Shown here one piece after another: positions 1 to 64,000 of a stretch of DNA of 64,000 bases. The notes below the pieces were generated by a model that made no database searches, had not been told where the DNA came from, and worked only from the letters and a program-made list of their open reading frames with translations. The first letter of the stretch is position 1. Each line of letters begins with the position of its first letter. Both the position numbers and the translations under genes were made by a program. The DNA is taken from the NCBI RefSeq assembly GCF_949628265.1, contig NC_088789.1, positions 31,241,883-31,305,882 on the forward strand. The letters run 5' to 3'. This stretch comes from Cloeon dipterum. Taxonomy: Eukaryota > Arthropoda > Insecta > Ephemeroptera > Baetidae.

Positions 1-766
1 ACTATTAAATATCAGCATTCTGAAGAGCAAAAGCAGGTCTCCGCCTCGCAACAGAAACTTGTTTTTGTTTGGAAGAGGATTATTTATCTGTGCAGTGGTT
101 ATTATTGCTGGACTTCCGGTTTCTCACCTGCTTTCGCATTAATTATTTCACATTTTTAAATTTTCTTGAGCTGGAATATTTTACAAACAAATTTACCAAT
201 ATCTTTATTACTAGTATTTTTCTTTAGATAAATCTTCCCATTATTTAAATATTTTATAGAAGACGCTCTTCTGTATAATTAGAATAAAATAGAAAAAGGA
301 AACAATAAAAAGGACTGTTTGAAATTTAATCGGTTTTCTTTTCCGATAGAATCGATATGTGTCTGAAAATCGTGGATCTGACTTTGAATGTGTGAAGGAC
401 CTGAGTCACGAAAGAAATTCGATGAATTTAATACCGTTTTAATGCAAATAAATATGATGCAAAATTTGAAGCAATTAAACAAAGCATCTGACTGGAAAAA
501 TTAGTCTCAAATGAATGACTTATATTTATTCATATAATATATATCTTTCAATTATTACAAGCCAGAAATAATCTAGGTTATGTAACAATATAAGTAATAA
601 AATTTGGAATAGTAAAAATAATAAAACTGTGGCGTCAATCGTTCAATCCAGGTGGTCCATTCTATTTTCATCAATATAGGTCTTGGAAGGAAACTGTACG
701 AATTTTAAATTAGAATGTTTTCTGAGCTAATTGTAAATACCATTACCAGGTTAATTGAGAACAATT
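1..766. other. AT-rich flank, no gene recognised
   Basis: No convincing exon. Short open frames here lack splice context and resemble nothing else in the window. The part next to the stop of gene A carries the same 'GGTCTTGGAAGGAAACTG' motif that lies downstream of genes B and C, so it is shared 3' flank of the tandem family. Confidence 0.6.
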
Positions 767-2599
767 TCAAGTGCGCAGCCTGCTGAACGACTCCAATATC
801 GGAACGAGGGATACATTGTTGACAATAATGTTCCTGATTTCGACTACATCAAGATTTTGGCCATTTACCAAACGTCTTGCAACATCAACATAATTTTCAT
901 CTTCATAGGTAAATAGAATATCTTTCAAATTTGGAAGATAAGCTGATGCATTTTCTAAGAAACCCAAGAGTTCCCTAAAGGCATCAGGCACACGGATACG
1001 GGTTGATATTTTGATTGATTCCAGTTCCTGGAAGATCTGACTCGCAGACACCATCGCGTTCAATTCCACCAAATCTTCTTTGACGAAAAGACCGTATATT
1101 TCTATATTCTTTAAACGTGGGAATGACAATATTTTGGGAAGTAAACTTCCTCTTTCTTCGCTGAAAATCATTAACTTACTTTTTTAACTTGTTTATTTTT
1201 TATAAATTATTTATCTACCTAGTGTGGACTAAGTAAAGTTCTTCCAGGCGAGGTAAATTCACCAGTTGCGTTGGTGTGTCAGTAAAACGAATTCTATCCA
1301 GTTGAATTGCCTCCAGCTCTGGACAGAGTTCCAAGAGTTTCACGTCATAACTTTGTTTTTTCAAAGACTCTAGCCAAAGTGATCGCAAACCTTTTCCGTA
1401 TTTTTTCAACATTTCTTCAATGATCGTTTCATTTGAACAATTCCTTGCAATCAGGGTTTGGATTTTGGAAAAATTTGGCCATCTTAAAGTTCTTGAATTT
1501 ACTTTTGCATAAAACTCAAAAGTTATCTAAGAAAAAAGAAATTTTTGATAAGAGATCAATGAAATTAACATTTGAGTGAATTGTTCGTACCTCAAGGTAT
1601 GTAACATCAGGAAATTCCATTACGGGTGAATTTGACCAGTCCTCGCCACAGGAAAAATACTTCCGTTGTGGTGGCGTTCCAATCTCATCCACCAGGAAGT
1701 CTTCATGCTTGACGGGGCGGAATGTGGATAAAGCCCCGTTTTGAATGAATGAGGCGATATTTAGATGTGGGAATTGTTGCTGAATGTCCCGTTTTTGCCA
1801 TTCTTCTGTATAGCCTACGAGCAATCTCAAATTTCTAAGGGATTGTCTAATTTCCTGCACTGTCACTCCGTCGCTCATTTCATCTTCGAAAAAACTGCCA
1901 ATTTCTAGGGTTTGTAATTGCGGCAATTTTCTGCAAAGATTTAGGACTCGAGGTGTTTCTAAATCAATAAGAACCATCACTAGTTTTTTAAGCTGCTGGA
2001 AATTAGTCAGGTCGTCGATAAAATTCATATGCCTGTTGTTATCAAAATAAAATCTCATGTTGTTGAAGACAATATGCTCGACGAAAGGAGCTTGATTCTT
2101 CACTTTGTCGATGACCTTTAAAATGTGTGCCAGTTAGATATCAAAAGAGAAATGAATAACACTATTTAATTTACCCATGTAACAAGCTTCAACTCGGCAT
2201 CATCGATTGCATAGTATTTGATTACAGGAATTGATCTTCTCTTTGGGAAAACATCACCCAAATCCAAGAACTTAGTTTCCTCAGTCAACAGGAAATCGAT
2301 TTTGTCTAGGTATTCTCTTTGGTTTTCTTCGGGAATCTGTTCCAATTTAACTAGCAAATGTTGAAATATTTTGTCACACGATTTGGGTGCTGTAAATTAA
2401 AGAATTAATCACAAAATTATTGCTCTAATATTGTTAACTCACGCAAGTAAGTTGCGAGATGGTTTGTTGAATCCAGGGTGGCTTTTGGGTTTATGCTTCT
2501 GATGATTGTTTCCATCGCATTCTTTCCCAGTTTTTTGAATTCGTGTAACCCTATGAGTCTGCTCTTAGTCAATTCAACCAAATCTATTTGGTTCTGCAT
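767..2599 (-). CDS. F-box-like/leucine-rich protein, tandem gene A (5 coding exons)
   Basis: Coding exons in transcription order: 2443-2599, 2175-2389, 1591-2115, 1219-1526, 767-1160. All introns are GT-AG and 53-64 nt. The joined frame is 532 residues with no internal stop. Exon 1 is a short Lys/Arg-rich head (MQNQIDLVELTKSRL). The exon 1/2 junction encodes 'LPPKSCDKIFQHLL' (about residues 52-65), which fits the F-box core L-P-x6-I-F-x2-L, although the rest of an F-box is not obvious. Exons 3-5 hold irregular leucine-rich repeats such as 'LPQLQTLEIGSF', 'CPELEAIQLDRI' and 'LPRLEELYLVHT'. The ATG sits 1 nt after a 3' splice site (TTTGTTTCAG), so the first exon is non-coding. Known F-box/LRR proteins are SCF ubiquitin-ligase substrate adaptors; that role is inference here. 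No signal peptide or membrane segment is visible. Confidence 0.82.
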
Positions 2600-2809
2600 T
2601 CTGAAACAAATCTACAAAATTTATTGTTACAAAGTGTTTGGTTATTAATAGATATGAATCGAAATTATATATGATATAACTAAAAAAACTGCATTGAGAG
2701 AAATCGGTGAATTCTTTTCAAGCTCTTCCGCGAGGTCCGGTCACGTGACGTGGGCAAGCGCACTGATTGGTTTCTGTTCTCTCTCACTTTTTCAGCCGCC
2801 AGGGATTAC

Positions 2810-2973
2810 GGAGAGTAAAGTCAAGGTAGGAGATGCGAAGCAGCGGCCAGAAACACCAAAAGAGGGGAAGGGGTGGGGATGAACAACCAGCGAACAAGTG
2901 ATATTCATCCCTACCCCTTCCTCCCTTTTTGTGACTCTGGCTGCTGCTTCGCAACTGCTACCTTTTCTCTCCT
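2810..2973. repeat. Long imperfect inverted repeat (hairpin) upstream of gene A
   Basis: The left arm (about 2810-2883) reads GGAGAGTAAAG...GCGAAGCAGCGGCC and continues into a G-rich stretch. The right arm (about 2902-2973) is its imperfect reverse complement (GGCTGCTGCTTCGC...CTCTCC). Shorter versions lie at the matching place upstream of genes B and C. It lies in the intron between the inferred non-coding first exon and the ATG exon. It could be a foldback transposon remnant or a structured regulatory element. Confidence 0.7.
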
Positions 2974-3402
2974 TACCAGGAATTTGGCTAAGCATTGTTG
3001 AAATTACCAACAAAAAGAGAAGAGCAAGTTGGAAAAATTCTCAACATTTCTAAAATATTTTACCGCACCTCAACATTTTTAAAGCACAAAAATTTTGTTA
3101 AATAGAATTCTATGCCCTGAATCTATTCAAAAGATTCAATTTAGTTTAAAAAATGGTTTTAAAATATTGATCGTTGATTAAGCATTTAGTTTTTTAAGAG
3201 CGTCAATATTCATGTCAATTGCAAAAATCGCTATCATTAACTTTGGCCAATTATGATGAAGAGTTAAAAAGAAAATTACCCATTATTAGCTTATTTAAAT
3301 TATTAAAAGACTCCAACTCAACATTTTTCAAGAATTTATCAATACCTTGAAAGAATCAAGTGATCGCCTTTAAAATTCAAAATACTTTTCTTGTCTACTG
3401 AC

Positions 3403-3880
3403 CTTGTGTAAAGTCGACAAAGAAATTCCTTCTGCTCTCAACAAAACCTGTCCTAACGAGTGCTCTCGCAAGAAAAAGTATAGGCAGTAAGAAACAAGTG
3501 ATCTATTTTCGAAAGGGTGAAGGAAACGGAGATAAGGAGTTATTAATTCTCGCACGCTTTAAAGGTTCAAACCCGCAAGGAGCGAGTTTGGGAAGCTTTC
3601 TCTAATCTACAAAATCCAGTTTGGTCCTGTATATGGAGCATTTTGGGTTTAAAAAGGCAAAGTATTTGACCCCAAAGAAAGCTCCTTTTCCCACACTACA
3701 AGTGCGAGCAGTGCCGCACCTGCGCATTAATTACTACCAAAAAAAGCTTATTTTAATTTAAGATGACGTTGATTGCGTGTTAATTTCTAACTAAAAAATG
3801 GAAAAAATTACTGGCCGTCGATCGGTACCAATTTTGAACAATTTGGATCAGCCAGGAAATAAAGATTGTTAAAGGAAAAA
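3403..3880 (-). promoter_or_regulatory. Upstream module with inferred non-coding first exon of gene A (type 1)
   Basis: Reading the minus strand, ...ACAAG|GTCAGT gives a 5' splice site with the donor G at 3402. It could join to the AG directly before the gene A ATG. The block upstream is conserved before genes B (8247-8730) and C (15538-16020), where the donor is a perfect GTGAGT. It ends in a conserved block of about 85 bp (ATCGGTACCAATTTT...GGAAATAAAGATTG) also found near 11160 and 24610. I infer promoter plus 5'-UTR exon; the transcription start cannot be placed. Confidence 0.45.
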
Positions 3881-4660
3881 TTCGACTAAAATATGTCAAT
3901 ATGTCACTCCTGACAATTTAACACATCTGGCAGCGGGTACTCTCTGACTCTCAACCACTCTCAACCCTGGAAGTTAATTGTGGAGGCATGGCTCTGCTTA
4001 AAACGCTGGAGAGAGTCAGTGGAATGGATTTTTCTTTTTAAATTTCCATATTTCTTATTAATTTCTAACGTTCCAAATTTGCCAATGAATTTATTCTTTT
4101 TCCATCCTGATTCAAATCACGAAAGTATAACTAATAGATACTTAAATGACGACTTTAAATACTAAAGTAGGTTTACGGATTGCTTTTCGCTGTCCGCCAT
4201 TTCCCAGAGGTTTAAGGGACAAATGTATAGCGGAATTAAATTTTTTCAAATAATAAATTGCCATTAGAAACCCACACACGGCACTTTATAATTAATCTGA
4301 AAGTGCTATTGGTAACCGGGATACATTTTTATGAAAAATATTTATGATTATCCTTACTCTATAATAACGGTCATAATAATCTGTTTCATGAAAATAATAC
4401 GGAGTTTCCAGTCCCCCTTAAAAATATTTTTTTCAAGTAATTGGTTTCTAATTATCATAATTAACAATAAATCTTTCTGGCAGGCAACTCATAAAAGCAA
4501 GGATTTCATCCCACAGTAGTGCCGTGTTTAATTTCAATGATCGCTACGTCAGGAAAGGAAAGGCAGCAGGAATTTTGCCTCTTTAAAAGTCTCCCACTAA
4601 ATATATTTCTAAATTTTTTAAATTCTTTAGAATGTCTCATACACTAGTCTATTATTTACA
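3881..4660. other. Intergenic, partly shared with the B and C upstream regions
   Basis: No gene seen. A block near 3920-4020 recurs at about 8840-8930 and 16140-16230. In each copy a plus-strand ATG opens a very short frame beginning MALLKTL. This might be a fossil first exon of a divergent transcript, but no downstream exon was found. The remainder is AT-rich. Confidence 0.4.
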
Positions 4661-4671
4661 AAATATTTTAC

Positions 4672-4960
4672 CTGAATATTCTCTCCTTTTCACTCAAAAT
4701 ACCAAATTCCTTCGGCCGAAAGCAAACACCAACGTGTTCATCCAGAAATAAACAAGTAAGTACCACGTCACGTGATCGGGTGAGGAAACTGTGGAAGTAG
4801 TTGAGACACGATTCGTTTACGTGCACTCCATGATGTTTTTCAGAATTATCTGGGCTCGCCCAGAATTGGTCACGTGAGTCGTTTTGTTGTAAGTGGTAAC
4901 TCTGTGACGTCATTCAGTTGTTCTGAAGAAGTGAGATGGCTGCTGTGCCTGTACCAGGGG
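4672..4960. promoter_or_regulatory. Conserved E-box/CRE module (type 2 upstream module)
   Basis: This block recurs at 10822-11000 and 18611-18900, and partly near 11250-11340 and 24690-24800. It holds GTCACGTG (E-box CACGTG), TGACGTCA-like CRE cores, and then a plus-strand GAGATGGCTGC resembling a YY1-type ATG motif. On the minus strand a potential donor (TTCAG|GTAAAA) lies at its left edge. It could be a bidirectional promoter copied along the array. At D and E it is the nearest upstream module; at A it is a second, more distal one. Confidence 0.45.
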
Positions 4961-5696
4961 GTGGGGACTCTTATGGCCCGAACCCGTTCCCGCTAAGAGC
5001 TAGATTCCCGACCCAACCGTTGGTGTCGCGTCGGTCGCTTTAAAACAGATATCATGGCCACCATATGCGGTGCTATGTGGGCGTAACTGTTTTGTGGGTG
5101 TTTTTTGGAGGGCCAGTTTATGATTTAATGATAAACTAATACCGAAAGCTTTAGGTTAATTGAAAAACGTCTGATTTCTATGTATATCTTTCTATTATAA
5201 GAGCTGGGGAATCTTGTGTATTGTTTTTAAAAGATATTTGTTCTACTTCACTTTTGGAATCTGCGGACTGTTCATGAATATTACTAAAAATACTGGTGAA
5301 ATCTTTATCAATATTTTGGAAATTTTCCTACTTGAAAGTGACTCTAACAGAAAGAAAAAGACTTTTGATCGTGAAATTGGGATTGCAGGCGTGCGTTGGG
5401 TTAAAATCAGTATAAATAAGAGGTCCAAAACAACCAGAAAACTGAAAAATAAAAACATCAGACGAGAAAGAATCAGATTAACTTTTAGGCATCCCAAAAT
5501 TCACAATATTTAAGAAACAATATTGATTTGTAAAAATCAAGCGTAAAAATGTTAAAATACTTTTTAAAAATTCAGCCAATCCAGGTGAAATATCCAATTT
5601 TAATGCATTATTAAGGTCTTGGAAGGAAACTGTGAGTTTTAATAATAGAGTTTGCTATGCTTGGTATATGAATGTCTTTTTATTGAAATCGCGACT
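4961..5696. other. Intergenic; 3' flank of gene B unit
   Basis: 4961-5150 is moderately GC-rich. A plus-strand frame from the ATG at 4936 runs only about 35 codons. From about 5214 the sequence is the 3' flank of gene B and is repeated downstream of gene C from about 12425. Open frames on both strands here overlap each other and are not conserved as protein between the copies. Confidence 0.5.
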
Positions 5697-7544
5697 TTAA
5701 GTGCGCAGTTTGCTGAACGATTCTAATATCGGAACGAGTGTTTTATTGTTGACAATTATGTCCGTGATTTGGTTGCGAGGAGCAACTCCATGGTCCCTTT
5801 TGTAACGGTTTGCGAGACCAACATAATCTTGACCATTATAGACAAATTGCATGTCTTTCAGTTTTGGAAGAAACGCTGATGCATTTTCTAAGAAATCCAA
5901 GAGTTTCCTAAAAGCATCACGGGGATGGCTGACGGCTATTATTTTGATTGATTCCAGTTCCTGCAGGATCTGACTCTCAGATACCATCGTGTTCAATTCC
6001 TCCAAATCTTCTTTAACGAAACGACCGAATATTTCAAATTTCTGTAAACGTGGCGATGACTTTATGATGGGAAGTAAACTTTCATAGCTGAAAATCATTA
6101 ACATTACTTTTTAATTCATTTTTTTAAACGAACATTTTATTACCTATTGTGGATCAAGTAAAGCTCTCTGAGGCGAGGTAAATCCACCTTTTGTGTTGAA
6201 TTGTCAGTAAAAACAATTCTATTCAGTTGAATTGTCTCCAGCTTTGGACAAAGTTCCAAGAATCTTTTCAATTCAAAACTTTGTTGATCGCTACTTTCCA
6301 ACCAAAGCGTTCGCAAACCTTGACCGTAGATGCGCAAAATATCGGTAATGATCGTTCCATTTGTACATTTCCTTGCGATCAGGGTCCCGATTTTGGAAAA
6401 TTTCGGCAGTTCTGGAGTAGTATGTGGAATTTCCTTTGCAAATTGAAAGTTTATCTAAGAAAACAGACATGTTTTATAGAGATCAATAAAGATGACATTT
6501 GAGAGAATTGTTCGTACCTCAAGATATGTGACGTCAGGGTGTTTTAAGTGGATGTCCATATTTGGTCCATCGAACCAGTCCTCGCCACAGGAAAAATACT
6601 TCCGTTGTGGAGGCGTTCGAATCTCATCCTCCAGAAAGTCTTCATGCTTGACGGGGCGGAATAATGTGGACAAATCTACTGTATTTTGTAAGTATGAGGC
6701 GAGATTAAGATGAGGAAATTGCTGCTGAATTTCCCGTCTTCTCCTTTCATCTGTATGGCCTACGAGCAATCTCAAATTTCCAAGGGATTGTCTTATCTTC
6801 TCCTCACTCTCTACGTCACTATAACGTTCATCAAAACTGTTAATTTCCAGAATTTGTAATTGCGGCAAGTTTTTGCAGAGATTTAGCACTTGAGTGGTTC
6901 CTAAATCAACAAGAATCATCTCTATTATTTTAAGCTGCTTGAAATTAGTCAGGCCGTCGAGAAATTCCATATGATTGTCGTAATTACGAAATAATCTTAT
7001 GTTGTTGAAGACAATATACTCGATGGATGGAGCTTGATTCAACACTTTGTTGATGACCTTTAAAATGCGTGTCAGTTAAATATCGAAAGAGAAATAAATA
7101 ACACTAATTAATTTACCGACTGAACAAGCTCCAACTCATCAACAGCAATTCCATAGTCATTTTTCATAGTGTTTAATATTCTCTTTGGCAAAACATCACT
7201 CAAATCCAAGAACTTAGTTTCCTCAGTCAGCAGGAAATCAATTTTCTCTAGGTATTCTCTTTGGTTTTCCTCGGGAATCTGTCCCAATTTAACTAGCAAA
7301 TGTTGAAATATTTTGTCACACAAGTCGGGTGCTGTAAAATAAGAATTAATCACAAATTTTTGCTGTAAAATATTGTAATCTCACAGCGCAAGTAAGCTTT
7401 GAGATGGTTTGTTGGACCCATGGTACCATTGGGGTTTATGCCTCTAATGATTGTTTCCATCGCAATCTTCCCCAGTTTTTTGACTCCGTGTAACCCTATG
7501 AGTCTGCTTTTAGTCAATTCAACCAAATTTCTTTGGTTCTCCAT
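5697..7544 (-). CDS. F-box-like/leucine-rich protein, tandem gene B (5 coding exons)
   Basis: Exons: 7385-7544, 7117-7331, 6518-7057, 6144-6454, 5697-6087, giving 538 residues in one frame. Junction phases match those of gene A. The first donor is shifted by 3 nt (...GCGCT|GTGAGA), adding one codon, so the F-box-like core reads 'LRSPDLCDKIFQHLL'. LRR-like stretches include 'LPQLQILEINSF', 'CPKLETIQLNRI' and 'LPRLRELYLIHN'. The ATG (MENQRNLVEL) follows TTTGTTTCAG. Gene C, 7.2 kb away, is a near copy including flanks, so the duplication is recent. No frameshift or stop is seen. The adaptor role is inferred from architecture only. Confidence 0.82.
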
Positions 7545-7702
7545 TCTGAAACAAATTAGAACAAACTAAAAAAAAGTGTATTGATTTTGAGAAATCAGCG
7601 ATTTCTTTTCACGCTATTCCCTGAAAAGGTTTGATCCTGTGACGTGGGCGAGTGACCTGATTGGTTTCTGTTCTCTCCCACTCCTTCATTCGCCAGGGAT
7701 TA

Positions 7703-7827
7703 CGGAGAGTAAAGGTAGGAGATGCGAAGCAGCGGCCTGAGAGTCACCAAAAGAGGGGAAGGGGTGGGGATGAACCTCTTTCGGTGAATCTGACCGCTGC
7801 TTCGCATCTCCTACCTTTACTTTCCTT
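7703..7827. repeat. Inverted repeat (hairpin) upstream of gene B
   Basis: The arms GTAAAGGTAGGAGATGCGAA... and ...TTCGCATCTCCTACCTTTAC are almost perfect reverse complements. They extend inwards through GCAGCGG/CCGCTGC and CACCAAAAGAGG/CCTCTTTCGGTG to a G-rich loop. It is a shortened version of the gene A hairpin: most of the inner pyrimidine-rich arm is missing. Confidence 0.8.
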
Positions 7828-8246
7828 ACAAGGAATTTGGCTAAGCATTGTGGAAATTACCAACAAAAAGAGAAGAGAGAGTTGGAAAAATGCTCAACAT
7901 TTCTAAAATATTTTACCACATTCCAAAATTTTTTAAAGCATGAAATTTGTGTAAACAGGAATTTTATAACTTGAATCTATTCCGCAGATTCCATTTAATT
8001 TAAAAAAAAAATGGTTCTAAAAATGTATCGTTGATTCAGTATTTTGTTAGTTAAGTGAGTCAATTGCAAGTATCGTTCGTTAACTTAACCAATTTATGAT
8101 GAAGGATTAATTAAAAATTTAGCCATAAATTAGCTTATTTAACGGATATCAAGTTTCCAACTCAACACTTTCAAAAAATTGATCAATACCATGAAAGAAT
8201 AAAGCGATCGTCTTGAGAATTCAAAATATTTTTTCTGTTTACTCAC

Positions 8247-8730
8247 CTTTCTCTTCGAAAATCGAAATTCCTTCTGCACGGAAGCAATCTAACCTGACGA
8301 GTGTTCTTGAGTGGTAAAGTACAGCAGGCAACATGTAACACTTGATCTATTTTGAAAAGGGTGAGGGAAAAGGAGACAAGATTATATTAATTCGTACATG
8401 CTGTAAAGGTTTCAAACTAGCAAGAAGCGAGTTCCGGAAGCTTCTCTAATCTACAAAATCCAGTTTGGTTCTGTATATTGGACAATTTTGGATTAAAAAG
8501 GCAAAGTATTTGACCCCAAACAAAGCTCCATTTCTCACACTACAAGCGCGAGCAGTGCCGCACCTGCGCATTAATTACTACCAAAAAAAGCTTATTATAA
8601 TTTAAGATGACGTTGATTGCGTGTTAATTTCTAACTAAAAAATGACAAAAATTACTGGCCATCGATCGGTACCAATTTCAAACAATTTGGATCTGTCAGG
8701 AAATTAAGATTGTTAAAGAAAAATTTCAGC
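8247..8730 (-). promoter_or_regulatory. Inferred non-coding first exon and promoter block of gene B (type 1)
   Basis: The minus strand shows GAGAAAG|GTGAGT, a consensus donor at 8246, pairing with the 3' splice site that abuts the gene B ATG. The sequence is close to 15538-16020 (gene C) and related to 3403-3880 (gene A), including the GATCGGTACCAATTT block. No TATA box can be assigned with confidence. Confidence 0.5.
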
Positions 8731-10460
8731 TAAAATATATTAATTTTATTCTTTGCCGAACTTATAGATCGAGGCTTCAAATAATATGTAGGCTCAACGC
8801 AAAGCTGACGCTTCATACAGTTTGATGGAACTGGCAGCTGCGGTTCGTTTTCTGACTCTCAACCCTGCGGAGGTCAAATGCGGAGTTATGGCTTTGCTGA
8901 AGACGCTGTGTGACGTGTCAGTGGAATGACCAAAAAATTCACTTTTTTTAATCCAATTTAATATATAACGTTCCTAATTTTTCATGTACTTTTTTATTAG
9001 TCTATCTCTTTCCAAGTTGCGAAAATTTCGCGTCTCAATGACGTCTAGCTGGGCCACGAATTAGTGGCGGAAACCAATAGGTGGCTGGCTTGCAGCCTGC
9101 GAATATGACCTTTATAAAACTATGTAAAGTCTTCTTTTATTACTTAATTAATTGTGCAGAATAATTATTTTAATCCACAACTACCTGAAAACCACTTAAA
9201 ATTACGCCGCAACAGCTTCATCTCTAGATTTCTTAAACTTAACAATCCATACAAATATTTCGTGACCGAAAAAAAATTAGTTATTGACTTTACATATCTT
9301 TAGCAATAAAGTCAAAATTAAGTAGCGAAGTTTATTTTTGAGTAATCAAAATATTTTCCTCCGTGCTTTGCAAAAACGTATTATTATCGTCAGATAGTTG
9401 TAAATAATGGCCCAGGACTTTTTAATAACGGACATAGGCGATCGGTGGATTTTGATACACCTCAAGTGGCAGTGGCCAATATCGTGGAAAAAACCGGAAA
9501 AACCCATATCTACCGTAAATGGAATACAATAACCTCCCGACCAAATTTTAAAGCAAAAGTACATAGCATATTAACATAGTAACAATTTAATTATTTTAGT
9601 TTTGTTTATATTTTATAAGGTAAAAGTGATTTCTTTATTCAAGATCCAAAACAAGATAGTATATAAGAGATCACGAATTGTATTATTGGAGATCTTTTTG
9701 ACTAAAATAGTAAAATATTCACTTTGTAACTCACTCACTTTTATAAAATAATAGCTTAGCAAATAAAATCAAATTTAATTTTTGTCACAATTAATTAATC
9801 AATTGGAGAGTAAACATTTGAGTGTTTGTCGAGCGCGGTGCGCATTTTAAACTTGACGACCACGACAATTTCCCTAACCAAAATGTCTTTGTGCACCATA
9901 TTTTTATAATATTCAATTTAGCATTTTGACAGACGTGCTTGTTTTTGTTTATTCTCAATCAGCAATCATCTTTTCCAATCAATAATTGCACCAAAAACAA
10001 GTAAAAAATTGAAGTCGCTGTCACATTCACGTGCTCTCCCACCACTTTTAAGTGACTTTGGCTACCACTTGCTGCTTATGGGATTTTACGTGTTAAATTT
10101 GGAGGTCGCTGATTGGTCCCAATTTCCCATTTGATTTAACCCGTGGATTCGTGTGGCACTAGCCTGGCATACGGGTCGCTAGTACGCATGCGTCCGTGTG
10201 CTTGCGCTCTCTAGAGCGAGCATGCGGCAAGCCTGCAGACTGAAATATGTAGCGACCAAAGGGAAATTTGGCCAGGAAAATTGAGATTTAGGAATTTTTC
10301 CTTCCTGCCTCCTTTGGACACCTCAAGTGACCCTTGACCCACTTACATGCACCGATCGCCCATGATAACGGATTTTTTGTCCTTAATTCTACTGACACCT
10401 GATAAATGGAGATCCGTGCTGTGCCTGAATATCTGACGAGATAAATTTAGACTAAAATCA
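8731..10460. other. Intergenic, no gene recognised
   Basis: 8755-8930 is duplicated at about 16030-16230. The rest (about 9000-10460) has no counterpart in the gene C unit. It is AT-rich with a GC-richer island at about 10130-10250 that includes short palindromes (GCTCTCTAGAGC and flanking GCATGC motifs). No exon with paralogue support was found. Confidence 0.45.
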
Positions 10461-10646
10461 AGACTTTAAATTCCATATTCTTAAGAAACAATTTGATTTT
10501 TTGCATAATCGGAAAAGTTTACAAATATTTAAAAATGACGTCAAAAGTTCAATTCGGGAGGCATGAAATGCAATTTTTTGAATGCAAAATAATAAGAAAG
10601 TTTGCTGAGTTGGATATATGGGTATCAGTTTATTGTAAAAGCGATT

Positions 10647-10821
10647 TCAAGTGCGACGTTGGCGGTACGATTCTAATTTCGGAACGAGTGTTTTATTCTT
10701 GACAATTAGTTTCCTGATGTTGCAACGAGGATAAAAATTGCCACTTTTCATACGGTTTGCAAAATCAATATACTCTATTCCATAGGAGAAAAACTGAACA
10801 TCTTTCAGTTTTGGAAGAAAC
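10647..10821 (-). pseudogene. Relic of last exon of a gene-D-like F-box/LRR copy
   Basis: On the minus strand this matches the 3' part of gene D exon 5, including the final codons and stop. The non-coding flank 10470-10646 matches 16250-16418. At 10822 homology jumps directly to the sequence upstream of gene D (around 18691). Everything from mid exon 5 back to the promoter-side block is therefore missing: an internal deletion of a complete gene unit. Confidence 0.75.
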
Positions 10822-11340
10822 TAAAGCAGTAAAAAGTCACGCGATCGATTGGTGAATAAGTTGAGAAACGATTCGTTTACACGCACTCCATGATGATTTC
10901 AGAGACTATACTGGGCCCCTCCGAAAATTGGTCACGTGAGCTGTTTTTAATAAAAATGTGGCTCTGTGAGACGTCATCGGAATAAAAAAAGTAAGATGGC
11001 GTCTATACGTGTACCACATTTATATACAAGACGTGCTTGGGAGGTGCTGCGATCAGCATCACAGTGCAGCGGCAGCAGCGCCACAGCATAATTTTGCGAA
11101 TGTGAACCAAATTTACTTAATTTAATTAAAGATATCGTTGATCACATGATTATTAGATTTTAAAATGAAACAAAATTTACTGGCCATCGATTGGTACCAA
11201 AATTAAACAATATGGATCAGTCAGGAAATAAAGATTGTTAAAAGAAGACAGGACCTACCAAGAATTGGTCACTTGAGCCGTGTGTTGTAAATTGTAACTA
11301 CGACGTCATTCGGAAATGAAGAAAAAACTGGTTGCTACAC
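10822..11340. promoter_or_regulatory. Orphan type-2 upstream module left by the deleted gene
   Basis: It matches the block upstream of gene D (18690-18900): GTCACGTGAG E-box, GACGTCA CRE-like core, then AAGATGGCGTCTATACGTGT on the plus strand. From about 11080 it instead matches 24530-24780. It has no intact gene to serve on the minus strand. A plus-strand frame from the ATG (MASIRVPHLY...) runs only about 30 codons. Confidence 0.45.
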
Positions 11341-11915
11341 GCCTGTGCCAACTTAAATTTAAAAGCATCGCGTGATCGCCCTGGGAGGTGCTGCGCGAGA
11401 GAATTTCAAATTAAATTTTGTGACCGAAAATTCAAAATTCATAAATTATATAAAATCATCCTGGAAAATAATCTCGTACGTGAAACGTACTATATTTTGT
11501 ACAAGCACATATCTTCACCACCCAAATTTTGATCAGCGGCAGTTTTTCGGCTACAAACCGTCAAAACAGACGTCGATGGCGACCGGAAAAATTTCGTCAG
11601 CTGGGCTTGCAGCCGACTTATGTGCCTTTTGGGCCTTTTAGGACTTTATAGTTGTAATTTGTCGATATAAATTTCTTGATCTGCTTGAAAGAAAAAACCA
11701 CAACGACTTCTTCTTTAGATTTCATAACTGCACTTTGCTCTTTTTTCGTGCTAATAACCTCACACAACTTTCTACTTTACCCTAGGCTCAAATAATTTCA
11801 GTATGAACAATCGAACAAAATTCCAATATAATATATTTTTTCATCCTAGCAGATTTTGTTTGGTCCCTAAATAAGCTTAAAAGAAAAATATTTATTGATT
11901 GTTATACTAGCAATT
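11341..11915. other. Intergenic, diverged copy of region upstream of gene D
   Basis: Patches around 11470-11570 (TCTCGTACGTG, CCCAAATTTTGATCAGCGGC) resemble 19000-19080. No coding exon is supported. Confidence 0.4.
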
Positions 11916-11996
11916 AATCATCTCCAATTTTTGCAATCCGTACTATCTTATGAGTCTCCGTTTGGTCATCTCAACCAAATCTATTTGGTCCTCCAT
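11916..11996 (-). pseudogene. Relic of coding exon 1 of an F-box/LRR copy (gene-E-like)
   Basis: The minus strand from the ATG at 11996 reads MEDQIDLVEMTKRRLIR and then a TAG, where gene E has a leucine codon (TTA). Similarity to gene E exon 1 continues for about ten more codons after the stop and then fades. The usual 3' splice site (GTTTCAG) is still present before the ATG. It is separate from the 10647-10821 relic. Confidence 0.75.
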
Positions 11997-12154
11997 CCTG
12001 AAACAAATGAAAAAAAAATTCTATCAAAATATGAAATGAAACTTAGTCAGGAGTAATCTAGCTGATTAATTATTCAAGAATTTGCCTTCTATCTAGAATT
12101 ACGTTGCAACCTTTCCGTTAACCCAAGGCTCCAGCGTCCCGCAAATTAAAGACT

Positions 12155-12425
12155 GTCATCAGGTACAAGTAATTCTCCGTTTTCCTGTTTGCGTCAACAT
12201 CAGGCCGCCACTATTCTGGAGGTTAAAATGGAGCCTCCTCGGTGAATTTTTAAGGGTTATCGTGTCATCCCTGCGTTACCCAAAAACCCTTATATTAAGA
12301 GGTTGCTGAAGGCTCCTGCGGAGAGAAGGCTGACCTGATGCCGACGTTTCTGCGAAAATCAGCAAAATCTACGTCCGGCAATGACTGGGACATTTAGCGG
12401 AGAATCATCGCTTAAAGTTTTGTAT
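12155..12425. repeat. Imperfect foldback element
   Basis: The two halves are imperfect reverse complements. Pairs include AATTCTCCG with CGGAGAATC, CATCAGGCCG with TGACCTGATG, GGAGCCTCC with GAAGGCTCC, and TTAAGGGTT with AACCCTTAT, nested around a centre near 12275. It lies exactly upstream of the gene C 3'-flank block, at the junction of the tandem units. It may be a small TIR transposon remnant. Confidence 0.5.
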
Positions 12426-12897
12426 AGTTTTTAAAAGATATTTGAGCTACTTTCATTTTCAGAATCTGGACTGATCATGGATATTATCAAAAATACTGGT
12501 GGTTTTATTTTGCAAATTTTACTAATTAAAAGTGACTCTAAAAGAGAGAGAAAGACTTTTGATCGTAAAATTGGGACTGCAGGCGTGCGTTGGGGTAAAT
12601 CAGTATAAGAGGTTCACAAAAACCAGAAAAATGACAAATAAAAACACTTGCTGTGCTAACATCAGACGATAAAGAATCAGATTAACTTTTATGCATCCCA
12701 AAATTCACAATATTTAAGAAACAATTTTGATTTCTAACAATCAAGCTTACAAAATGTTAAAATACTGTTTGAAAATTCGGCCAATCCAGGTGACATCCAA
12801 TTTAAATGCATTATTAAGGTCTTGGAAGGAAACTGAGTTTTAATAATAGAGTTTGCTATGCTTGGTATATAAATGTCTTTTTATTGAAATCGCGACT
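12426..12897. other. 3' flank of gene C, duplicated from/with gene B flank
   Basis: Closely matches 5214-5696, with scattered substitutions and small indels. This marks the left edge of the approximately 7.2-kb tandem duplication holding genes B and C. No coding content is supported. Confidence 0.6.
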
Positions 12898-14740
12898 TTA
12901 AGTGCGCAGTTTGCTGAACGATTCTAATATCGGAACGAGTGTTTTATTGTTGACAGTTATGTCCGTGATTTGGTTGCGAGGAGCAACTCCATGGTCCCTT
13001 TTGTAACGGTTTGCGAGACCAACATAATCTAGACCATTATAGACAAATTGCATGTCTTTCAGTTTTGGAAGAAACGCTGATACGTTTTCTAAGAAGCCCA
13101 AGAGTTTCCTAAAAGCATCAGGGGGATGGCTGATGGCTAATATTTTGATTGATTCCAGTTCCTGCAGGATCTGACTCTCAGATACCATCGTGTTCAATTC
13201 CTCCAAATCTTTGTTAACGAGAAGACCGAATATTTCTAATTTCTGTAATCGTGGCGATGACATTATGATGGGAAGTAAACTTCCCCTTTCATAGCTGAAA
13301 ATCATTAACATTACTTTTTCATTCATTTTTTAAACGAACATTTTATTACCTATTGTGGATCAAGTAAAGCTCTTTGAGGCGAGGTAAATTCACCTTTTCA
13401 GTTGAATTGTCAGTTAAATCAATTAAATTCAGTTGAATTGTCTCCAGCTTTGGACAGAGATCCAAGATTTTCACTTTAAAACTTTGTTGATCGCTACTTT
13501 CCAACCAAAGCGATCGCAAACCGTGACCATAGATGCGCAAAATATCGGTAATGATCGTTCCGTTTGTACATTTCCTTGCGATCAGGGTCCCGATTTTGGA
13601 AAATTTCGGCAGTTCTGGAGTAGTATGTGGAATTTCCTTTGCATATTGAAAGTTTATCTAAGAAAACAGACATGTTTTATAGAGATCAATAAAGATGACA
13701 TTTGAGAGAATTGTTCGTACCTCAAGATATGTGACGTCAGGGTGTTTTAAATGGATGTCCATATCGGGTGAATCGAACCAGTCCTCGCCACAGGAAAAAT
13801 ACTTGCGTTGTGGTGGCGTTCCAATCTCATCCACCAGAAAGTCTTCATGCTTGACGGGGCGGAATGTGGACATAACTACTCTATTTTGTAAGTATGAGGC
13901 GAGATTAAGATAAGGAAATTCCTGCTGAATTTCACGTTTTCCCGTTTCATCTGTATGGCCTACGAGCAATCTCAAATTTCCAAGGGATTGTCTTATCTTC
14001 TCCTCACTCTCTACGTCGCTATAACGTCCATCAAAACTGTTAATTTCCAGAATTTGTAATTGCGGCAAGTTTCTGCAGAGATTTAGCACTTGAGTGGTTC
14101 CTAAATCGACAAGAATCATCTCTATTATTTTAAGCTGCTTGAAATTAGTCAGGCCGTCGATAAATTCCATATGCTTGTTGTAATAACGAAAGAATCTTAT
14201 ATTGTTGAAGACAATATACACGATTGATGGAGCTTGATTCAACACTTTGTCGATGACCTATAAAATATGTGTCAGTTAAATATCGAAAGAGAAATGAATA
14301 ACACTATTTAATTTACCGACTGAACAAGCTCCAATTCATCATCATCAATTGCATAGTAAATTTTCATAGTGTTTAATTTTCTCTTTGGCAAAACATCACT
14401 CAAATCCAAGAACTTAGTTTTCTCAGTCAGCAGGAAATCGATTTTCTCTAGGTATTCTCTTTGGTTTATTTCGGGAATCTGTTTCATTTCAACTAGCAAA
14501 TGTTGAAATATTTCGTCACAAACGTCAAGTGCTGTTAAATAGGAATTAATCACAAAACTATTGCTTAAATATTGTTAACTCACGCAAGTAAGTTGCGAGA
14601 TGGTTTGTTGGACCCATGGTACCCTTGGGGTTTATGCCTCTAATGATTGTTTCCATCGCATTCTTCCCCAGTTTTTTGACTCCGTGTAACCCTATGAGTC
14701 TGCTTTTAGTCAATTCAACCAAATTTCTTTGGTTCTCCAT
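12898..14740 (-). CDS. F-box-like/leucine-rich protein, tandem gene C (5 coding exons)
   Basis: Exons: 14584-14740, 14317-14531, 13721-14257, 13350-13657, 12898-13294; 537 residues, all phases as in gene B. A longer in-frame extension upstream of MENQRNLVEL crosses the TTTGTTTCAG splice site and is rejected as intronic; the ATG at 14740 is chosen because all five paralogues start there. The core at the exon 1/2 junction is 'LPLDVCDEIFQHLL'. LRR-like stretches are nearly identical to gene B. Residue changes are spread along the protein and none disrupts the frame. Confidence 0.82.
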
Positions 14741-14998
14741 TCTGAAACAAATTAACAAAATATATTTTAACGAGAGTTTGGTATTTAAGAATGACTCAAA
14801 ATGCACAAATAAAAAAGCTGAAATATTCCACTTAAACATGACATATGAAATATGATATAACTAGAAAAAAGTGTATTGATTTTGATAAATCAGAGATTTC
14901 TTTTCACGCTTTCCTTGAGAAGGTCCGATCCTGTGACGTGGGCGAGAGACCTGATTGGTTTCTGTTCTCTCCCACTCCTTCAGCCGCCAGGGATTACG

Positions 14999-15120
14999 GA
15001 GAGTAATGGTAGGAGATGCGAAGCACCGGCCAGAGTCACCAAAAGAGGGGAAAGGGTGGGGATGAACCTCTTTCGGTGAATCTGGCCGCTGCATCGCATC
15101 TCCTACCTTTACTCTCCTTA
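14999..15120. repeat. Inverted repeat (hairpin) upstream of gene C
   Basis: Third copy of the GGTAGGAGATGCGAAGC... / ...GCATCGCATCTCCTACC foldback, in the short form shared with gene B. It sits between the ATG exon and the inferred first exon, as in A and B. A few arm substitutions (GCACCGGC against GGCCGCTGC) weaken pairing relative to B. Confidence 0.78.
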
Positions 15121-15537
15121 CCAGGAATTTGGCTAAGCATTTTGGAAATTACCAACAAAAAGAGAAGAGAGAGTTTGAAAAATGCTCAACATTTCTAAAA
15201 TATTTTACCACATTCCAAAATTTTTTAAAGCACGAAATATGTGTAAACAGGAATTCTATAACTTGAATCTATTCCGCATTTTCCATTTAATTTAAAAAAA
15301 TGGTTCTAAAAATGTATCGTTGATTCAGTATTTTGTTAGTTAAGAGAGTCACTTATTGTAAGAATCACTCGTTATCTTGACCAATTATGATGAAGGATTA
15401 ATTAAAAATTTAGCCACAAATTACCTTATTTAACGGATATCAAGTTTCCAACTCAACACTTTCAAAAAATTGATCAATACCATGAAAGAATAAAGCGATC
15501 GTCTTAAGAATTCAAAATATTTTTTCTGTTCACTCAC

Positions 15538-16020
15538 CTTTCTCTTCGAAAATCTAAATTCCTTATGCACGGAAGCAACCTAACCTGACGAGTGTTCTTG
15601 AGTGGCAAAGTTCAGCAGGCAACATGTAACACGTGATCTATTTTGAAAAGGGTGAGGGAAAAGGAAACAAGATGATATTAATTCGCGCACGCTCTAAAGG
15701 TGCAATCCAGCAAGAAACGAGTTCAGGAAGCTCTCTCTAATCTACAAATTCCAGTTTGGTTATGTATAATTATTGAGCATTTTGGGTCTAAAAAGGCAAA
15801 GTATTTGACCCCAAAGAAAGCTCCTTTTCTCACACTACAAGTGCGAGCAGTGCTGCACCTGCGCATTAATTACTACCACAAAAGCTTATTTTAATGTAAG
15901 ATGACGTTTATTGCGTGTTAATTTCTAACTAAAAAATGACAAAAATTACTGGCCATCGATCGGTACCAATTTTGAACAATTTGGATTAGTCAGGAAATTA
16001 AGATTGTTAAAGAAAGATTT
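15538..16020 (-). promoter_or_regulatory. Inferred non-coding first exon and promoter block of gene C (type 1)
   Basis: A GAAAG|GTGAGT donor lies at 15537 on the minus strand. The block is nearly identical to 8247-8730 and ends in the conserved GATCGGTACCAATTTTGAAC block. It holds no open frame of note on the minus strand, fitting a 5'-UTR exon plus promoter. Confidence 0.5.
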
Positions 16021-16418
16021 CAGCTAAAATATATTAATTTTATTCTTTGCCGAACTTATAGATCGAGGCTTCAAATAATATGTAGGCTCAACGCAAAGCT
16101 GACGCTTCATACAATTTAATGGAACTGGCAGCTGCGGTTTTTGTTTTCTGACTCTCAACCCTGCGGAGGTCAAATGCGGAGTTATGGCTTTGCTGAAGAC
16201 GCTGTGTGACGTGTCAGTGGTGTGGCCAAAAATTCATTTTTTTAATTCCAATTCTTAAGAAATAATTTGATTTTTTCATAATCGGAAAAGTTTATAAATA
16301 TTCAAAAACGACGTCAAGATTTCAATTCAGGAGGCTCGAATTGGAATTTTTTTAATGCAAGATAATAGAAAGTCTGCTGAGCTGAATATATGAGTATAAA
16401 TTTATTGTAAAATTGATT
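16021..16418. other. Intergenic between gene C promoter side and gene D
   Basis: 16030-16230 repeats 8755-8930. 16250-16418 is the 3' flank of gene D and is also present at 10470-10646 beside the relic. No gene seen. Confidence 0.5.
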
Positions 16419-18241
16419 TCAAGTGCGACGTTGGCGGTACGATTCTAATATCGGAACGAGTGTTTTATTCTTGACAATTAGTTTCCTGATTTTGCAACGA
16501 GGATAAAAATTGCTACTTTTCATACGGTTTGCAAAATCAACATACTCTATTCCATCAGAGAAAAACTGAACATCTTTCAGTTTTGGGAGAAACGCTGATA
16601 CATTTTCGAAGAAAAGAATGAGTTCCTTAAAAGTATCAGGGTCGAAGTCATCAGCGTAGATAAATACATTGAGCGTTTCCAGTTCCTGCAAGATCTGATT
16701 GTCAGTAACCAACGTGTTCAATGCGGCCAAGTCTTCTTGATAGAGAACATCGAATATTTCAATTTTTCTTAAATGTGGCGATGACAGGATCTTGGGAAGA
16801 AAGCTTCCTCTCTTATAACTGAAAATCATAGGTAATAAGTTTTTGGTTTTTTGGAAATTCATATTTTTTACCCAGTATCGTTTAAAAAAAGTCCTTTGAG
16901 GTTTGGAATCTTCTCCAGTTGTAATGATGTGCCATCAAAAGCTACTCTGAACAGATGAATAGTTTCCAGATTTGGGCACAGTTCTAAGATTTGACCGTCA
17001 AAACTTTGTGAATTCAAACTTTCTAAAGAGAGCGTTCGCAATTCGTGACCGTACAGGCGCAAAAGTTCGCTTTCATTTTTAGCATTCAAAGCAATCAGTG
17101 TTCTGATTTTGGAAAATTTTGGCATTTGTTCAGCTGTGGAAATGTTCTCGGCAAATTGATATTGGATCTAGAAGAAAAGAGTTTAATGTTAGAGGTGAAA
17201 GACAACTTTCATTTGGTTAAATTGTACCTCAAGATATGTGACATCAGGGTGTGTTACGTGAATGTCCATAACGGGTGATTTGAACCAATCGTTGCCACAG
17301 CTAAAATACTTCCGTGGCCCTGGAGTCCTTTTGTCAGTCTCTGACACTAGAAAGTCTTCAAAAGTGTAGGGGTGGAATGTAGATTCATATTCATGTTTCG
17401 GGTGTAATGCGATATTTAGATGAGGTAATTGCTGCTGGATTTTACGTTTTTCATTTTCGTTTGTAACACACACAAGCAATCTCAAGTTTCCAAGGGATTG
17501 TTTAATATCCGCCAGTGTTACTTTGATGCCAAGTCTCCCTAATCCGTAGATATAAAGGATTTGTAGTTTCGGCATGCTTCTACATAGCTTTGTGAGTTGA
17601 GCGGTTACAACAGAGATACGCTTCATCTCTAATATTTTGAGATGCTTCAAGTCGGCCAGGTGGTCAAGCAAAGTCAACTGTTTGGCCTTCTGGAGATCAA
17701 TGTCTCTGCTGTTGAAGACAATATGCTCTATGTTTGGAGCATGTTGCTTGGCTGTGTCAATGACCTGTAAAATTATGTGTCAGTTATATCATTTTAGATA
17801 AAAGAAATCTGCTTTATCATATTACCCATTTCAGAATGATGATCTCGTCGTTTTTAAGGTATTTTTTAGCATCTCTATATATTGGTGGTCTCTCCGGCAA
17901 AAAAGCGTCCAAATCCAAGAACTTGGTGCTTGCATTCAGAAGGAAGGGGATTTTCATTCGATATTCGATTTTGTTTATTTGTGGATTCCGTTCCATTTCA
18001 ACCAGCAATTGTTGAAATATTTTGTCACACAAGTCGGGTGCTAAAGAAAATGTTTTATTTAAAAATAAGATTGTTAAAAAATTGATCACTTACTCAAATA
18101 ATTCGCGAGATGGTTCTTTGAAACTAGGGCAGCGTCTAGGTTTATGCTCCTTATGATTGTTCCAATCACATTCTTCTCCATCTTTTTTAACTTCGCTAGT
18201 ATACTTCTAGGCAATTCACCTGAATCTTCTTGGTTCTCCAT
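16419..18241 (-). CDS. F-box-like/leucine-rich protein, tandem gene D (5 coding exons)
   Basis: Exons: 18094-18241, 17826-18040, 17228-17764, 16872-17167, 16419-16818; 531 residues, uninterrupted. It has diverged clearly from A-C (head MENQEDSGELPRSILAKL; exon 1 is three codons shorter) but keeps every intron position and phase. The core reads 'LTPDLCDKIFQQLLVEM'. LRR-like segments include 'MPKLQILYIYGLG' and 'CPNLETIHLFRV'. The start follows ...GATTCAG on the minus strand. The upstream module is type 2 rather than type 1. The 10647-10821 relic derives from a close relative of this gene. Confidence 0.8.
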
Positions 18242-18610
18242 CCTGAATCATAAATCGAAACAAAATTAATAAAATTGGTATGATAACTTTTGGCATTAAA
18301 ATCTCAATTATATCCAATTGCTACCATTTGCACCTTGCCAGTGGATTTTCGGACAAACATGCGTGGTGTTTGAATAAAGATCCTCCGTGTGCAAGGAGCC
18401 AACAAAAACAAGATTCCATTTGGTATTTTATTAATTTTAATACTTCAAAATGGCAGACCAAGAGTACGACTTTTATTTCTGAGTTATACCGAGTTTAGAT
18501 TCAGTGACCTCCGTGAGGAAATTATTTTGACTGTTTAAAAGTCTCCCACGCAATTTATATTCAAATAATTAGATTCGTTAGAAGACTATAATTTACGCAC
18601 TGTATTTTAC

Positions 18611-18900
18611 CTGAGTTTAGTGGCCTGGTCAGTTGAAATATCAAAATTATTTTGCCGAAAGCAAACACCTACGTGTTCATCCAGAAATAAAAAAGCAGTA
18701 AAAAGTCACGTGATTGATTGGTGAATAAGTTGAGAAACGATTCGTATTCATGCACTCCATGATGTTTTCAGAGACATGCTGGGCCCGCCAAAAATTGGTC
18801 ACGTGAGCTCTATTTAATAAAAATGTGGCTCTGTGACGTCATTCGGAATAAAAAAAGTAAGATGGCGTCTATACGTGTACCACATTTATATAAAAGACGT
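18611..18900. promoter_or_regulatory. Type-2 upstream module of gene D with inferred first exon
   Basis: The minus strand shows ACTCAG|GTAAAA with the donor G at 18610, which could splice to the AG before the gene D ATG. Beyond it lie GTCACGTGA (E-box-like), GACGTCATT (CRE core) and a plus-strand AAGATGGCGTCTATACG motif, in the same order as at 4672-4960 and 10822-11000. Conservation of the motifs against a diverged background suggests function, but copying by duplication is also possible. Confidence 0.45.
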
Positions 18901-20553
18901 GCTTGGGAGGGGAGGTGCTGCGCTCTCATGAGAAAGATGTATATGAAAATTAGTGACCGCGAAATTCAAAAGTTTAAAAATAAACAATAAATATATATTC
19001 TCGTACGTGTAACGCATTTTTAAGGTTGTGCAAAGACATCTGAGCCTCCCAAATTTTGTTCAGCGGCCGCCATTCCGTCAAACTAGCTTTATAAGACAGT
19101 GGAATAATTCTGTGCATGGAATATTTTTTTATGCGCAAAACCATGAAACCCAATTCAAACAAAACCACAACCGCTTATTCAACTCAAGACCGCAACCACG
19201 TCAAAACTGCGTCAATTAAGCCGCAACCAAACCACATGACAGTGGCACCGTGTCTTTACGAGTCGTGAGCTTATTCTCTTAGTCTTGAGGTGGTTGACGG
19301 CTTATTTAGCGCGTCGGTAAAGTAAAGAAGGGTTGTGTCTTTGAGTACCATACCTGAGGTTATTTATTATTCTGGGACGTCGTCGCGGGTTGTACAGAGC
19401 CTTAGATTGAGCGAGGGGAAGAGTGCGAAAGCCTGCGTCGGGCACGGTTTACGGTAGGAGAGTCAGGTCGTCTACCTCGAGATCCGGGACTAATTGTGAG
19501 AGTCTCTCCGCGCCGGGTAGTTTTATGCCGCAGGCTCCTCCCTTAGCTCTCCCCTTTAGGCACCCAAATAGTAAACATCGTTCATATTGGTAACAATAAT
19601 TAATTAATTTTTAATGATTTTTTTTTCAATAAGATTTCTAGTACTTCATAAACTTCTTATTAAGACTAACGGGAGTTTACCTTAAATAAGCCATATTCTT
19701 TTCAAACTCTGGTACAAGAAAAACGAAAAATGGAAAAATGTTTGAAAGTGCAGGTTTACATGCCGAATGTTTGAAATGTATCGACGGCACATTGTTCTGG
19801 GCTGCTAGTGCGCTAGTGGTAAATTCTCATTAAATTAAATTCTCATTTGCCACCCTAAAAATGAACTTCTTCTCTGACTGAATCCATTGGCCATCTTTTG
19901 CCACCAACAAATTAAATTTTCTCTTCAACCGGCATCAAGAGAAACCATCGACACTTCTTTTCTTGAATGATTTGGTGATTTTAACTGCTCTGGCTACAAA
20001 GAATTAGGAAATCCTGCAGGGAAAGTGCGGAAACGAATATAACGGTGGATAAAATCCCTTCGTTCATTTACAGTACAGTGGAAGACATTGGAAAACGCAA
20101 AACGAAACAACTGGTTTGCCTATCTTGTTCTTTATATATTCTCGTGCGTATCATATACACAAACAATGAATGTTTTTTAGATATTAATTCTTGTTTATGA
20201 TCTTGTCAAAATTAGATGAACAACCATTGCGACTTCTACGCCCTAACCAAATTTATACCCGAAACTTGACTATTTAAGACATGTTCTGCACCAGAATATG
20301 ACGAGAAAGATTCAGACTAAAACTTTGGACTTCAAATTAAACATTTTTTATTTTTTCTTATCTCTTAAATAGCTTTAAATATTGAATGAGGATGGCAAAA
20401 ATTTATTAATAATTGTAAGTGACGTCAAGAGTTCTATTTGGTTTCCTTTGAATGAACCTTTTTAAGTATAATTCTAAAAATGGGCAATGTGTGAATTTTA
20501 ATAGGAAAATTGGCTTTGAAAAGTATGAATAAATAAGTTTATTGCAAATAATT
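18901..20553. other. Intergenic, no gene recognised; GC-rich block at about 19200-19560
   Basis: 19200-19560 is richer in GC than its surroundings, with CpG-bearing runs, but has no long frame or splice-flanked exon. 19570-20280 is AT-rich and unique in the window. 20280-20553 is the 3' flank of gene E and resembles the gene D flank weakly. Confidence 0.45.
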
Positions 20554-22430
20554 TCAACGGCGCAGTTTTCCGAACGATTCTAATATCGGAACAAGAGTTT
20601 TATTGCTTACAATCATGGCCTTGATTTCGTTAATATGATAATTTTGGCCTCTTTTCAAACGTTTTGCAACATCAACATAGTCATCGCCTTCAAAGATAAA
20701 TTTGATATCTTTCAGTTTTGGAAGAAATGCTGATACATTTTCTAAGAAAGCAAGGAGTTTCTGAAAAGCATCAATGGTCATGTCATTAGGATAGGTGTCG
20801 ATTGTAAGCGCTTCCAATTCCTGCAGGATCTGTCCTGTGGTCACCATCGTGTTTAACTCCACTAAATCTTCTTCATAAAAGACACCATCATATATATGAA
20901 GTTTGTGTAAGCGTGGAGATGACAGCATTTTTGGAAGGAAGCTCCCTCTTTGATATCTGAAAATCAATCTGATTATTTCACATTTCATTTTTAAATTCGT
21001 CAATAATTTACCTATTAACTTCTAAATAGAGTTCTTTGAGGTGAGGTATATTCTCCAGACTCATTGATGTTTCTCCAAAATCTAAACCTTCAAGTTGAAG
21101 AGACTCGACTTTTGGACAAAGTTCAAAGATTTGCATGTCAATATCTCGTTCATGCCTATCGGCTTCCAAACAGAGTGACTGCAAATCAGGACCGTAGAAG
21201 CGCAAAATTTTGGTAAGGGCAGCAGTGTCAAAGCAACTTCTATATATTATAAGAGTCTTGATCTTGGAAAAGTTTGGCAATGGAAGAGCAGGAGTAATTT
21301 TCTTGGCCCCGAGAAAATCAATCTGAAAAAAATTATGTCAGAGATAAATAAAATTGACGTTTGGGTGAATTGAACCTGAAGATATGTGACATCAGGGTGT
21401 TGTTCGTGAACGTCCATATCGGGCGACTTGAACCAGTCCTCGTCACAGGAAAAATATATCTTTCGTTGTGCTGGAGGCCCTTTCTCAGTCTGTGACTCTA
21501 GAAAGTCTTCATAAGTGATTGTGCTGAATGTGGTTTCCACGGCGGATTCTCCAAAGTGTGAGGCGAAATTTAGAAGAGGAATTTGCAACTTCATTTCTTC
21601 CCTGATGTCACTTGTGCAGCACACGAGCAATCTCAAGTTTCCAAAGGATTGTTTAATCTCGTCCTCTGTCACTGCGAGAGCAAACACCTCAAAACCGAAA
21701 ATATCTAGGATTTGTAATTGCGGCAAGTTTTTGCAGAGTTTTGCGACATGATGGGTTTCTAAATAGAAACGTTTCATCTCAATTATTTTGAGATGCTTCA
21801 AGTCGGTCAGGTAGTCGATCAAAGCCAAATGTTTTTCATTGAAAATATCGATGTTTCTGCTGTTGAGGACAATATGCTCGATGTTTGGAGCTTGTTTCTT
21901 CACTGCGTCCATGACCTTTAAAATATTAATTTGTAAGTTAAATTAAGTTGAACTCAATTTTGAAACTAAATCTTAAGAGATGATAGAAATCTAGATTTTT
22001 ATTTACCCCAAGGATAACGTCCATTTCTTGATTCTCAATAATTGGGAGCTGTTCTTGTCTATGATATGATTCACCTTTCGGCAAAAAAGCATCCAAATCC
22101 AAATACTTCGTGTTTGCAGACAGCAGGAAGGGGATTTTCAGTAGACATTGAAACTTGTTTCTTTCAGGACTCTCTTTCATCTCAACAAGCAATCGTTGAA
22201 ATATTTTGTCACACATGTTGTATGCTATAAAAATAATTACTTTACAAAATTATTGTTCAAAAGGTAAACTTACAAAGATAGGTCGCGAGGTGGTTTCTAG
22301 GAATGTGGGCTGCGTAGGGGTTCATACCTCTGATGATTGTTCCCATAGCAATCTTCTCCAATTTTTGGACTCCGTATAATCTTGTGAGTCTCCTTCTGGT
22401 CTTGTCGACCAAATCTATTTGGTCCTCCAT
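20554..22430 (-). CDS. F-box-like/leucine-rich protein, tandem gene E (5 coding exons)
   Basis: Exons: 22274-22430, 22007-22224, 21376-21915, 21012-21322, 20554-20956; 542 residues without interruption. Exon 2 is one codon longer than in A-D, and the exon 3 donor is GTTCAA instead of GTACRA. The head is MEDQIDLVDKTRRRL. The F-box-like core has decayed to 'LSYNMCDKIFQRLL', keeping CDKIFQ and LL but not the proline. LRR-like segments include 'LPQLQILDIFGF', 'CPKVESLQLEGL' and 'IPHLKELYLEVN'. It is the outermost family member and the closest match to the broken exon 1 relic at 11916-11996. Confidence 0.8.
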
Positions 22431-22734
22431 CTTTAATCAAATTAACAGAATGGATTATAACAAAAGCTGATATAATAGAGTTGCCTTGAAATTATCAAGT
22501 AAGGTCAACGAGTGGTTTTGTACCAATCAAATGGATTGAGGGACAATTATATGGACCTTGAATTTAACACCTCGGTGCGAGGAGCTGAAAAGGAAGCAGA
22601 ATTGGGATATGGTTCTATTTAAGCCACTCACTAATGCTAAAATGAAAGGTCCTGTTAATTTGGGACTGGGTAAGGTCAAATTTCTTTGGATTTGCTAACC
22701 GTGGTCGAAGGAATTAAAATTTTAACAGGAACCA

Positions 22735-23165
22735 ATTCACCAGTTGCACAAACCCTAAGTGTTCGAAGCCGCCAAAAGATGGCGCCACCATAGACTTTCA
22801 ATTTTAAGGTACTTCCACTGCGATTCCAGACTCAATCTAGCTACTGTGCGTTCTTCAATTAATATGCTTTTGGTTTTAATTGTTGAAAACCAAAATTGGT
22901 TGAGCCAATCGCCGTAGAATCGTGAAAAACTATTTTTTGAAAAAAAAAATCTTTTCCACCGTTTCTATGGCGAGTGGCTGAACCGATTTTAGTTTTCAGG
23001 ACGTCAAAAAAGCAAATTAATTGAAGAATGCAAAATAGCTAGATTCAGACTGAAATCACAGCGGAAATGCCTTAAAACCGCTTAAAACAATTTTTTTTAA
23101 TAAAGCCTGTGGTTGCGCCATCTGTTGGCGGCTTCGAACACTAAGGGTTCATGTAACTGGTGAAT
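22735..23165. mobile_element. 431-bp foldback MITE-like element
   Basis: The ends are ATTCACCAGTT and AACTGGTGAAT. Pairing continues inwards: TAGTGTTCGAAGCCGCCAA pairs with its complement near the right end, and CAATCTAGCTA / TAGCTAGATT and TCTTCAATTAAT / ATTAATTGAAGA pair further in. Nearly the whole element is one long palindrome with arms of about 200 bp. There is no transposase frame. No clear target duplication could be picked out. It lies in the region upstream of gene E. Confidence 0.8.
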
Positions 23166-23924
23166 ATGCTTGCATAAATTTTTGTCGCCAAAGCCACTTT
23201 ACCCACCCACAATTAAAGTACGTGTAAATGTTATGTGAAGGTACCATTGCTTACGTTTTAGAACATTCTGAAGGCTATATATGAGCTCTCTGGGTCTCTT
23301 TAAATGGAAAAATACAACTGAATGACTTATGCAGCATCATAATATACTATCAACCGGAAAGTGATATTGAAAACCGGGTTGTGCTTCTAAGAAAGATTAA
23401 CTAGGCTTTATTCGGACTGATCGCGGTTGTGGTGGGAGGTGGTCGCGAAAGGCGGTAACGCTGGGTGGTATTTAAATTTTGTGGGTGGCAACTCCGGTGG
23501 TGAGCTACACTGGGTGGCATTCCGATGGGGTATGGCAACCCTAGAGAGTGTTTCAACCCAAAGTTCCTGGCAATCCTTGGAGGTGTGAAAACCTCAACGG
23601 CTATTTTAACTTCGGCTACTGCGTCAACTCCCTCTAACTCAGGTCCATCTCGTGAATGCGGCCCTGAAAGAAACGGCCAAAGTGGCCCCTCCTGACTCAC
23701 GCGTGCAAAGTTTAAATGCGAGTTGGCGGGCACGCCGATCCGCTCGGCCGAACGCACGATAAATTACTTCGCGAGCCAAGACGCAGCTTCGTTTGAGTTG
23801 AAATCCGGAAGTATGCCTCGCGCACGGCATATTACGCTCGTTACGTCAAGATCAATTTATTCTCAAATATTTTTGATTGGTGACAAGGGCCAAGCATTAT
23901 TCTACTATTAAAAAACAGTTTTAC
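23166..23924. other. Intergenic with a GC-rich, unrecognised open frame
   Basis: A minus-strand frame at 23401-23757 (118 codons, Pro/Arg-rich, starting MRSAERIGVPANSH) lies in a local GC-rich patch quite unlike its surroundings. I recognise no family. Its composition could equally reflect a transposon scrap or a CpG-rich non-coding segment. No splice-linked partner exon was found. Confidence 0.3.
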
Positions 23925-24230
23925 CTCAATATATAATCCTTTTCGCTTGAAATAACAATATTCTTCAGCCGAAAGAAAACGCAACGTGCTCTTGCAGATG
24001 TAAACAAGCAGTGTCAGCTGCTGATCAGCGAAGAGAGTTGGAAAGGGAGTAGCAAAAGGAGAGTAAAGCTATTATTAATTCGCGCACGCAATTGGGGGGA
24101 AATCAGCAAAAAGCTAAATCGGAAAGCTTTTACCATTCCTCAAAATCAAATTTGAGCATTGATTTGTGAAATTGAGGCTCAAATATGCCAAGTTCTTGAC
24201 TCAAAAACACAGCTCCTTTCCTCACACTGC
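23925..24230 (-). promoter_or_regulatory. Inferred non-coding first exon of gene E (type 2-like)
   Basis: On the minus strand ATTGAG|GTAAAAC gives a donor at 23924, which could join the 3' splice site before the gene E ATG about 1.5 kb downstream (through the MITE). The start of the block (TTCAGCCGAAAG...AACGTG...) resembles the gene A and D type-2 modules. Confidence 0.4.
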
Positions 24231-24530
24231 AAGTGCTATTGTGCGTCACAGTGCGCAAACGCAACGTGTTCTTGCAGACTCTGACATAAACAAGCAGTAG
24301 CAGCTGATCAGAGAAGAAGAGTTAGAAAGGGAGGAGAAAAAGGAGAGTATAGCTGTTATTAATTCGCGCACGTTATTGGGGGGCAAATCAGCAAAAAACC
24401 ATATCGAATAGTTTTCCCTATTCCTCAAAATCAAATTTGAATATTTATTTGTAAAATTAAGGCTCAAATAGGACAAGTACTTGACTCAAAAACTCAGCTT
24501 CTTTTCTCACACTGCAGCTGCAAGCTCCGG
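23965..24530. repeat. Tandem duplication of about 285 bp upstream of gene E
   Basis: Copies start near 23967 and 24255. Both run from AACGCAACGTG.TCTTGCAGA through AACAAGCAGT, GGAGAGTA.AGCT.TTATTAAT, TTCGCGCACG and a GGGGGG run, and end in TCACACTGCA. The two differ by substitutions and small indels, so the duplication is not very recent. Confidence 0.7.
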
Positions 24531-25291
24531 CAACGCCACAGCATAATTTTGCGAATGCGAGCCAAATTGACTTAATTTAATTAAAGTTATCGTTGATCAC
24601 ATGATAATTAGATTGTAAAATGTAACAAAAGCTACTGGTCATCGATTGGTACCAAAATTAAACAATATGGATCAGTCAAGAAATAAAGATTGTTAAAAGG
24701 AGACAGGACCTACCAACAATTGGTCACTTGAGCCGTGTGTTGTAAACTGTAACTACGACGTCATTCGGAAATGAAGAAGTAAGCTGGCTGCTACACGCCT
24801 GTGTCAACGTGGTAAAAGAAAAAAACCAATATAATAAAAAAACTGATTGGTGTCATCTTAAAAATAAGAATTCATCTAAATAAAGGTATAATTAGTGACC
24901 ATTTCAAACTATTTAAACAGTAATTATAACTTTTACTGCTATCGTCAAGTTATACTTAAAATCATAATAATCTGTTTAAAAATGTTGTTGGCATTTCCAA
25001 GTTGTTTCGAAGTAAAAGACTAAAAGGTGTTATCGCAATTTTCAATCGCTGATAAATCCTGCAAAGTGATTCAGTGTCTTACTCTAAATTAAGCCTTAAA
25101 TTTTTAACTTGTCTGCTATTTTCTACTTTAATACAGGTTAAAATCTCAAACATTCTCAACAGACAATTTCATCATTTTCACCAGATTAATTTAAAACTGT
25201 AACCATATATTATTCTGTGAAATACGAATAAATATTTATGTAATTCTTATGCACAATGCAAGGCCAACATGAAATACACTTTTGAAACGTT
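24531..25291. other. Intergenic junction of the LRR and ankyrin clusters
   Basis: 24530-24780 matches 11080-11340 (GCCACAGCATAATTTTGCGA... to GACGTCATTCGGAAATGAAG). From about 24880 the sequence is ankyrin-gene 3' flank, similar to about 56640-56950. The boundary between the two duplicated families therefore lies near 24800-24880. No gene seen. Confidence 0.5.
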
Positions 25292-27154
25292 TTAAATTTT
25301 GAATCCTTTCTCAGCCAATAATTTAATCATTTCCTTGTCTCCTTTTTCAGCGGCCATTTGAACGAATGTATTTCCACCTGGCCCAAGCTCAGAAGTTAGG
25401 CCAGGAAGCTTCTCAATCAGGTATTTAACACTTTCCACTTTGTTGTTACAAACACTGAAGTGTAATAAATTTTGCGCTGCCCCAATTTTCACTGTTAAAT
25501 CCGCGCCAAGTCTCACCAATTCTTCGGCAGCAACAATGTTGTTTGCATAAAACGCCTGGTGCAGAGGTGTCAACTCAAATTCGTCTTTTCTATTCACGTC
25601 GAGTGCGTACGTGTTGACGAAAAATGTAATAATTTCCTTTCCATGTGACTTGTTGCAAGCTGCTTGATCTAAAACTGAAAATTTTTGTTTTCCGGCAAGA
25701 GCATGTGGGTCAAGGCCGCATTCGTCCACCAACCATTTGCACATGTCCAGGTCTGCATACATTGCTGCGATGTGAAGAGAAGTTTTTCCATCCCCACGGA
25801 GTTCATTTACCAAATTTCGATTCTTTTCTTGTAAGAATTTAGCACTTTTCATTTTGTTCTCTCTTACGCAGTAGTGCATCAAATTTTCGAAATTTTTGGA
25901 GCCATTGCTGTCAGACCGTTTTACTTTTAAATCTGCGCCAAGTCTCACCAATTCTTCTGCAGCATCAATGTTGTTATTATAAAACGCCTGATGCAGTGGT
26001 GTGAACCCATCTTCGTTTTTTCTGTTCACATCAAGTGAAAACTTCTTGACGAAAAAAGAAATGATTTCTTTTCCATGACGTTCGTTGCACGCAGCGAGTT
26101 CCAAAACTGACAATTTTTGTTTTCCAACCAAAGCGCGAGGGCCGAGGCCGCATTCGTCCACCAACCATATGCACATGTCCAAGTCTGCGTGCTCTGCTGC
26201 GATGTGAAGAGATGTTTCTCCATCCCCGCGGAGGTCTTTTACCAAATTTAGATTCTTCTCTTGTAAAAATTTAACACTTTTCATTTTGTACCACCTTACG
26301 CAGCAGTGCATTAAATTTTCCAAATTATTGCAGTCATCGGTGACCCGTTTTACTGCTAGATTTGCACCAAGGGTCAACAATACTTCGGCAATATCGATGT
26401 TTTCCTTGTACAGGGCACAATGAAGCGGCGTGAATCCTAGTTTGTCTTTTGCGTTCACGTCAAAGCAATGCTCGGAAACGAAATACTGCACAAGTTCTGT
26501 GCCGTGCGATTTGTTGAGTGCGGCACAATGAAGCACGCTGTCCTCAAATTCATTCTTTGTTAAAGATCGAACGTCGGCACCTTCATTCAAAAGCCACTTG
26601 CACATATCAAGATCGCCGAGCATAGCTGCAAGGTGGATCGCTGACCTTCCAGTATTTCCAAAACCATAGTAATCAGTAAGGAGCCCTTTATCCTGTTCCA
26701 GCATCATTTTAGCTAATATTGATTGGTATCGTGACTCTTTGTCAGACTTGTCCTTTTTATTCTCTTCTTCTGTGCATTTTTGTTTCAGCAGTTTCTCGAT
26801 TACCTTTGAATTATTCAGTTTGATTGCGTATTGAAGTGGTTCATCTCCAAATTTGTCTTTTGCGCCCAGCTTCAATCCAAGAGATGAAAAGTAATCAATC
26901 AGTTCCAATCCGTGCTTCTCGTTCAGGGCAGCGTAGTGCATCAGCGAGGCGCCGAGTTTTTCACATTTAACATTCGCAACAAATCCTTCTTGAACGAGAT
27001 GTCGACACATTTCGACTCCATCGATCATCGCGGCGACCTGCAGAGGAGTCAAGGAATCTGTTTGGGAGACGATGAACGTTTTCTTCGTGAGGGAGTACGA
27101 TTCAGCCAGTACTGTTTTCAGAACAGCAAGTTCGATGAATTCGTCCGTGTCCAT
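25292..27154 (-). CDS. Ankyrin-repeat protein 1 (620 aa, 3 supermodules)
   Basis: A single uninterrupted coding exon of 620 residues. The N-terminal section (about 1-160) begins MDTDEFIELAVLKTVLAESY and holds degenerate ankyrin repeats (TPLQVAAMIDGVEMCRHL; LMHYAALNEKHGLELIDYF). Three blocks of about 142 residues follow, opening with GRSAIHLAAM, GETSLHIAAE and GKTSLHIAAM. Each contains about four ankyrin units (TSLHIAA..ADLDMC.WLVDECG; SVL.LAACN..HGKEII; TPLH.AFY.NNI.AAEELVRLGADL; LMHYCVR.NKMKSAKFLQEK). The end is ...LLAEKGFKI. No signal peptide, membrane segment or second domain is seen, so a cytosolic scaffold is inferred. The partner is unknown. Confidence 0.88.
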   Translation of the reverse strand: MDTDEFIELAVLKTVLAESYSLTKKTFIVSQTDSLTPLQVAAMIDGVEMCRHLVQEGFVANVKCEKLGASLMHYAALNEKHGLELIDYFSSLGLKLGAKDKFGDEPLQYAIKLNNSKVIEKLLKQKCTEEENKKDKSDKESRYQSILAKMMLEQDKGLLTDYYGFGNTGRSAIHLAAMLGDLDMCKWLLNEGADVRSLTKNEFEDSVLHCAALNKSHGTELVQYFVSEHCFDVNAKDKLGFTPLHCALYKENIDIAEVLLTLGANLAVKRVTDDCNNLENLMHCCVRWYKMKSVKFLQEKNLNLVKDLRGDGETSLHIAAEHADLDMCIWLVDECGLGPRALVGKQKLSVLELAACNERHGKEIISFFVKKFSLDVNRKNEDGFTPLHQAFYNNNIDAAEELVRLGADLKVKRSDSNGSKNFENLMHYCVRENKMKSAKFLQEKNRNLVNELRGDGKTSLHIAAMYADLDMCKWLVDECGLDPHALAGKQKFSVLDQAACNKSHGKEIITFFVNTYALDVNRKDEFELTPLHQAFYANNIVAAEELVRLGADLTVKIGAAQNLLHFSVCNNKVESVKYLIEKLPGLTSELGPGGNTFVQMAAEKGDKEMIKLLAEKGFKI

Positions 27155-27330
27155 TATTATGCTATGTCTATTTTATAGAAATTAGGTTTTTAAGTTACAT
27201 TTAGCTTTTACGCTTACCTTGATATAAGTTTTCCTTCAGACATCTACAACAGCGAGCTTCAACAGCGGGGAGACAATTGAGTTGGAAACGTTTAAGCACC
27301 TTGCTTTTGAAGGTTGAATGTTTTGAAAAT
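27155..27330 (-). promoter_or_regulatory. 5' UTR with short intron, ankyrin gene 1
   Basis: On the minus strand a donor ATCAAG|GTAAGC (G at 27217) and an acceptor ATAAAATAG (AG at 27169-27168) define an intron of about 50 nt just ahead of the ATG. The same pair is present before ankyrin genes 2, 3 and 4 (donor G at 30668, 35269 and 39889). The GCTTCAACAGCGG...AACGTTTAAGCACCTTGC block upstream is shared by all and is the likely first exon and promoter. Confidence 0.55.
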
Positions 27331-28769
27331 TTTACTACATTTAATAACATGTTTTCTCCATTAATCAATTAGAAAACTTGTCATTAAATTAAAAATAAAT
27401 TTGTCAGTCGGTTAATTTAATTTTAAGAACGACTTAAATTTTATTTCTTTGTAAAAACATGCCGAGAGCTTTGATTAAGTTGTTTACTTATTATAAATTA
27501 TATTAGATTTCTTAAAATTTCATTAAAATTACGTCATATTAAATATAAAATGAAAAAACTCATGGATATATGAATTCACATGTTTTAACCAATTAAATCG
27601 AATAAGATGTTTTATATCCTTGAGGGTATACCCTATTTTAAATAACTTGATGGTTTTAATTACGTGATTTTCAACATTTTCAAATATCTTGATCATTAAT
27701 ATAAAATATAGTTTGCGTAGGCTGTTGCACGGTGGTGCCATCTCCAGAAAAGTCTCAGCGCCAATTGCCGGTGATGTGAAATAGGAATGGATGGTTTGGA
27801 TTTTTTGAATTGGAATGAACTAAAACATAACATAATTTTATCATGAGAAAATATCTCCTCAATCGTATCAAAGTACTCATTAAATTTTCAGTGCTCTAAA
27901 ATAATTACCTGTTCAGAAATGGTTTAATTTACTGTAGGGAAAACATGTTATGAAATGTATGAAAAGTTTCAAAACATACTAACTTCATAAGCAATTCACT
28001 AAAACATTTCCAACTTAATTATCTCGCAGCTCAAAGAGCTGACTGTTGAAGTAGTTTCTCGGAAAGATTGTCGAGAATAAACTGCTCACACAAAAAGACC
28101 CCGAAGAAGATAGCTTTTAAGTAAAGGCGTCGTAAATAAAAAACATTGGCAAAAACATTTCATTTTCAGGTTTATTTATTGAAAGCATGTGATCGAGTCC
28201 TGCTGGTTTTAATTTTTCAAATATATAAACCAGACGCTCTCAAGCGTCTTAAGTCCTTCTTGTTTTTCAGCTTGAATTTAGTCCCGTGAAAGCATTAAAA
28301 TGGAAAAGTTACCCGACAGTTGAACATACTCTCATTCATATCAAACAGGAATTGAACATATGCCGGTCAATAAAAGTGTCATTAATGTCGTTATAGTCTG
28401 AAATGGCCTTCAATATTATTACCGGAGGCAGCAGTACCTATGATCAGCAGAGTAATTTCCGTCCTTACTAACGCTTATTTCATCGACACTAAAAAAATTC
28501 ATACTTAAAAAGAAATATAAATGTATTGATTTGCAAGAATAAACAAGAATGATAAATCAGAAAAATTCCGTACTAAGAACATAGATGACTTTAGTAAAAT
28601 AAATTAATTCATCAATAATATTTAAACCTTATAAAACAAAGCGGCAAATTAACTTTGAAGAACTTTTAAAAACACCCAAAGAAAATTCATAAGAGAAATC
28701 CCTTATATATGTTTAGAACTTTAATACCTATTAATGAATAACATACATGAAAAACGAATTATCAACGAT
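27331..28769. other. Ankyrin spacer 1
   Basis: Segmentally duplicated spacer: the upstream flank of gene 1 (about 27331-27760) followed by the downstream flank of gene 2 (from about 28000). It contains no supported gene. An insertion-like stretch at about 27720-27900 (TTGCACGGTGGTGCCATC...) is absent from the spacers between genes 2, 3 and 4 but has a diverged match near 62730. Confidence 0.5.
28195..28485. repeat. Conserved spacer block, copy 1 of 5
   Basis: About 280 bp present five times: here and at about 31437-31725, 36034-36325, 40655-40925 and 48855-49115. It runs from GAGTCCTGCTGGTTTTAAT to CCGTCCTTACTAACG. In copies 1 and 3 it includes the perfect hairpin GACGCT-CTCA-AGCGTC. It has no open frame of note. 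It stays well conserved even in the 48-49 kb copy, where no ankyrin gene remains. Confidence 0.65.
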
Positions 28770-30605
28770 TTAAAACTTGAATCCTTTCTCAGCCAACATC
28801 TTCATCATTTCATTGTCTCCTTTTTCAGTGGCCAATTGAACAATAGTTTTTCCACCTGGTCCAGGCTCTGCAATTAGGCCAGGAAGCTTTTCAATCAGGT
28901 ATTTGGCACTTTCTACTTTGTTGTTGCTAACACTGTAGCTCAATAAGCTTTCCGCTCCAATTTTTATTGTTAAATCCGCGCCAAGTCTCACCAATTCTTC
29001 GGCAGCAACAATGTTGTCATTATTAAAGGCCTCGTGCAGTGGTGTAAACCCATATTCGTCTTTTCTGTTCACATCGAGTGAATACTTTGTGACGAGATAT
29101 TGAATAATTTCTTTTCCATGTGACGTGTTGCACGCAGCGAGATCCAAAACATACAATTTTTGTTCTCCAGCCAAAGCATGAGGGTCCATTCCGCATTCGT
29201 CCAGCAGCCATTTGCACATGTCCAAGTCTGCTTCCATTGCTGCGATGTGAAGAGAAGTTTTTCCATCTTCAGTAAGCTCATTTACCAAATTTTGGTTCTT
29301 TTGTTGTAAAAATTTAGCACATTTCATTTTATTCTCTCTTACGCAGTAATGCATTAAATTTTCAAAATTATCAGAGTATTTGGTTTCTGATAGTTTTACC
29401 TTTAAATCCGCGCCAAGTCTCACCAATTCTTCGGCAGCAACAATGTTGTCATTATAAAAGGCCTCGTGCAGTGGTGTGAACCCATATTCGTCTTTTCTGT
29501 TCACATCGAGTGAATACTTGCTGACGAGATATTGAATAATTTCCATTCCATGTGACGTGTTGCACGCAGCATCATTCAAAACTGAAATTTTTTGTTCTCC
29601 GGCCAAAGCATGAGGGTCCATTCCGCATTCGTCCACCAACCATTTGCACATGTCCAAGTCTGCGTGCTCTGCTGCGATGTGAAGAGATGTGTATCCATCC
29701 CCGCGGAGGTCTTTTACCAGATCTCGATTCTTCTCTTGTAAAAATTTCGCACTTTTCAATTTATTCCACCTTACGCACCAGTGCATTAAAGTTTCGCATT
29801 TTATGTAGTCATTGGTGACTCGTTTAACGGCTAGGTCTGCACCAAGTTTGAACAATTCTTCAGCAGTCTCAATATTTTCCTTGAACAAGGCACAATGGAG
29901 AGGCGTGTACCCAAGTTTGTCTTTTGCGTTCACGTCAAAGCAATGCTCGGAAACGAAATACTGCACCAGTTCTTTGCCGTGCGATTTGTTCATTGCGGCA
30001 CAGTGAAGCACGCTGTCCTCGTATTCATTTATTGTTAAAGATCGAACGTCGACACCTTCATTCAAAAGCCACTTGCACATGTCAAGATCGCCGAGCATAG
30101 CAGCAAGGTGGATTGCTGACCTTCCAGTCACACCAAAAAGCCCTTTATCTTGTTCCAGCACCATATTGGCTAAGATCGAGTGGTATCTTGACTCAGATTT
30201 ATCCTTGTTGCTCTCTTCTTCGGGGCATTTCGGCTGGAGCAGTTTCTCGACGACCTTTGAATTATTCATTTTGCATGCGTATTGAAGTGGCTCATTTCCA
30301 AACTTGTCTTTTGCGTTCAGCTTCAATCCAAGAGATGAAAAGTAATCGATCAGTTCCAATCCGTGCTTCTCGTTCAGGGCAGCGTAGTGCATCAGCGAGG
30401 CGCCGAGTTTTTCGCATTTAACATTCGCAACAAATCCTTCTTGAACGAGATGTCGACACATTTCGACTCCATCGATCATCGCGGCGACCTGCAGAGGAGT
30501 CAAGGAAACTGTTTGGGAGACGATGAACGTTTTCTTCGTGAGGGAGTACGATTCAGCCAGTACTGTTTTTAGAACAGCAAGTTCGATGAATTCGTCCATG
30601 TCCAT
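28770..30605 (-). CDS. Ankyrin-repeat protein 2 (611 aa, 3 supermodules)
   Basis: An uninterrupted 611-residue frame, MDMDEFIELAVLKTVLAESY start. It has the same number of supermodules as protein 1 (openings GRSAIHLAAM, GYTSLHIAAE, GKTSLHIAAM) but a nine-residue shorter linker before the first (KGLFGVTGRSAIH, against a longer LTDYYGFGNT form in 1, 3 and 4). Within each block the loop after the third ankyrin unit (KLSETKYSDNFENLMHYC) is the most variable part. A 5'-UTR intron of about 50 nt precedes the ATG. The C-terminus ...MLAEKGFKF matches proteins 3 and 4. No enzymatic or membrane domain is visible. Confidence 0.88.
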   Translation of the reverse strand: MDMDEFIELAVLKTVLAESYSLTKKTFIVSQTVSLTPLQVAAMIDGVEMCRHLVQEGFVANVKCEKLGASLMHYAALNEKHGLELIDYFSSLGLKLNAKDKFGNEPLQYACKMNNSKVVEKLLQPKCPEEESNKDKSESRYHSILANMVLEQDKGLFGVTGRSAIHLAAMLGDLDMCKWLLNEGVDVRSLTINEYEDSVLHCAAMNKSHGKELVQYFVSEHCFDVNAKDKLGYTPLHCALFKENIETAEELFKLGADLAVKRVTNDYIKCETLMHWCVRWNKLKSAKFLQEKNRDLVKDLRGDGYTSLHIAAEHADLDMCKWLVDECGMDPHALAGEQKISVLNDAACNTSHGMEIIQYLVSKYSLDVNRKDEYGFTPLHEAFYNDNIVAAEELVRLGADLKVKLSETKYSDNFENLMHYCVRENKMKCAKFLQQKNQNLVNELTEDGKTSLHIAAMEADLDMCKWLLDECGMDPHALAGEQKLYVLDLAACNTSHGKEIIQYLVTKYSLDVNRKDEYGFTPLHEAFNNDNIVAAEELVRLGADLTIKIGAESLLSYSVSNNKVESAKYLIEKLPGLIAEPGPGGKTIVQLATEKGDNEMMKMLAEKGFKF

Positions 30606-32474
30606 TATCTTGCTATGTCTATTTTATAGAAATTAGGTTTTTAAGTTAAATTTAGATTTTACGCTTACCTTGATACAAGTTTTCCTTCACACTTCTACAA
30701 CAGTGAGCTTCAACAGCGGGCAGACAATTGATTTGGAAACGTTTAAGCACCTTGCTTTTGAAGGTTGAATGTTTTGAAATTTTACTACTTTTAATAACAT
30801 ATTTTCTCCATTAATCAATTAGAAAACTTATCATTAAATTAAGAATATATTTGTCAGTCGGTTAATTTGATTTCAAAATCGCTGAGAAAAATAATTTTTC
30901 TTCGTAAAAACATGCCGAGAGCTTTGATTAAGTTGTTTACTCTTTATATATAGTAAATTAGACTTCTTAAGAGTTTTCTTTAAAATTACGTCATATTAAA
31001 TATAAAATGAAAAAACTCATGGATATGAATTCACATGTTTTAACCAATTAAATCGAATAAGTTGTTTTATATCCTTGAGGGTATACCCTTTTTTAAATAA
31101 CTTGATGATTTTAATTACGTGATTTTCAACATTTTCAAATACCTTGATCATTAATATAAAATATAGTTTACCGTGGAGAAAACATGTTATGAAATGTTTG
31201 AAAAGTTTCGAAACTTACTGACTTCAAAAGTAATGCACTAAAACATTTTCATCTTAATTATCTCGCAGCTGAATAAGCTGACTGTCGAAGTAGTTTCACG
31301 GAAAGATCGTCGAGAAACTTCCACAAAAATACCCTGAAGAAGAGAGCTTTTAAGTAAAGGCGTCGAAAATCAAAACCGGTCTTTAACATTGGCTGATAAT
31401 TTCATATTCAGGTTCATGTATTGAAAGCATGTGATCGAGTCCTGCTGGTTTTAATTTTTCAAATGTTTAAACAAGACGCTCTCAATCTTCTTATAAGTCC
31501 TTTTTTTCAGCTTGAATTTATAGTTCCGTGAAAGCATTAAAATGGAAAAGTTACCCGACAGTTGAACATACTCTCATTCATATCAAACAGGAATTGAACG
31601 TATGCCGGTCAATAAAAGTGTCATTAATGTCGTTATAGTCTGAAATGGCCTTCAATATTATTACCGGAGGCAGCAGTACCTATGATCAGCAGAGTAATTT
31701 CCGTCCTTACTAACGCTTATTTCGATAGTAAAAAAAATCCATACGTAAAAGTTACGTAAAAACAAAAGGAATTTAGGACGAAAATGTTGTGCGATGAATT
31801 CATTCTCTACCCTATATACAAGAGGAAAATATTTGAACCGCCGCCATTAAAAAGTTGCTTTGATGTTGGATTTTGACTTTTTTACAATTCAGATAGTAGA
31901 AAGAATTTTTAATAAATGAAACGTTTATTCCATATATTCGTATTAAGCTTTAAAACACGATGTAATTACTTCTGGATTCATATAAATTGGGACAAATATT
32001 TGTATTGTTATATTAATTATAATTATCAATGTAGCACAATATGCAGAGTGTGGACTCATAATGATATTATTAATATTTCCTAATAACTTATTGCTGAAGT
32101 TAGAAAGTTATGTTCATCTCTGATTCAAATGTTCGCACTGAAATTAGGAAGTGTGTTCACACCAACTTCTTCCAAGTCTGTTCCATTCTCAACGGGCAGT
32201 TTAGTTTCATCATTTTATCATTTTCAATTGAATAATTTACACCTGGCACCATATGGTTTAAATGTATTGATTTGAAAGAATAAACAAGAATGATAAATCA
32301 GAAAAATTCCGTACTAAGAACATCTACTTTAGTAAAATAAATTAATTCATCAATATTATTTGGATTTTATAAAACAAAACGGCAGATAAACTTTAAAAAA
32401 CTTTTAAAAACACCCAAAGAAAATTCATGAGGAATATCCCTTATATATCTTTAGATCTTTAATACCTATTAATG
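30606..32474. other. Ankyrin spacer 2
   Basis: Upstream flank of gene 2 followed by downstream flank of gene 3; most of it recurs at 35206-37080 and 39827-41300. It contains the 5'-UTR intron of gene 2 and spacer-block copy 2 (31437-31725). No independent gene seen. Confidence 0.55.
31437..31725. repeat. Conserved spacer block, copy 2 of 5
   Basis: Same block as 28195-28485. The hairpin is lost here (GACGCTCTCAATCTTC), and the same change is found in copy 4, suggesting copies 2 and 4 share a more recent origin. Confidence 0.6.
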
Positions 32475-32876
32475 TGTAGGAGCGGTAGTCGTATGAAGTA
32501 AAACACTCAACTACTGATTTTTAACTTGCTTTAACTTGCTTTATTAGACTGAGTGAACAGAGACCGGCCTAAACGGCTGGCCATAAAGTGCGTCGCGAAG
32601 TAGAGTTTTATTTGAATCATATTTATTGCTGTGCATTACTAATAAGGGTGAAATTGGGTTTGCCTTTATTGTCAGAGATTATTGTAAATTGTAATATCGA
32701 TGAATTGAGGACACAATTAGTCAGCTAATTAATGTTGTTAATTTAAGTACATTTTGAGATAGGAGATATGGGAGAAACTTCTGGAGGTTTTCAGCACCAT
32801 CTTAAGTGGGGGTGAGAAGTCACAAGAGCACAGGGCGCACTAGCACAAAGTGGGGGAGAGAGTCAGAGCCACCACA
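32475..32876. mobile_element. Solo LTR (402 bp) with AATG target-site duplication
   Basis: It begins TGTAGGAGCGGTAG, ends AGAGCCACCACA (TG...CA), and is flanked on both sides by AATG (32471-32474 and 32877-32880). The paralogous spacers (28730-28745 and 37066-37082) read straight through CTATTAATG/CTAATAATG into AACATACATG, giving an unoccupied site. No internal retrotransposon sequence is present, so this is a recombination product of an LTR retroelement. The superfamily cannot be told. Confidence 0.82.
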
Positions 32877-32913
32877 AATGCGTAACATACATGCAAAACG
32901 ATTTATCAAAGAT

Positions 32914-35205
32914 TTAAAACTTGAATCCTTTATCAGCCAACATCTTCATCATTTCATTGTCCCCTTTTTCAGTGGCCAATTCAACAATAGTTTTTCCACC
33001 TGGTCCAGGTTCTGCAATTAGGCCAGGAAGCTTTTCAATCAGGTATTTGGCACTTTCTACTTTGTTGCAGCTAACACTGTAGCTCAATAAGCTTTCCGCT
33101 CCTATTTTTATTGTTAAATCCGCGCCAAGTCTCACCAATTCTTCGGCAGCAACAATGTTGTTATTATTAAAGGCCTCGTGCAGTGGAGTGAACCCATCTT
33201 CGTTTTTTCTGTTCACATTGAGTGAATACTTGCTGACAAGATATTGAATAATTTCCTTTCCATGTGACGTGTTGCACGCAGCGAGATCCAAAACAGACAA
33301 TTTTTGTTCTCCGGCCAAAGCATGAGGGTCCATTCCGCATTCGTCCACCAACCATTTGCACATGTCCAAGTCTGCGTGCTCTGCTGCGATGTGAAGAGAA
33401 GTTTTTCCATCCCCACGGAGGTCTTTTACAAGATTTTGTTTCTTTTCTTTTAAAAAATTTGCACCTTTCATTTTGTTCTCTCTTACGCAGTAATGCATTA
33501 AATTTTCCAAATTATCAGAGTATTTGGTATCTGATAGTTTTACCTTTAAATCCGCGCCAAGTCTCACCAATTCATCGGCAGCAACAATGTTGTCATTATA
33601 AAAGGCCTCGTGCAGTGGTGTGAACCCATATTCGTCTTTTCTATTTACGTCGAGTGCGTACGTGTTGACGAAAAATGTAATAATTTCCTTTCCATGTGAC
33701 GTGTTGCACGCAGCATCATCCAAAACAGACAATTTTTGTTTTCCGGCCAAAGCTCGAGGGTCAAGGCCGCATTCGTCCACCAACCATTTGCACATGTCCA
33801 GGTCTGCATACATTGCTGCGATGTGAAGAGAAGTTTTTCCATCCCCACGGAGGTCTTTTACAAGATTTTGTTTCTTTTCTTTTAAAAAATTTGCACCTTT
33901 CATTTTGTTCTCTCTTACGCAGTAGTGCATCAAATTTTCGAAATTTTTGGAGCCATTGGTGTTAGACCGTTTTACTTTTAAATCTGCGCCAAGTCTCACC
34001 AATTCTTCTGCAGCAAAAATATTGTTATTATAAAACGACTGGTGCAAAGGTGTAAACCCATCTTCGTCTTTTCTGTTCACATCAAGTGAAAACTTCTTGA
34101 CGAAAAAAGAAATGATTTCTTTTCCATGACGCTCGTTGCACGCAGCGATTTCCAAAACTGACAATTTTTGTTTTCCAACCAAAGCGCGAGGGCCAAGGCT
34201 GCATTCGTCCACCAACCATTTGCACATGTTCAAGTCTGCACGCTTTGCTGCGATGTGAAGAGATGTGTATCCATCCCCGCGCAGGTCTTTTACCAGATTT
34301 CGATTCTTCTCTTGTAAAAATTTAGCACTTTTCAATTTATTCCACCTTACGCACCAGTGCATTAAAGTTTCGCATTTTCTGTTGTCATTGGTGACTCGTT
34401 TTACTTCTAGATTTGCACCAAGGGTCAACAACACTTCGGCAATATCGATGTTTCCCTTGCACAATGCACAATGGAGAGGCGTGTACCCAAGTTTGTCTTT
34501 TGCGTTCACGTCAAAGCAATGCTCGGAAACGAAATACTGCACAAGTTCTGTGCCGTGCGATTTGTTGAGTGCGGCACAATGAATAACGTTGTCCTCGTAT
34601 TCATTCATTGTTAAGGATCGAACGTCGACACCTTCATTCAAAAGCCACTTGCACATATCAAGATCGCCGAGCATAGCTGCCAGGTGGATCGCTGACCTTC
34701 CAGTATTTCCAAAACCATAGTAATTAGTAAGGAGCCCTTTATCCTGTTCCAGCATCATTTTTGCTAATATTGATTGGTATCGTGACTCTTTGTCAGACTT
34801 GTCCTTTTTATTCTCTTCTTCTGTGCATTTTTGTTTGAGCAGTTTCTCGACTACCTTTGAATTATTCATTTTGATTGCGTATTGAAGTGGTTCATCTCCA
34901 AACTTGTCTTTTGCGTTCAGCTTCAATCCAAGAGATGAAAAGTAATCAATCAGTTCCAATCCGTGCTTCTTGTTCAGGGCCGCGTAGTGCATCAGCGAGG
35001 CGCCGAGTTTTTCGCATTTAACATTCGCAACAAGTCCTTCTTCAACGAGATGTCGACACATATCGACTTCATCGATCATCGCGGCGACCTGCAGAGGAGT
35101 CAAGTAATCTGTTTGGGAGACGATGAATGTTTTCTTCGTGATAGAGTACGATTCAGCCAGTACTGTTTTCCGAAGAGCAAGTTCGATGAATTCGTCCATG
35201 TCCAT
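32914..35205 (-). CDS. Ankyrin-repeat protein 3 (763 aa, 4 supermodules)
   Basis: An uninterrupted 763-residue frame starting MDMDEFIELALRKTVLAESY. Four supermodules open with GRSAIHLAAM, GYTSLHIAAK, GKTSLHIAAM and GKTSLHIAAE. The stretch 'GANFLKEKKQNLVKDLRGDG' occurs twice, about 142 residues apart, pointing to a recent internal duplication or conversion. Compared with protein 1 it has exactly one extra block. Its 3' flank is interrupted by the solo LTR 38 bp beyond the stop, which may have changed its polyadenylation. Cytosolic scaffold role inferred from ankyrin repeats only. Confidence 0.88.
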   Translation of the reverse strand: MDMDEFIELALRKTVLAESYSITKKTFIVSQTDYLTPLQVAAMIDEVDMCRHLVEEGLVANVKCEKLGASLMHYAALNKKHGLELIDYFSSLGLKLNAKDKFGDEPLQYAIKMNNSKVVEKLLKQKCTEEENKKDKSDKESRYQSILAKMMLEQDKGLLTNYYGFGNTGRSAIHLAAMLGDLDMCKWLLNEGVDVRSLTMNEYEDNVIHCAALNKSHGTELVQYFVSEHCFDVNAKDKLGYTPLHCALCKGNIDIAEVLLTLGANLEVKRVTNDNRKCETLMHWCVRWNKLKSAKFLQEKNRNLVKDLRGDGYTSLHIAAKRADLNMCKWLVDECSLGPRALVGKQKLSVLEIAACNERHGKEIISFFVKKFSLDVNRKDEDGFTPLHQSFYNNNIFAAEELVRLGADLKVKRSNTNGSKNFENLMHYCVRENKMKGANFLKEKKQNLVKDLRGDGKTSLHIAAMYADLDMCKWLVDECGLDPRALAGKQKLSVLDDAACNTSHGKEIITFFVNTYALDVNRKDEYGFTPLHEAFYNDNIVAADELVRLGADLKVKLSDTKYSDNLENLMHYCVRENKMKGANFLKEKKQNLVKDLRGDGKTSLHIAAEHADLDMCKWLVDECGMDPHALAGEQKLSVLDLAACNTSHGKEIIQYLVSKYSLNVNRKNEDGFTPLHEAFNNNNIVAAEELVRLGADLTIKIGAESLLSYSVSCNKVESAKYLIEKLPGLIAEPGPGGKTIVELATEKGDNEMMKMLADKGFKF

Positions 35206-37108
35206 TATCTTGCTATGTCTATTTTATAAAAAAATAGGTTTTTAAGTTACATTTAGCTTTTACGCTTACCTTGATACAAGTTTTCCTTCACACTTATACA
35301 ACAGTGATTTTCAACAGCGGGCAGACAATTGATTTGGAAACGTTTAAGCACCTTGCTTTTGAAGGGTAAATGTTTTGAAATTTTACTACTTTTAAGAACA
35401 TATTTTCTCCATTAATCATTTAGAAAACTTATCATTAAATTAAGAATATATTTGTCAGTCGGTTAATTTGATTTCAAAATCGAGAAAAATAATTTTTCTT
35501 CGTAAAAACTTGCCGAGAGCTTTGATTAAGTTGTTTACTCTTTATATATAGTAAATTAGACTTCTTAAGAGTTTTCTTTAAAATTACATCATATTAAATA
35601 TAAAATGAAAAAACTCATGGATATGAATTCACATGTTTTACCAATTAAATCGAATAAGTTGTTTTATATCCTTGAGGGTATACTTTTTTTAAATAACTTT
35701 ATGGTTTTAATTACGTGATTTTCAACATTTTCAAATATCTTGATCATTAATATAAAATATAGTTTACCGCGGAGAAAACATGTTATGAAATGTTTCAAAA
35801 GTTTCAAAACTTACTGATTTCAAAGGTAATGCACTAAAACATTGTCACCTTAATTATCTCGCAGCTGAATAAGCTGACTGTTGAAGTATAGTTTCACGGA
35901 AAGATCGCCGAGAAACTGCTTCCACAAAAATACCCTGAAGAAGAGAGCTTTTAAGTAAAGGCGTCGAAAATCAAAACCGGTCTTTAACATTGGCTGATAA
36001 TTTCATTTTCAGGTTCATTTATTGAAAGCATGTTATCAAGTCCTGCTGGTTTTAATTTTTCAAATATTTTAACCAGACGCTCTCAAGCGTCTTAAGTCCT
36101 TTTTTGTTTTTCAGCTTCAATTTAGTCCCGTGAAAGCATTAAAATGGAAAAGTTACCCGACAATTGAACATACTCTCATTCATATCAAACAGGAAAATTG
36201 AACGTATGCCAAGTGTCATTAATGTCGTTATAGTGTGAAATGGTCTTTAATATTATAACCGGAGGCAGCAGTACCTATGATCAGCAGAGTAATTTCCGTC
36301 CTTACTAACGATTATTTCATCGATAGTAAAAAAATCATACTTAAAAAGTAATATAAAAACGAAAGGAATTTAGGACGAAAATGTTGTTGTGCGATGAGTT
36401 CATTCTCTACCCTATACATACAAGAAGAAAATATGTGATAGCCGCCATTAAAAAGTTGCTTTGATGTTGGATTTGTACTTTTTTACAATTTAGAACGTAA
36501 AATGAATTTTTAAGAAATGAAACGTGTATTCCGTATATTCGTATTAAGCTTTAAAACACGATGTAATTACTTCTGGATTCGTATAAATTGGGACAAATAT
36601 TTTTAATGTTATATTAATTATAATTATCAATGCAGCACAATGCAGAATGTGGACTCATAATGATATTATTAATATTTCCTAATAACTTATTGCTGAAGTT
36701 AGATAGTTATGTTCATCTCTGATTCAAATGTTCGCACTGAAATTAGGAAGTGTGTTCACACCATCTTCTTCCAAGTCTGTTCCATTCTCAACGGGCAGTT
36801 TAGTTTCATCATTTTATCATTTTCAATTGAATAATTTACACCTGGCACCATATGGTTTAAATGTATTGATTTGAAAGAATAAACAAGAATGATAAATCAG
36901 AAAAATTCCGTACGAAGAACATAGACTTTAGTAAAATAAATTAATTCATCAATAATATTTGGACATTACAAAACAAAACGGCAAAAAACTTTAAAGAAAT
37001 TTTAAAAACACCCAAAGAAAATTCATAAGGATAATTCCTTATTATATATCTTTCGAACTTTAATACCTAATAATGCTTAACATACATGAAAAACGAATTA
37101 TCAACGAT
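35206..37108. other. Ankyrin spacer 3
   Basis: Same organisation as spacer 2: 5'-UTR intron and first exon of gene 3 (donor at 35269), AT-rich flank, spacer block (36034-36325), then gene 4 downstream flank. No independent gene seen. Confidence 0.55.
36034..36325. repeat. Conserved spacer block, copy 3 of 5
   Basis: Same block as 28195-28485, with the intact GACGCT-CTCA-AGCGTC hairpin. It has a small deletion in the GGTCAATAAAAG part. Confidence 0.6.
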
Positions 37109-39826
37109 TTAAAACTTGAATCCTTTCTCAGTCAACATCTTCATCATTTCACTGTCTCCTTTTTCAGTGGCCAACTGAACGATAGTTTTTCCATCTTCTC
37201 CCGGCTCTACAAGTAAGCCAGGAAGCTTTTCAATCAGGTATTTGGCACTTCCAACTTTGTTATTACAAACACTGAACTGCAACAAATTTTCCGGTCCTCT
37301 TTTCACTGTTAAATCCGCACCAAGTCTAACCAGTTCTTCGGCAGCATCAATGTTGTTATTGAAAAACGCCTGGTACAGTGGTGTGTATCCAACATCGTCT
37401 TTTCTGTTCACATCGAGTGAATACTTACTGACGAGATATTGAATAATTTCCTTTCCATGTGATTTGTTGCACGCAGCGAGATCCAAAACAGACAATTTTT
37501 GTATTCTGACGAGAGCACGAGGGTCAAGGCCGCATTCGTCCACCAACCATTTGCACATGTCCAAGTCTGCGTGCCCTGCTGCGATGTGAAGAGAAGTTTT
37601 TCCATCTTGTCTAAGCTCATTTACAAAATTTTGGTTCTTTTGGTGTAAAAATTTCGCACATTTCATTTTATTCTCTCCTACGCAGTAATGCATTAAATTT
37701 TCCATATTATCGGAGTCATTGGTGTCTGGTAGTTTTACATTAATATCCGCGCCAAGTCTCACCAATTCTTCGGCAGTAACAATGTTGTCATTATAAAACG
37801 CCTGGTGCAGTGGTGTGAACCCATATTCGTCTTTTCTGTTCACATCGAGTGAATACTTGCTGACGAAATATTGAATAATTTCCATTCCATGTGACATATT
37901 GCTCACAGCGAGATCCAAAACTGACAATTTTTGTTCTCCGGCAAGAGCATGTGGGTCAAGGCCGCATTCGTCCAGCAACCATTTGCACATGTCCAAGTCT
38001 GCGTGCTCTGCTGCGATGTGAAGAGAAGTTTTTCCATCTTCTCTAAGCTCATTTACCAAATTTTGGTTCTTTTGTTGTAAAAATTGTGCACTTTTCATTT
38101 GGTTCACTCTCATGCAGTAGTGCATTAAATTTTCCAAATTATCGGAGTATTTGGTTTCTGATAGTTTTACATTTAAATCCGCGCCAAGTCTCACCAATTC
38201 TTCGGCAATATCAATATTGTCATTATAAAAAGCCTCGTGCAGAGGTGTGAACCCATATTCGTCTTTTCTGTTCACATCGAGTGCATACTTATTGACAAAA
38301 AATAGAATAATTTCCTTTCCGTGTGACTTGTTACACGCAGCGGTTCCCAACACTGACAATTTTCGGTTTCCGGCAAGAGCACGAGGATCAAGGCCGCATT
38401 CGTCCACCAACCATTTGCACATGTCCAAGTCTGCGTGCTCTGCTGCGATGTGAAGAGATGTGTATCCATCCCCGCGGAGGTCTTTTACCAGATATCGATT
38501 CTTTTCTTGTAAAAATTTTGCACTTCTCATTTTGTTCCAACTTACGCAGTAGTGCATTAAATTTTCCAGAGTATCGGAGTCATTGTTGTCTGATCGTTTT
38601 ACATTTAAATCCGCGCCAAGTCTCACCAATTCTTCTGCAGCAACAATGTTGTCATTATAAAACGCCTGGTGCAGAGGTGTGAACCCATATTCGTCTTTTC
38701 TGTTCACATCGAGTGAATACTTGCTGACAAGATATTGAATAATTTCCTTTCCATGTAATTTGTTGCACGCTGCGAGTTCCAAAACTGACAAGTTTTGTTT
38801 TCCGGCAAAAGCATGAGGGTCAAGGCCGCATTCGTCCACCAACCATTTGCACATGTCCAAGTCTGCGTGCTCTGCTGCGATGTGAAGAGATGTGTATCCA
38901 TCCCCGCGGAGGTCTTTTACCAGATATCGATTCTTGTCTTGAATAAATTTAGCACTTTTCAGTTTGTTCCACCTTACGCAGAAGTGCATTAGATTTTCGA
39001 ATTTTCTGCTGTCAGTGGTGACTTGTTTAACGGCTAGGTCTGCACCGAGTCTCAACAATTCTTCGGCAGTCTCGATGTTTTCCTTGAACAAGGCACTATG
39101 GAGAGGCGTGTACCCAAGTTTGTCTTTCGCGTTCACGTCAAAGCTATGCTCGGAAATGAAATAACGCGCCAGTTCTTTGCCGTGTGATTTGTTCTTTGCG
39201 GCACAGTGCAGCACGCTCTCCTCCAATTCATTCTTTGTTAAAGATTGAGCGTCCACGCCTTCGTTTAAAAGCCACTTGCACATGTCAAGATCGCCGAGCA
39301 TAGCTGCAAGGTGGATCGCTGACCTTCCAGTATTTCCAAAACCATAGTAATCAGTAAGGAGTCCTTTTTCCTGTTCCAGCACCATATTGGCTAAGATCGA
39401 GTGGTATCTTGACTCAGATTTGTTCTTGTTACTCTTTTCTTCGGGGCATTGTGGTTGGAGCAGTTTCTTGACGACCGTTGAATTGTTCACTCTGATTGCG
39501 TATTGAAGTGGTTCATCTCCAAACTTGTCTTTTGCGTTCAGCTTCAATCCAAGAGATGAAAAGTAATCAATCAGTTCCAATCCGTGCTTCTCGTTCAGGG
39601 CAGCGTAGTGCAACAGCGAGGCGCCGAGTTTTTCGCATTTAACATTCGCAACAAATCCTTCTTGAACGAGATGTCGACACATTTCGACTCCATCGATCAT
39701 CGCGGCGACCTGCAGAGGAGTCAAGGAAACTGTTTGGGAGACGATGAACGTTTTCTTCGTGAGGGAGTACGATTCAGCCAGTACTGTTTTTAGAACAGCA
39801 AGTTCGATGAATTCGTCCATGTCCAT
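37109..39826 (-). CDS. Ankyrin-repeat protein 4 (905 aa, 5 supermodules)
   Basis: The largest member, 905 residues in one frame. Five supermodules open with GRSAIHLAAM, GYTSLHIAAE, GYTSLHIAAE, GKTSLHIAAE and GKTSLHIAAG. Modules 2 and 3 are especially alike (both preceded by 'KNRYLVKDLRGDG'), as expected if one arose by recent in-frame duplication. The N-terminal section and the C-terminus (MLTEKGFKF) match the shorter paralogues, so size change is confined to the middle. A 5'-UTR intron precedes the ATG (donor at 39889). No other domain is seen. Confidence 0.88.
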   Translation of the reverse strand: MDMDEFIELAVLKTVLAESYSLTKKTFIVSQTVSLTPLQVAAMIDGVEMCRHLVQEGFVANVKCEKLGASLLHYAALNEKHGLELIDYFSSLGLKLNAKDKFGDEPLQYAIRVNNSTVVKKLLQPQCPEEKSNKNKSESRYHSILANMVLEQEKGLLTDYYGFGNTGRSAIHLAAMLGDLDMCKWLLNEGVDAQSLTKNELEESVLHCAAKNKSHGKELARYFISEHSFDVNAKDKLGYTPLHSALFKENIETAEELLRLGADLAVKQVTTDSRKFENLMHFCVRWNKLKSAKFIQDKNRYLVKDLRGDGYTSLHIAAEHADLDMCKWLVDECGLDPHAFAGKQNLSVLELAACNKLHGKEIIQYLVSKYSLDVNRKDEYGFTPLHQAFYNDNIVAAEELVRLGADLNVKRSDNNDSDTLENLMHYCVSWNKMRSAKFLQEKNRYLVKDLRGDGYTSLHIAAEHADLDMCKWLVDECGLDPRALAGNRKLSVLGTAACNKSHGKEIILFFVNKYALDVNRKDEYGFTPLHEAFYNDNIDIAEELVRLGADLNVKLSETKYSDNLENLMHYCMRVNQMKSAQFLQQKNQNLVNELREDGKTSLHIAAEHADLDMCKWLLDECGLDPHALAGEQKLSVLDLAVSNMSHGMEIIQYFVSKYSLDVNRKDEYGFTPLHQAFYNDNIVTAEELVRLGADINVKLPDTNDSDNMENLMHYCVGENKMKCAKFLHQKNQNFVNELRQDGKTSLHIAAGHADLDMCKWLVDECGLDPRALVRIQKLSVLDLAACNKSHGKEIIQYLVSKYSLDVNRKDDVGYTPLYQAFFNNNIDAAEELVRLGADLTVKRGPENLLQFSVCNNKVGSAKYLIEKLPGLLVEPGEDGKTIVQLATEKGDSEMMKMLTEKGFKF

Positions 39827-41459
39827 TATCTTGCTATGTCTTTTTTATAGAAATTAGGTTTTTAAGTTAAATTTAGATTTTACGCTTACCTTGATACAAG
39901 TTTTCCTTCACACTTCTACAACAGTGAGCTTCAACAGCGGGCAGACAATTGATTTGGAAACGTTTAAGCACCTTGCTTTTGAAGGTTGAATGTTTTGAAA
40001 TTTTACTACTTTTAATAACATATTTTCTCCATTAATCAATTAGAAAACTTATCATTAAATTAAGAATATATTTGTCAGTCGGTTAATTTGATTTCAAAAT
40101 CGAGAAAAATAATTTTTCTTCGTAAAAACATGCCGAGAGCTTTGATTAAGTTGTTTACTCTTTATATATAGTAAATTAGACTTCTTAACAGTGTTCTTTA
40201 AAATTACGTCATATTAAATATAAAATGAAAAACTCATGGATATATGAATTCACATGTTTTAACGAATTAAATCGAATAGTTGTTTTATATCCTTGAGGGT
40301 ATACCCTTTTTTAAATAACTTTATGGTTTTAATTACGTGATTTTAAACATTTTCAAATATCTTGATCATTAATATAAAATATAGTTTACCGTGGAGAAAA
40401 CATGTTATGAAATGTTTCAAAAGTTTCAAAACATACTGACTTCAAAAGTAATGCACTAAAACATTTTCACCTTAATTATCTCGCAGCTGAATAAGCTGAC
40501 TGTTGAAGTAGTTTCACGGAAAGATCGTCGAGAAACTTCCACAAAAATACCCTGAAGAAGAGAGCTTTTAAGTAAAGGCGTCGAAAATCAAAACCGGTCT
40601 TTAACATTGGCTGATAATTTCATATTCAGGTTCATGTATTGAAAGCATGTGATCGAGTCCTGCTGGTTTTAATTTTTCAAATGTTTAAACAAGACGCTCT
40701 CAATCTTCTTATAAGTCCTTTTTTTCAGCTTGAATTTATAGTCCCGTGAAAGCATTAAAATGGAAGACAGTGTAACATACTCTCATTCATATCAAACAGG
40801 AATTAAACGTATGCCAGTCAATAAAAGTGTCGTTATAGTCTGAAATGGCCTTCAATATTATAACCGGAGGCAGCAGTACCTATGATCAGCAGAGTAATTT
40901 CCGTCCTTACTAACGCTTATTTCGATAGTAAAAAAAAATCCATACGTAAAAAGTTACATAAAAACGAAAGGAATTTAGGACGAAAATGTAGCGTGATGAA
41001 TTCATACTCTACCCTACATACAAGACGAAAATATGAGAACCACCGCCATTAAAAAATTGATGTTGGATTTTGACTTTTTTACAATTCTGATCGTAGAATG
41101 AATTTTTAATAAAAATGAAACGTGTATTCCGCATATTCGTATTAAGCTTTAAAACACGATGTAATTACTTCTGGATTCGTAAATTGGGACAAATATTTTT
41201 TATTGTAATATTAATTAATCTTCTGATAAACAAACCAGCATACAGCCATCTTAAAAATAATCAGCCGTTTGAAAGTTCATGCCGGATGACTTTTAAGTAA
41301 TTGTAATTTTAAAAGATGCCTTCTAACGGAACAAATTCGGCAGTGACCAAGAATATCAAAGTAAGAGATGATTTATTCACAAGTTCAAGTTTATTTCGCT
41401 AGGGCAATGGCATAGCTACACCAACATCATTAAAAATAGTGCGCAGTAGCAGTCCCCAC
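39827..41459. other. Ankyrin spacer 4 leading into the lectin-OBP genes
   Basis: The first exon and promoter side of ankyrin gene 4, spacer-block copy 4 (40655-40925), then flank ending near 41200. From about 41095 it is also the left part of the duplicated segment that reappears from about 49280. A short conserved frame from the ATG at 41316 (MPSNGTNSAVTKNIK) ends in a possible GTAAGA donor in both copies. Coding status is uncertain. Confidence 0.45.
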
Positions 41460-41610
41460 AGGACACAGCGAAACAACATTCGATGCTGCGCGCAGGCAGG
41501 AAAAGTTTCGCAATTGTTCGTTTCGTGAAAATTAGAACGGAAGCAGCTTTGTGGAAAATGTGGAAAGCAGCACTCCTGATGCAGGGACAGATGATGTCAT
41601 CACAATGAGT
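41460..41610 (+). pseudogene. Decayed copy of the mucin-like exon 4, upstream of lectin-OBP gene 1
   Basis: CAGCGAAACAACATTCGA and AAAAGTTTCG, then GGAAAATGTGGAAAGCAGC, CAGCACTCCTGA and GATGTCATCACAA, follow in the same order as in exon 4 of the gene downstream (42442-42757), with indels that destroy the frame. It is probably the remnant of an older neighbouring gene copy. A matching relic lies at 49620-49780. Confidence 0.55.
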
Positions 41611-41864
41611 GTCAATATATTACTTTCAATTGACGACTTTTATATTCCTACATATTATAAATAATGAATCAGCGGTTTTATTTTTCTGCCCATAATTCTT
41701 GTATATTATTTTAAACACATAGAAGTTTAGAAATTTTTAATAATATTACTAACGTGGTATTAAGGAATAATCTAATTAAATAATTCATTTCAAAGTTTGA
41801 ATGGCAAGAAAATGAATCTGCTGAAAATGATTGAGTGTTTGCGTCAGTGAATTTTGTGGTAAAA

Positions 41865-41983
41865 AGGACAACTCTCAGTCCTACAGGAAGTGCGCACCGT
41901 ATTCATTCGTGAAAATGACGTGAAACTGTGTGTTAGAGATATTCCAGTGAATCAGTCAGGCTGCAAATTTCAACTCGTTCACA
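41865..41983 (+). promoter_or_regulatory. Candidate core promoter and 5' UTR of lectin-OBP gene 1
   Basis: ACTCTCAGTCCTAC at about 41870 contains TCAGT, the arthropod initiator core, about 110 bp before the ATG. The same motif and spacing occur before the second gene (about 50041). No convincing TATA box. Confidence 0.3.
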
Positions 41984-44900
41984 ATGAATTTTTGGTCTCT
42001 CCTGACTCTGCTTATAATATTAATTTTCACCGTACAACAATCAGAACCTAATGTAAGTAAGATGGAAACTTTATTTCCAAGCACTTTGGTTTCTGTTCAT
42101 TAATAATGATTTTTTTCTTTTTAAAATATTTCCATTTTAATCTGCATTATTCTACACAGAAAATCAAGTTGAAATCATTAAAGACAGTCAATTCCAACAA
42201 AAAATTATGTGAGCGATTAAATAGTTAGAGATTATTTTTGTTTCTTTTCTTATAAAACTCAAAATTTAAAGCGCAAAACAAAGCTGGTCGGAGAATCGCC
42301 ATCATAAGATGTTGCGGATTCAAAAGATGTCTCCCAGTAAAGAACGCAACCAAAACGAGGTCTTCAGTAATTCCAACAAGCAGCACAGTAAGAAACTTAT
42401 AAATCTAACATTTTATTAAAATCTCTAAATTTTCACAAAAGCTGGTGTCGAAAAACGAAGGCTCCGTAGCAACAGCATCGTTTCCGAATGTCGCAACCAA
42501 CCCAACAGGAAGCTCTAGCAGCGAAACAACATTCGACAGTAAAAGTTTCGAAACTACGGAAGTTGAAATGGAAAATTCAACCGCGCTGCCAGTTTCGAGT
42601 AGCAATATTTTCGACAGCAGCACTCCCGAACCCGAAGCAGCAAAAGAGAAGACTGTCAGTGACGTCATTACCCAAAAAAATAATTTTATCAGCACAGAGT
42701 CAGTGCCAACAAGCGAATCAATTAATTTGTCAAGTGGCAACATTGCTAGCAATTTTGGTATTTCTTTTTTATCTCCATACTTTCAAATTCTCAAGCATTC
42801 CGGCAGATTCAACAACAACCAATGGGGCGGCATCAGTGGCGACTGCAACATCTCTAGCGATATCAACAACTAGATCGTTAAATCTGACTAATTCGGTTAT
42901 TTCTACCAAATCGACAGGATCTCTGACCACGAACAGTAAGGCATCAGCGACAACAAAACCTACTACAACAACTTTAAAAGCTATTGCTACTACGACAACC
43001 ACTAGAACAACTTTAAAAACAATTATTACTACAGCAAAAGTAGGCTTGAGGTTTGAGAGAAACATTTACACCACTAATTTTCTTGTAGGCGATTTCGTGT
43101 TCTTTGACGTGCTCCAATTTTAATACCTTTCAAGCAGTAACAATTCATTTTTTGTGTTATCACGAATTTATATTAATCTACAAAGAAATCGCCTCTGCCG
43201 AAATCACCGCAATGTAAGTGGTTATTTTAATCTATGAAAGTACAAAACTGGAAGCTGTGGGGTTTCATAACAGCCGATGGTTCGGTCCAAAAGGCGAGCA
43301 AGTGCAACAGACAGTATTTCGTCTCCACTGTTGCCGTGAGTATAGTTGTTACGAATTTTATTACTAAACATCAGAAAAATAAATAGGCATCAAGAAATGA
43401 GGCAGCTTCGCGGTGCACGGCGATGAATATGACCCTTTTGACCGTCACTTCTCTCGAGGAATTGGACTGTCTGGCCAGTTTGAAGGGTTTAATTCCAATA
43501 CATTTAGCTTTAAGTGTAATGTTAATTGTTTAGATGGTACTTTCTGGACAAGTGGCTCAAACGAGGATGCGAATTGCGACTTGGAAAAAAAGTACGCTTG
43601 GTGTTCGACTGGCTACAACATTTCCACCGCTTTGGTCTCGTCTCCGAGTTTCTGGCTTCCAACCAACGCACCCCCTTCCGCCCTAGAACGATGTCTAGCC
43701 GTTGTCTTCTCCACCACCCCCCAAAAGGGGATGGTGCACAAAAACTGCGTCGACCAACTACCCTACATCTGCCAATTCACCGTTGACTGTCCCCGCAGTC
43801 ATCAATGCGTGAAAAATGTTCGTTTTAAATCATCCTTAACTGCCCTTGAGTAATATTTTCTTTAGACCTCATTATTTGATTCGAAAGGAGACTTGATGAG
43901 TATTAAAGATTATTTAATTTAACTCAGAAAATATAATTCTTATTCAAGACAAATCTTCTCATGGACTGTGGATCGACATTGGCAACTACACTTATCTTTT
44001 CGGGAACAAACCGGTTTTTTCAGTTAATCTTAAAAACAATTTAATAAAAAAAATTAACATTTCACAGATGTCTTGGCTATCCAACTACCTTTATTGCTGT
44101 GCTTTGGGAATGGAAACACTCAACATTGACAATGCGGCTGAGCAACTGGGCCTCACAGGCATGACCCTCGGCAAAAATTCAAGTAAACAAAGAACAATAC
44201 AATAAATAGATAAAAAAATCTTTCTCCTAGACAACTGGAAGGCGAATTTTAACTACTGGACTGCCGGCACGAAAAAGGGTTCTTCAGAGTTTTCATGGTG
44301 CGAGCCCACGGGCCCGACAATTTTCGACCAGGGGCTCACTTGGGAGGCCGGCCAGCCCGACAACGCCGCTGGAAACGAGAGTTGCGTTCACTTTCGCTTC
44401 ATTTTGAATTCAACGGGAACCGTCATGACCGATAGAAACTGCAATAGCAAATTCATTTTCGCGTGCAAGGTGCAAATAATTCGAATGATCAAAGATTTAA
44501 ATTACTTTGATTGTTCAAACCGGTAGTACTCATATATATGAGGATAGTATTTGACTAACCAGAAAATTATAACATGTAATTAAATTCCAGGCTCAACGCA
44601 TTACGCCTACTAAAACGTGCGAAGCTTCATGCCCTGCTAAAACTTGCACGAAAGATGTGACTTAATTTTAACAAATTTACATATTTATATTTATAATTTT
44701 TAAAATCAAGGCGAGTCTCTTTAATGCTACTAGCGGCTATCTCTTAGGTTTAACTCATACGTTATCCATAGAAAGTATTTTTAACATTTTTAAATAGACT
44801 ACACGTATTTTGGCGATTGGTACGATGGGTGCGGCCGCTTCCTTTTAACATACCTCGCCAAGACAGTTAGTCATTCCCCGTTTTAATGAAATTATATATT

Positions 44901-46994
44901 AATTTTAATCCAAATAATCACACCAAAGTCTGACTGGACGGCTGCTCGGGAAAATTGTTGCGCTGTTGGCATGAACCTGGCTTCCATTGAGTCTGCGGGA
45001 AAACTAAAATGCGTTTCCAGAATTGCCTCAGGTATTCTTTTATATGATTTAATGCTTCTATTTTACTGGTTAATACCCTAGAATCTTCTCCACGGATCAT
45101 CGGCGATTTTTGGCTTTCTGGCACGGGCTCAGGGTGCGATTCAAATTTCCGGTGGTGCTCTTTGGGTCGCGATTTCGTCAACTCTGAGCTCAAGTGGAAG
45201 GCTGGACATCCCAAGGCGGGTCTCAACTGCGTTTATCTCGAGGCGAGAAACGAGTCCGTGCTCTTGGCCACTGCTTACTGCTCCGAGCAGAAATATTTTC
45301 TCTGCGAGGCCAAAAAGGCAGCAAACTCCTCTCAACTCGGCACGCAGGCTGAATGCGCTGACATTTGGAACGTCACGAGCGGTTGGAAAAATCGAATAAC
45401 AATTGAAGAACAAACAAAACCATTTTTTTTAATTTAGAGCAAATCGACCTCCTATTGAATGTCTCAGCTTTTATTACGTCAAGCATCTCAATTAATTTGA
45501 AGGTTTGAAAATTAAGTTTTTTATTTCCTTTTGTTTAAAAACTTTGTTTAGTGCTTCTTGAAATGCATGGGCGTGGAAATTGGATTGGTATCATGATTTT
45601 AATTTAATTTAATAATTAATAATTGGTATTTATAGCTTCAATTGGGAGGGCTTAGTGGCATAGACATGTTGCGGCAAATAGAATTAGTGTCACAGGAAGA
45701 GCCTAAGAAAATGGAAGATGGATTTGGAGCTTTAGATGAGTGCAGCGGCAAAAGTTTGATTTATTTTAAATTATATGCATTATAATTATTTGTTTTTTTT
45801 TAAGAATTTGATGACGAGTGCGTGACAGCTCACGAGATTTACAAATGCGGCCTGGAGAAGCAACCGGAAATGGTCACAAAAATAATCAGCAATAACTACG
45901 ACTCATCATCTGTGGTTAGTTTAATAACTCTGGTTTACTTTTTTCTTCCTTTCAACTTGAAAATGAAACTGTTTTAAAACACGAGTAGAGTGGTCTGTTA
46001 GTTATACGCTGTTGAGAAGCGATCTACTTGCGCACGGTGGAGGACCGCAGATGTTCTGATTGGTCAAATAAGAAACTGATTTCACCGCCGGCCAATCAGG
46101 ACGTCCAGAATCCTCCGCCGCGCCAAAAAGATCGCTCTTTTCCTCGCTAAACACGCAGGAAAGGTTGAAAGAATGTATTGTTATCAGCTTTCCTTTTGTT
46201 ATTTTTACCTCAAATTAAGGTTTCCCCGCCGATTCCGGGTGTTCCGGTTCCTCGATCTTGTTGGATGTCAAAAATGTTACCCTGTGTTGCTGATGTATAT
46301 ATATTTATTTATTTCTTCGTAAATACAAAAATCACTTTTTAGCAAACTGCCATCAATAATTTAGCAGCAAAACGTTCTGGTAAGCAGCTTGAAAATTTTT
46401 ATAATTATTAACCGATAAACTAAAACTAAATTCGAAAAACATAGATGCCATAGGAAGTTTGAAAGTAGTTGGAGGAATGACCTTCTACTTGCGAACCCCT
46501 AATTTGGCGGATATGAATGTTGTAATGACAATCAAACTGATTATTCGATTATGGTTTGATTAATTCAAACCCTGATTAGTCCGCGAGTTTTGCATTTCAA
46601 CACTGCTGCGCACTCGGAATGAGGCTTTACGAGCCATCAACAAAAGCAGATTTAGACGTGGCTAAAAGTCTTTCAAGTATTTTAATTTTTTTCAATTAAA
46701 ATGTATATATACCTAATGATATTTACTTTAGTTCATCCTTTGCATTTAATTGTGGGCGAGACGCAATCCATCAACCGAACGCATGAGGCGTATTGCCGCA
46801 GCCGCGCCATTTTGGCAGACGACCTATACACATTCCCCACGGGCATCAATAGATATCCCATAACCGAATCGATCTTGGGAGTCAACGCATACTATAAAAT
46901 ACTTACCGTGACGTACGTCGAGAACCAAAACATTCACGACATGTTTCTCAAAGGGGTTAATTTCAGGAGTTTTAATTCTTTTGCTTGTGTTTGA
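41984..46994 (+). CDS. Secreted multi-CTLD / odorant-binding-protein chimera, gene 1 (26 exons)
   Basis: Exons: 41984-42052, 42160-42208, 42272-42387, 42442-42757, 42807-43039, 43186-43213, 43274-43335, 43387-43486, 43534-43817, 43866-43899, 43949-44013, 44068-44182, 44231-44469, 44591-44656, 44711-44747, 44798-44865, 44929-45031, 45082-45381, 45438-45502, 45552-45587, 45636-45753, 45805-45914, 46343-46379, 46445-46518, 46580-46676, 46732-46994; 1,027 residues, one frame. Order: signal peptide (MNFWSLLTLLIILIFTVQQ); basic Cys segment (RCCGFKRCLP); Ser/Thr-rich mucin-like region to about 270; CTLD1 271-419; CTLD2 431-570, with QPD about 532-534, the galactose-type calcium-site motif; CTLD3 593-752, lacking EPN/QPD; OBP domain from 753, C753-x30-C784-x3-C788-x42-C831-x8-C840-x8-C849, the classical OBP spacing; degenerate CTLD4 872-1027, ending FACV. 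Likely extracellular. OBPs carry hydrophobic ligands and CTLDs often bind glycans; a joint function is inference. An AATAAA lies at about 47098. Confidence 0.85.
46015..46150. repeat. Foldback element inside the large intron 22 of gene 1
   Basis: GCGATCTACTTGCGCACGG...CTGATTGG on the left pairs imperfectly with CCAATCAGG...CGCCAAAAAGATCGC on the right; CCAAT-type cores sit in both arms. The intron is 428 nt, far longer than the usual 47-65 nt, so this looks like an inserted MITE-like hairpin. Gene 2 has the same insertion. Confidence 0.6.
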
Positions 46995-48370
46995 AAAGGA
47001 AAAGTTTCATAAATGTGTGCTATACATATAGATGATATGTAGAAGATAGTTACACTGTTTACATAGCGATAGTGGAATATATGAGCAAAAGTTTACTAAT
47101 AAATACAGACCCTTTCAAAAATATTTAAAATTCAACCATGAAGTTCGCTCAAAATTAAAAAAAAAATATCGAAAGGCTTATTTCGAGAGCCTGGGGCACA
47201 TTACGGCACGGAATTTTAATTTGACTTTGAAATGGCCCAGCGTTGCCTTTTTCTGCCGTACTCTGTCCCCTTGAAATGTGAGTACGGCTATTAGCTACTG
47301 AACATCATAAGAATACCTATAAAATTCAGCAACAAGGATCAAACTCACGATTTTGATGCAAGCTCTCAAGGGAGAGGTGCAGTACAGCTTGATCCTAGAA
47401 AACCTCACTGAGATCAACAAAACACGGCACTTTGAACCTTAATAAACACTGATATCACGCGAAATCCAACAAAACCATTGCAGAAACACATCACACACGC
47501 GAAAATATGGTCTGGCCAGCTGAGAGATTTTCAAAGCATTACAAAAGCTCCTCTATTATAGTTCTCCAAACACAGTCGAGTGGCGCTTTCAGCATTGGTT
47601 GAAGAATTCGAACGGACGAATATAAATACTATTCAAGCCTGTTACTCAAGTGGGAAAGGCTCCGGAAACGAAATTCGCATGGATTTTGTGTGAGATCAGA
47701 AAATGAGTGCGCTGTTTAAATTTGTGTTGTGAATACGAAAGAACTCTCATTGTCAGTGGATTAAATTTAGAAGCTTTTGCTTAAGTGCCGAAAAATCTCG
47801 TAATTTTTTGTTAAGGATCAATATGAATTAATTATCACGCGAAACAAGCCGTTCTCGTTTCTAAACTGACACTGTTTTGGTCAAAAGATTTGAAATTATT
47901 TGCAATTACTTGTGTTTGAGATATGCACGCGTGTTTATTTCCGATTTTGGATTCGCCTACTATAATGTTACACACACTACTGTAGACAGCATATAATCTG
48001 AAAAATAAAATGTTTTTAAAAGATATTAAAGATTGCTTTTGATAAAATTTGTCTTTACAAAAAATCAAAGCATATTTTCGAAGTTTAAGAATAAAAATTG
48101 TTATCAATTTTAAATCGCAAGTAAATCTTGAAAATGATTTAATACTTTTTAGTCCAACTCTAAGCCTGAACCTTTTAGCTTTTGTCTTTTCTAATTTTTT
48201 TCCAGATTTAAAAATTATGGGATATTTGCAGATAAATTGCAGCGAAAGAAGTTGTCAAATATTTCAAAAATAACAATGTATTTCAATTAAGCAACAACAA
48301 AATGAATATATCAGATATGCCATCGCAAAATAACAAATCTTTGAATACCCATTCCTATATGTATATTTCA
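46995..48370. other. Downstream flank of lectin-OBP gene 1
   Basis: No gene recognised. Patches match the gene 2 flank in order: AAAGCTCCT...CACAGTCGAGTGGCGCT (about 47545) with about 55690-55730, GCCGTTCTCGTTTCTAAACTGACACT with about 56080, and the ATAATCTGAAAAATAAAATG stretch with about 56420. The two flanks have diverged far more than the 5' parts of the genes. Small frames on either strand are not conserved. Confidence 0.5.
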
Positions 48371-49510
48371 AGTTTCAATATAATTATCAATGCAGCACAA
48401 TGCAGAGTGTGGACTCATAAAGATATTATTAATATTTCCTAATAGCTTATTGCTGCAGTTATAAAGTTATGTTCATCTCTGATTCAAATGTTTGCACTGA
48501 AAACAGGAAATGTGTTCCGAGTCTGTTCCATTCTCAACGGGCAGTTTAGTTTCATCATTTTTAATTGATTAATTTACACCTGGCACCATATGGTTTAAAT
48601 GTATTGATTTGCAAGAATAAACAAGAATGATTAATCAGAAAAATTCCGTATTAAGAACATAGAATCTAAAACATTTCCAACTTAATTATCTTGACTGTTG
48701 AAGTAGTTTCACGGAAAGATCGCCGGAAAACTGCTTCCACAAAAATACCCCGAAGGAGAGAGCTTTTAAGTAAAGGCGTCGAAAATCAAAACCGGACTTT
48801 AACATTGGCTGATAATTTCATTTTCAGGTTCATTTATTGAAAGCATGTGATCGAGTCCTGCTGGTTTTATTTTCTCTCAAGCGTCTCAAGTCCTTTTTTG
48901 TTTTTCAGCTTGAATTTAGTCCGGTGAAAGCATTAAAATGGAAAAGTTACCCGACAGTTTAACATACTCTCATTCATATCAAACAGGAATTGAACGTATG
49001 CCGGTCAATAAAAGTGATATTATAGTCTGAAATGGCCTTCAATGTTATAACCGGAGGCAGCAGTACCTAATGATCAGCAGAGTAATTTCCGTCCTTACTA
49101 ACGCTTATTTCATTGACACTAAAAAAATTCATAATTAAAAAGTAATATGAAAACGAAAGGAATTTAGGAATTCATTAAATACCCTCCATACAAGAGGAAA
49201 ATATGTAAACCACCGCCATTAAAAAGTTGCTTTGATGTTGGATTTTGACTTTTTTACAATTCAGATAGTAGAAAGAATTTTTAATAAATGAAACGTGTAA
49301 TCCGTATATTCGTATTAAGCTTTAAAACACGATGTAATTACTTCTGGATTCGTATAAATTGGGACAAATATTTTTATTGTTATATTAATTAATCTTCTGA
49401 TAAACAAACCAGCATACAGCCATCTTAAAAATAATCAGCTGTTTGATAGTTAATGCCGGATGACTTTTAAGTAATTGTAATTTTAAAAGATGCCTTCTAA
49501 CGGAACAAAT
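48371..49510. repeat. Ankyrin-spacer sequence without an ankyrin gene (includes spacer block copy 5)
   Basis: 48380-48650 matches the flank at about 36620-36910; 48670-49280 matches about 27990-28500 and 35840-36490; 49280-49510 matches 41095-41340. It is therefore an ankyrin spacer carried along when the lectin-OBP segment was duplicated (offset between the two ATGs 8,169 bp). No ankyrin coding remnant was found in it. Confidence 0.65.
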
Positions 49511-49619
49511 TCGGCAGTGACCAAGAATATCAAAGTAAGAGATGATTTATTCACAAGTTCAAGTTTATTTCGCTAGGGCAATGGCATAGCTACACCAACA
49601 TCATCAAACATAAAGCGCA

Positions 49620-49780
49620 GCAGTCCCCACAGGACAGCGAAACAACATTCGATGCTGCGCGCAGGCAGGAAAAGTTTCGCAATTGTTCGTTTCGTGAAAA
49701 TGAGAACGGAAGCAGCTGTGTGGAAAATGTGGAAAGCTGCACACTGCCTGATGCAGGGACAGATGTCATCACAATGAGTG
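49620..49780 (+). pseudogene. Decayed copy of the mucin-like exon 4, upstream of lectin-OBP gene 2
   Basis: Counterpart of 41460-41610 with its own small indels (for example CACACTGCCTGATGCAGG). Being present in both units, it existed before the duplication. The minus-strand frame over it is not supported. Confidence 0.55.
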
Positions 49781-50152
49781 TCAATATATTACTTTCAATT
49801 GACGACTTTTATTTTCCTACAAATTATAAATAATGAATCAGCGGTTCTATTTTTCTGCCCATAATTCTTTGTATATTTTTAAACAAATAGAAGTTAAGAA
49901 TATTTTAATGTTATTACTTGCGCGGTATTAAGGAATAATCTAATTAAATAATTCATTTGAAAGTTTGAATGGTAAGAAAATGAATTTGCTGAAAATGATT
50001 AAGTGTTTTGCGTCAGTGAATTTTGTGGTAAAAAGGACAACTCTCAGTCCTACAGGAAGTGCGCACCGTATTCATTCGTGAAAATGACGTGAAACTGTGT
50101 GTTAGAGGGATTCCGGTGAATCAGTCCGGCTACAAATTTCAACTCGTTCGCA

Positions 50153-53100
50153 ATGAGTTTTTGGTATCTCCTGACTCTGCTTATTATATTAATTTTCACC
50201 GTACAACAATCAGAACCTAATGTAAGTAAGCTGATAACTTTATTTCCAAGCACTTTGCTTGATGTTCATTAATAATGATTTCTCACGTCTCTGTTTTTTC
50301 TATTTAAAATATTTTCATTTTCATCTGCATTATTTATTATTCTACACAGAAAATCAGGTTGAAACCATTAAAGACAGTCAATTCCAACAAAAAACTATGT
50401 GAGCGATTAAATAGTTAGATATTATTTTGTTTCTTTTCTAATAAAACTCAAAATTTAAAGCGCAAAACAAGGCTGGTCGGAGAATCACCATCATAAGATG
50501 TTGCGGATTCAAAAGATGTCTCCCAGTAAAGAACACGACCAAAACGAGGTCTTCAGTAATTCCAACAAGCAGCACAGTAAGAAACTTATAAATCTACAAT
50601 TTTATAAAATCTATAAATTTTCACAAAGCTGGTGTCGAAAAACGAAGGCTCCACAGCAACAGCATCGTTTCCGAATGTCGCAACCAACCCAACAGGAAGC
50701 TCCAGCAGCGAAACAACATTCGACAGTAAAAGTTTCGAAACTACGGAAGTTAAAATGGAAAATTCAACCGCGCTGCCAGTTTCGAGTAGCAATATTTTCG
50801 ACAGCAGCACTCCTCAAACAGCAAAAGAGAAGACTGTCAGTGACGTCACCACCCAAAAAAATAATTTCATCAGCACAGAATCAGCACCAACAAGCGAATC
50901 AATTAATTTGTCAAGTGGCAACATTGCTAGCAATTTTGGTATTTCATTTTTCTCCATACTTTCAAATTCTCAAGCATCCCGGCAGATTCAACAACAACCA
51001 ATGGGGCGGCATCAGTGGCGACTGCAACATCTCTAGCGATATCAACAACTAGATCGCTAAATCTGACTAATTCGGTTATTTCTACCAAATCAACAGCACC
51101 TCTAACCTCAAACAGTAATGCAGCAGCGACAACAAAACCTACTACAACAACTTTAAAAGCTATTGCTACTACGCCAACCTCTAGAACAACTTTAAAAACA
51201 ATTATTTCTACAACTACAGTACGCTTTGAGGTTTGAGAGAAACATTTACACCAAGAATTTTCTTCTAGGTGATTTCGTGTTCTTTGACGTGCTCCAATTT
51301 TAATACTTTTCAATCAGTAATAATTCATTTTTTGTATTATCACGATTTTATATTAATCTACAAAGAAATCGCCTCTGCCGAAATCACCGCAATGTAAGTG
51401 GTTATTTTTATTAATGAAAGAACAAAACTGGAAGCTGTGGGGTTTCATAACAGCCGATGGTTCGGTACAAAAGGCGAGCAAGTGCAACAGACAGTATTTC
51501 GTCTCCACTGTTGCCGTGAGTAATTTTCACGAATTTTATTACAAAACATCAGAAAAATAAATAGGCATCAAGAAATGAGGCAGCTTCGCGGTGCACGGCG
51601 ATGAACATGACCCTTTTGACCGTCACATCTCTCGAGGAATTGGACTGTCTGGCCAGTTTGAAGGGTTAAATTCGAATATTTAGAATTTTTAAAGGGCAAA
51701 TAATCAAGTATTGTTCAGACGGTACTTTCTGGACAAGTGGCTCAAACGAGGATGCGAATTGCGACTTGGAAAAAAAGTACGCTTGGTGTTCCACTGGCTA
51801 CAACATTTCCACCGCTTTGGTCTCGTCTCCGAGTTTCTGGCTTCCAACCAACGCACCCCCTTCCGCCCTAGAACGATGTCTAGCCGTTGTCCTCTCCACC
51901 ACCCCGCAAAAGGGGATGGTGCACAAAAACTGCGTCGACCAACTTCCCTACATCTGCCAATTCACCGTTGACTGTCCCCGCAGTCATCAATGCGTGAAAA
52001 ATGTTTGCTTTAAATCGTCCTAAACAGCCCTTAAATAGTATTTTCTTAAGACCTCGTTGTTTGATTCGAAAGGAGACTTGATGAGTATTAAAGATTATTT
52101 AATTTAACTCAGAAAATATAATTCTTATTCAAGACAAATCTTCTCATGGACTGTGGATCGACATTGGCAACTACACTTATCTTTTTGGGAACAAACCGGT
52201 TTTTTCAGTTAATCTTAAAAACAATTTAATAAAAAAATAACATTTCACAGATGTCTTGGCTATCCAACTACCTTTATTGCTGTGCTTTGGGAATGGAAAC
52301 ACTCAACATTGACAATGCGGCTGAGCAACTGGGCCTCACAGGCATGACCCTCGGCAAAAATTCAAGTAAACAAAGAACAATACAATAAATAGATAAAAAA
52401 ATCTTTCTCCTAGACAACTGGAAGGCGAATTTTAACTACTGGACTGCCGGCACGAAAAAGGGATCTTCAGAGTTTTCATGGTGCGAGCCCACGGGCCCGA
52501 CAATTTTCGACCAGGGGCTCTCTTGGGAGGCCGGCCAGCCCGACAACGCCGCTGGAAACGAGAGTTGTGTTCACTTTCGCTTCATTTTGAATTCAACGGG
52601 AACCGTCATGACCGATAGAAACTGCAATAGCAAATTCATTTTCGCGTGCAAGGTGCAAATAATTCGAATGAACAAAGATTTAAATTAATATGATTATTCA
52701 AACCGGTTGTACTCATAGAAATGTGGATTATCTGACTAAACAGAAAATTTAAACATGTAATTAAATTCCAGGCTCAACGCATTACGCCTACTAAAACGTG
52801 CGAAGCTTCATGCCCTGCTAAAACTTGCACGAAAGATGTGACTTAATTTTAACAAATTTACATATTTATTTATAATTTTTAAAATCAAGGCGAGTCTCTT
52901 TAACGCTTCCAGCGGCTATCTCTTAGGTTCAAATCATACGACATCCATAGAAAGTTTTATTTTAACATTTTTAAATAGACTACACGTATTTTGGCGATTG
53001 GTACGATGGGTGCGGCCGCTTCCTTTTAACATACCTCGCCAAGACAGTTAGTTATTCCCAGTTTTAATGGAATTATATATTAATTTTAATCCAATCCATC

Positions 53101-55185
53101 ACACCAAAGTCTGACTGGACGGCTGCTCGGGATAATTGTTGCGCTGTTGGAATGAATCTGGCTTCCATTGAGTCTGCGGGAAAACTAAAATGCGTTTCCA
53201 GAATAATCTCTGGTAATTGTTATAGAATTAAATTGCTATCACTATATGATTTAAACCCTAGAATCTTCTCCACGGATCATCGGCGATTTTTGGCTTTCTG
53301 GCACGGGCTCAGGGTGCGATTCAAATTTCCGGTGGTGCTCTTTGGGTCGCGATTTCGTCAACTCTGAGCTCAAGTGGAAGGCTGGACACCCCAAGGTGGG
53401 TCTCAACTGCGTTTATCTCGAGGCGAGAAACGAGTCAGTTCTCTTGGCCACTGCTGACTGCGCCGAGCAGAAATATTTTCTGTGCGAGGCCAAAAAGGCG
53501 GCAAACTCCTCTCAACTCGGCACGCAGGCCGAATGCGCTGACATTTGGAACGTCACGAGCGGTTGGAAAAATTATATAACAGTCTAAGAAGAAACAAACT
53601 CTTTTTTAACTTAGAGCAAATCGACCTCCTATTGAATGTCTCAGCTTTTATTACGTCAAGTATCTCAATTAATTTGAAGGTATGAAAATTTGGTTTTTTA
53701 TTTCCTTTTCTTTAAAACCTTTGTTTAGTGCTTCTTGAAATGCATGGGCGTGGAAATTGGATTGGTATCATGATTTTAATTTAATTTAATAATTAATAAT
53801 TGAAATTATAAGCTTCAATTGGGAGGGCTTAGTGGCATAGACATGTTGCTGCAAATAGAATTAGTGTCACAGGAAGAGCCTAAGAAAATGGAAGATGGAT
53901 TTGGAGCTTTCGACGAGTGCAGCGGCAAAAGTTTGATTTATTTTAAATTATATGCATTATAATTATTTGTTTTTTTTAAGAATTTGATGACGAGTGCGTG
54001 ACAGCTCACGAGATTTACAAATGCGGCCTGGAGAAGCAACCGGACATGGTCACAAAAATAATCAGCAATAACTACGACTCATCATCTGTGGTTAGTTTAA
54101 TAACTCTGGTTTACTTTTTTCTTCCTTTCAACTTGAAAATGAAACTGTTTTAAAACACGGGTTGAGTGATCTGTGTGTTACACACTGTCGAAAAGCGATC
54201 TATTTGCACTTGGCGGAGAACCGTGGATGGTCTGATTGGTCAAGTAAGAAAATGATTCCACATTCCACCGCCGGCCAATCAGGACGTCCAGAATCCTCCG
54301 CTGCGCCAAAAATTTCGCATATTTCCTCGCTGATCACTCAGGAAAGGTTGAAAGAATATATTGATATCAGCTTTCCTTTCTATTTTAATCATAAATTAAG
54401 GCTTCCCCGCCGATTCCGGGTGTTCCTGTTCCTCGATCTTGTTGGATGTCGAAAATGTTTCCCTGCGTTGCTGATGTATATATATTTATTTATTTCTTCG
54501 TAAATACAAAAATCACTTTTTAGCAAAATGCCATCAATAATTTAGCAGCAAAACGTTCTGGTAAGCAGTAAAATTTCTTGAAACTTTTAAATATGAATAA
54601 ACATTTAATAACGAAAGTCAAATTATACATAATAGACGCTTTCGGAAGTTTAATAGATGTTGGAGGAAAGACTTATTATAAGAGAACCATTAATGATTTC
54701 CCGAAATTCAATGTTGTAATAACACACAAACTGAATATTAGAATAGTTTAATTAATTATAACCCTGATTAGTCCGTGCGTTTTGCATATCAACACTGCTG
54801 CGCACTTGGAATGAGGCTTTTCGAACCGGCAACTCTGGCAGATTTTGACCTGGCTAAAAGTTTTTACAGTACTTTTAATTTCTATGATATTTCCAGACGC
54901 TCTATACTGATATTTCCTTCAGATTTGGCTTTGCATTTAATTGTGGGCGAGACAGAATCCATCAACCGAACGCATGAGGCGTATTGCCGCAGCCGCGTAA
55001 TATTGGCTGACGACCTATACATGAACCCCACTGGATTTAACAGATATCCCACAACCGAATCGATCTTCGGATTCTTCACGTTCACTAAAAAATTTACTGT
55101 CACTTCTAGGGAGAACCAAAACATTCACGACATGTTTCTCAAAGACGATTATCCCCAAATATATAACTCCTTTGCTTGTGTTTAA
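50153..55185 (+). CDS. Secreted multi-CTLD / odorant-binding-protein chimera, gene 2 (26 exons)
   Basis: Exons: 50153-50221, 50350-50398, 50461-50576, 50629-50938, 50986-51218, 51366-51393, 51454-51515, 51565-51664, 51719-52002, 52051-52084, 52134-52198, 52251-52365, 52414-52652, 52772-52837, 52890-52926, 52979-53046, 53110-53212, 53262-53561, 53615-53679, 53729-53764, 53813-53930, 53981-54090, 54524-54560, 54636-54712, 54772-54868, 54923-55185; 1,026 residues, uninterrupted. Same order as gene 1: signal peptide MSFWYLLTLLIILIFTVQQ, mucin-like region two residues shorter, CTLD1-3 (QPD kept in CTLD2), all six OBP cysteines at identical spacing, CTLD4. Exons 1-23 differ from gene 1 by few residues; exons 24-26 differ heavily (for example 'LIDVGGKTYYKR' against 'LKVVGGMTFYLR', with one extra codon). 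Both copies therefore look functional but differ in the C-terminal domain. Confidence 0.83.
54165..54350. repeat. Foldback element inside intron 22 of gene 2
   Basis: Counterpart of 46015-46150: AAAAGCGATCTATTTGC...TCTGATTGGTCAA against GGCCAATCAGGACG...GCGCCAAAAATTTCGC. Arm pairing has decayed in places. The insertion predates the gene duplication. Confidence 0.55.
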
Positions 55186-57514
55186 AAAGGATTAATTGCA
55201 TAATATGTATTATTCTCTGAAGAAAATGAATTATTCTTGCAAATTCACCATTTTATGATGTAAAGGGTTTTTGGTGCGTAAGTGTTCGGAGCAATATTCC
55301 TTATTTGTATTAATACATACCTTTTTTAGCATATCAAGAATATGGTTCTTCATTTCGAAAAAAAAAATTAATCGCTCACTTCCAGAGCGTGAAGTGAGAA
55401 CTGCTATATTAATGACTAACCAACATAGAAATGATACAAATTATTTAATTCAGCAAAGAGGGCAGGTATACTTACATTTTTGAAGAAATAGGTCTCAAGA
55501 GGAGGTTTGCACAGCTCGTACAATCCCAGGACACCTCACTGATCAGCTAAACGTGGCACTTCTTGAAGATGTCACTCAAAATCCACGCGAAATTCGCAAA
55601 ATCCATCGAAAAAACAGAAATACGTCACACGCGCGAACACATACATATGGTATGGCCAGCGCCGCCAGCGGAGAATTTCAAAGCATTGCAAAAGCTCCTA
55701 TTAGTTGTCCAAACACACTGTCGAGTGGCGCTGTGATACTGTGACGATTGGTCGGAGAATTCAAACAGACCAATCAACGTCATTGCTTACATTTAATTAT
55801 TGGCCAAGCCAGATTCTCGCGTGGAAAATGCTCCAGCAACTGAATATTTGCGAAATTTGCATGGAATTTGAGTGAGATCAGCAGTTAGTAATTAAATGAG
55901 TGCAGTCATGTTTTTAGTTCTGTCCTTGGGATCCGACGAATAATGCAGCTTTCACTGTCAGTGGGAAATTAATATTTAACGCTTATTTGCTTGACAGGGG
56001 AGTGCCGAAAAATCCCTTTTGCCACCTTTTACTTTTATTCTGAGTGCTGCTCTGTTTAAATTAATTATCAGGCGAATTAAGCCGTTCTCGTTTCTAAACT
56101 GACACTGAGAGTTAGATCTATAGATTTGAACTAATTTGCGTTTTTTTGTGTTTGAGAAATAATGCGCGTGTTTATTTCCGATTTTGGATTTGCGTTACGC
56201 CTTTAGTTCCGGAAAAAATTGCACAATTTTAAACAACCAAACGCAACTCTCTTCTGTTAAGAGAAATGGGCTGCAAAATAAATTCGACCTAGAGAAAATT
56301 TGGAGGTTCGTTGAAAGATGCGCAATTTTGCCGCGACCAGAATGTTTAATGATACATTTTTCTGACATTAATAGTCATGAATTATACGTCTTGATATTGT
56401 TGTTTTATCGTGTGGACAGCGTAATCTGAAAAATAAAATGTTTTCAAGAGATGTTAAAGTTTGCATTTGTTTAATTTTGTCTTTAAAATAAAATCAAATG
56501 ACTATTAATGCATGATTTTTAAGGAAATAGGAAGACTCGTAAAAAAAATTCATTCCAATGTAAAGCAAATTTAAAATGCATAGTGGTAAAAGAAAAATCA
56601 ATACAACTATAAAATTAACATATTTGTGTCATCTTCAAAATAACAAAAAATAAATCTAATTAAGGGAGCGATCAGTGACCATTTAAAACAGTTAATCACA
56701 GCATTTTACTGTTACTTCTGTTGTCAAGTTGTATTTAAAATCATAACAATATGTTAAAAAATATATTTGACATTTTGAAGTTGTTTCGAAGTTTGATGTT
56801 AAACAATAAAAAATTGTTATCAGTTTTAAATCACAAATAAATCCTGAAAAGTGATTTATTGTTTGATTATTTTAGTCTGACTCTAATCCTGAAACTTTTA
56901 GCTTTTAACTGTCTTTTTTAATTTTTTTAACGTTAAAATTCATTGAACATATAGAGATAAGTCGCAGCGAAAGATGTTCTCAAGTATTTCATCCATTAAA
57001 ATTTAACTCAATTCAACAAAATATTAATAAATCACATAGATATGACGACATTTCAAATTAACAAAAATTTTGAAAAAGCATTCCAAAATGATGCAATGTA
57101 ATTATCAATTCAACACAATGCAGAGTTGTGACTTACTTTTGAATAAAGAAAATTCATTTTACTGTTTCACCTCTGATTAATCTGTTTCGTACTAAATTCG
57201 AGAAGTGTGTTCACACAAGTCTGTTCCTTTCTCAACAGGCGCAGTTTCATCATTTCAGACTGATTAATTTAAAACTGGCACCATTTTAATCATTTTAATC
57301 ATACGTAATAAAAAATACTTTTATTTATATTCAGTAATCTAAACGAGTTTTATTCATCAAAAAGAGATCAATCAGATCATTATCCAACATAACGGAAAAT
57401 ACATTGTAGAAATTTTAAAAAGTTCACAAAGAATTTTCACAAGGAAAATCATTTATTTTAATAGTTCTTATACCTATCAAAGAATGGCATGCATAGAAAC
57501 ACTTTTTCAGCGTT
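55186..57514. other. Downstream flank of lectin-OBP gene 2 and 3' flank of the truncated ankyrin gene
   Basis: 55490-56480 resembles 47320-48060 in patches. Two CCAAT-type cores (GATTGGTCGG, ACCAATCAAC) lie near 55750-55780. From about 56560 the sequence turns into ankyrin 3' flank, similar to 24830-25290. No exon could be supported. Confidence 0.5.
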
Positions 57515-58107
57515 TTAAAATTTGAATCCTTTCTCAGCTAATAGCTTCATAATTTCCTTGTCTCCTTTTTCAGCGGCCAACTGAACGATAGTTTTTCCAA
57601 CTGGCGCAGGCTCTGCACATAGGCCAGGAAGCTTTTCAATCAGGTATTTGACACTTTTTACTTTGTTAAAGTGAACACTGTAGTGTAATAAATTTTCCGC
57701 TCCATTTTTCACTGTTAAATCCGCACCAAGTCTCACCAATTCTTCGGCAGCAACAATGTAGTTATAATAAAACGCCTGGTGCAGTGGTGTTAACCCAATT
57801 TTACTTTTTCTGTTTACATCGAGACCATACTTGTTACCGAGAAAAGTGATAATTTCCTTTCCGTGTGACATATTGCACGCAGCGAGATCCAAAACTGACG
57901 ATTTTTGTTTTCCGGCCAAAGCACGAGGGTCAAGGCCGCATTCGTCCACCAACCATTTGCACATGTCCAGGTCTGCATGCATTGCTGCGATGTGTAGAGA
58001 AGTTTTTCCATCCCCACGGAGGTCTTTTACAAGATTTTGTTTCTTTTCTTTGTTAGTACAAGTTGGTTGAATTTGTTCAAGTCCACTATATCCTTGCCAG
58101 CTATATG
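57515..58107 (-). pseudogene. Truncated ankyrin gene 5 (C-terminal module only)
   Basis: The frame from the first ATG (57982, MHADLDMCKWLVDECG) gives 155 residues: one terminal supermodule ending LLAEKGFKF. Homology extends upstream in frame through 'KEKKQNLVKDLRGDGKTS' to about 58055 and then stops. Right behind it lies a 5'-UTR-like 3' splice site (ATCATATAG on the minus strand, AG at about 58109-58108), then a possible donor and the usual ankyrin upstream block (58150-58260). An internal deletion has fused the 5' UTR to the last module. A short protein of about four ankyrin repeats might still be made. Confidence 0.7.
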
Positions 58108-59159
58108 ATAAAATACATAAAATATTAGATTTTTCAAATTAAAATTAGCTGTTATCACCTACTTTTGTAAGTTTTCCGTGACACTACCGCAACGAAGCAA
58201 CTGGGGTGGATATGTCTTAACGCTTTGCTTTTGAAGCTTTCGTATGTTTTGAAACTTAGCTTGTCATAGTTAATTTTCTCCGTGATATGTTATTTTTATA
58301 ACTTGTTTTTAAATTGACTGTTGAAAAATATTATCTTAAATTGAAATCAAATTCCCGCATAAAAAAATATAACCCAGGAATATCCGGAATAATCTTAGAT
58401 TAATCAAAATTTACCAGAAAAAATTAATCCAAAAAATTGATCCAGGATTAATCCTGTATTAATTGAGATTAACCTAAGAATGTTTAAGATCAATCTAGAG
58501 ATTAATCTAAAAAATATATCCTTAGATTATTCTTTAGATCATTCTGAGATTAATCCAAAAAAATAATTTTTGGAATTTTCTTAGAATGAATCCAGATTAA
58601 TCTTAAAATGTTTTAAAGTCAATCTAGAGATTAATTTACAAGAATATCCCTAAAATAATCCCAAAGGGGAAATTTGAATATAGTTAATAGAATATCCCCA
58701 GATTATTCTATGGATCATTCTGAGATTAATTCTAAATATTTTTTTAATATTCCTAGAATATTCTTTAAAAACCCGAAAAGAGAAGAACTTATATTTTTCT
58801 TACAATTAAAAACACAAAAATAAGTACGAAACATAATTTAATCAAGAAAATGAACTGCCATATTGTTAAATATTTTGAAATCGTTATCACAAAAAATATT
58901 TTTTCTCGCAAATATTTTTTTAATTAATGCGATGGATTCAATTTTTATATTAAAACCTAACAAATTTTTCATTATCTTAACAAAAAATTATGATGCCTTT
59001 ATTTTTCAAAGAATCTGCCGAGATTAAAAAGGGTAAAAATCATAAATGCGATTGAATAAATTAATTTCTTAACACAAAGAGTCTTAATTAATGCTACCGA
59101 CAACCGGGCAAATTTGAAAGAAAGGTCAGAAGGACAAAAAGGGTTAAAAGGGCGATTTT

Positions 59160-59456
59160 AGTGTGCGCGTGGTTGCGGCGGCTGCACATGCATGCACGCA
59201 CTTGCATGGAATGCCTGCTGCCTGCCTCTGTTGTGGAGCGGGGGAGGGGCGACGGGCGGTGGCAGCAGGACTAGCGAGCAGCAGCAGCAAGAGACTTACA
59301 AAATCCTGCTTCGCTCTCTTTGTCTAACGCGTCAACGGTCAACCGCCGTTCAAATCAAAGTTATTAACGGACGCAGGACGCCGGACGCCGCCAGTATGGG
59401 ACAACACGGACGTCCCGCGGACTCGGACGGATGGCCTGGATCTTGCGGTTAACAGG
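59160..59456 (+). other. GC-rich, CpG-rich exon-like block with consensus 5' splice site, inside the TIR element
   Basis: Composition is sharply different from the AT-rich element around it, with repeated CGG/GGACG and CAGCAGCAGCA. It ends in ...TTAACAGG|GTAAGT, a perfect donor at 59457. A frame of 86 codons (59192-59452) is Ser/Gln/Gly-rich and not recognisable; an inner ATG (MGQHGRPADSDG...) stops just before the donor. It looks like a 5'-UTR exon with its CpG-rich promoter, perhaps captured from a host gene. Confidence 0.4.
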
Positions 59457-59528
59457 GTAAGTCCCATTTTATAGATTAGCGTCCAAAGAAATTAGAATAG
59501 ATCGCGCAACTTTGACATCCAACGGTTT

Positions 59529-59694
59529 TATGGTAAAATTACACTTTTCGCCGCTACTTATGCAGTTTTCGCCACCAATATTTTGATATATGGGATTCTC
59601 GCCAGTCCTTAAGTTATTAATTAGAACCCCATAAATAAGTTTGGGTGGCGGAAACTGTAAATCGGTGAGGAAAAATGTAATTTTTCCATGTAAA
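59529..59694. repeat. Foldback within the TIR element (arms about 65 bp)
   Basis: TGGTAAAATTACACTTTTCG...CAGTTTTCGCCACC...TATGGG pairs with CCCATAAATAAG...GGGTGGCGGAAACTG...GTAATTTTTCCATG. The paired GGTGGCG/CGCCACC and AAATTAC/GTAATTT segments are exact. It may be a nested small MITE. Confidence 0.6.
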
Positions 59695-59759
59695 TCACCG
59701 GTGACATTTTTTCTTTTACGCTTAAGAGAATTTAGAATGGCATGCTTTATTACACATTC

Positions 59760-59853
59760 TGATTCAATTGGCTTTGCAAGGAAAATGGAAAAATATTATG
59801 CATGCACTTTTAATACTTGAACCTTCCATTTTCCAAGCAAAACTAATTGAAAT
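59760..59853. repeat. Short hairpin within the TIR element (arms about 30 bp)
   Basis: GATTCAATTGGCTTTGCAAG + GAAAATGGAA on the left pairs with TTCCATTTTC + CAAGCAAAACTAATTGAAAT on the right, with a loop of about 34 nt. Pairing is good enough for a small-RNA-precursor-like fold if transcribed. No evidence of expression. Confidence 0.5.
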
Positions 59854-60545
59854 AAGCTTTTATTTATATTTTTCTATGAGTCGCTTCCCCTTTTTTTAGC
59901 TTCAAGCCATCCGCAGATATTTTGCACGACTGAAAAAGATGTAACCGTTAAAGTTCTGCAGTTTGGGCTTCAAGATCGGCGATGCTGGCATCGTATAATA
60001 AAAAATTTTGTAGCTGTAATATGTGATATGGTTAAAAACTAATAAAGTTTGCATATTTTTTACATTTAATGAAGTTTGTAATTTTTTAAATAATTCCAGA
60101 TGAATCGCAATAATAAACGATTTTGGTATATTCTAGGAACAATCCGAGGTTAATATTAAGAACATATTAGAAATAATTTTTGTCGCACTTTATGTTGATC
60201 TTAAAATGATATTAGAATAACCAAAGAATGTTCCAAGATTAACCGAAAAGAATAATCCTATGTAAAGATTTGATACGCTAAATATTAATCTTAGATCAAT
60301 CCCAAGATTAATCCATAAGTATATTCTGAGAATGTTCTAAGATCATTCTTTAAAGCTTTTTGAAACAAAGCCCGGCAGAATAATCCTGGAACATTCTAAG
60401 GTTATTCTCTTAAATTAATCTACAGATTAATCCAGTATCACGAAAAACCGTATCATAAGTTCATATATAATTAATTTTTTAGATTAATCCTGGGCGAAGT
60501 CGGTTTATTCTTAGAACATTCTCAGGCGATATTTTTTTATGCGGG

Positions 60546-60772
60546 TTACTATCATGCAATGTATAGAAAAAATGTTTTGAAAAGTAGTAAAGGTTTTAAA
60601 GCTCACGAAAGCTATTTAAAGCAAAGTTCAAACAAGTTTACACCTCAGTCGCTGCGCCGCTGTAAAAGCTAACTGTTGGAGCAGTGTCCCGGAAAACTAT
60701 TTCAAGTAAGAGAAAACTGGCTTTTATTATTAATATTTAGAAATTAATTTATTGTAAAATACAGCACACAGG
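60546..60772 (+). promoter_or_regulatory. 5' flank and inferred 5'-UTR intron of ankyrin gene 6
   Basis: A donor-like TTTCAA|GTAAGA near 60705 and an acceptor near the ATG (ACAGCACACAG|GATGG) fit the 5'-UTR intron arrangement of the other ankyrin genes. The region starts directly at the TIR element end, so the promoter lies in these roughly 230 bp or inside the element. Confidence 0.4.
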
Positions 60773-62200
60773 ATGGACTCAGACGAATTTAAAAAATTAA
60801 TTATCATAAAATCCGCACTGACTGAATGGTATACTGTGAACAAGAAAACGTTCATCGACTTCCAAAGAGACTCATTGACACCTCTGCAGGTCGCTGGGAT
60901 GATCGATGGAGTCGATATGTGTCGACATTTCATTGAAAAAGGCGCCGATTTCAATGTTAAATGTAAAGAACTCGACGCCACGCTGATGCACTGCGCTGCC
61001 CTGAACGAACAGCACGGATTGGAACTGATCGATTACTTTTCATCTCTGGGTTTGAAGCTGGACGCAAAAGACAAGTTTGGAGATGAACCACTTCAATACG
61101 CAATCAAAATGAATAATTCGAAGGTTGTTCAGAAACTGCACTCATTAAACTGCCCCGAGGAAGAGAGTAACAAGAACAAACCTGAATCTCGATACCACTC
61201 AAGTTTAGCCAAAATGGTGATGGAACAGGATAAAGGGCTGCTGAATGATTTCGGTGTGACGGGAAGATCAGCAATTCACCTTGCAGCTATGCTCGGCGAT
61301 CTTGACATATGCAAGTGGCTTTTGAACGAAGGCGCCGACGTTCGATCTTTGACAAAGAATGAATACGAGGACAGCGTGCTTCACTGTGCCGCATTGAACA
61401 AATCGCACGGCAAAGAACTTGTGCAGTATTTCGTTTCCGAGCATTGCTTTGACGTGAACGCGAAAGACAAACTTGGGTTCACGCCTCTCCATTTTGCATT
61501 GTTCAAGGAAAACATCGAGACTGTCGAAGAATTGTTGCAACGCGGCGCAGACATAGCAGTAAAAAGGGCCGCCAATGACTCCAACGATTTGGAAAATTTG
61601 ATGCACTGCTGTGTAAGGTGGAACAAATTGAAAAGTGCTAAATTTTTGCAAGAAAAGAAACGAAATCTGGTAAAAGACCTCCGCACCCTCTGCGGGTATG
61701 GATATACATCTCTTCACATCGCAACAATGAATGCAGACTTGGACATGTGCAAATGGTTGGTGGACGAATGCGGAATGGACCCTCATGCTTTGGCTAGAAA
61801 ACAAAAATTGTCTATTTTGGAATACGCCGCATGCAACATGACACATGGAAAGGAATTAATTACATATTTCGTCAAGAAGCATGCACTCGATGTGAACAGG
61901 AAAGACGAATTTGGATACACACCACTGCACCAGGCGTTTTATGTTAACAATATTGTTGCTGCCGAAGAATTGGTGAGACTTGGCGCAGATTTAAAAGTAA
62001 AAAATGGACCGGAAAACTTATTACAATTCAGTATTCGCAATGACAAAGTTGAGAGTGTCAAATTTCTGTTCGTGAAGCAACCTGCCCTAATTGCAGAGGC
62101 CGGTAATTCGATAGTTTCACTAGCCAAAAAACACGCAGGCAAAGAAATGAAGTCATTTTTAGTTGAGAAAGGATTTTTACCTGAAGTGTTGGCTCAATGA
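60773..62200 (+). CDS. Ankyrin-repeat protein 6 (475 aa, 2 supermodules)
   Basis: The only ankyrin gene on the plus strand. One uninterrupted frame of 475 residues starting MDSDEFKKLIIIKSALTEWY. The N-terminal section resembles the others (TPLQVAGMIDGVDMCRHF; HGLELIDYFSSLGLKL). Two supermodules follow (GRSAIHLAAM and GYTSLHIATM), one fewer than protein 1. A four-residue insertion (TLCG, in 'RTLCGYGYTSLH') sits at the second opening. The C-terminus differs, ending FLVEKGFLPEVLAQ, and the last repeat is shorter. It is the most diverged intact member and likely the oldest split. Confidence 0.88.
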   Translation: MDSDEFKKLIIIKSALTEWYTVNKKTFIDFQRDSLTPLQVAGMIDGVDMCRHFIEKGADFNVKCKELDATLMHCAALNEQHGLELIDYFSSLGLKLDAKDKFGDEPLQYAIKMNNSKVVQKLHSLNCPEEESNKNKPESRYHSSLAKMVMEQDKGLLNDFGVTGRSAIHLAAMLGDLDICKWLLNEGADVRSLTKNEYEDSVLHCAALNKSHGKELVQYFVSEHCFDVNAKDKLGFTPLHFALFKENIETVEELLQRGADIAVKRAANDSNDLENLMHCCVRWNKLKSAKFLQEKKRNLVKDLRTLCGYGYTSLHIATMNADLDMCKWLVDECGMDPHALARKQKLSILEYAACNMTHGKELITYFVKKHALDVNRKDEFGYTPLHQAFYVNNIVAAEELVRLGADLKVKNGPENLLQFSIRNDKVESVKFLFVKQPALIAEAGNSIVSLAKKHAGKEMKSFLVEKGFLPEVLAQ

Positions 62201-63170
62201 ATCCACATAATAATGTTGCAGTGAGAAAAAATCATGAAAATATAACGATGTCTATTCTGTATTGATCCTATAGGTAATTTTATGTCTTTTATTATCTGTT
62301 CTTTGCCTTTATAGATAGTCTGTATGTTTTGAAACTCTTACTACTTTTCATTACATATTTTCACTATTAATCGTTGAGATTACTTGTTATTAAATTTATG
62401 ATGTATTTATCGATAGGCTTATTTGTAAGTAGTAGAAAATAAATTCTTCGTAAATTTATCTCGAAAGCTTTTCAAATGGATTGATATTTTTATTAACACA
62501 TTATTTTTAAGAAGTCTTGTTAGTTTCCCTTAAAACTTCAACATATTTTATATAAAATGAAAATTTTAATTGACATGAATTCACATGTTTTAACAATCAA
62601 CTCGAGATGTAGCGGTTTTTATTCCTTGGGGGTAGACTTTTTAAAAATATCTTGATTGTTTGACATGTTTGTTTTCAACATTCTCCCCTATCCTTAACAT
62701 TAAAATAAACTATTTTGTACGCGGTTGCATGGCTGAGGTGCCTTTGCCATAATTGTCTGAGTCTGAGAGCCAATTATTGCAGGTGAATAAAATGTAATAC
62801 AATATTTATTTATGTGAATTGATATCGTCGATCTATTAAAGTACTAATTTAATTTTAATATTGCTCTCAAAACATTTACCTTCAGCTATGCTCAGCGATC
62901 TTGACAAGTTTTATTTATAATCATAAAAATATTTTTGAATTTTTTTGAAGTTCAAAATAAAATTCCTATCAGTTTTCAATCGCAAATATTTTCTACAAAG
63001 TTAATTAGACCTATTTAGTATGACTTGTACTCTTTACTTTTGTATTTGTTACCTTATTCTTGTAATAATTTCCTGAATAAAATAGGATATTTAGCGATAA
63101 GTCTGAGAAAATACGCTGGAATATATCCCAGCAGAAAATCTTGAGCATTAATGAGCGAGCAAGGCTGCTC
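62201..63170. other. Ankyrin-flank remnants, no gene
   Basis: 62320-62800 resembles the upstream flank of the minus-strand ankyrin genes (for example TTACTACTTTT..TTACATATTTTC, CATGTTTTAAC, CCTTGGGGGTA), although it lies behind a plus-strand gene. A scrap of ankyrin coding sequence (CAGCTATGCTCAGCGATCTT) is found at 62883-62908. From about 62910 the sequence resembles ankyrin 3' flank. This looks like the empty shell of another minus-strand unit. Confidence 0.5.
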
Positions 63171-63600
63171 ATTCTTGCTCGAGTTGCTTTTTTAGGCATT
63201 TTTCATGCTCAGCTCGCTCATCGCTAAAATCGCTCGCGAGCAATTCTTGGTTTTTCTTGCTCGAGCGGCTCGCATCAAAAAAGAGCAGAAATTGCTCGCG
63301 AGCAATTCTTGTTTTTTCTTGCTCGAGCGGCTTGTATTAAAAAAGAGCGTAAATTGCTCGTTTTTTCTGGCTCATTTCCGCTCTGCTCGCTCTTGCTCAC
63401 TTTTGCTCATGAGCAACCCTTGCTTTTTTCAGCTCAACCTGCTCGAGCTTAATTGAACTCGCTAATTTTCTGCTCATTCATGCTCTGCTCGCTCTTGCTC
63501 ACTTTTGCTCATGAGTAACACTTGCTTTTTTCAGCTGACACTGCTCGAGCTGAAAGTGTCTTGCTAAATTCGGCTCATTTCACGCTCGGCTCGCTCTCGC
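63171..63600. repeat. GCTC-rich satellite-like tract
   Basis: Repeats of about 62 bp at the left (GCTCGCGAGCAATTCTTG at 63232 and 63294, followed by TTCTTGCTCGAGCGGCT) and about 105-110 bp at the right (CTCGCTCTTGCTCACTTTTG twice). Palindromic cores GCTCGCGAGC, CTCGAG and GCTCATGAGC recur throughout. Frames across it are low-complexity artefacts. Confidence 0.7.
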
Positions 63601-63820
63601 TCATTAAACTGGCTTGCGAAAATATTTGCCAAAATATAGACAGTCGCCAATGATTTATTTTGGTTTTATATTTACGAATCAAATTGAATGCTTCAGATTA
63701 ACATGCATGCATGAGACCAAAACGAGGATGGGTTATTAATGATAGATAAATAAAACTGTGTATATTATGCTTTTTACTGGGCCTCTTCATTATTTGGTGG
63801 AACACTAACATACTAGTGCT
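63601..63820. other. AT-rich spacer, nothing recognised
   Basis: Between the GCTC tract and the ACCCGC tract. No exon, hairpin or duplicated sequence identified. Confidence 0.5.
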
Positions 63821-64000
63821 TTGCGCGGGTACAAATTTTCAACCCAAACCCGCACCGAACCCGCTTATTTCGTACCGCACCCAAACCGCACCCATATCTT
63901 TTTTCAAAATTTGAACCCGCACCCGCACCAAACCGCACTACGCCAACCCGCACCCGCAATCCGCCATATTGGATTTGCAAAATCTGGACCCGCACCCGCG
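63821..64000. repeat. ACCCGC-rich low-complexity tract (runs off the window)
   Basis: Degenerate repeats of AACCCGCACCCGCAC mixed with AAATTT-type spacers, continuing to the last base. The Arg/Gly-rich minus-strand frame over it is explained by the repeat. Confidence 0.65.

Follow-up and report, generated by a model that had tools for sequence, protein, structure and literature searches.

Odorant-binding-protein domains joined to C-type lectin domains in a predicted gene family of the mayfly Cloeon dipterum

Two tandem genes and their predicted domains

The window, that is, the whole stretch of 64,000 nucleotides of Cloeon dipterum DNA analyzed here (contig NC_088789.1, positions 31,241,883 to 31,305,882), contains two tandemly arranged genes on the plus strand, each modeled with 27 exons. 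The hand-built model of gene A (41984-46994) has GT-AG boundaries at all 26 introns, keeps the phases and, when spliced in silico, yields a predicted product of 1043 amino acids without an inner stop. A start of exon 8 at 43241 was dropped because it left an intron of 27 bases and put a stop in the second copy; the acceptor at 43274, to which the neighboring exon in the paralogues points, was adopted instead. The Pfam run was made on a gene A version of 1054 amino acids in which exon 8 had not yet been refined. Gene B (50153-55185), the tandem second copy, is likewise open and encodes 1042 amino acids, with the exons that correspond to the seam and the odorant-binding-protein (OBP) domain described below located at 53262-54090. 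Within a 6.6 kb stretch, the two copies are 90% identical. The genes are flanked by long single-frame ORFs with ankyrin repeats, four on the minus strand (25292-39826) and one on the plus strand (60773-62200); two of these five frames were scanned and identified as ankyrin, and the other three resemble them. Another tandemly repeated family, with long minus-strand frames, occupies positions 644-22461, and the two of its frames that were scanned gave weak matches to leucine-rich repeats, below the cut-off.

Exon 1 of gene A (41984..42052) carries the start codon and a hydrophobic N-terminus resembling a signal peptide. The hydropathy of the protein peaks at residue 1 (1.61), the next highest value elsewhere being 1.45 at residue 780, within the OBP domain, and from this N-terminus the protein is probably secreted. 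Exons 2 and 3 (42160..42387) encode a basic, cysteine-containing motif, RRxxIIxCCGFKRC, that a tblastn search against the family loci showed to be common to the paralogues; this motif, also written RRxxIIKCCGFKKC, precedes the mucin-like stretch in the window (42272-42387) and at loci L032-L050. The mucin-like stretch itself, identified by its Ser/Thr-rich composition, is encoded by exons 4 and 5 (42442..43039), with serine and threonine accounting for 41% of residues 81-262 of gene A, and an S/T-rich stretch (a fraction of at least 0.40 over 60 residues) is present in 20 of the 22 family models.

Three C-type lectin domains (CTLDs) follow, each with a linker: CTLD1 in exons 6-10 (43089..43817, with exon 8 at 43274-43335), assigned from the gene model, the Lectin_C stretches and a profile match to CTLD2 and CTLD3; CTLD2 in exons 11-14 (43866..44469), assigned from the gene model and the galactose-type motif QPDN; and CTLD3 in exons 15-19 (44591..45381), assigned from the gene model, Pfam and the paralogues. 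The last of these exons, exon 19 (45082-45381), is a seam exon that also encodes the first cysteine (C1) of the OBP domain. Three stretches of the gene A chain are recognized by the Pfam model Lectin_C, the best of them, for which alone the coordinates are given, at 54.6 bits against a cut-off of 22.6, and the three domains match one another in the profile comparison. QPD is the galactose-type motif of C-type lectins. It occurs, as QPDN, in all 19 CTLD2 exons examined, and neither QPD nor EPN was seen by eye in CTLD1 or CTLD3 of those same family members; the diverged members L052 and L053 differ in that EPN or QPD is present in CTLD1/CTLD3.

The OBP domain, at about residues 765-890 of 1043, is completed by exon 20 (45438..45502), which lies between C1 and C2, exon 21 (45552..45587), which encodes CFLKC (C2-x3-C3), exon 22 (45636..45753), with C4 close to its end, and exon 23 (45805..45914), which encodes C5-x8-C6 and a tail; all four are supported by the gene model and Pfam, and exon 23 also by the genome search. 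The first-pass annotation had pointed out a six-cysteine OBP pattern at 45082-45914, and its spacing of 30-3-42-8-8 is confirmed, with a shift in numbering: its exons 18-22 are exons 19-23 of the present model, and its C753...C849 correspond to C769...C865 (cysteines 769, 800, 804, 847, 856, and 865). The profile search of the spliced protein that it had proposed places both PBP_GOBP and Lectin_C above their cut-offs in one chain (35.6/22 and 54.6/22.6 bits, respectively), with PBP_GOBP matched once, at an E-value of 1.1e-8; for the gene A domain alone, the PBP_GOBP score is 39.7 bits against the same cut-off of 22.

We aligned 13 OBP domains, namely that of gene A and those of 12 paralogues, which were hand-picked from 25 distinct models with most near-duplicates omitted. 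All 13 match PBP_GOBP at E-values up to 0.01, and the six cysteines are invariant in all of them. The OBP domains of the diverged members L052, L053, and L054, for which the exons were joined by eye, also pass PBP_GOBP (29.1-51.3 bits) and keep the six cysteines. A profile built from the 13 domains retrieved 15 solved sequences at E-values up to 0.01, the top matches being Locusta OBP1 (2.4e-7) and LUSH (5.6e-6), and the alignment with LUSH spans C1 to C6 with all six cysteines paired up. Thirteen of these sequences are named odorant-binding proteins; the remaining two, labeled with Anopheles gene names only, are presumably OBPs as well. By these sequence comparisons, gene A contains a complete predicted OBP domain of the classic type. 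Two N-glycosylation sequons, which are odd for an OBP, are located inside the domain at residues 774 and 785 (window 45082-45502), and the second of these recurs in the majority of the 13 domains aligned.

Downstream of a short linker (exon 24, 46343..46379), exons 25-27 (46445..46994) encode a C-terminal module in which the frame (CCxLGM..EP; VGETxxINxTHExxCRSR) is conserved and the tail, which ends at the stop, is variable. In the first-pass annotation, the OBP domain was placed between CTLD3 and a fourth CTLD. The in-frame connection of CTLD3 to the OBP domain holds, and the fourth CTLD as a full domain was rejected: Lectin_C was matched in none of the four C-terminal modules compared with Pfam, and the likeness of the module profile to CTLD2 (92% probability) spans 30 columns only, the corresponding values being 63% and 60 columns for CTLD3 and 8% for CTLD1. 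Judging by the model, the selection pattern described below, Pfam and the profile comparison, the module is best called degenerate CTLD-like. Intron 23, which separates the OBP exons from exon 24, is 428 bp long, and reading through it soon meets a stop, so that forms ending after the OBP domain are possible; an inverted repeat sought in this intron was not found.

Lectin and OBP exons as one gene across the genome

The evidence that the CTLDs and the OBP domain are encoded by one gene comes in the first place from the seam. Exon 19 runs from the end of CTLD3 (FLCEAKK) to the first OBP cysteine (TQAECADIW) with no splice site between them, and introns 19-22 are 56, 49, 48, and 51 bp long, which leaves no room for a separate promoter, first exon or signal peptide. 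A stand-alone OBP comprises about 120-170 amino acids with a signal peptide of its own; here, the domain begins some 765 residues into the chain and its C1 is encoded in the CTLD3 exon. The seam exon was also found in paralogues and in the diverged member L052, and L053 and L054, which were read by eye, have an extra intron just ahead of the seam.

The order of the domains was compared at 20 loci of about 10 kb taken around the best OBP matches elsewhere in the genome, which are therefore selected for likeness to the gene A OBP. At all 20 loci, the exons for CTLD1, CTLD2, CTLD3, the OBP domain and the C-terminal module follow in this order on one strand, with no match obtained for exon 27 at two of the loci (L041, L042) or for exon 20 at one (L035). 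The search for splice sites in the paralogues is a weak test, since it tolerated shifts of up to 20 codons in either direction. Across the 25 distinct models, ten model exons contain stops, which we attribute to misplaced boundaries: exon 8 in seven cases, exon 14 twice (L040, L042) and exon 19 once (L051).

The pairing of CTLD and OBP exons was then followed across the whole assembly (190 Mb, 10 contigs). Each of the 96 strong OBP exons (C5-C6, E<1e-3) has a CTLD3 exon on the same strand 417-1420 bp upstream (median 477), compared with none of the 96 on the other strand, and 94 of the 96 also have CTLD2 upstream among the matches listed. Conversely, an OBP exon follows downstream of 96 of the 97 strong CTLD3 exons, and none of the 97 contains a stop inside the match. 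When a diverged member was used as the query, more distant places were added and the number of OBP candidates rose to at least 170. A CTLD2 or CTLD3 exon is located within 3 kb upstream of 151 of 170 candidates among the matches listed, compared with 0 of 170 on the opposite strand and 0.33 expected at random, and the 151 paired candidates use 149 distinct CTLD places among the matches listed. For 21 of the 170 candidates, the E-value in the list of first sighting was above 0.1 (up to 7.5), some of these scoring far better with the diverged query, and a few may be chance matches. Of the 19 unpaired candidates, the one that was read, L054, does have a CTLD. At two places (G000:C5:27974819-27976908 and G000:C1:17067368-17069406), one CTLD exon is followed on its strand by two OBP exons spaced about 2 kb apart, which may represent a form with two OBP domains.

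A pair of neighboring genes, one with the CTLD exons and the other with the OBP exons, joined merely in the model, would agree with the normally stand-alone state of OBPs and with the presence in the same genome of one stand-alone-looking OBP exon (L001), which is the single match of the Pfam OBP model when run against the genome exon by exon. This explanation nevertheless appears highly improbable given that C1 lies within the CTLD3 exon, that the introns between the OBP exons measure about 50 bp, that an OBP encoded on its own would have neither a start nor a signal peptide, and that the arrangement is kept at 151 of 170 places among the matches listed as well as in the three diverged members read. 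A genome search with a Locusta OBP fragment yielded four weak hits (E 0.4 to 1.8), each at the place of a family member. The idea that the copy in the window is a lone, decaying gene or a product of misassembly can be practically dismissed, since, even though only one gene was recognized at first and assembly errors can yield tandem copies, copies A and B are both open and paired members are present on all five large contigs (51 on C1, 48 on C4, 24 on C3, 20 on C5, and 6 on C2).

The seam, the short introns and the genome-wide pairing constitute an architecture that is read from the DNA, and it is very probable that the CTLDs and the OBP domain form one gene and one protein across a family. 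The single fusion gene of the first-pass annotation is accordingly a real fusion and not the sole one: the predicted family numbers about 150 genes among the matches listed and may be larger.

Selection and exchange between the copies

Ratios of non-synonymous to synonymous changes (omega) were estimated from 15 paralogue pairs with CTLD3 dS below 0.5, which share members and are not independent, with exons that were not found omitted. The pooled omega is 0.15 for CTLD1-3 and 0.18 for the OBP domain, compared with 0.72 for the C-terminal exons 26-27, and in all 15 pairs omega peaks in the C-terminal module. For the pair in the window, the values are 0.38 for the OBP domain, with five changes, and 0.42 for the C-terminal module. 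Within exon 27 (14 pairs), omega is 0.35 for the frame around VGETExINQTHEVWCRSR and 0.74 for the tail; an omega above 1 is not seen for the pooled variable tail of these 14 pairs, and dN exceeds dS in three single pairs. The median identity of the OBP domains between paralogues is 0.68. Thus, CTLD1-3 and the OBP domain are under purifying selection, and the C-terminal module is degenerate and variable. The in-frame joining of CTLDs and an OBP in a single protein that is probably secreted and includes a mucin-like stretch, as originally proposed for the window, is kept across the family under this constraint.

The two copies in the window diverge abruptly at their ends. In a run with the unrefined exon 8, dS between A and B is 0.03-0.10 up to the OBP domain and 0.47 in the C-terminal module; from CTLD1 to the OBP domain the proteins are nearly identical, compared with 97 of 144 residues alike in the C-terminal modules (46445-46994 versus 54636-55185). 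Intron 23 is 90% alike between the copies and intron 24 is 63% alike, introns 9, 18, and 26 also being in the range of 56-63% (again with the unrefined exon 8). The break at the C-terminal module suggests conversion or exchange. Among the family members, the distances between modules are correlated for CTLD3 and OBP (rho 0.51) and for CTLD1 and CTLD2 (rho 0.57), with 0 of 999 permutations as high in both cases, and uncorrelated for CTLD2 and OBP (rho 0.17, 108 of 999 permutations as high), CTLD2 and CTLD3 (0.11, 223 of 999), and OBP and exon 27 (-0.10, 818 of 999). Given that some of the module distances do not go together, modules may be exchanged between copies.

Relation to known proteins and possible function

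In textbook accounts, an OBP is a small carrier protein that stands on its own. OBP-type domains in longer proteins are familiar from the D7 salivary proteins and the dimer OBPs, in which they are joined to each other and not to lectins. With classic insect OBPs (PBP_GOBP; LUSH, Locusta OBP1), the domain described here shares the six-cysteine spacing, the motifs CFLKC and DECxxAxxxxxC and a nearly full-domain Pfam match; unlike them, it sits behind three lectin domains in a protein of about 1000 residues and lacks its own start and signal peptide. In gene A, the N-glycosylation sequons are a further difference. Similarly, the family resembles multi-CTLD proteins (Lectin_C) in its three recognized stretches and in the QPD of CTLD2, and differs from them in that CTLD1 and CTLD3 of the members examined, L052 and L053 excepted, are without QPD/EPN and are followed by the OBP domain and the degenerate end. 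The first-pass annotation knew of no described CTLD-OBP fusion, and our literature search, which covered few of the subscription journals, found none among the titles and abstracts listed.

The available text of a study of Cloeon dipterum based on a 180 Mb assembly (PMC7250882) reports 191 OBP genes, 167 of them complete, and calls this the largest repertoire described; for comparison, the available text on the heptageniid mayfly Parafronurus youi (PMC13205551) gives 10 OBPs of 135-252 residues. The number of OBP domains in the published Cloeon set is exceptional and comparable to that in the family described here. The two differ in that the available text of PMC7250882 describes OBP genes, with the word 'lectin' occurring 0 times in the main text by our count, whereas in the present family the OBP domain lies inside lectin proteins. 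We infer that the published 191-gene expansion may largely be the lectin-OBP fusion family.

With respect to function, the first-pass annotation saw in the fusion a possible extracellular receptor or opsonin. On our reading, the protein would be secreted and its mucin-like stretch would serve as an O-glycosylated stalk; CTLD2, being of the QPD type, would bind galactose-type sugars with calcium, the OBP domain would hold a conserved hydrophobic ligand or lipid, and the variable C-terminal end would give each copy a target of its own. Such a protein would combine extracellular recognition with carriage at water-exposed surfaces: it would attach to the glycans of mucus, of microbes or of the cuticle, and it would either present a lipid-like ligand or keep it sequestered. 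Taken as a whole, this mechanism is tentative, with a chance that we put somewhat below even; a role in defence or barrier recognition comes close to an even chance, and roles in the matrix or in adhesion appear rather unlikely. The conserved OBP domain and the variable tip are the opposite of what odor tuning through the OBP pocket would produce, which favors recognition and carrying over odor transport.

The conservation of the OBP domain can be read in another way, namely as that of a disulfide-rich structural spacer without a hydrophobic ligand, the protein acting as a lectin or matrix protein alone. The domain is indeed more conserved among the paralogues than odor tuning suggests (median identity and omega as given above); however, a shared ligand would also fit this conservation, and the features typical of OBPs, including the six cysteines, are kept in the paralogues and in three diverged members, so that we consider a mere spacer improbable, if worth keeping in view. 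A chemosensory family, in which the proteins would act in the gills and heads of aquatic nymphs as perireceptor OBPs anchored to glycans, with one odor class for each copy, appears somewhat less probable still. It is favored by the available text of PMC7250882, according to which 82 of 167 genes counted as Cloeon dipterum OBPs are expressed in gills and three such genes were shown in cell clusters found to be HRP-positive. Against it, the part that varies between the copies is the C-terminal module and not the OBP domain, and the tie between the published genes and the present family is itself conjectural.

In the family described here, the OBP domain is a constant component of large predicted lectin proteins, encoded by about 150 genes among the matches listed. 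Both the ranking of the Cloeon dipterum OBP repertoire as the largest and some of the reasoning that makes gills olfactory organs may then depend largely on products that are mostly lectin. If the mechanism proposed above is true, the family would represent a natural design of lectin plus lipid binding with a variable end. On a bolder interpretation, which we regard as unlikely though worth stating, the record OBP expansion of this aquatic insect would be one of a novel class of variable proteins for extracellular recognition rather than of odor carriers, in which constant lectin-OBP cores with a shared lipid ligand, each bearing a fast-changing C-terminal tip of its own, would make up a germline-encoded repertoire for the recognition of glycans or microbes.
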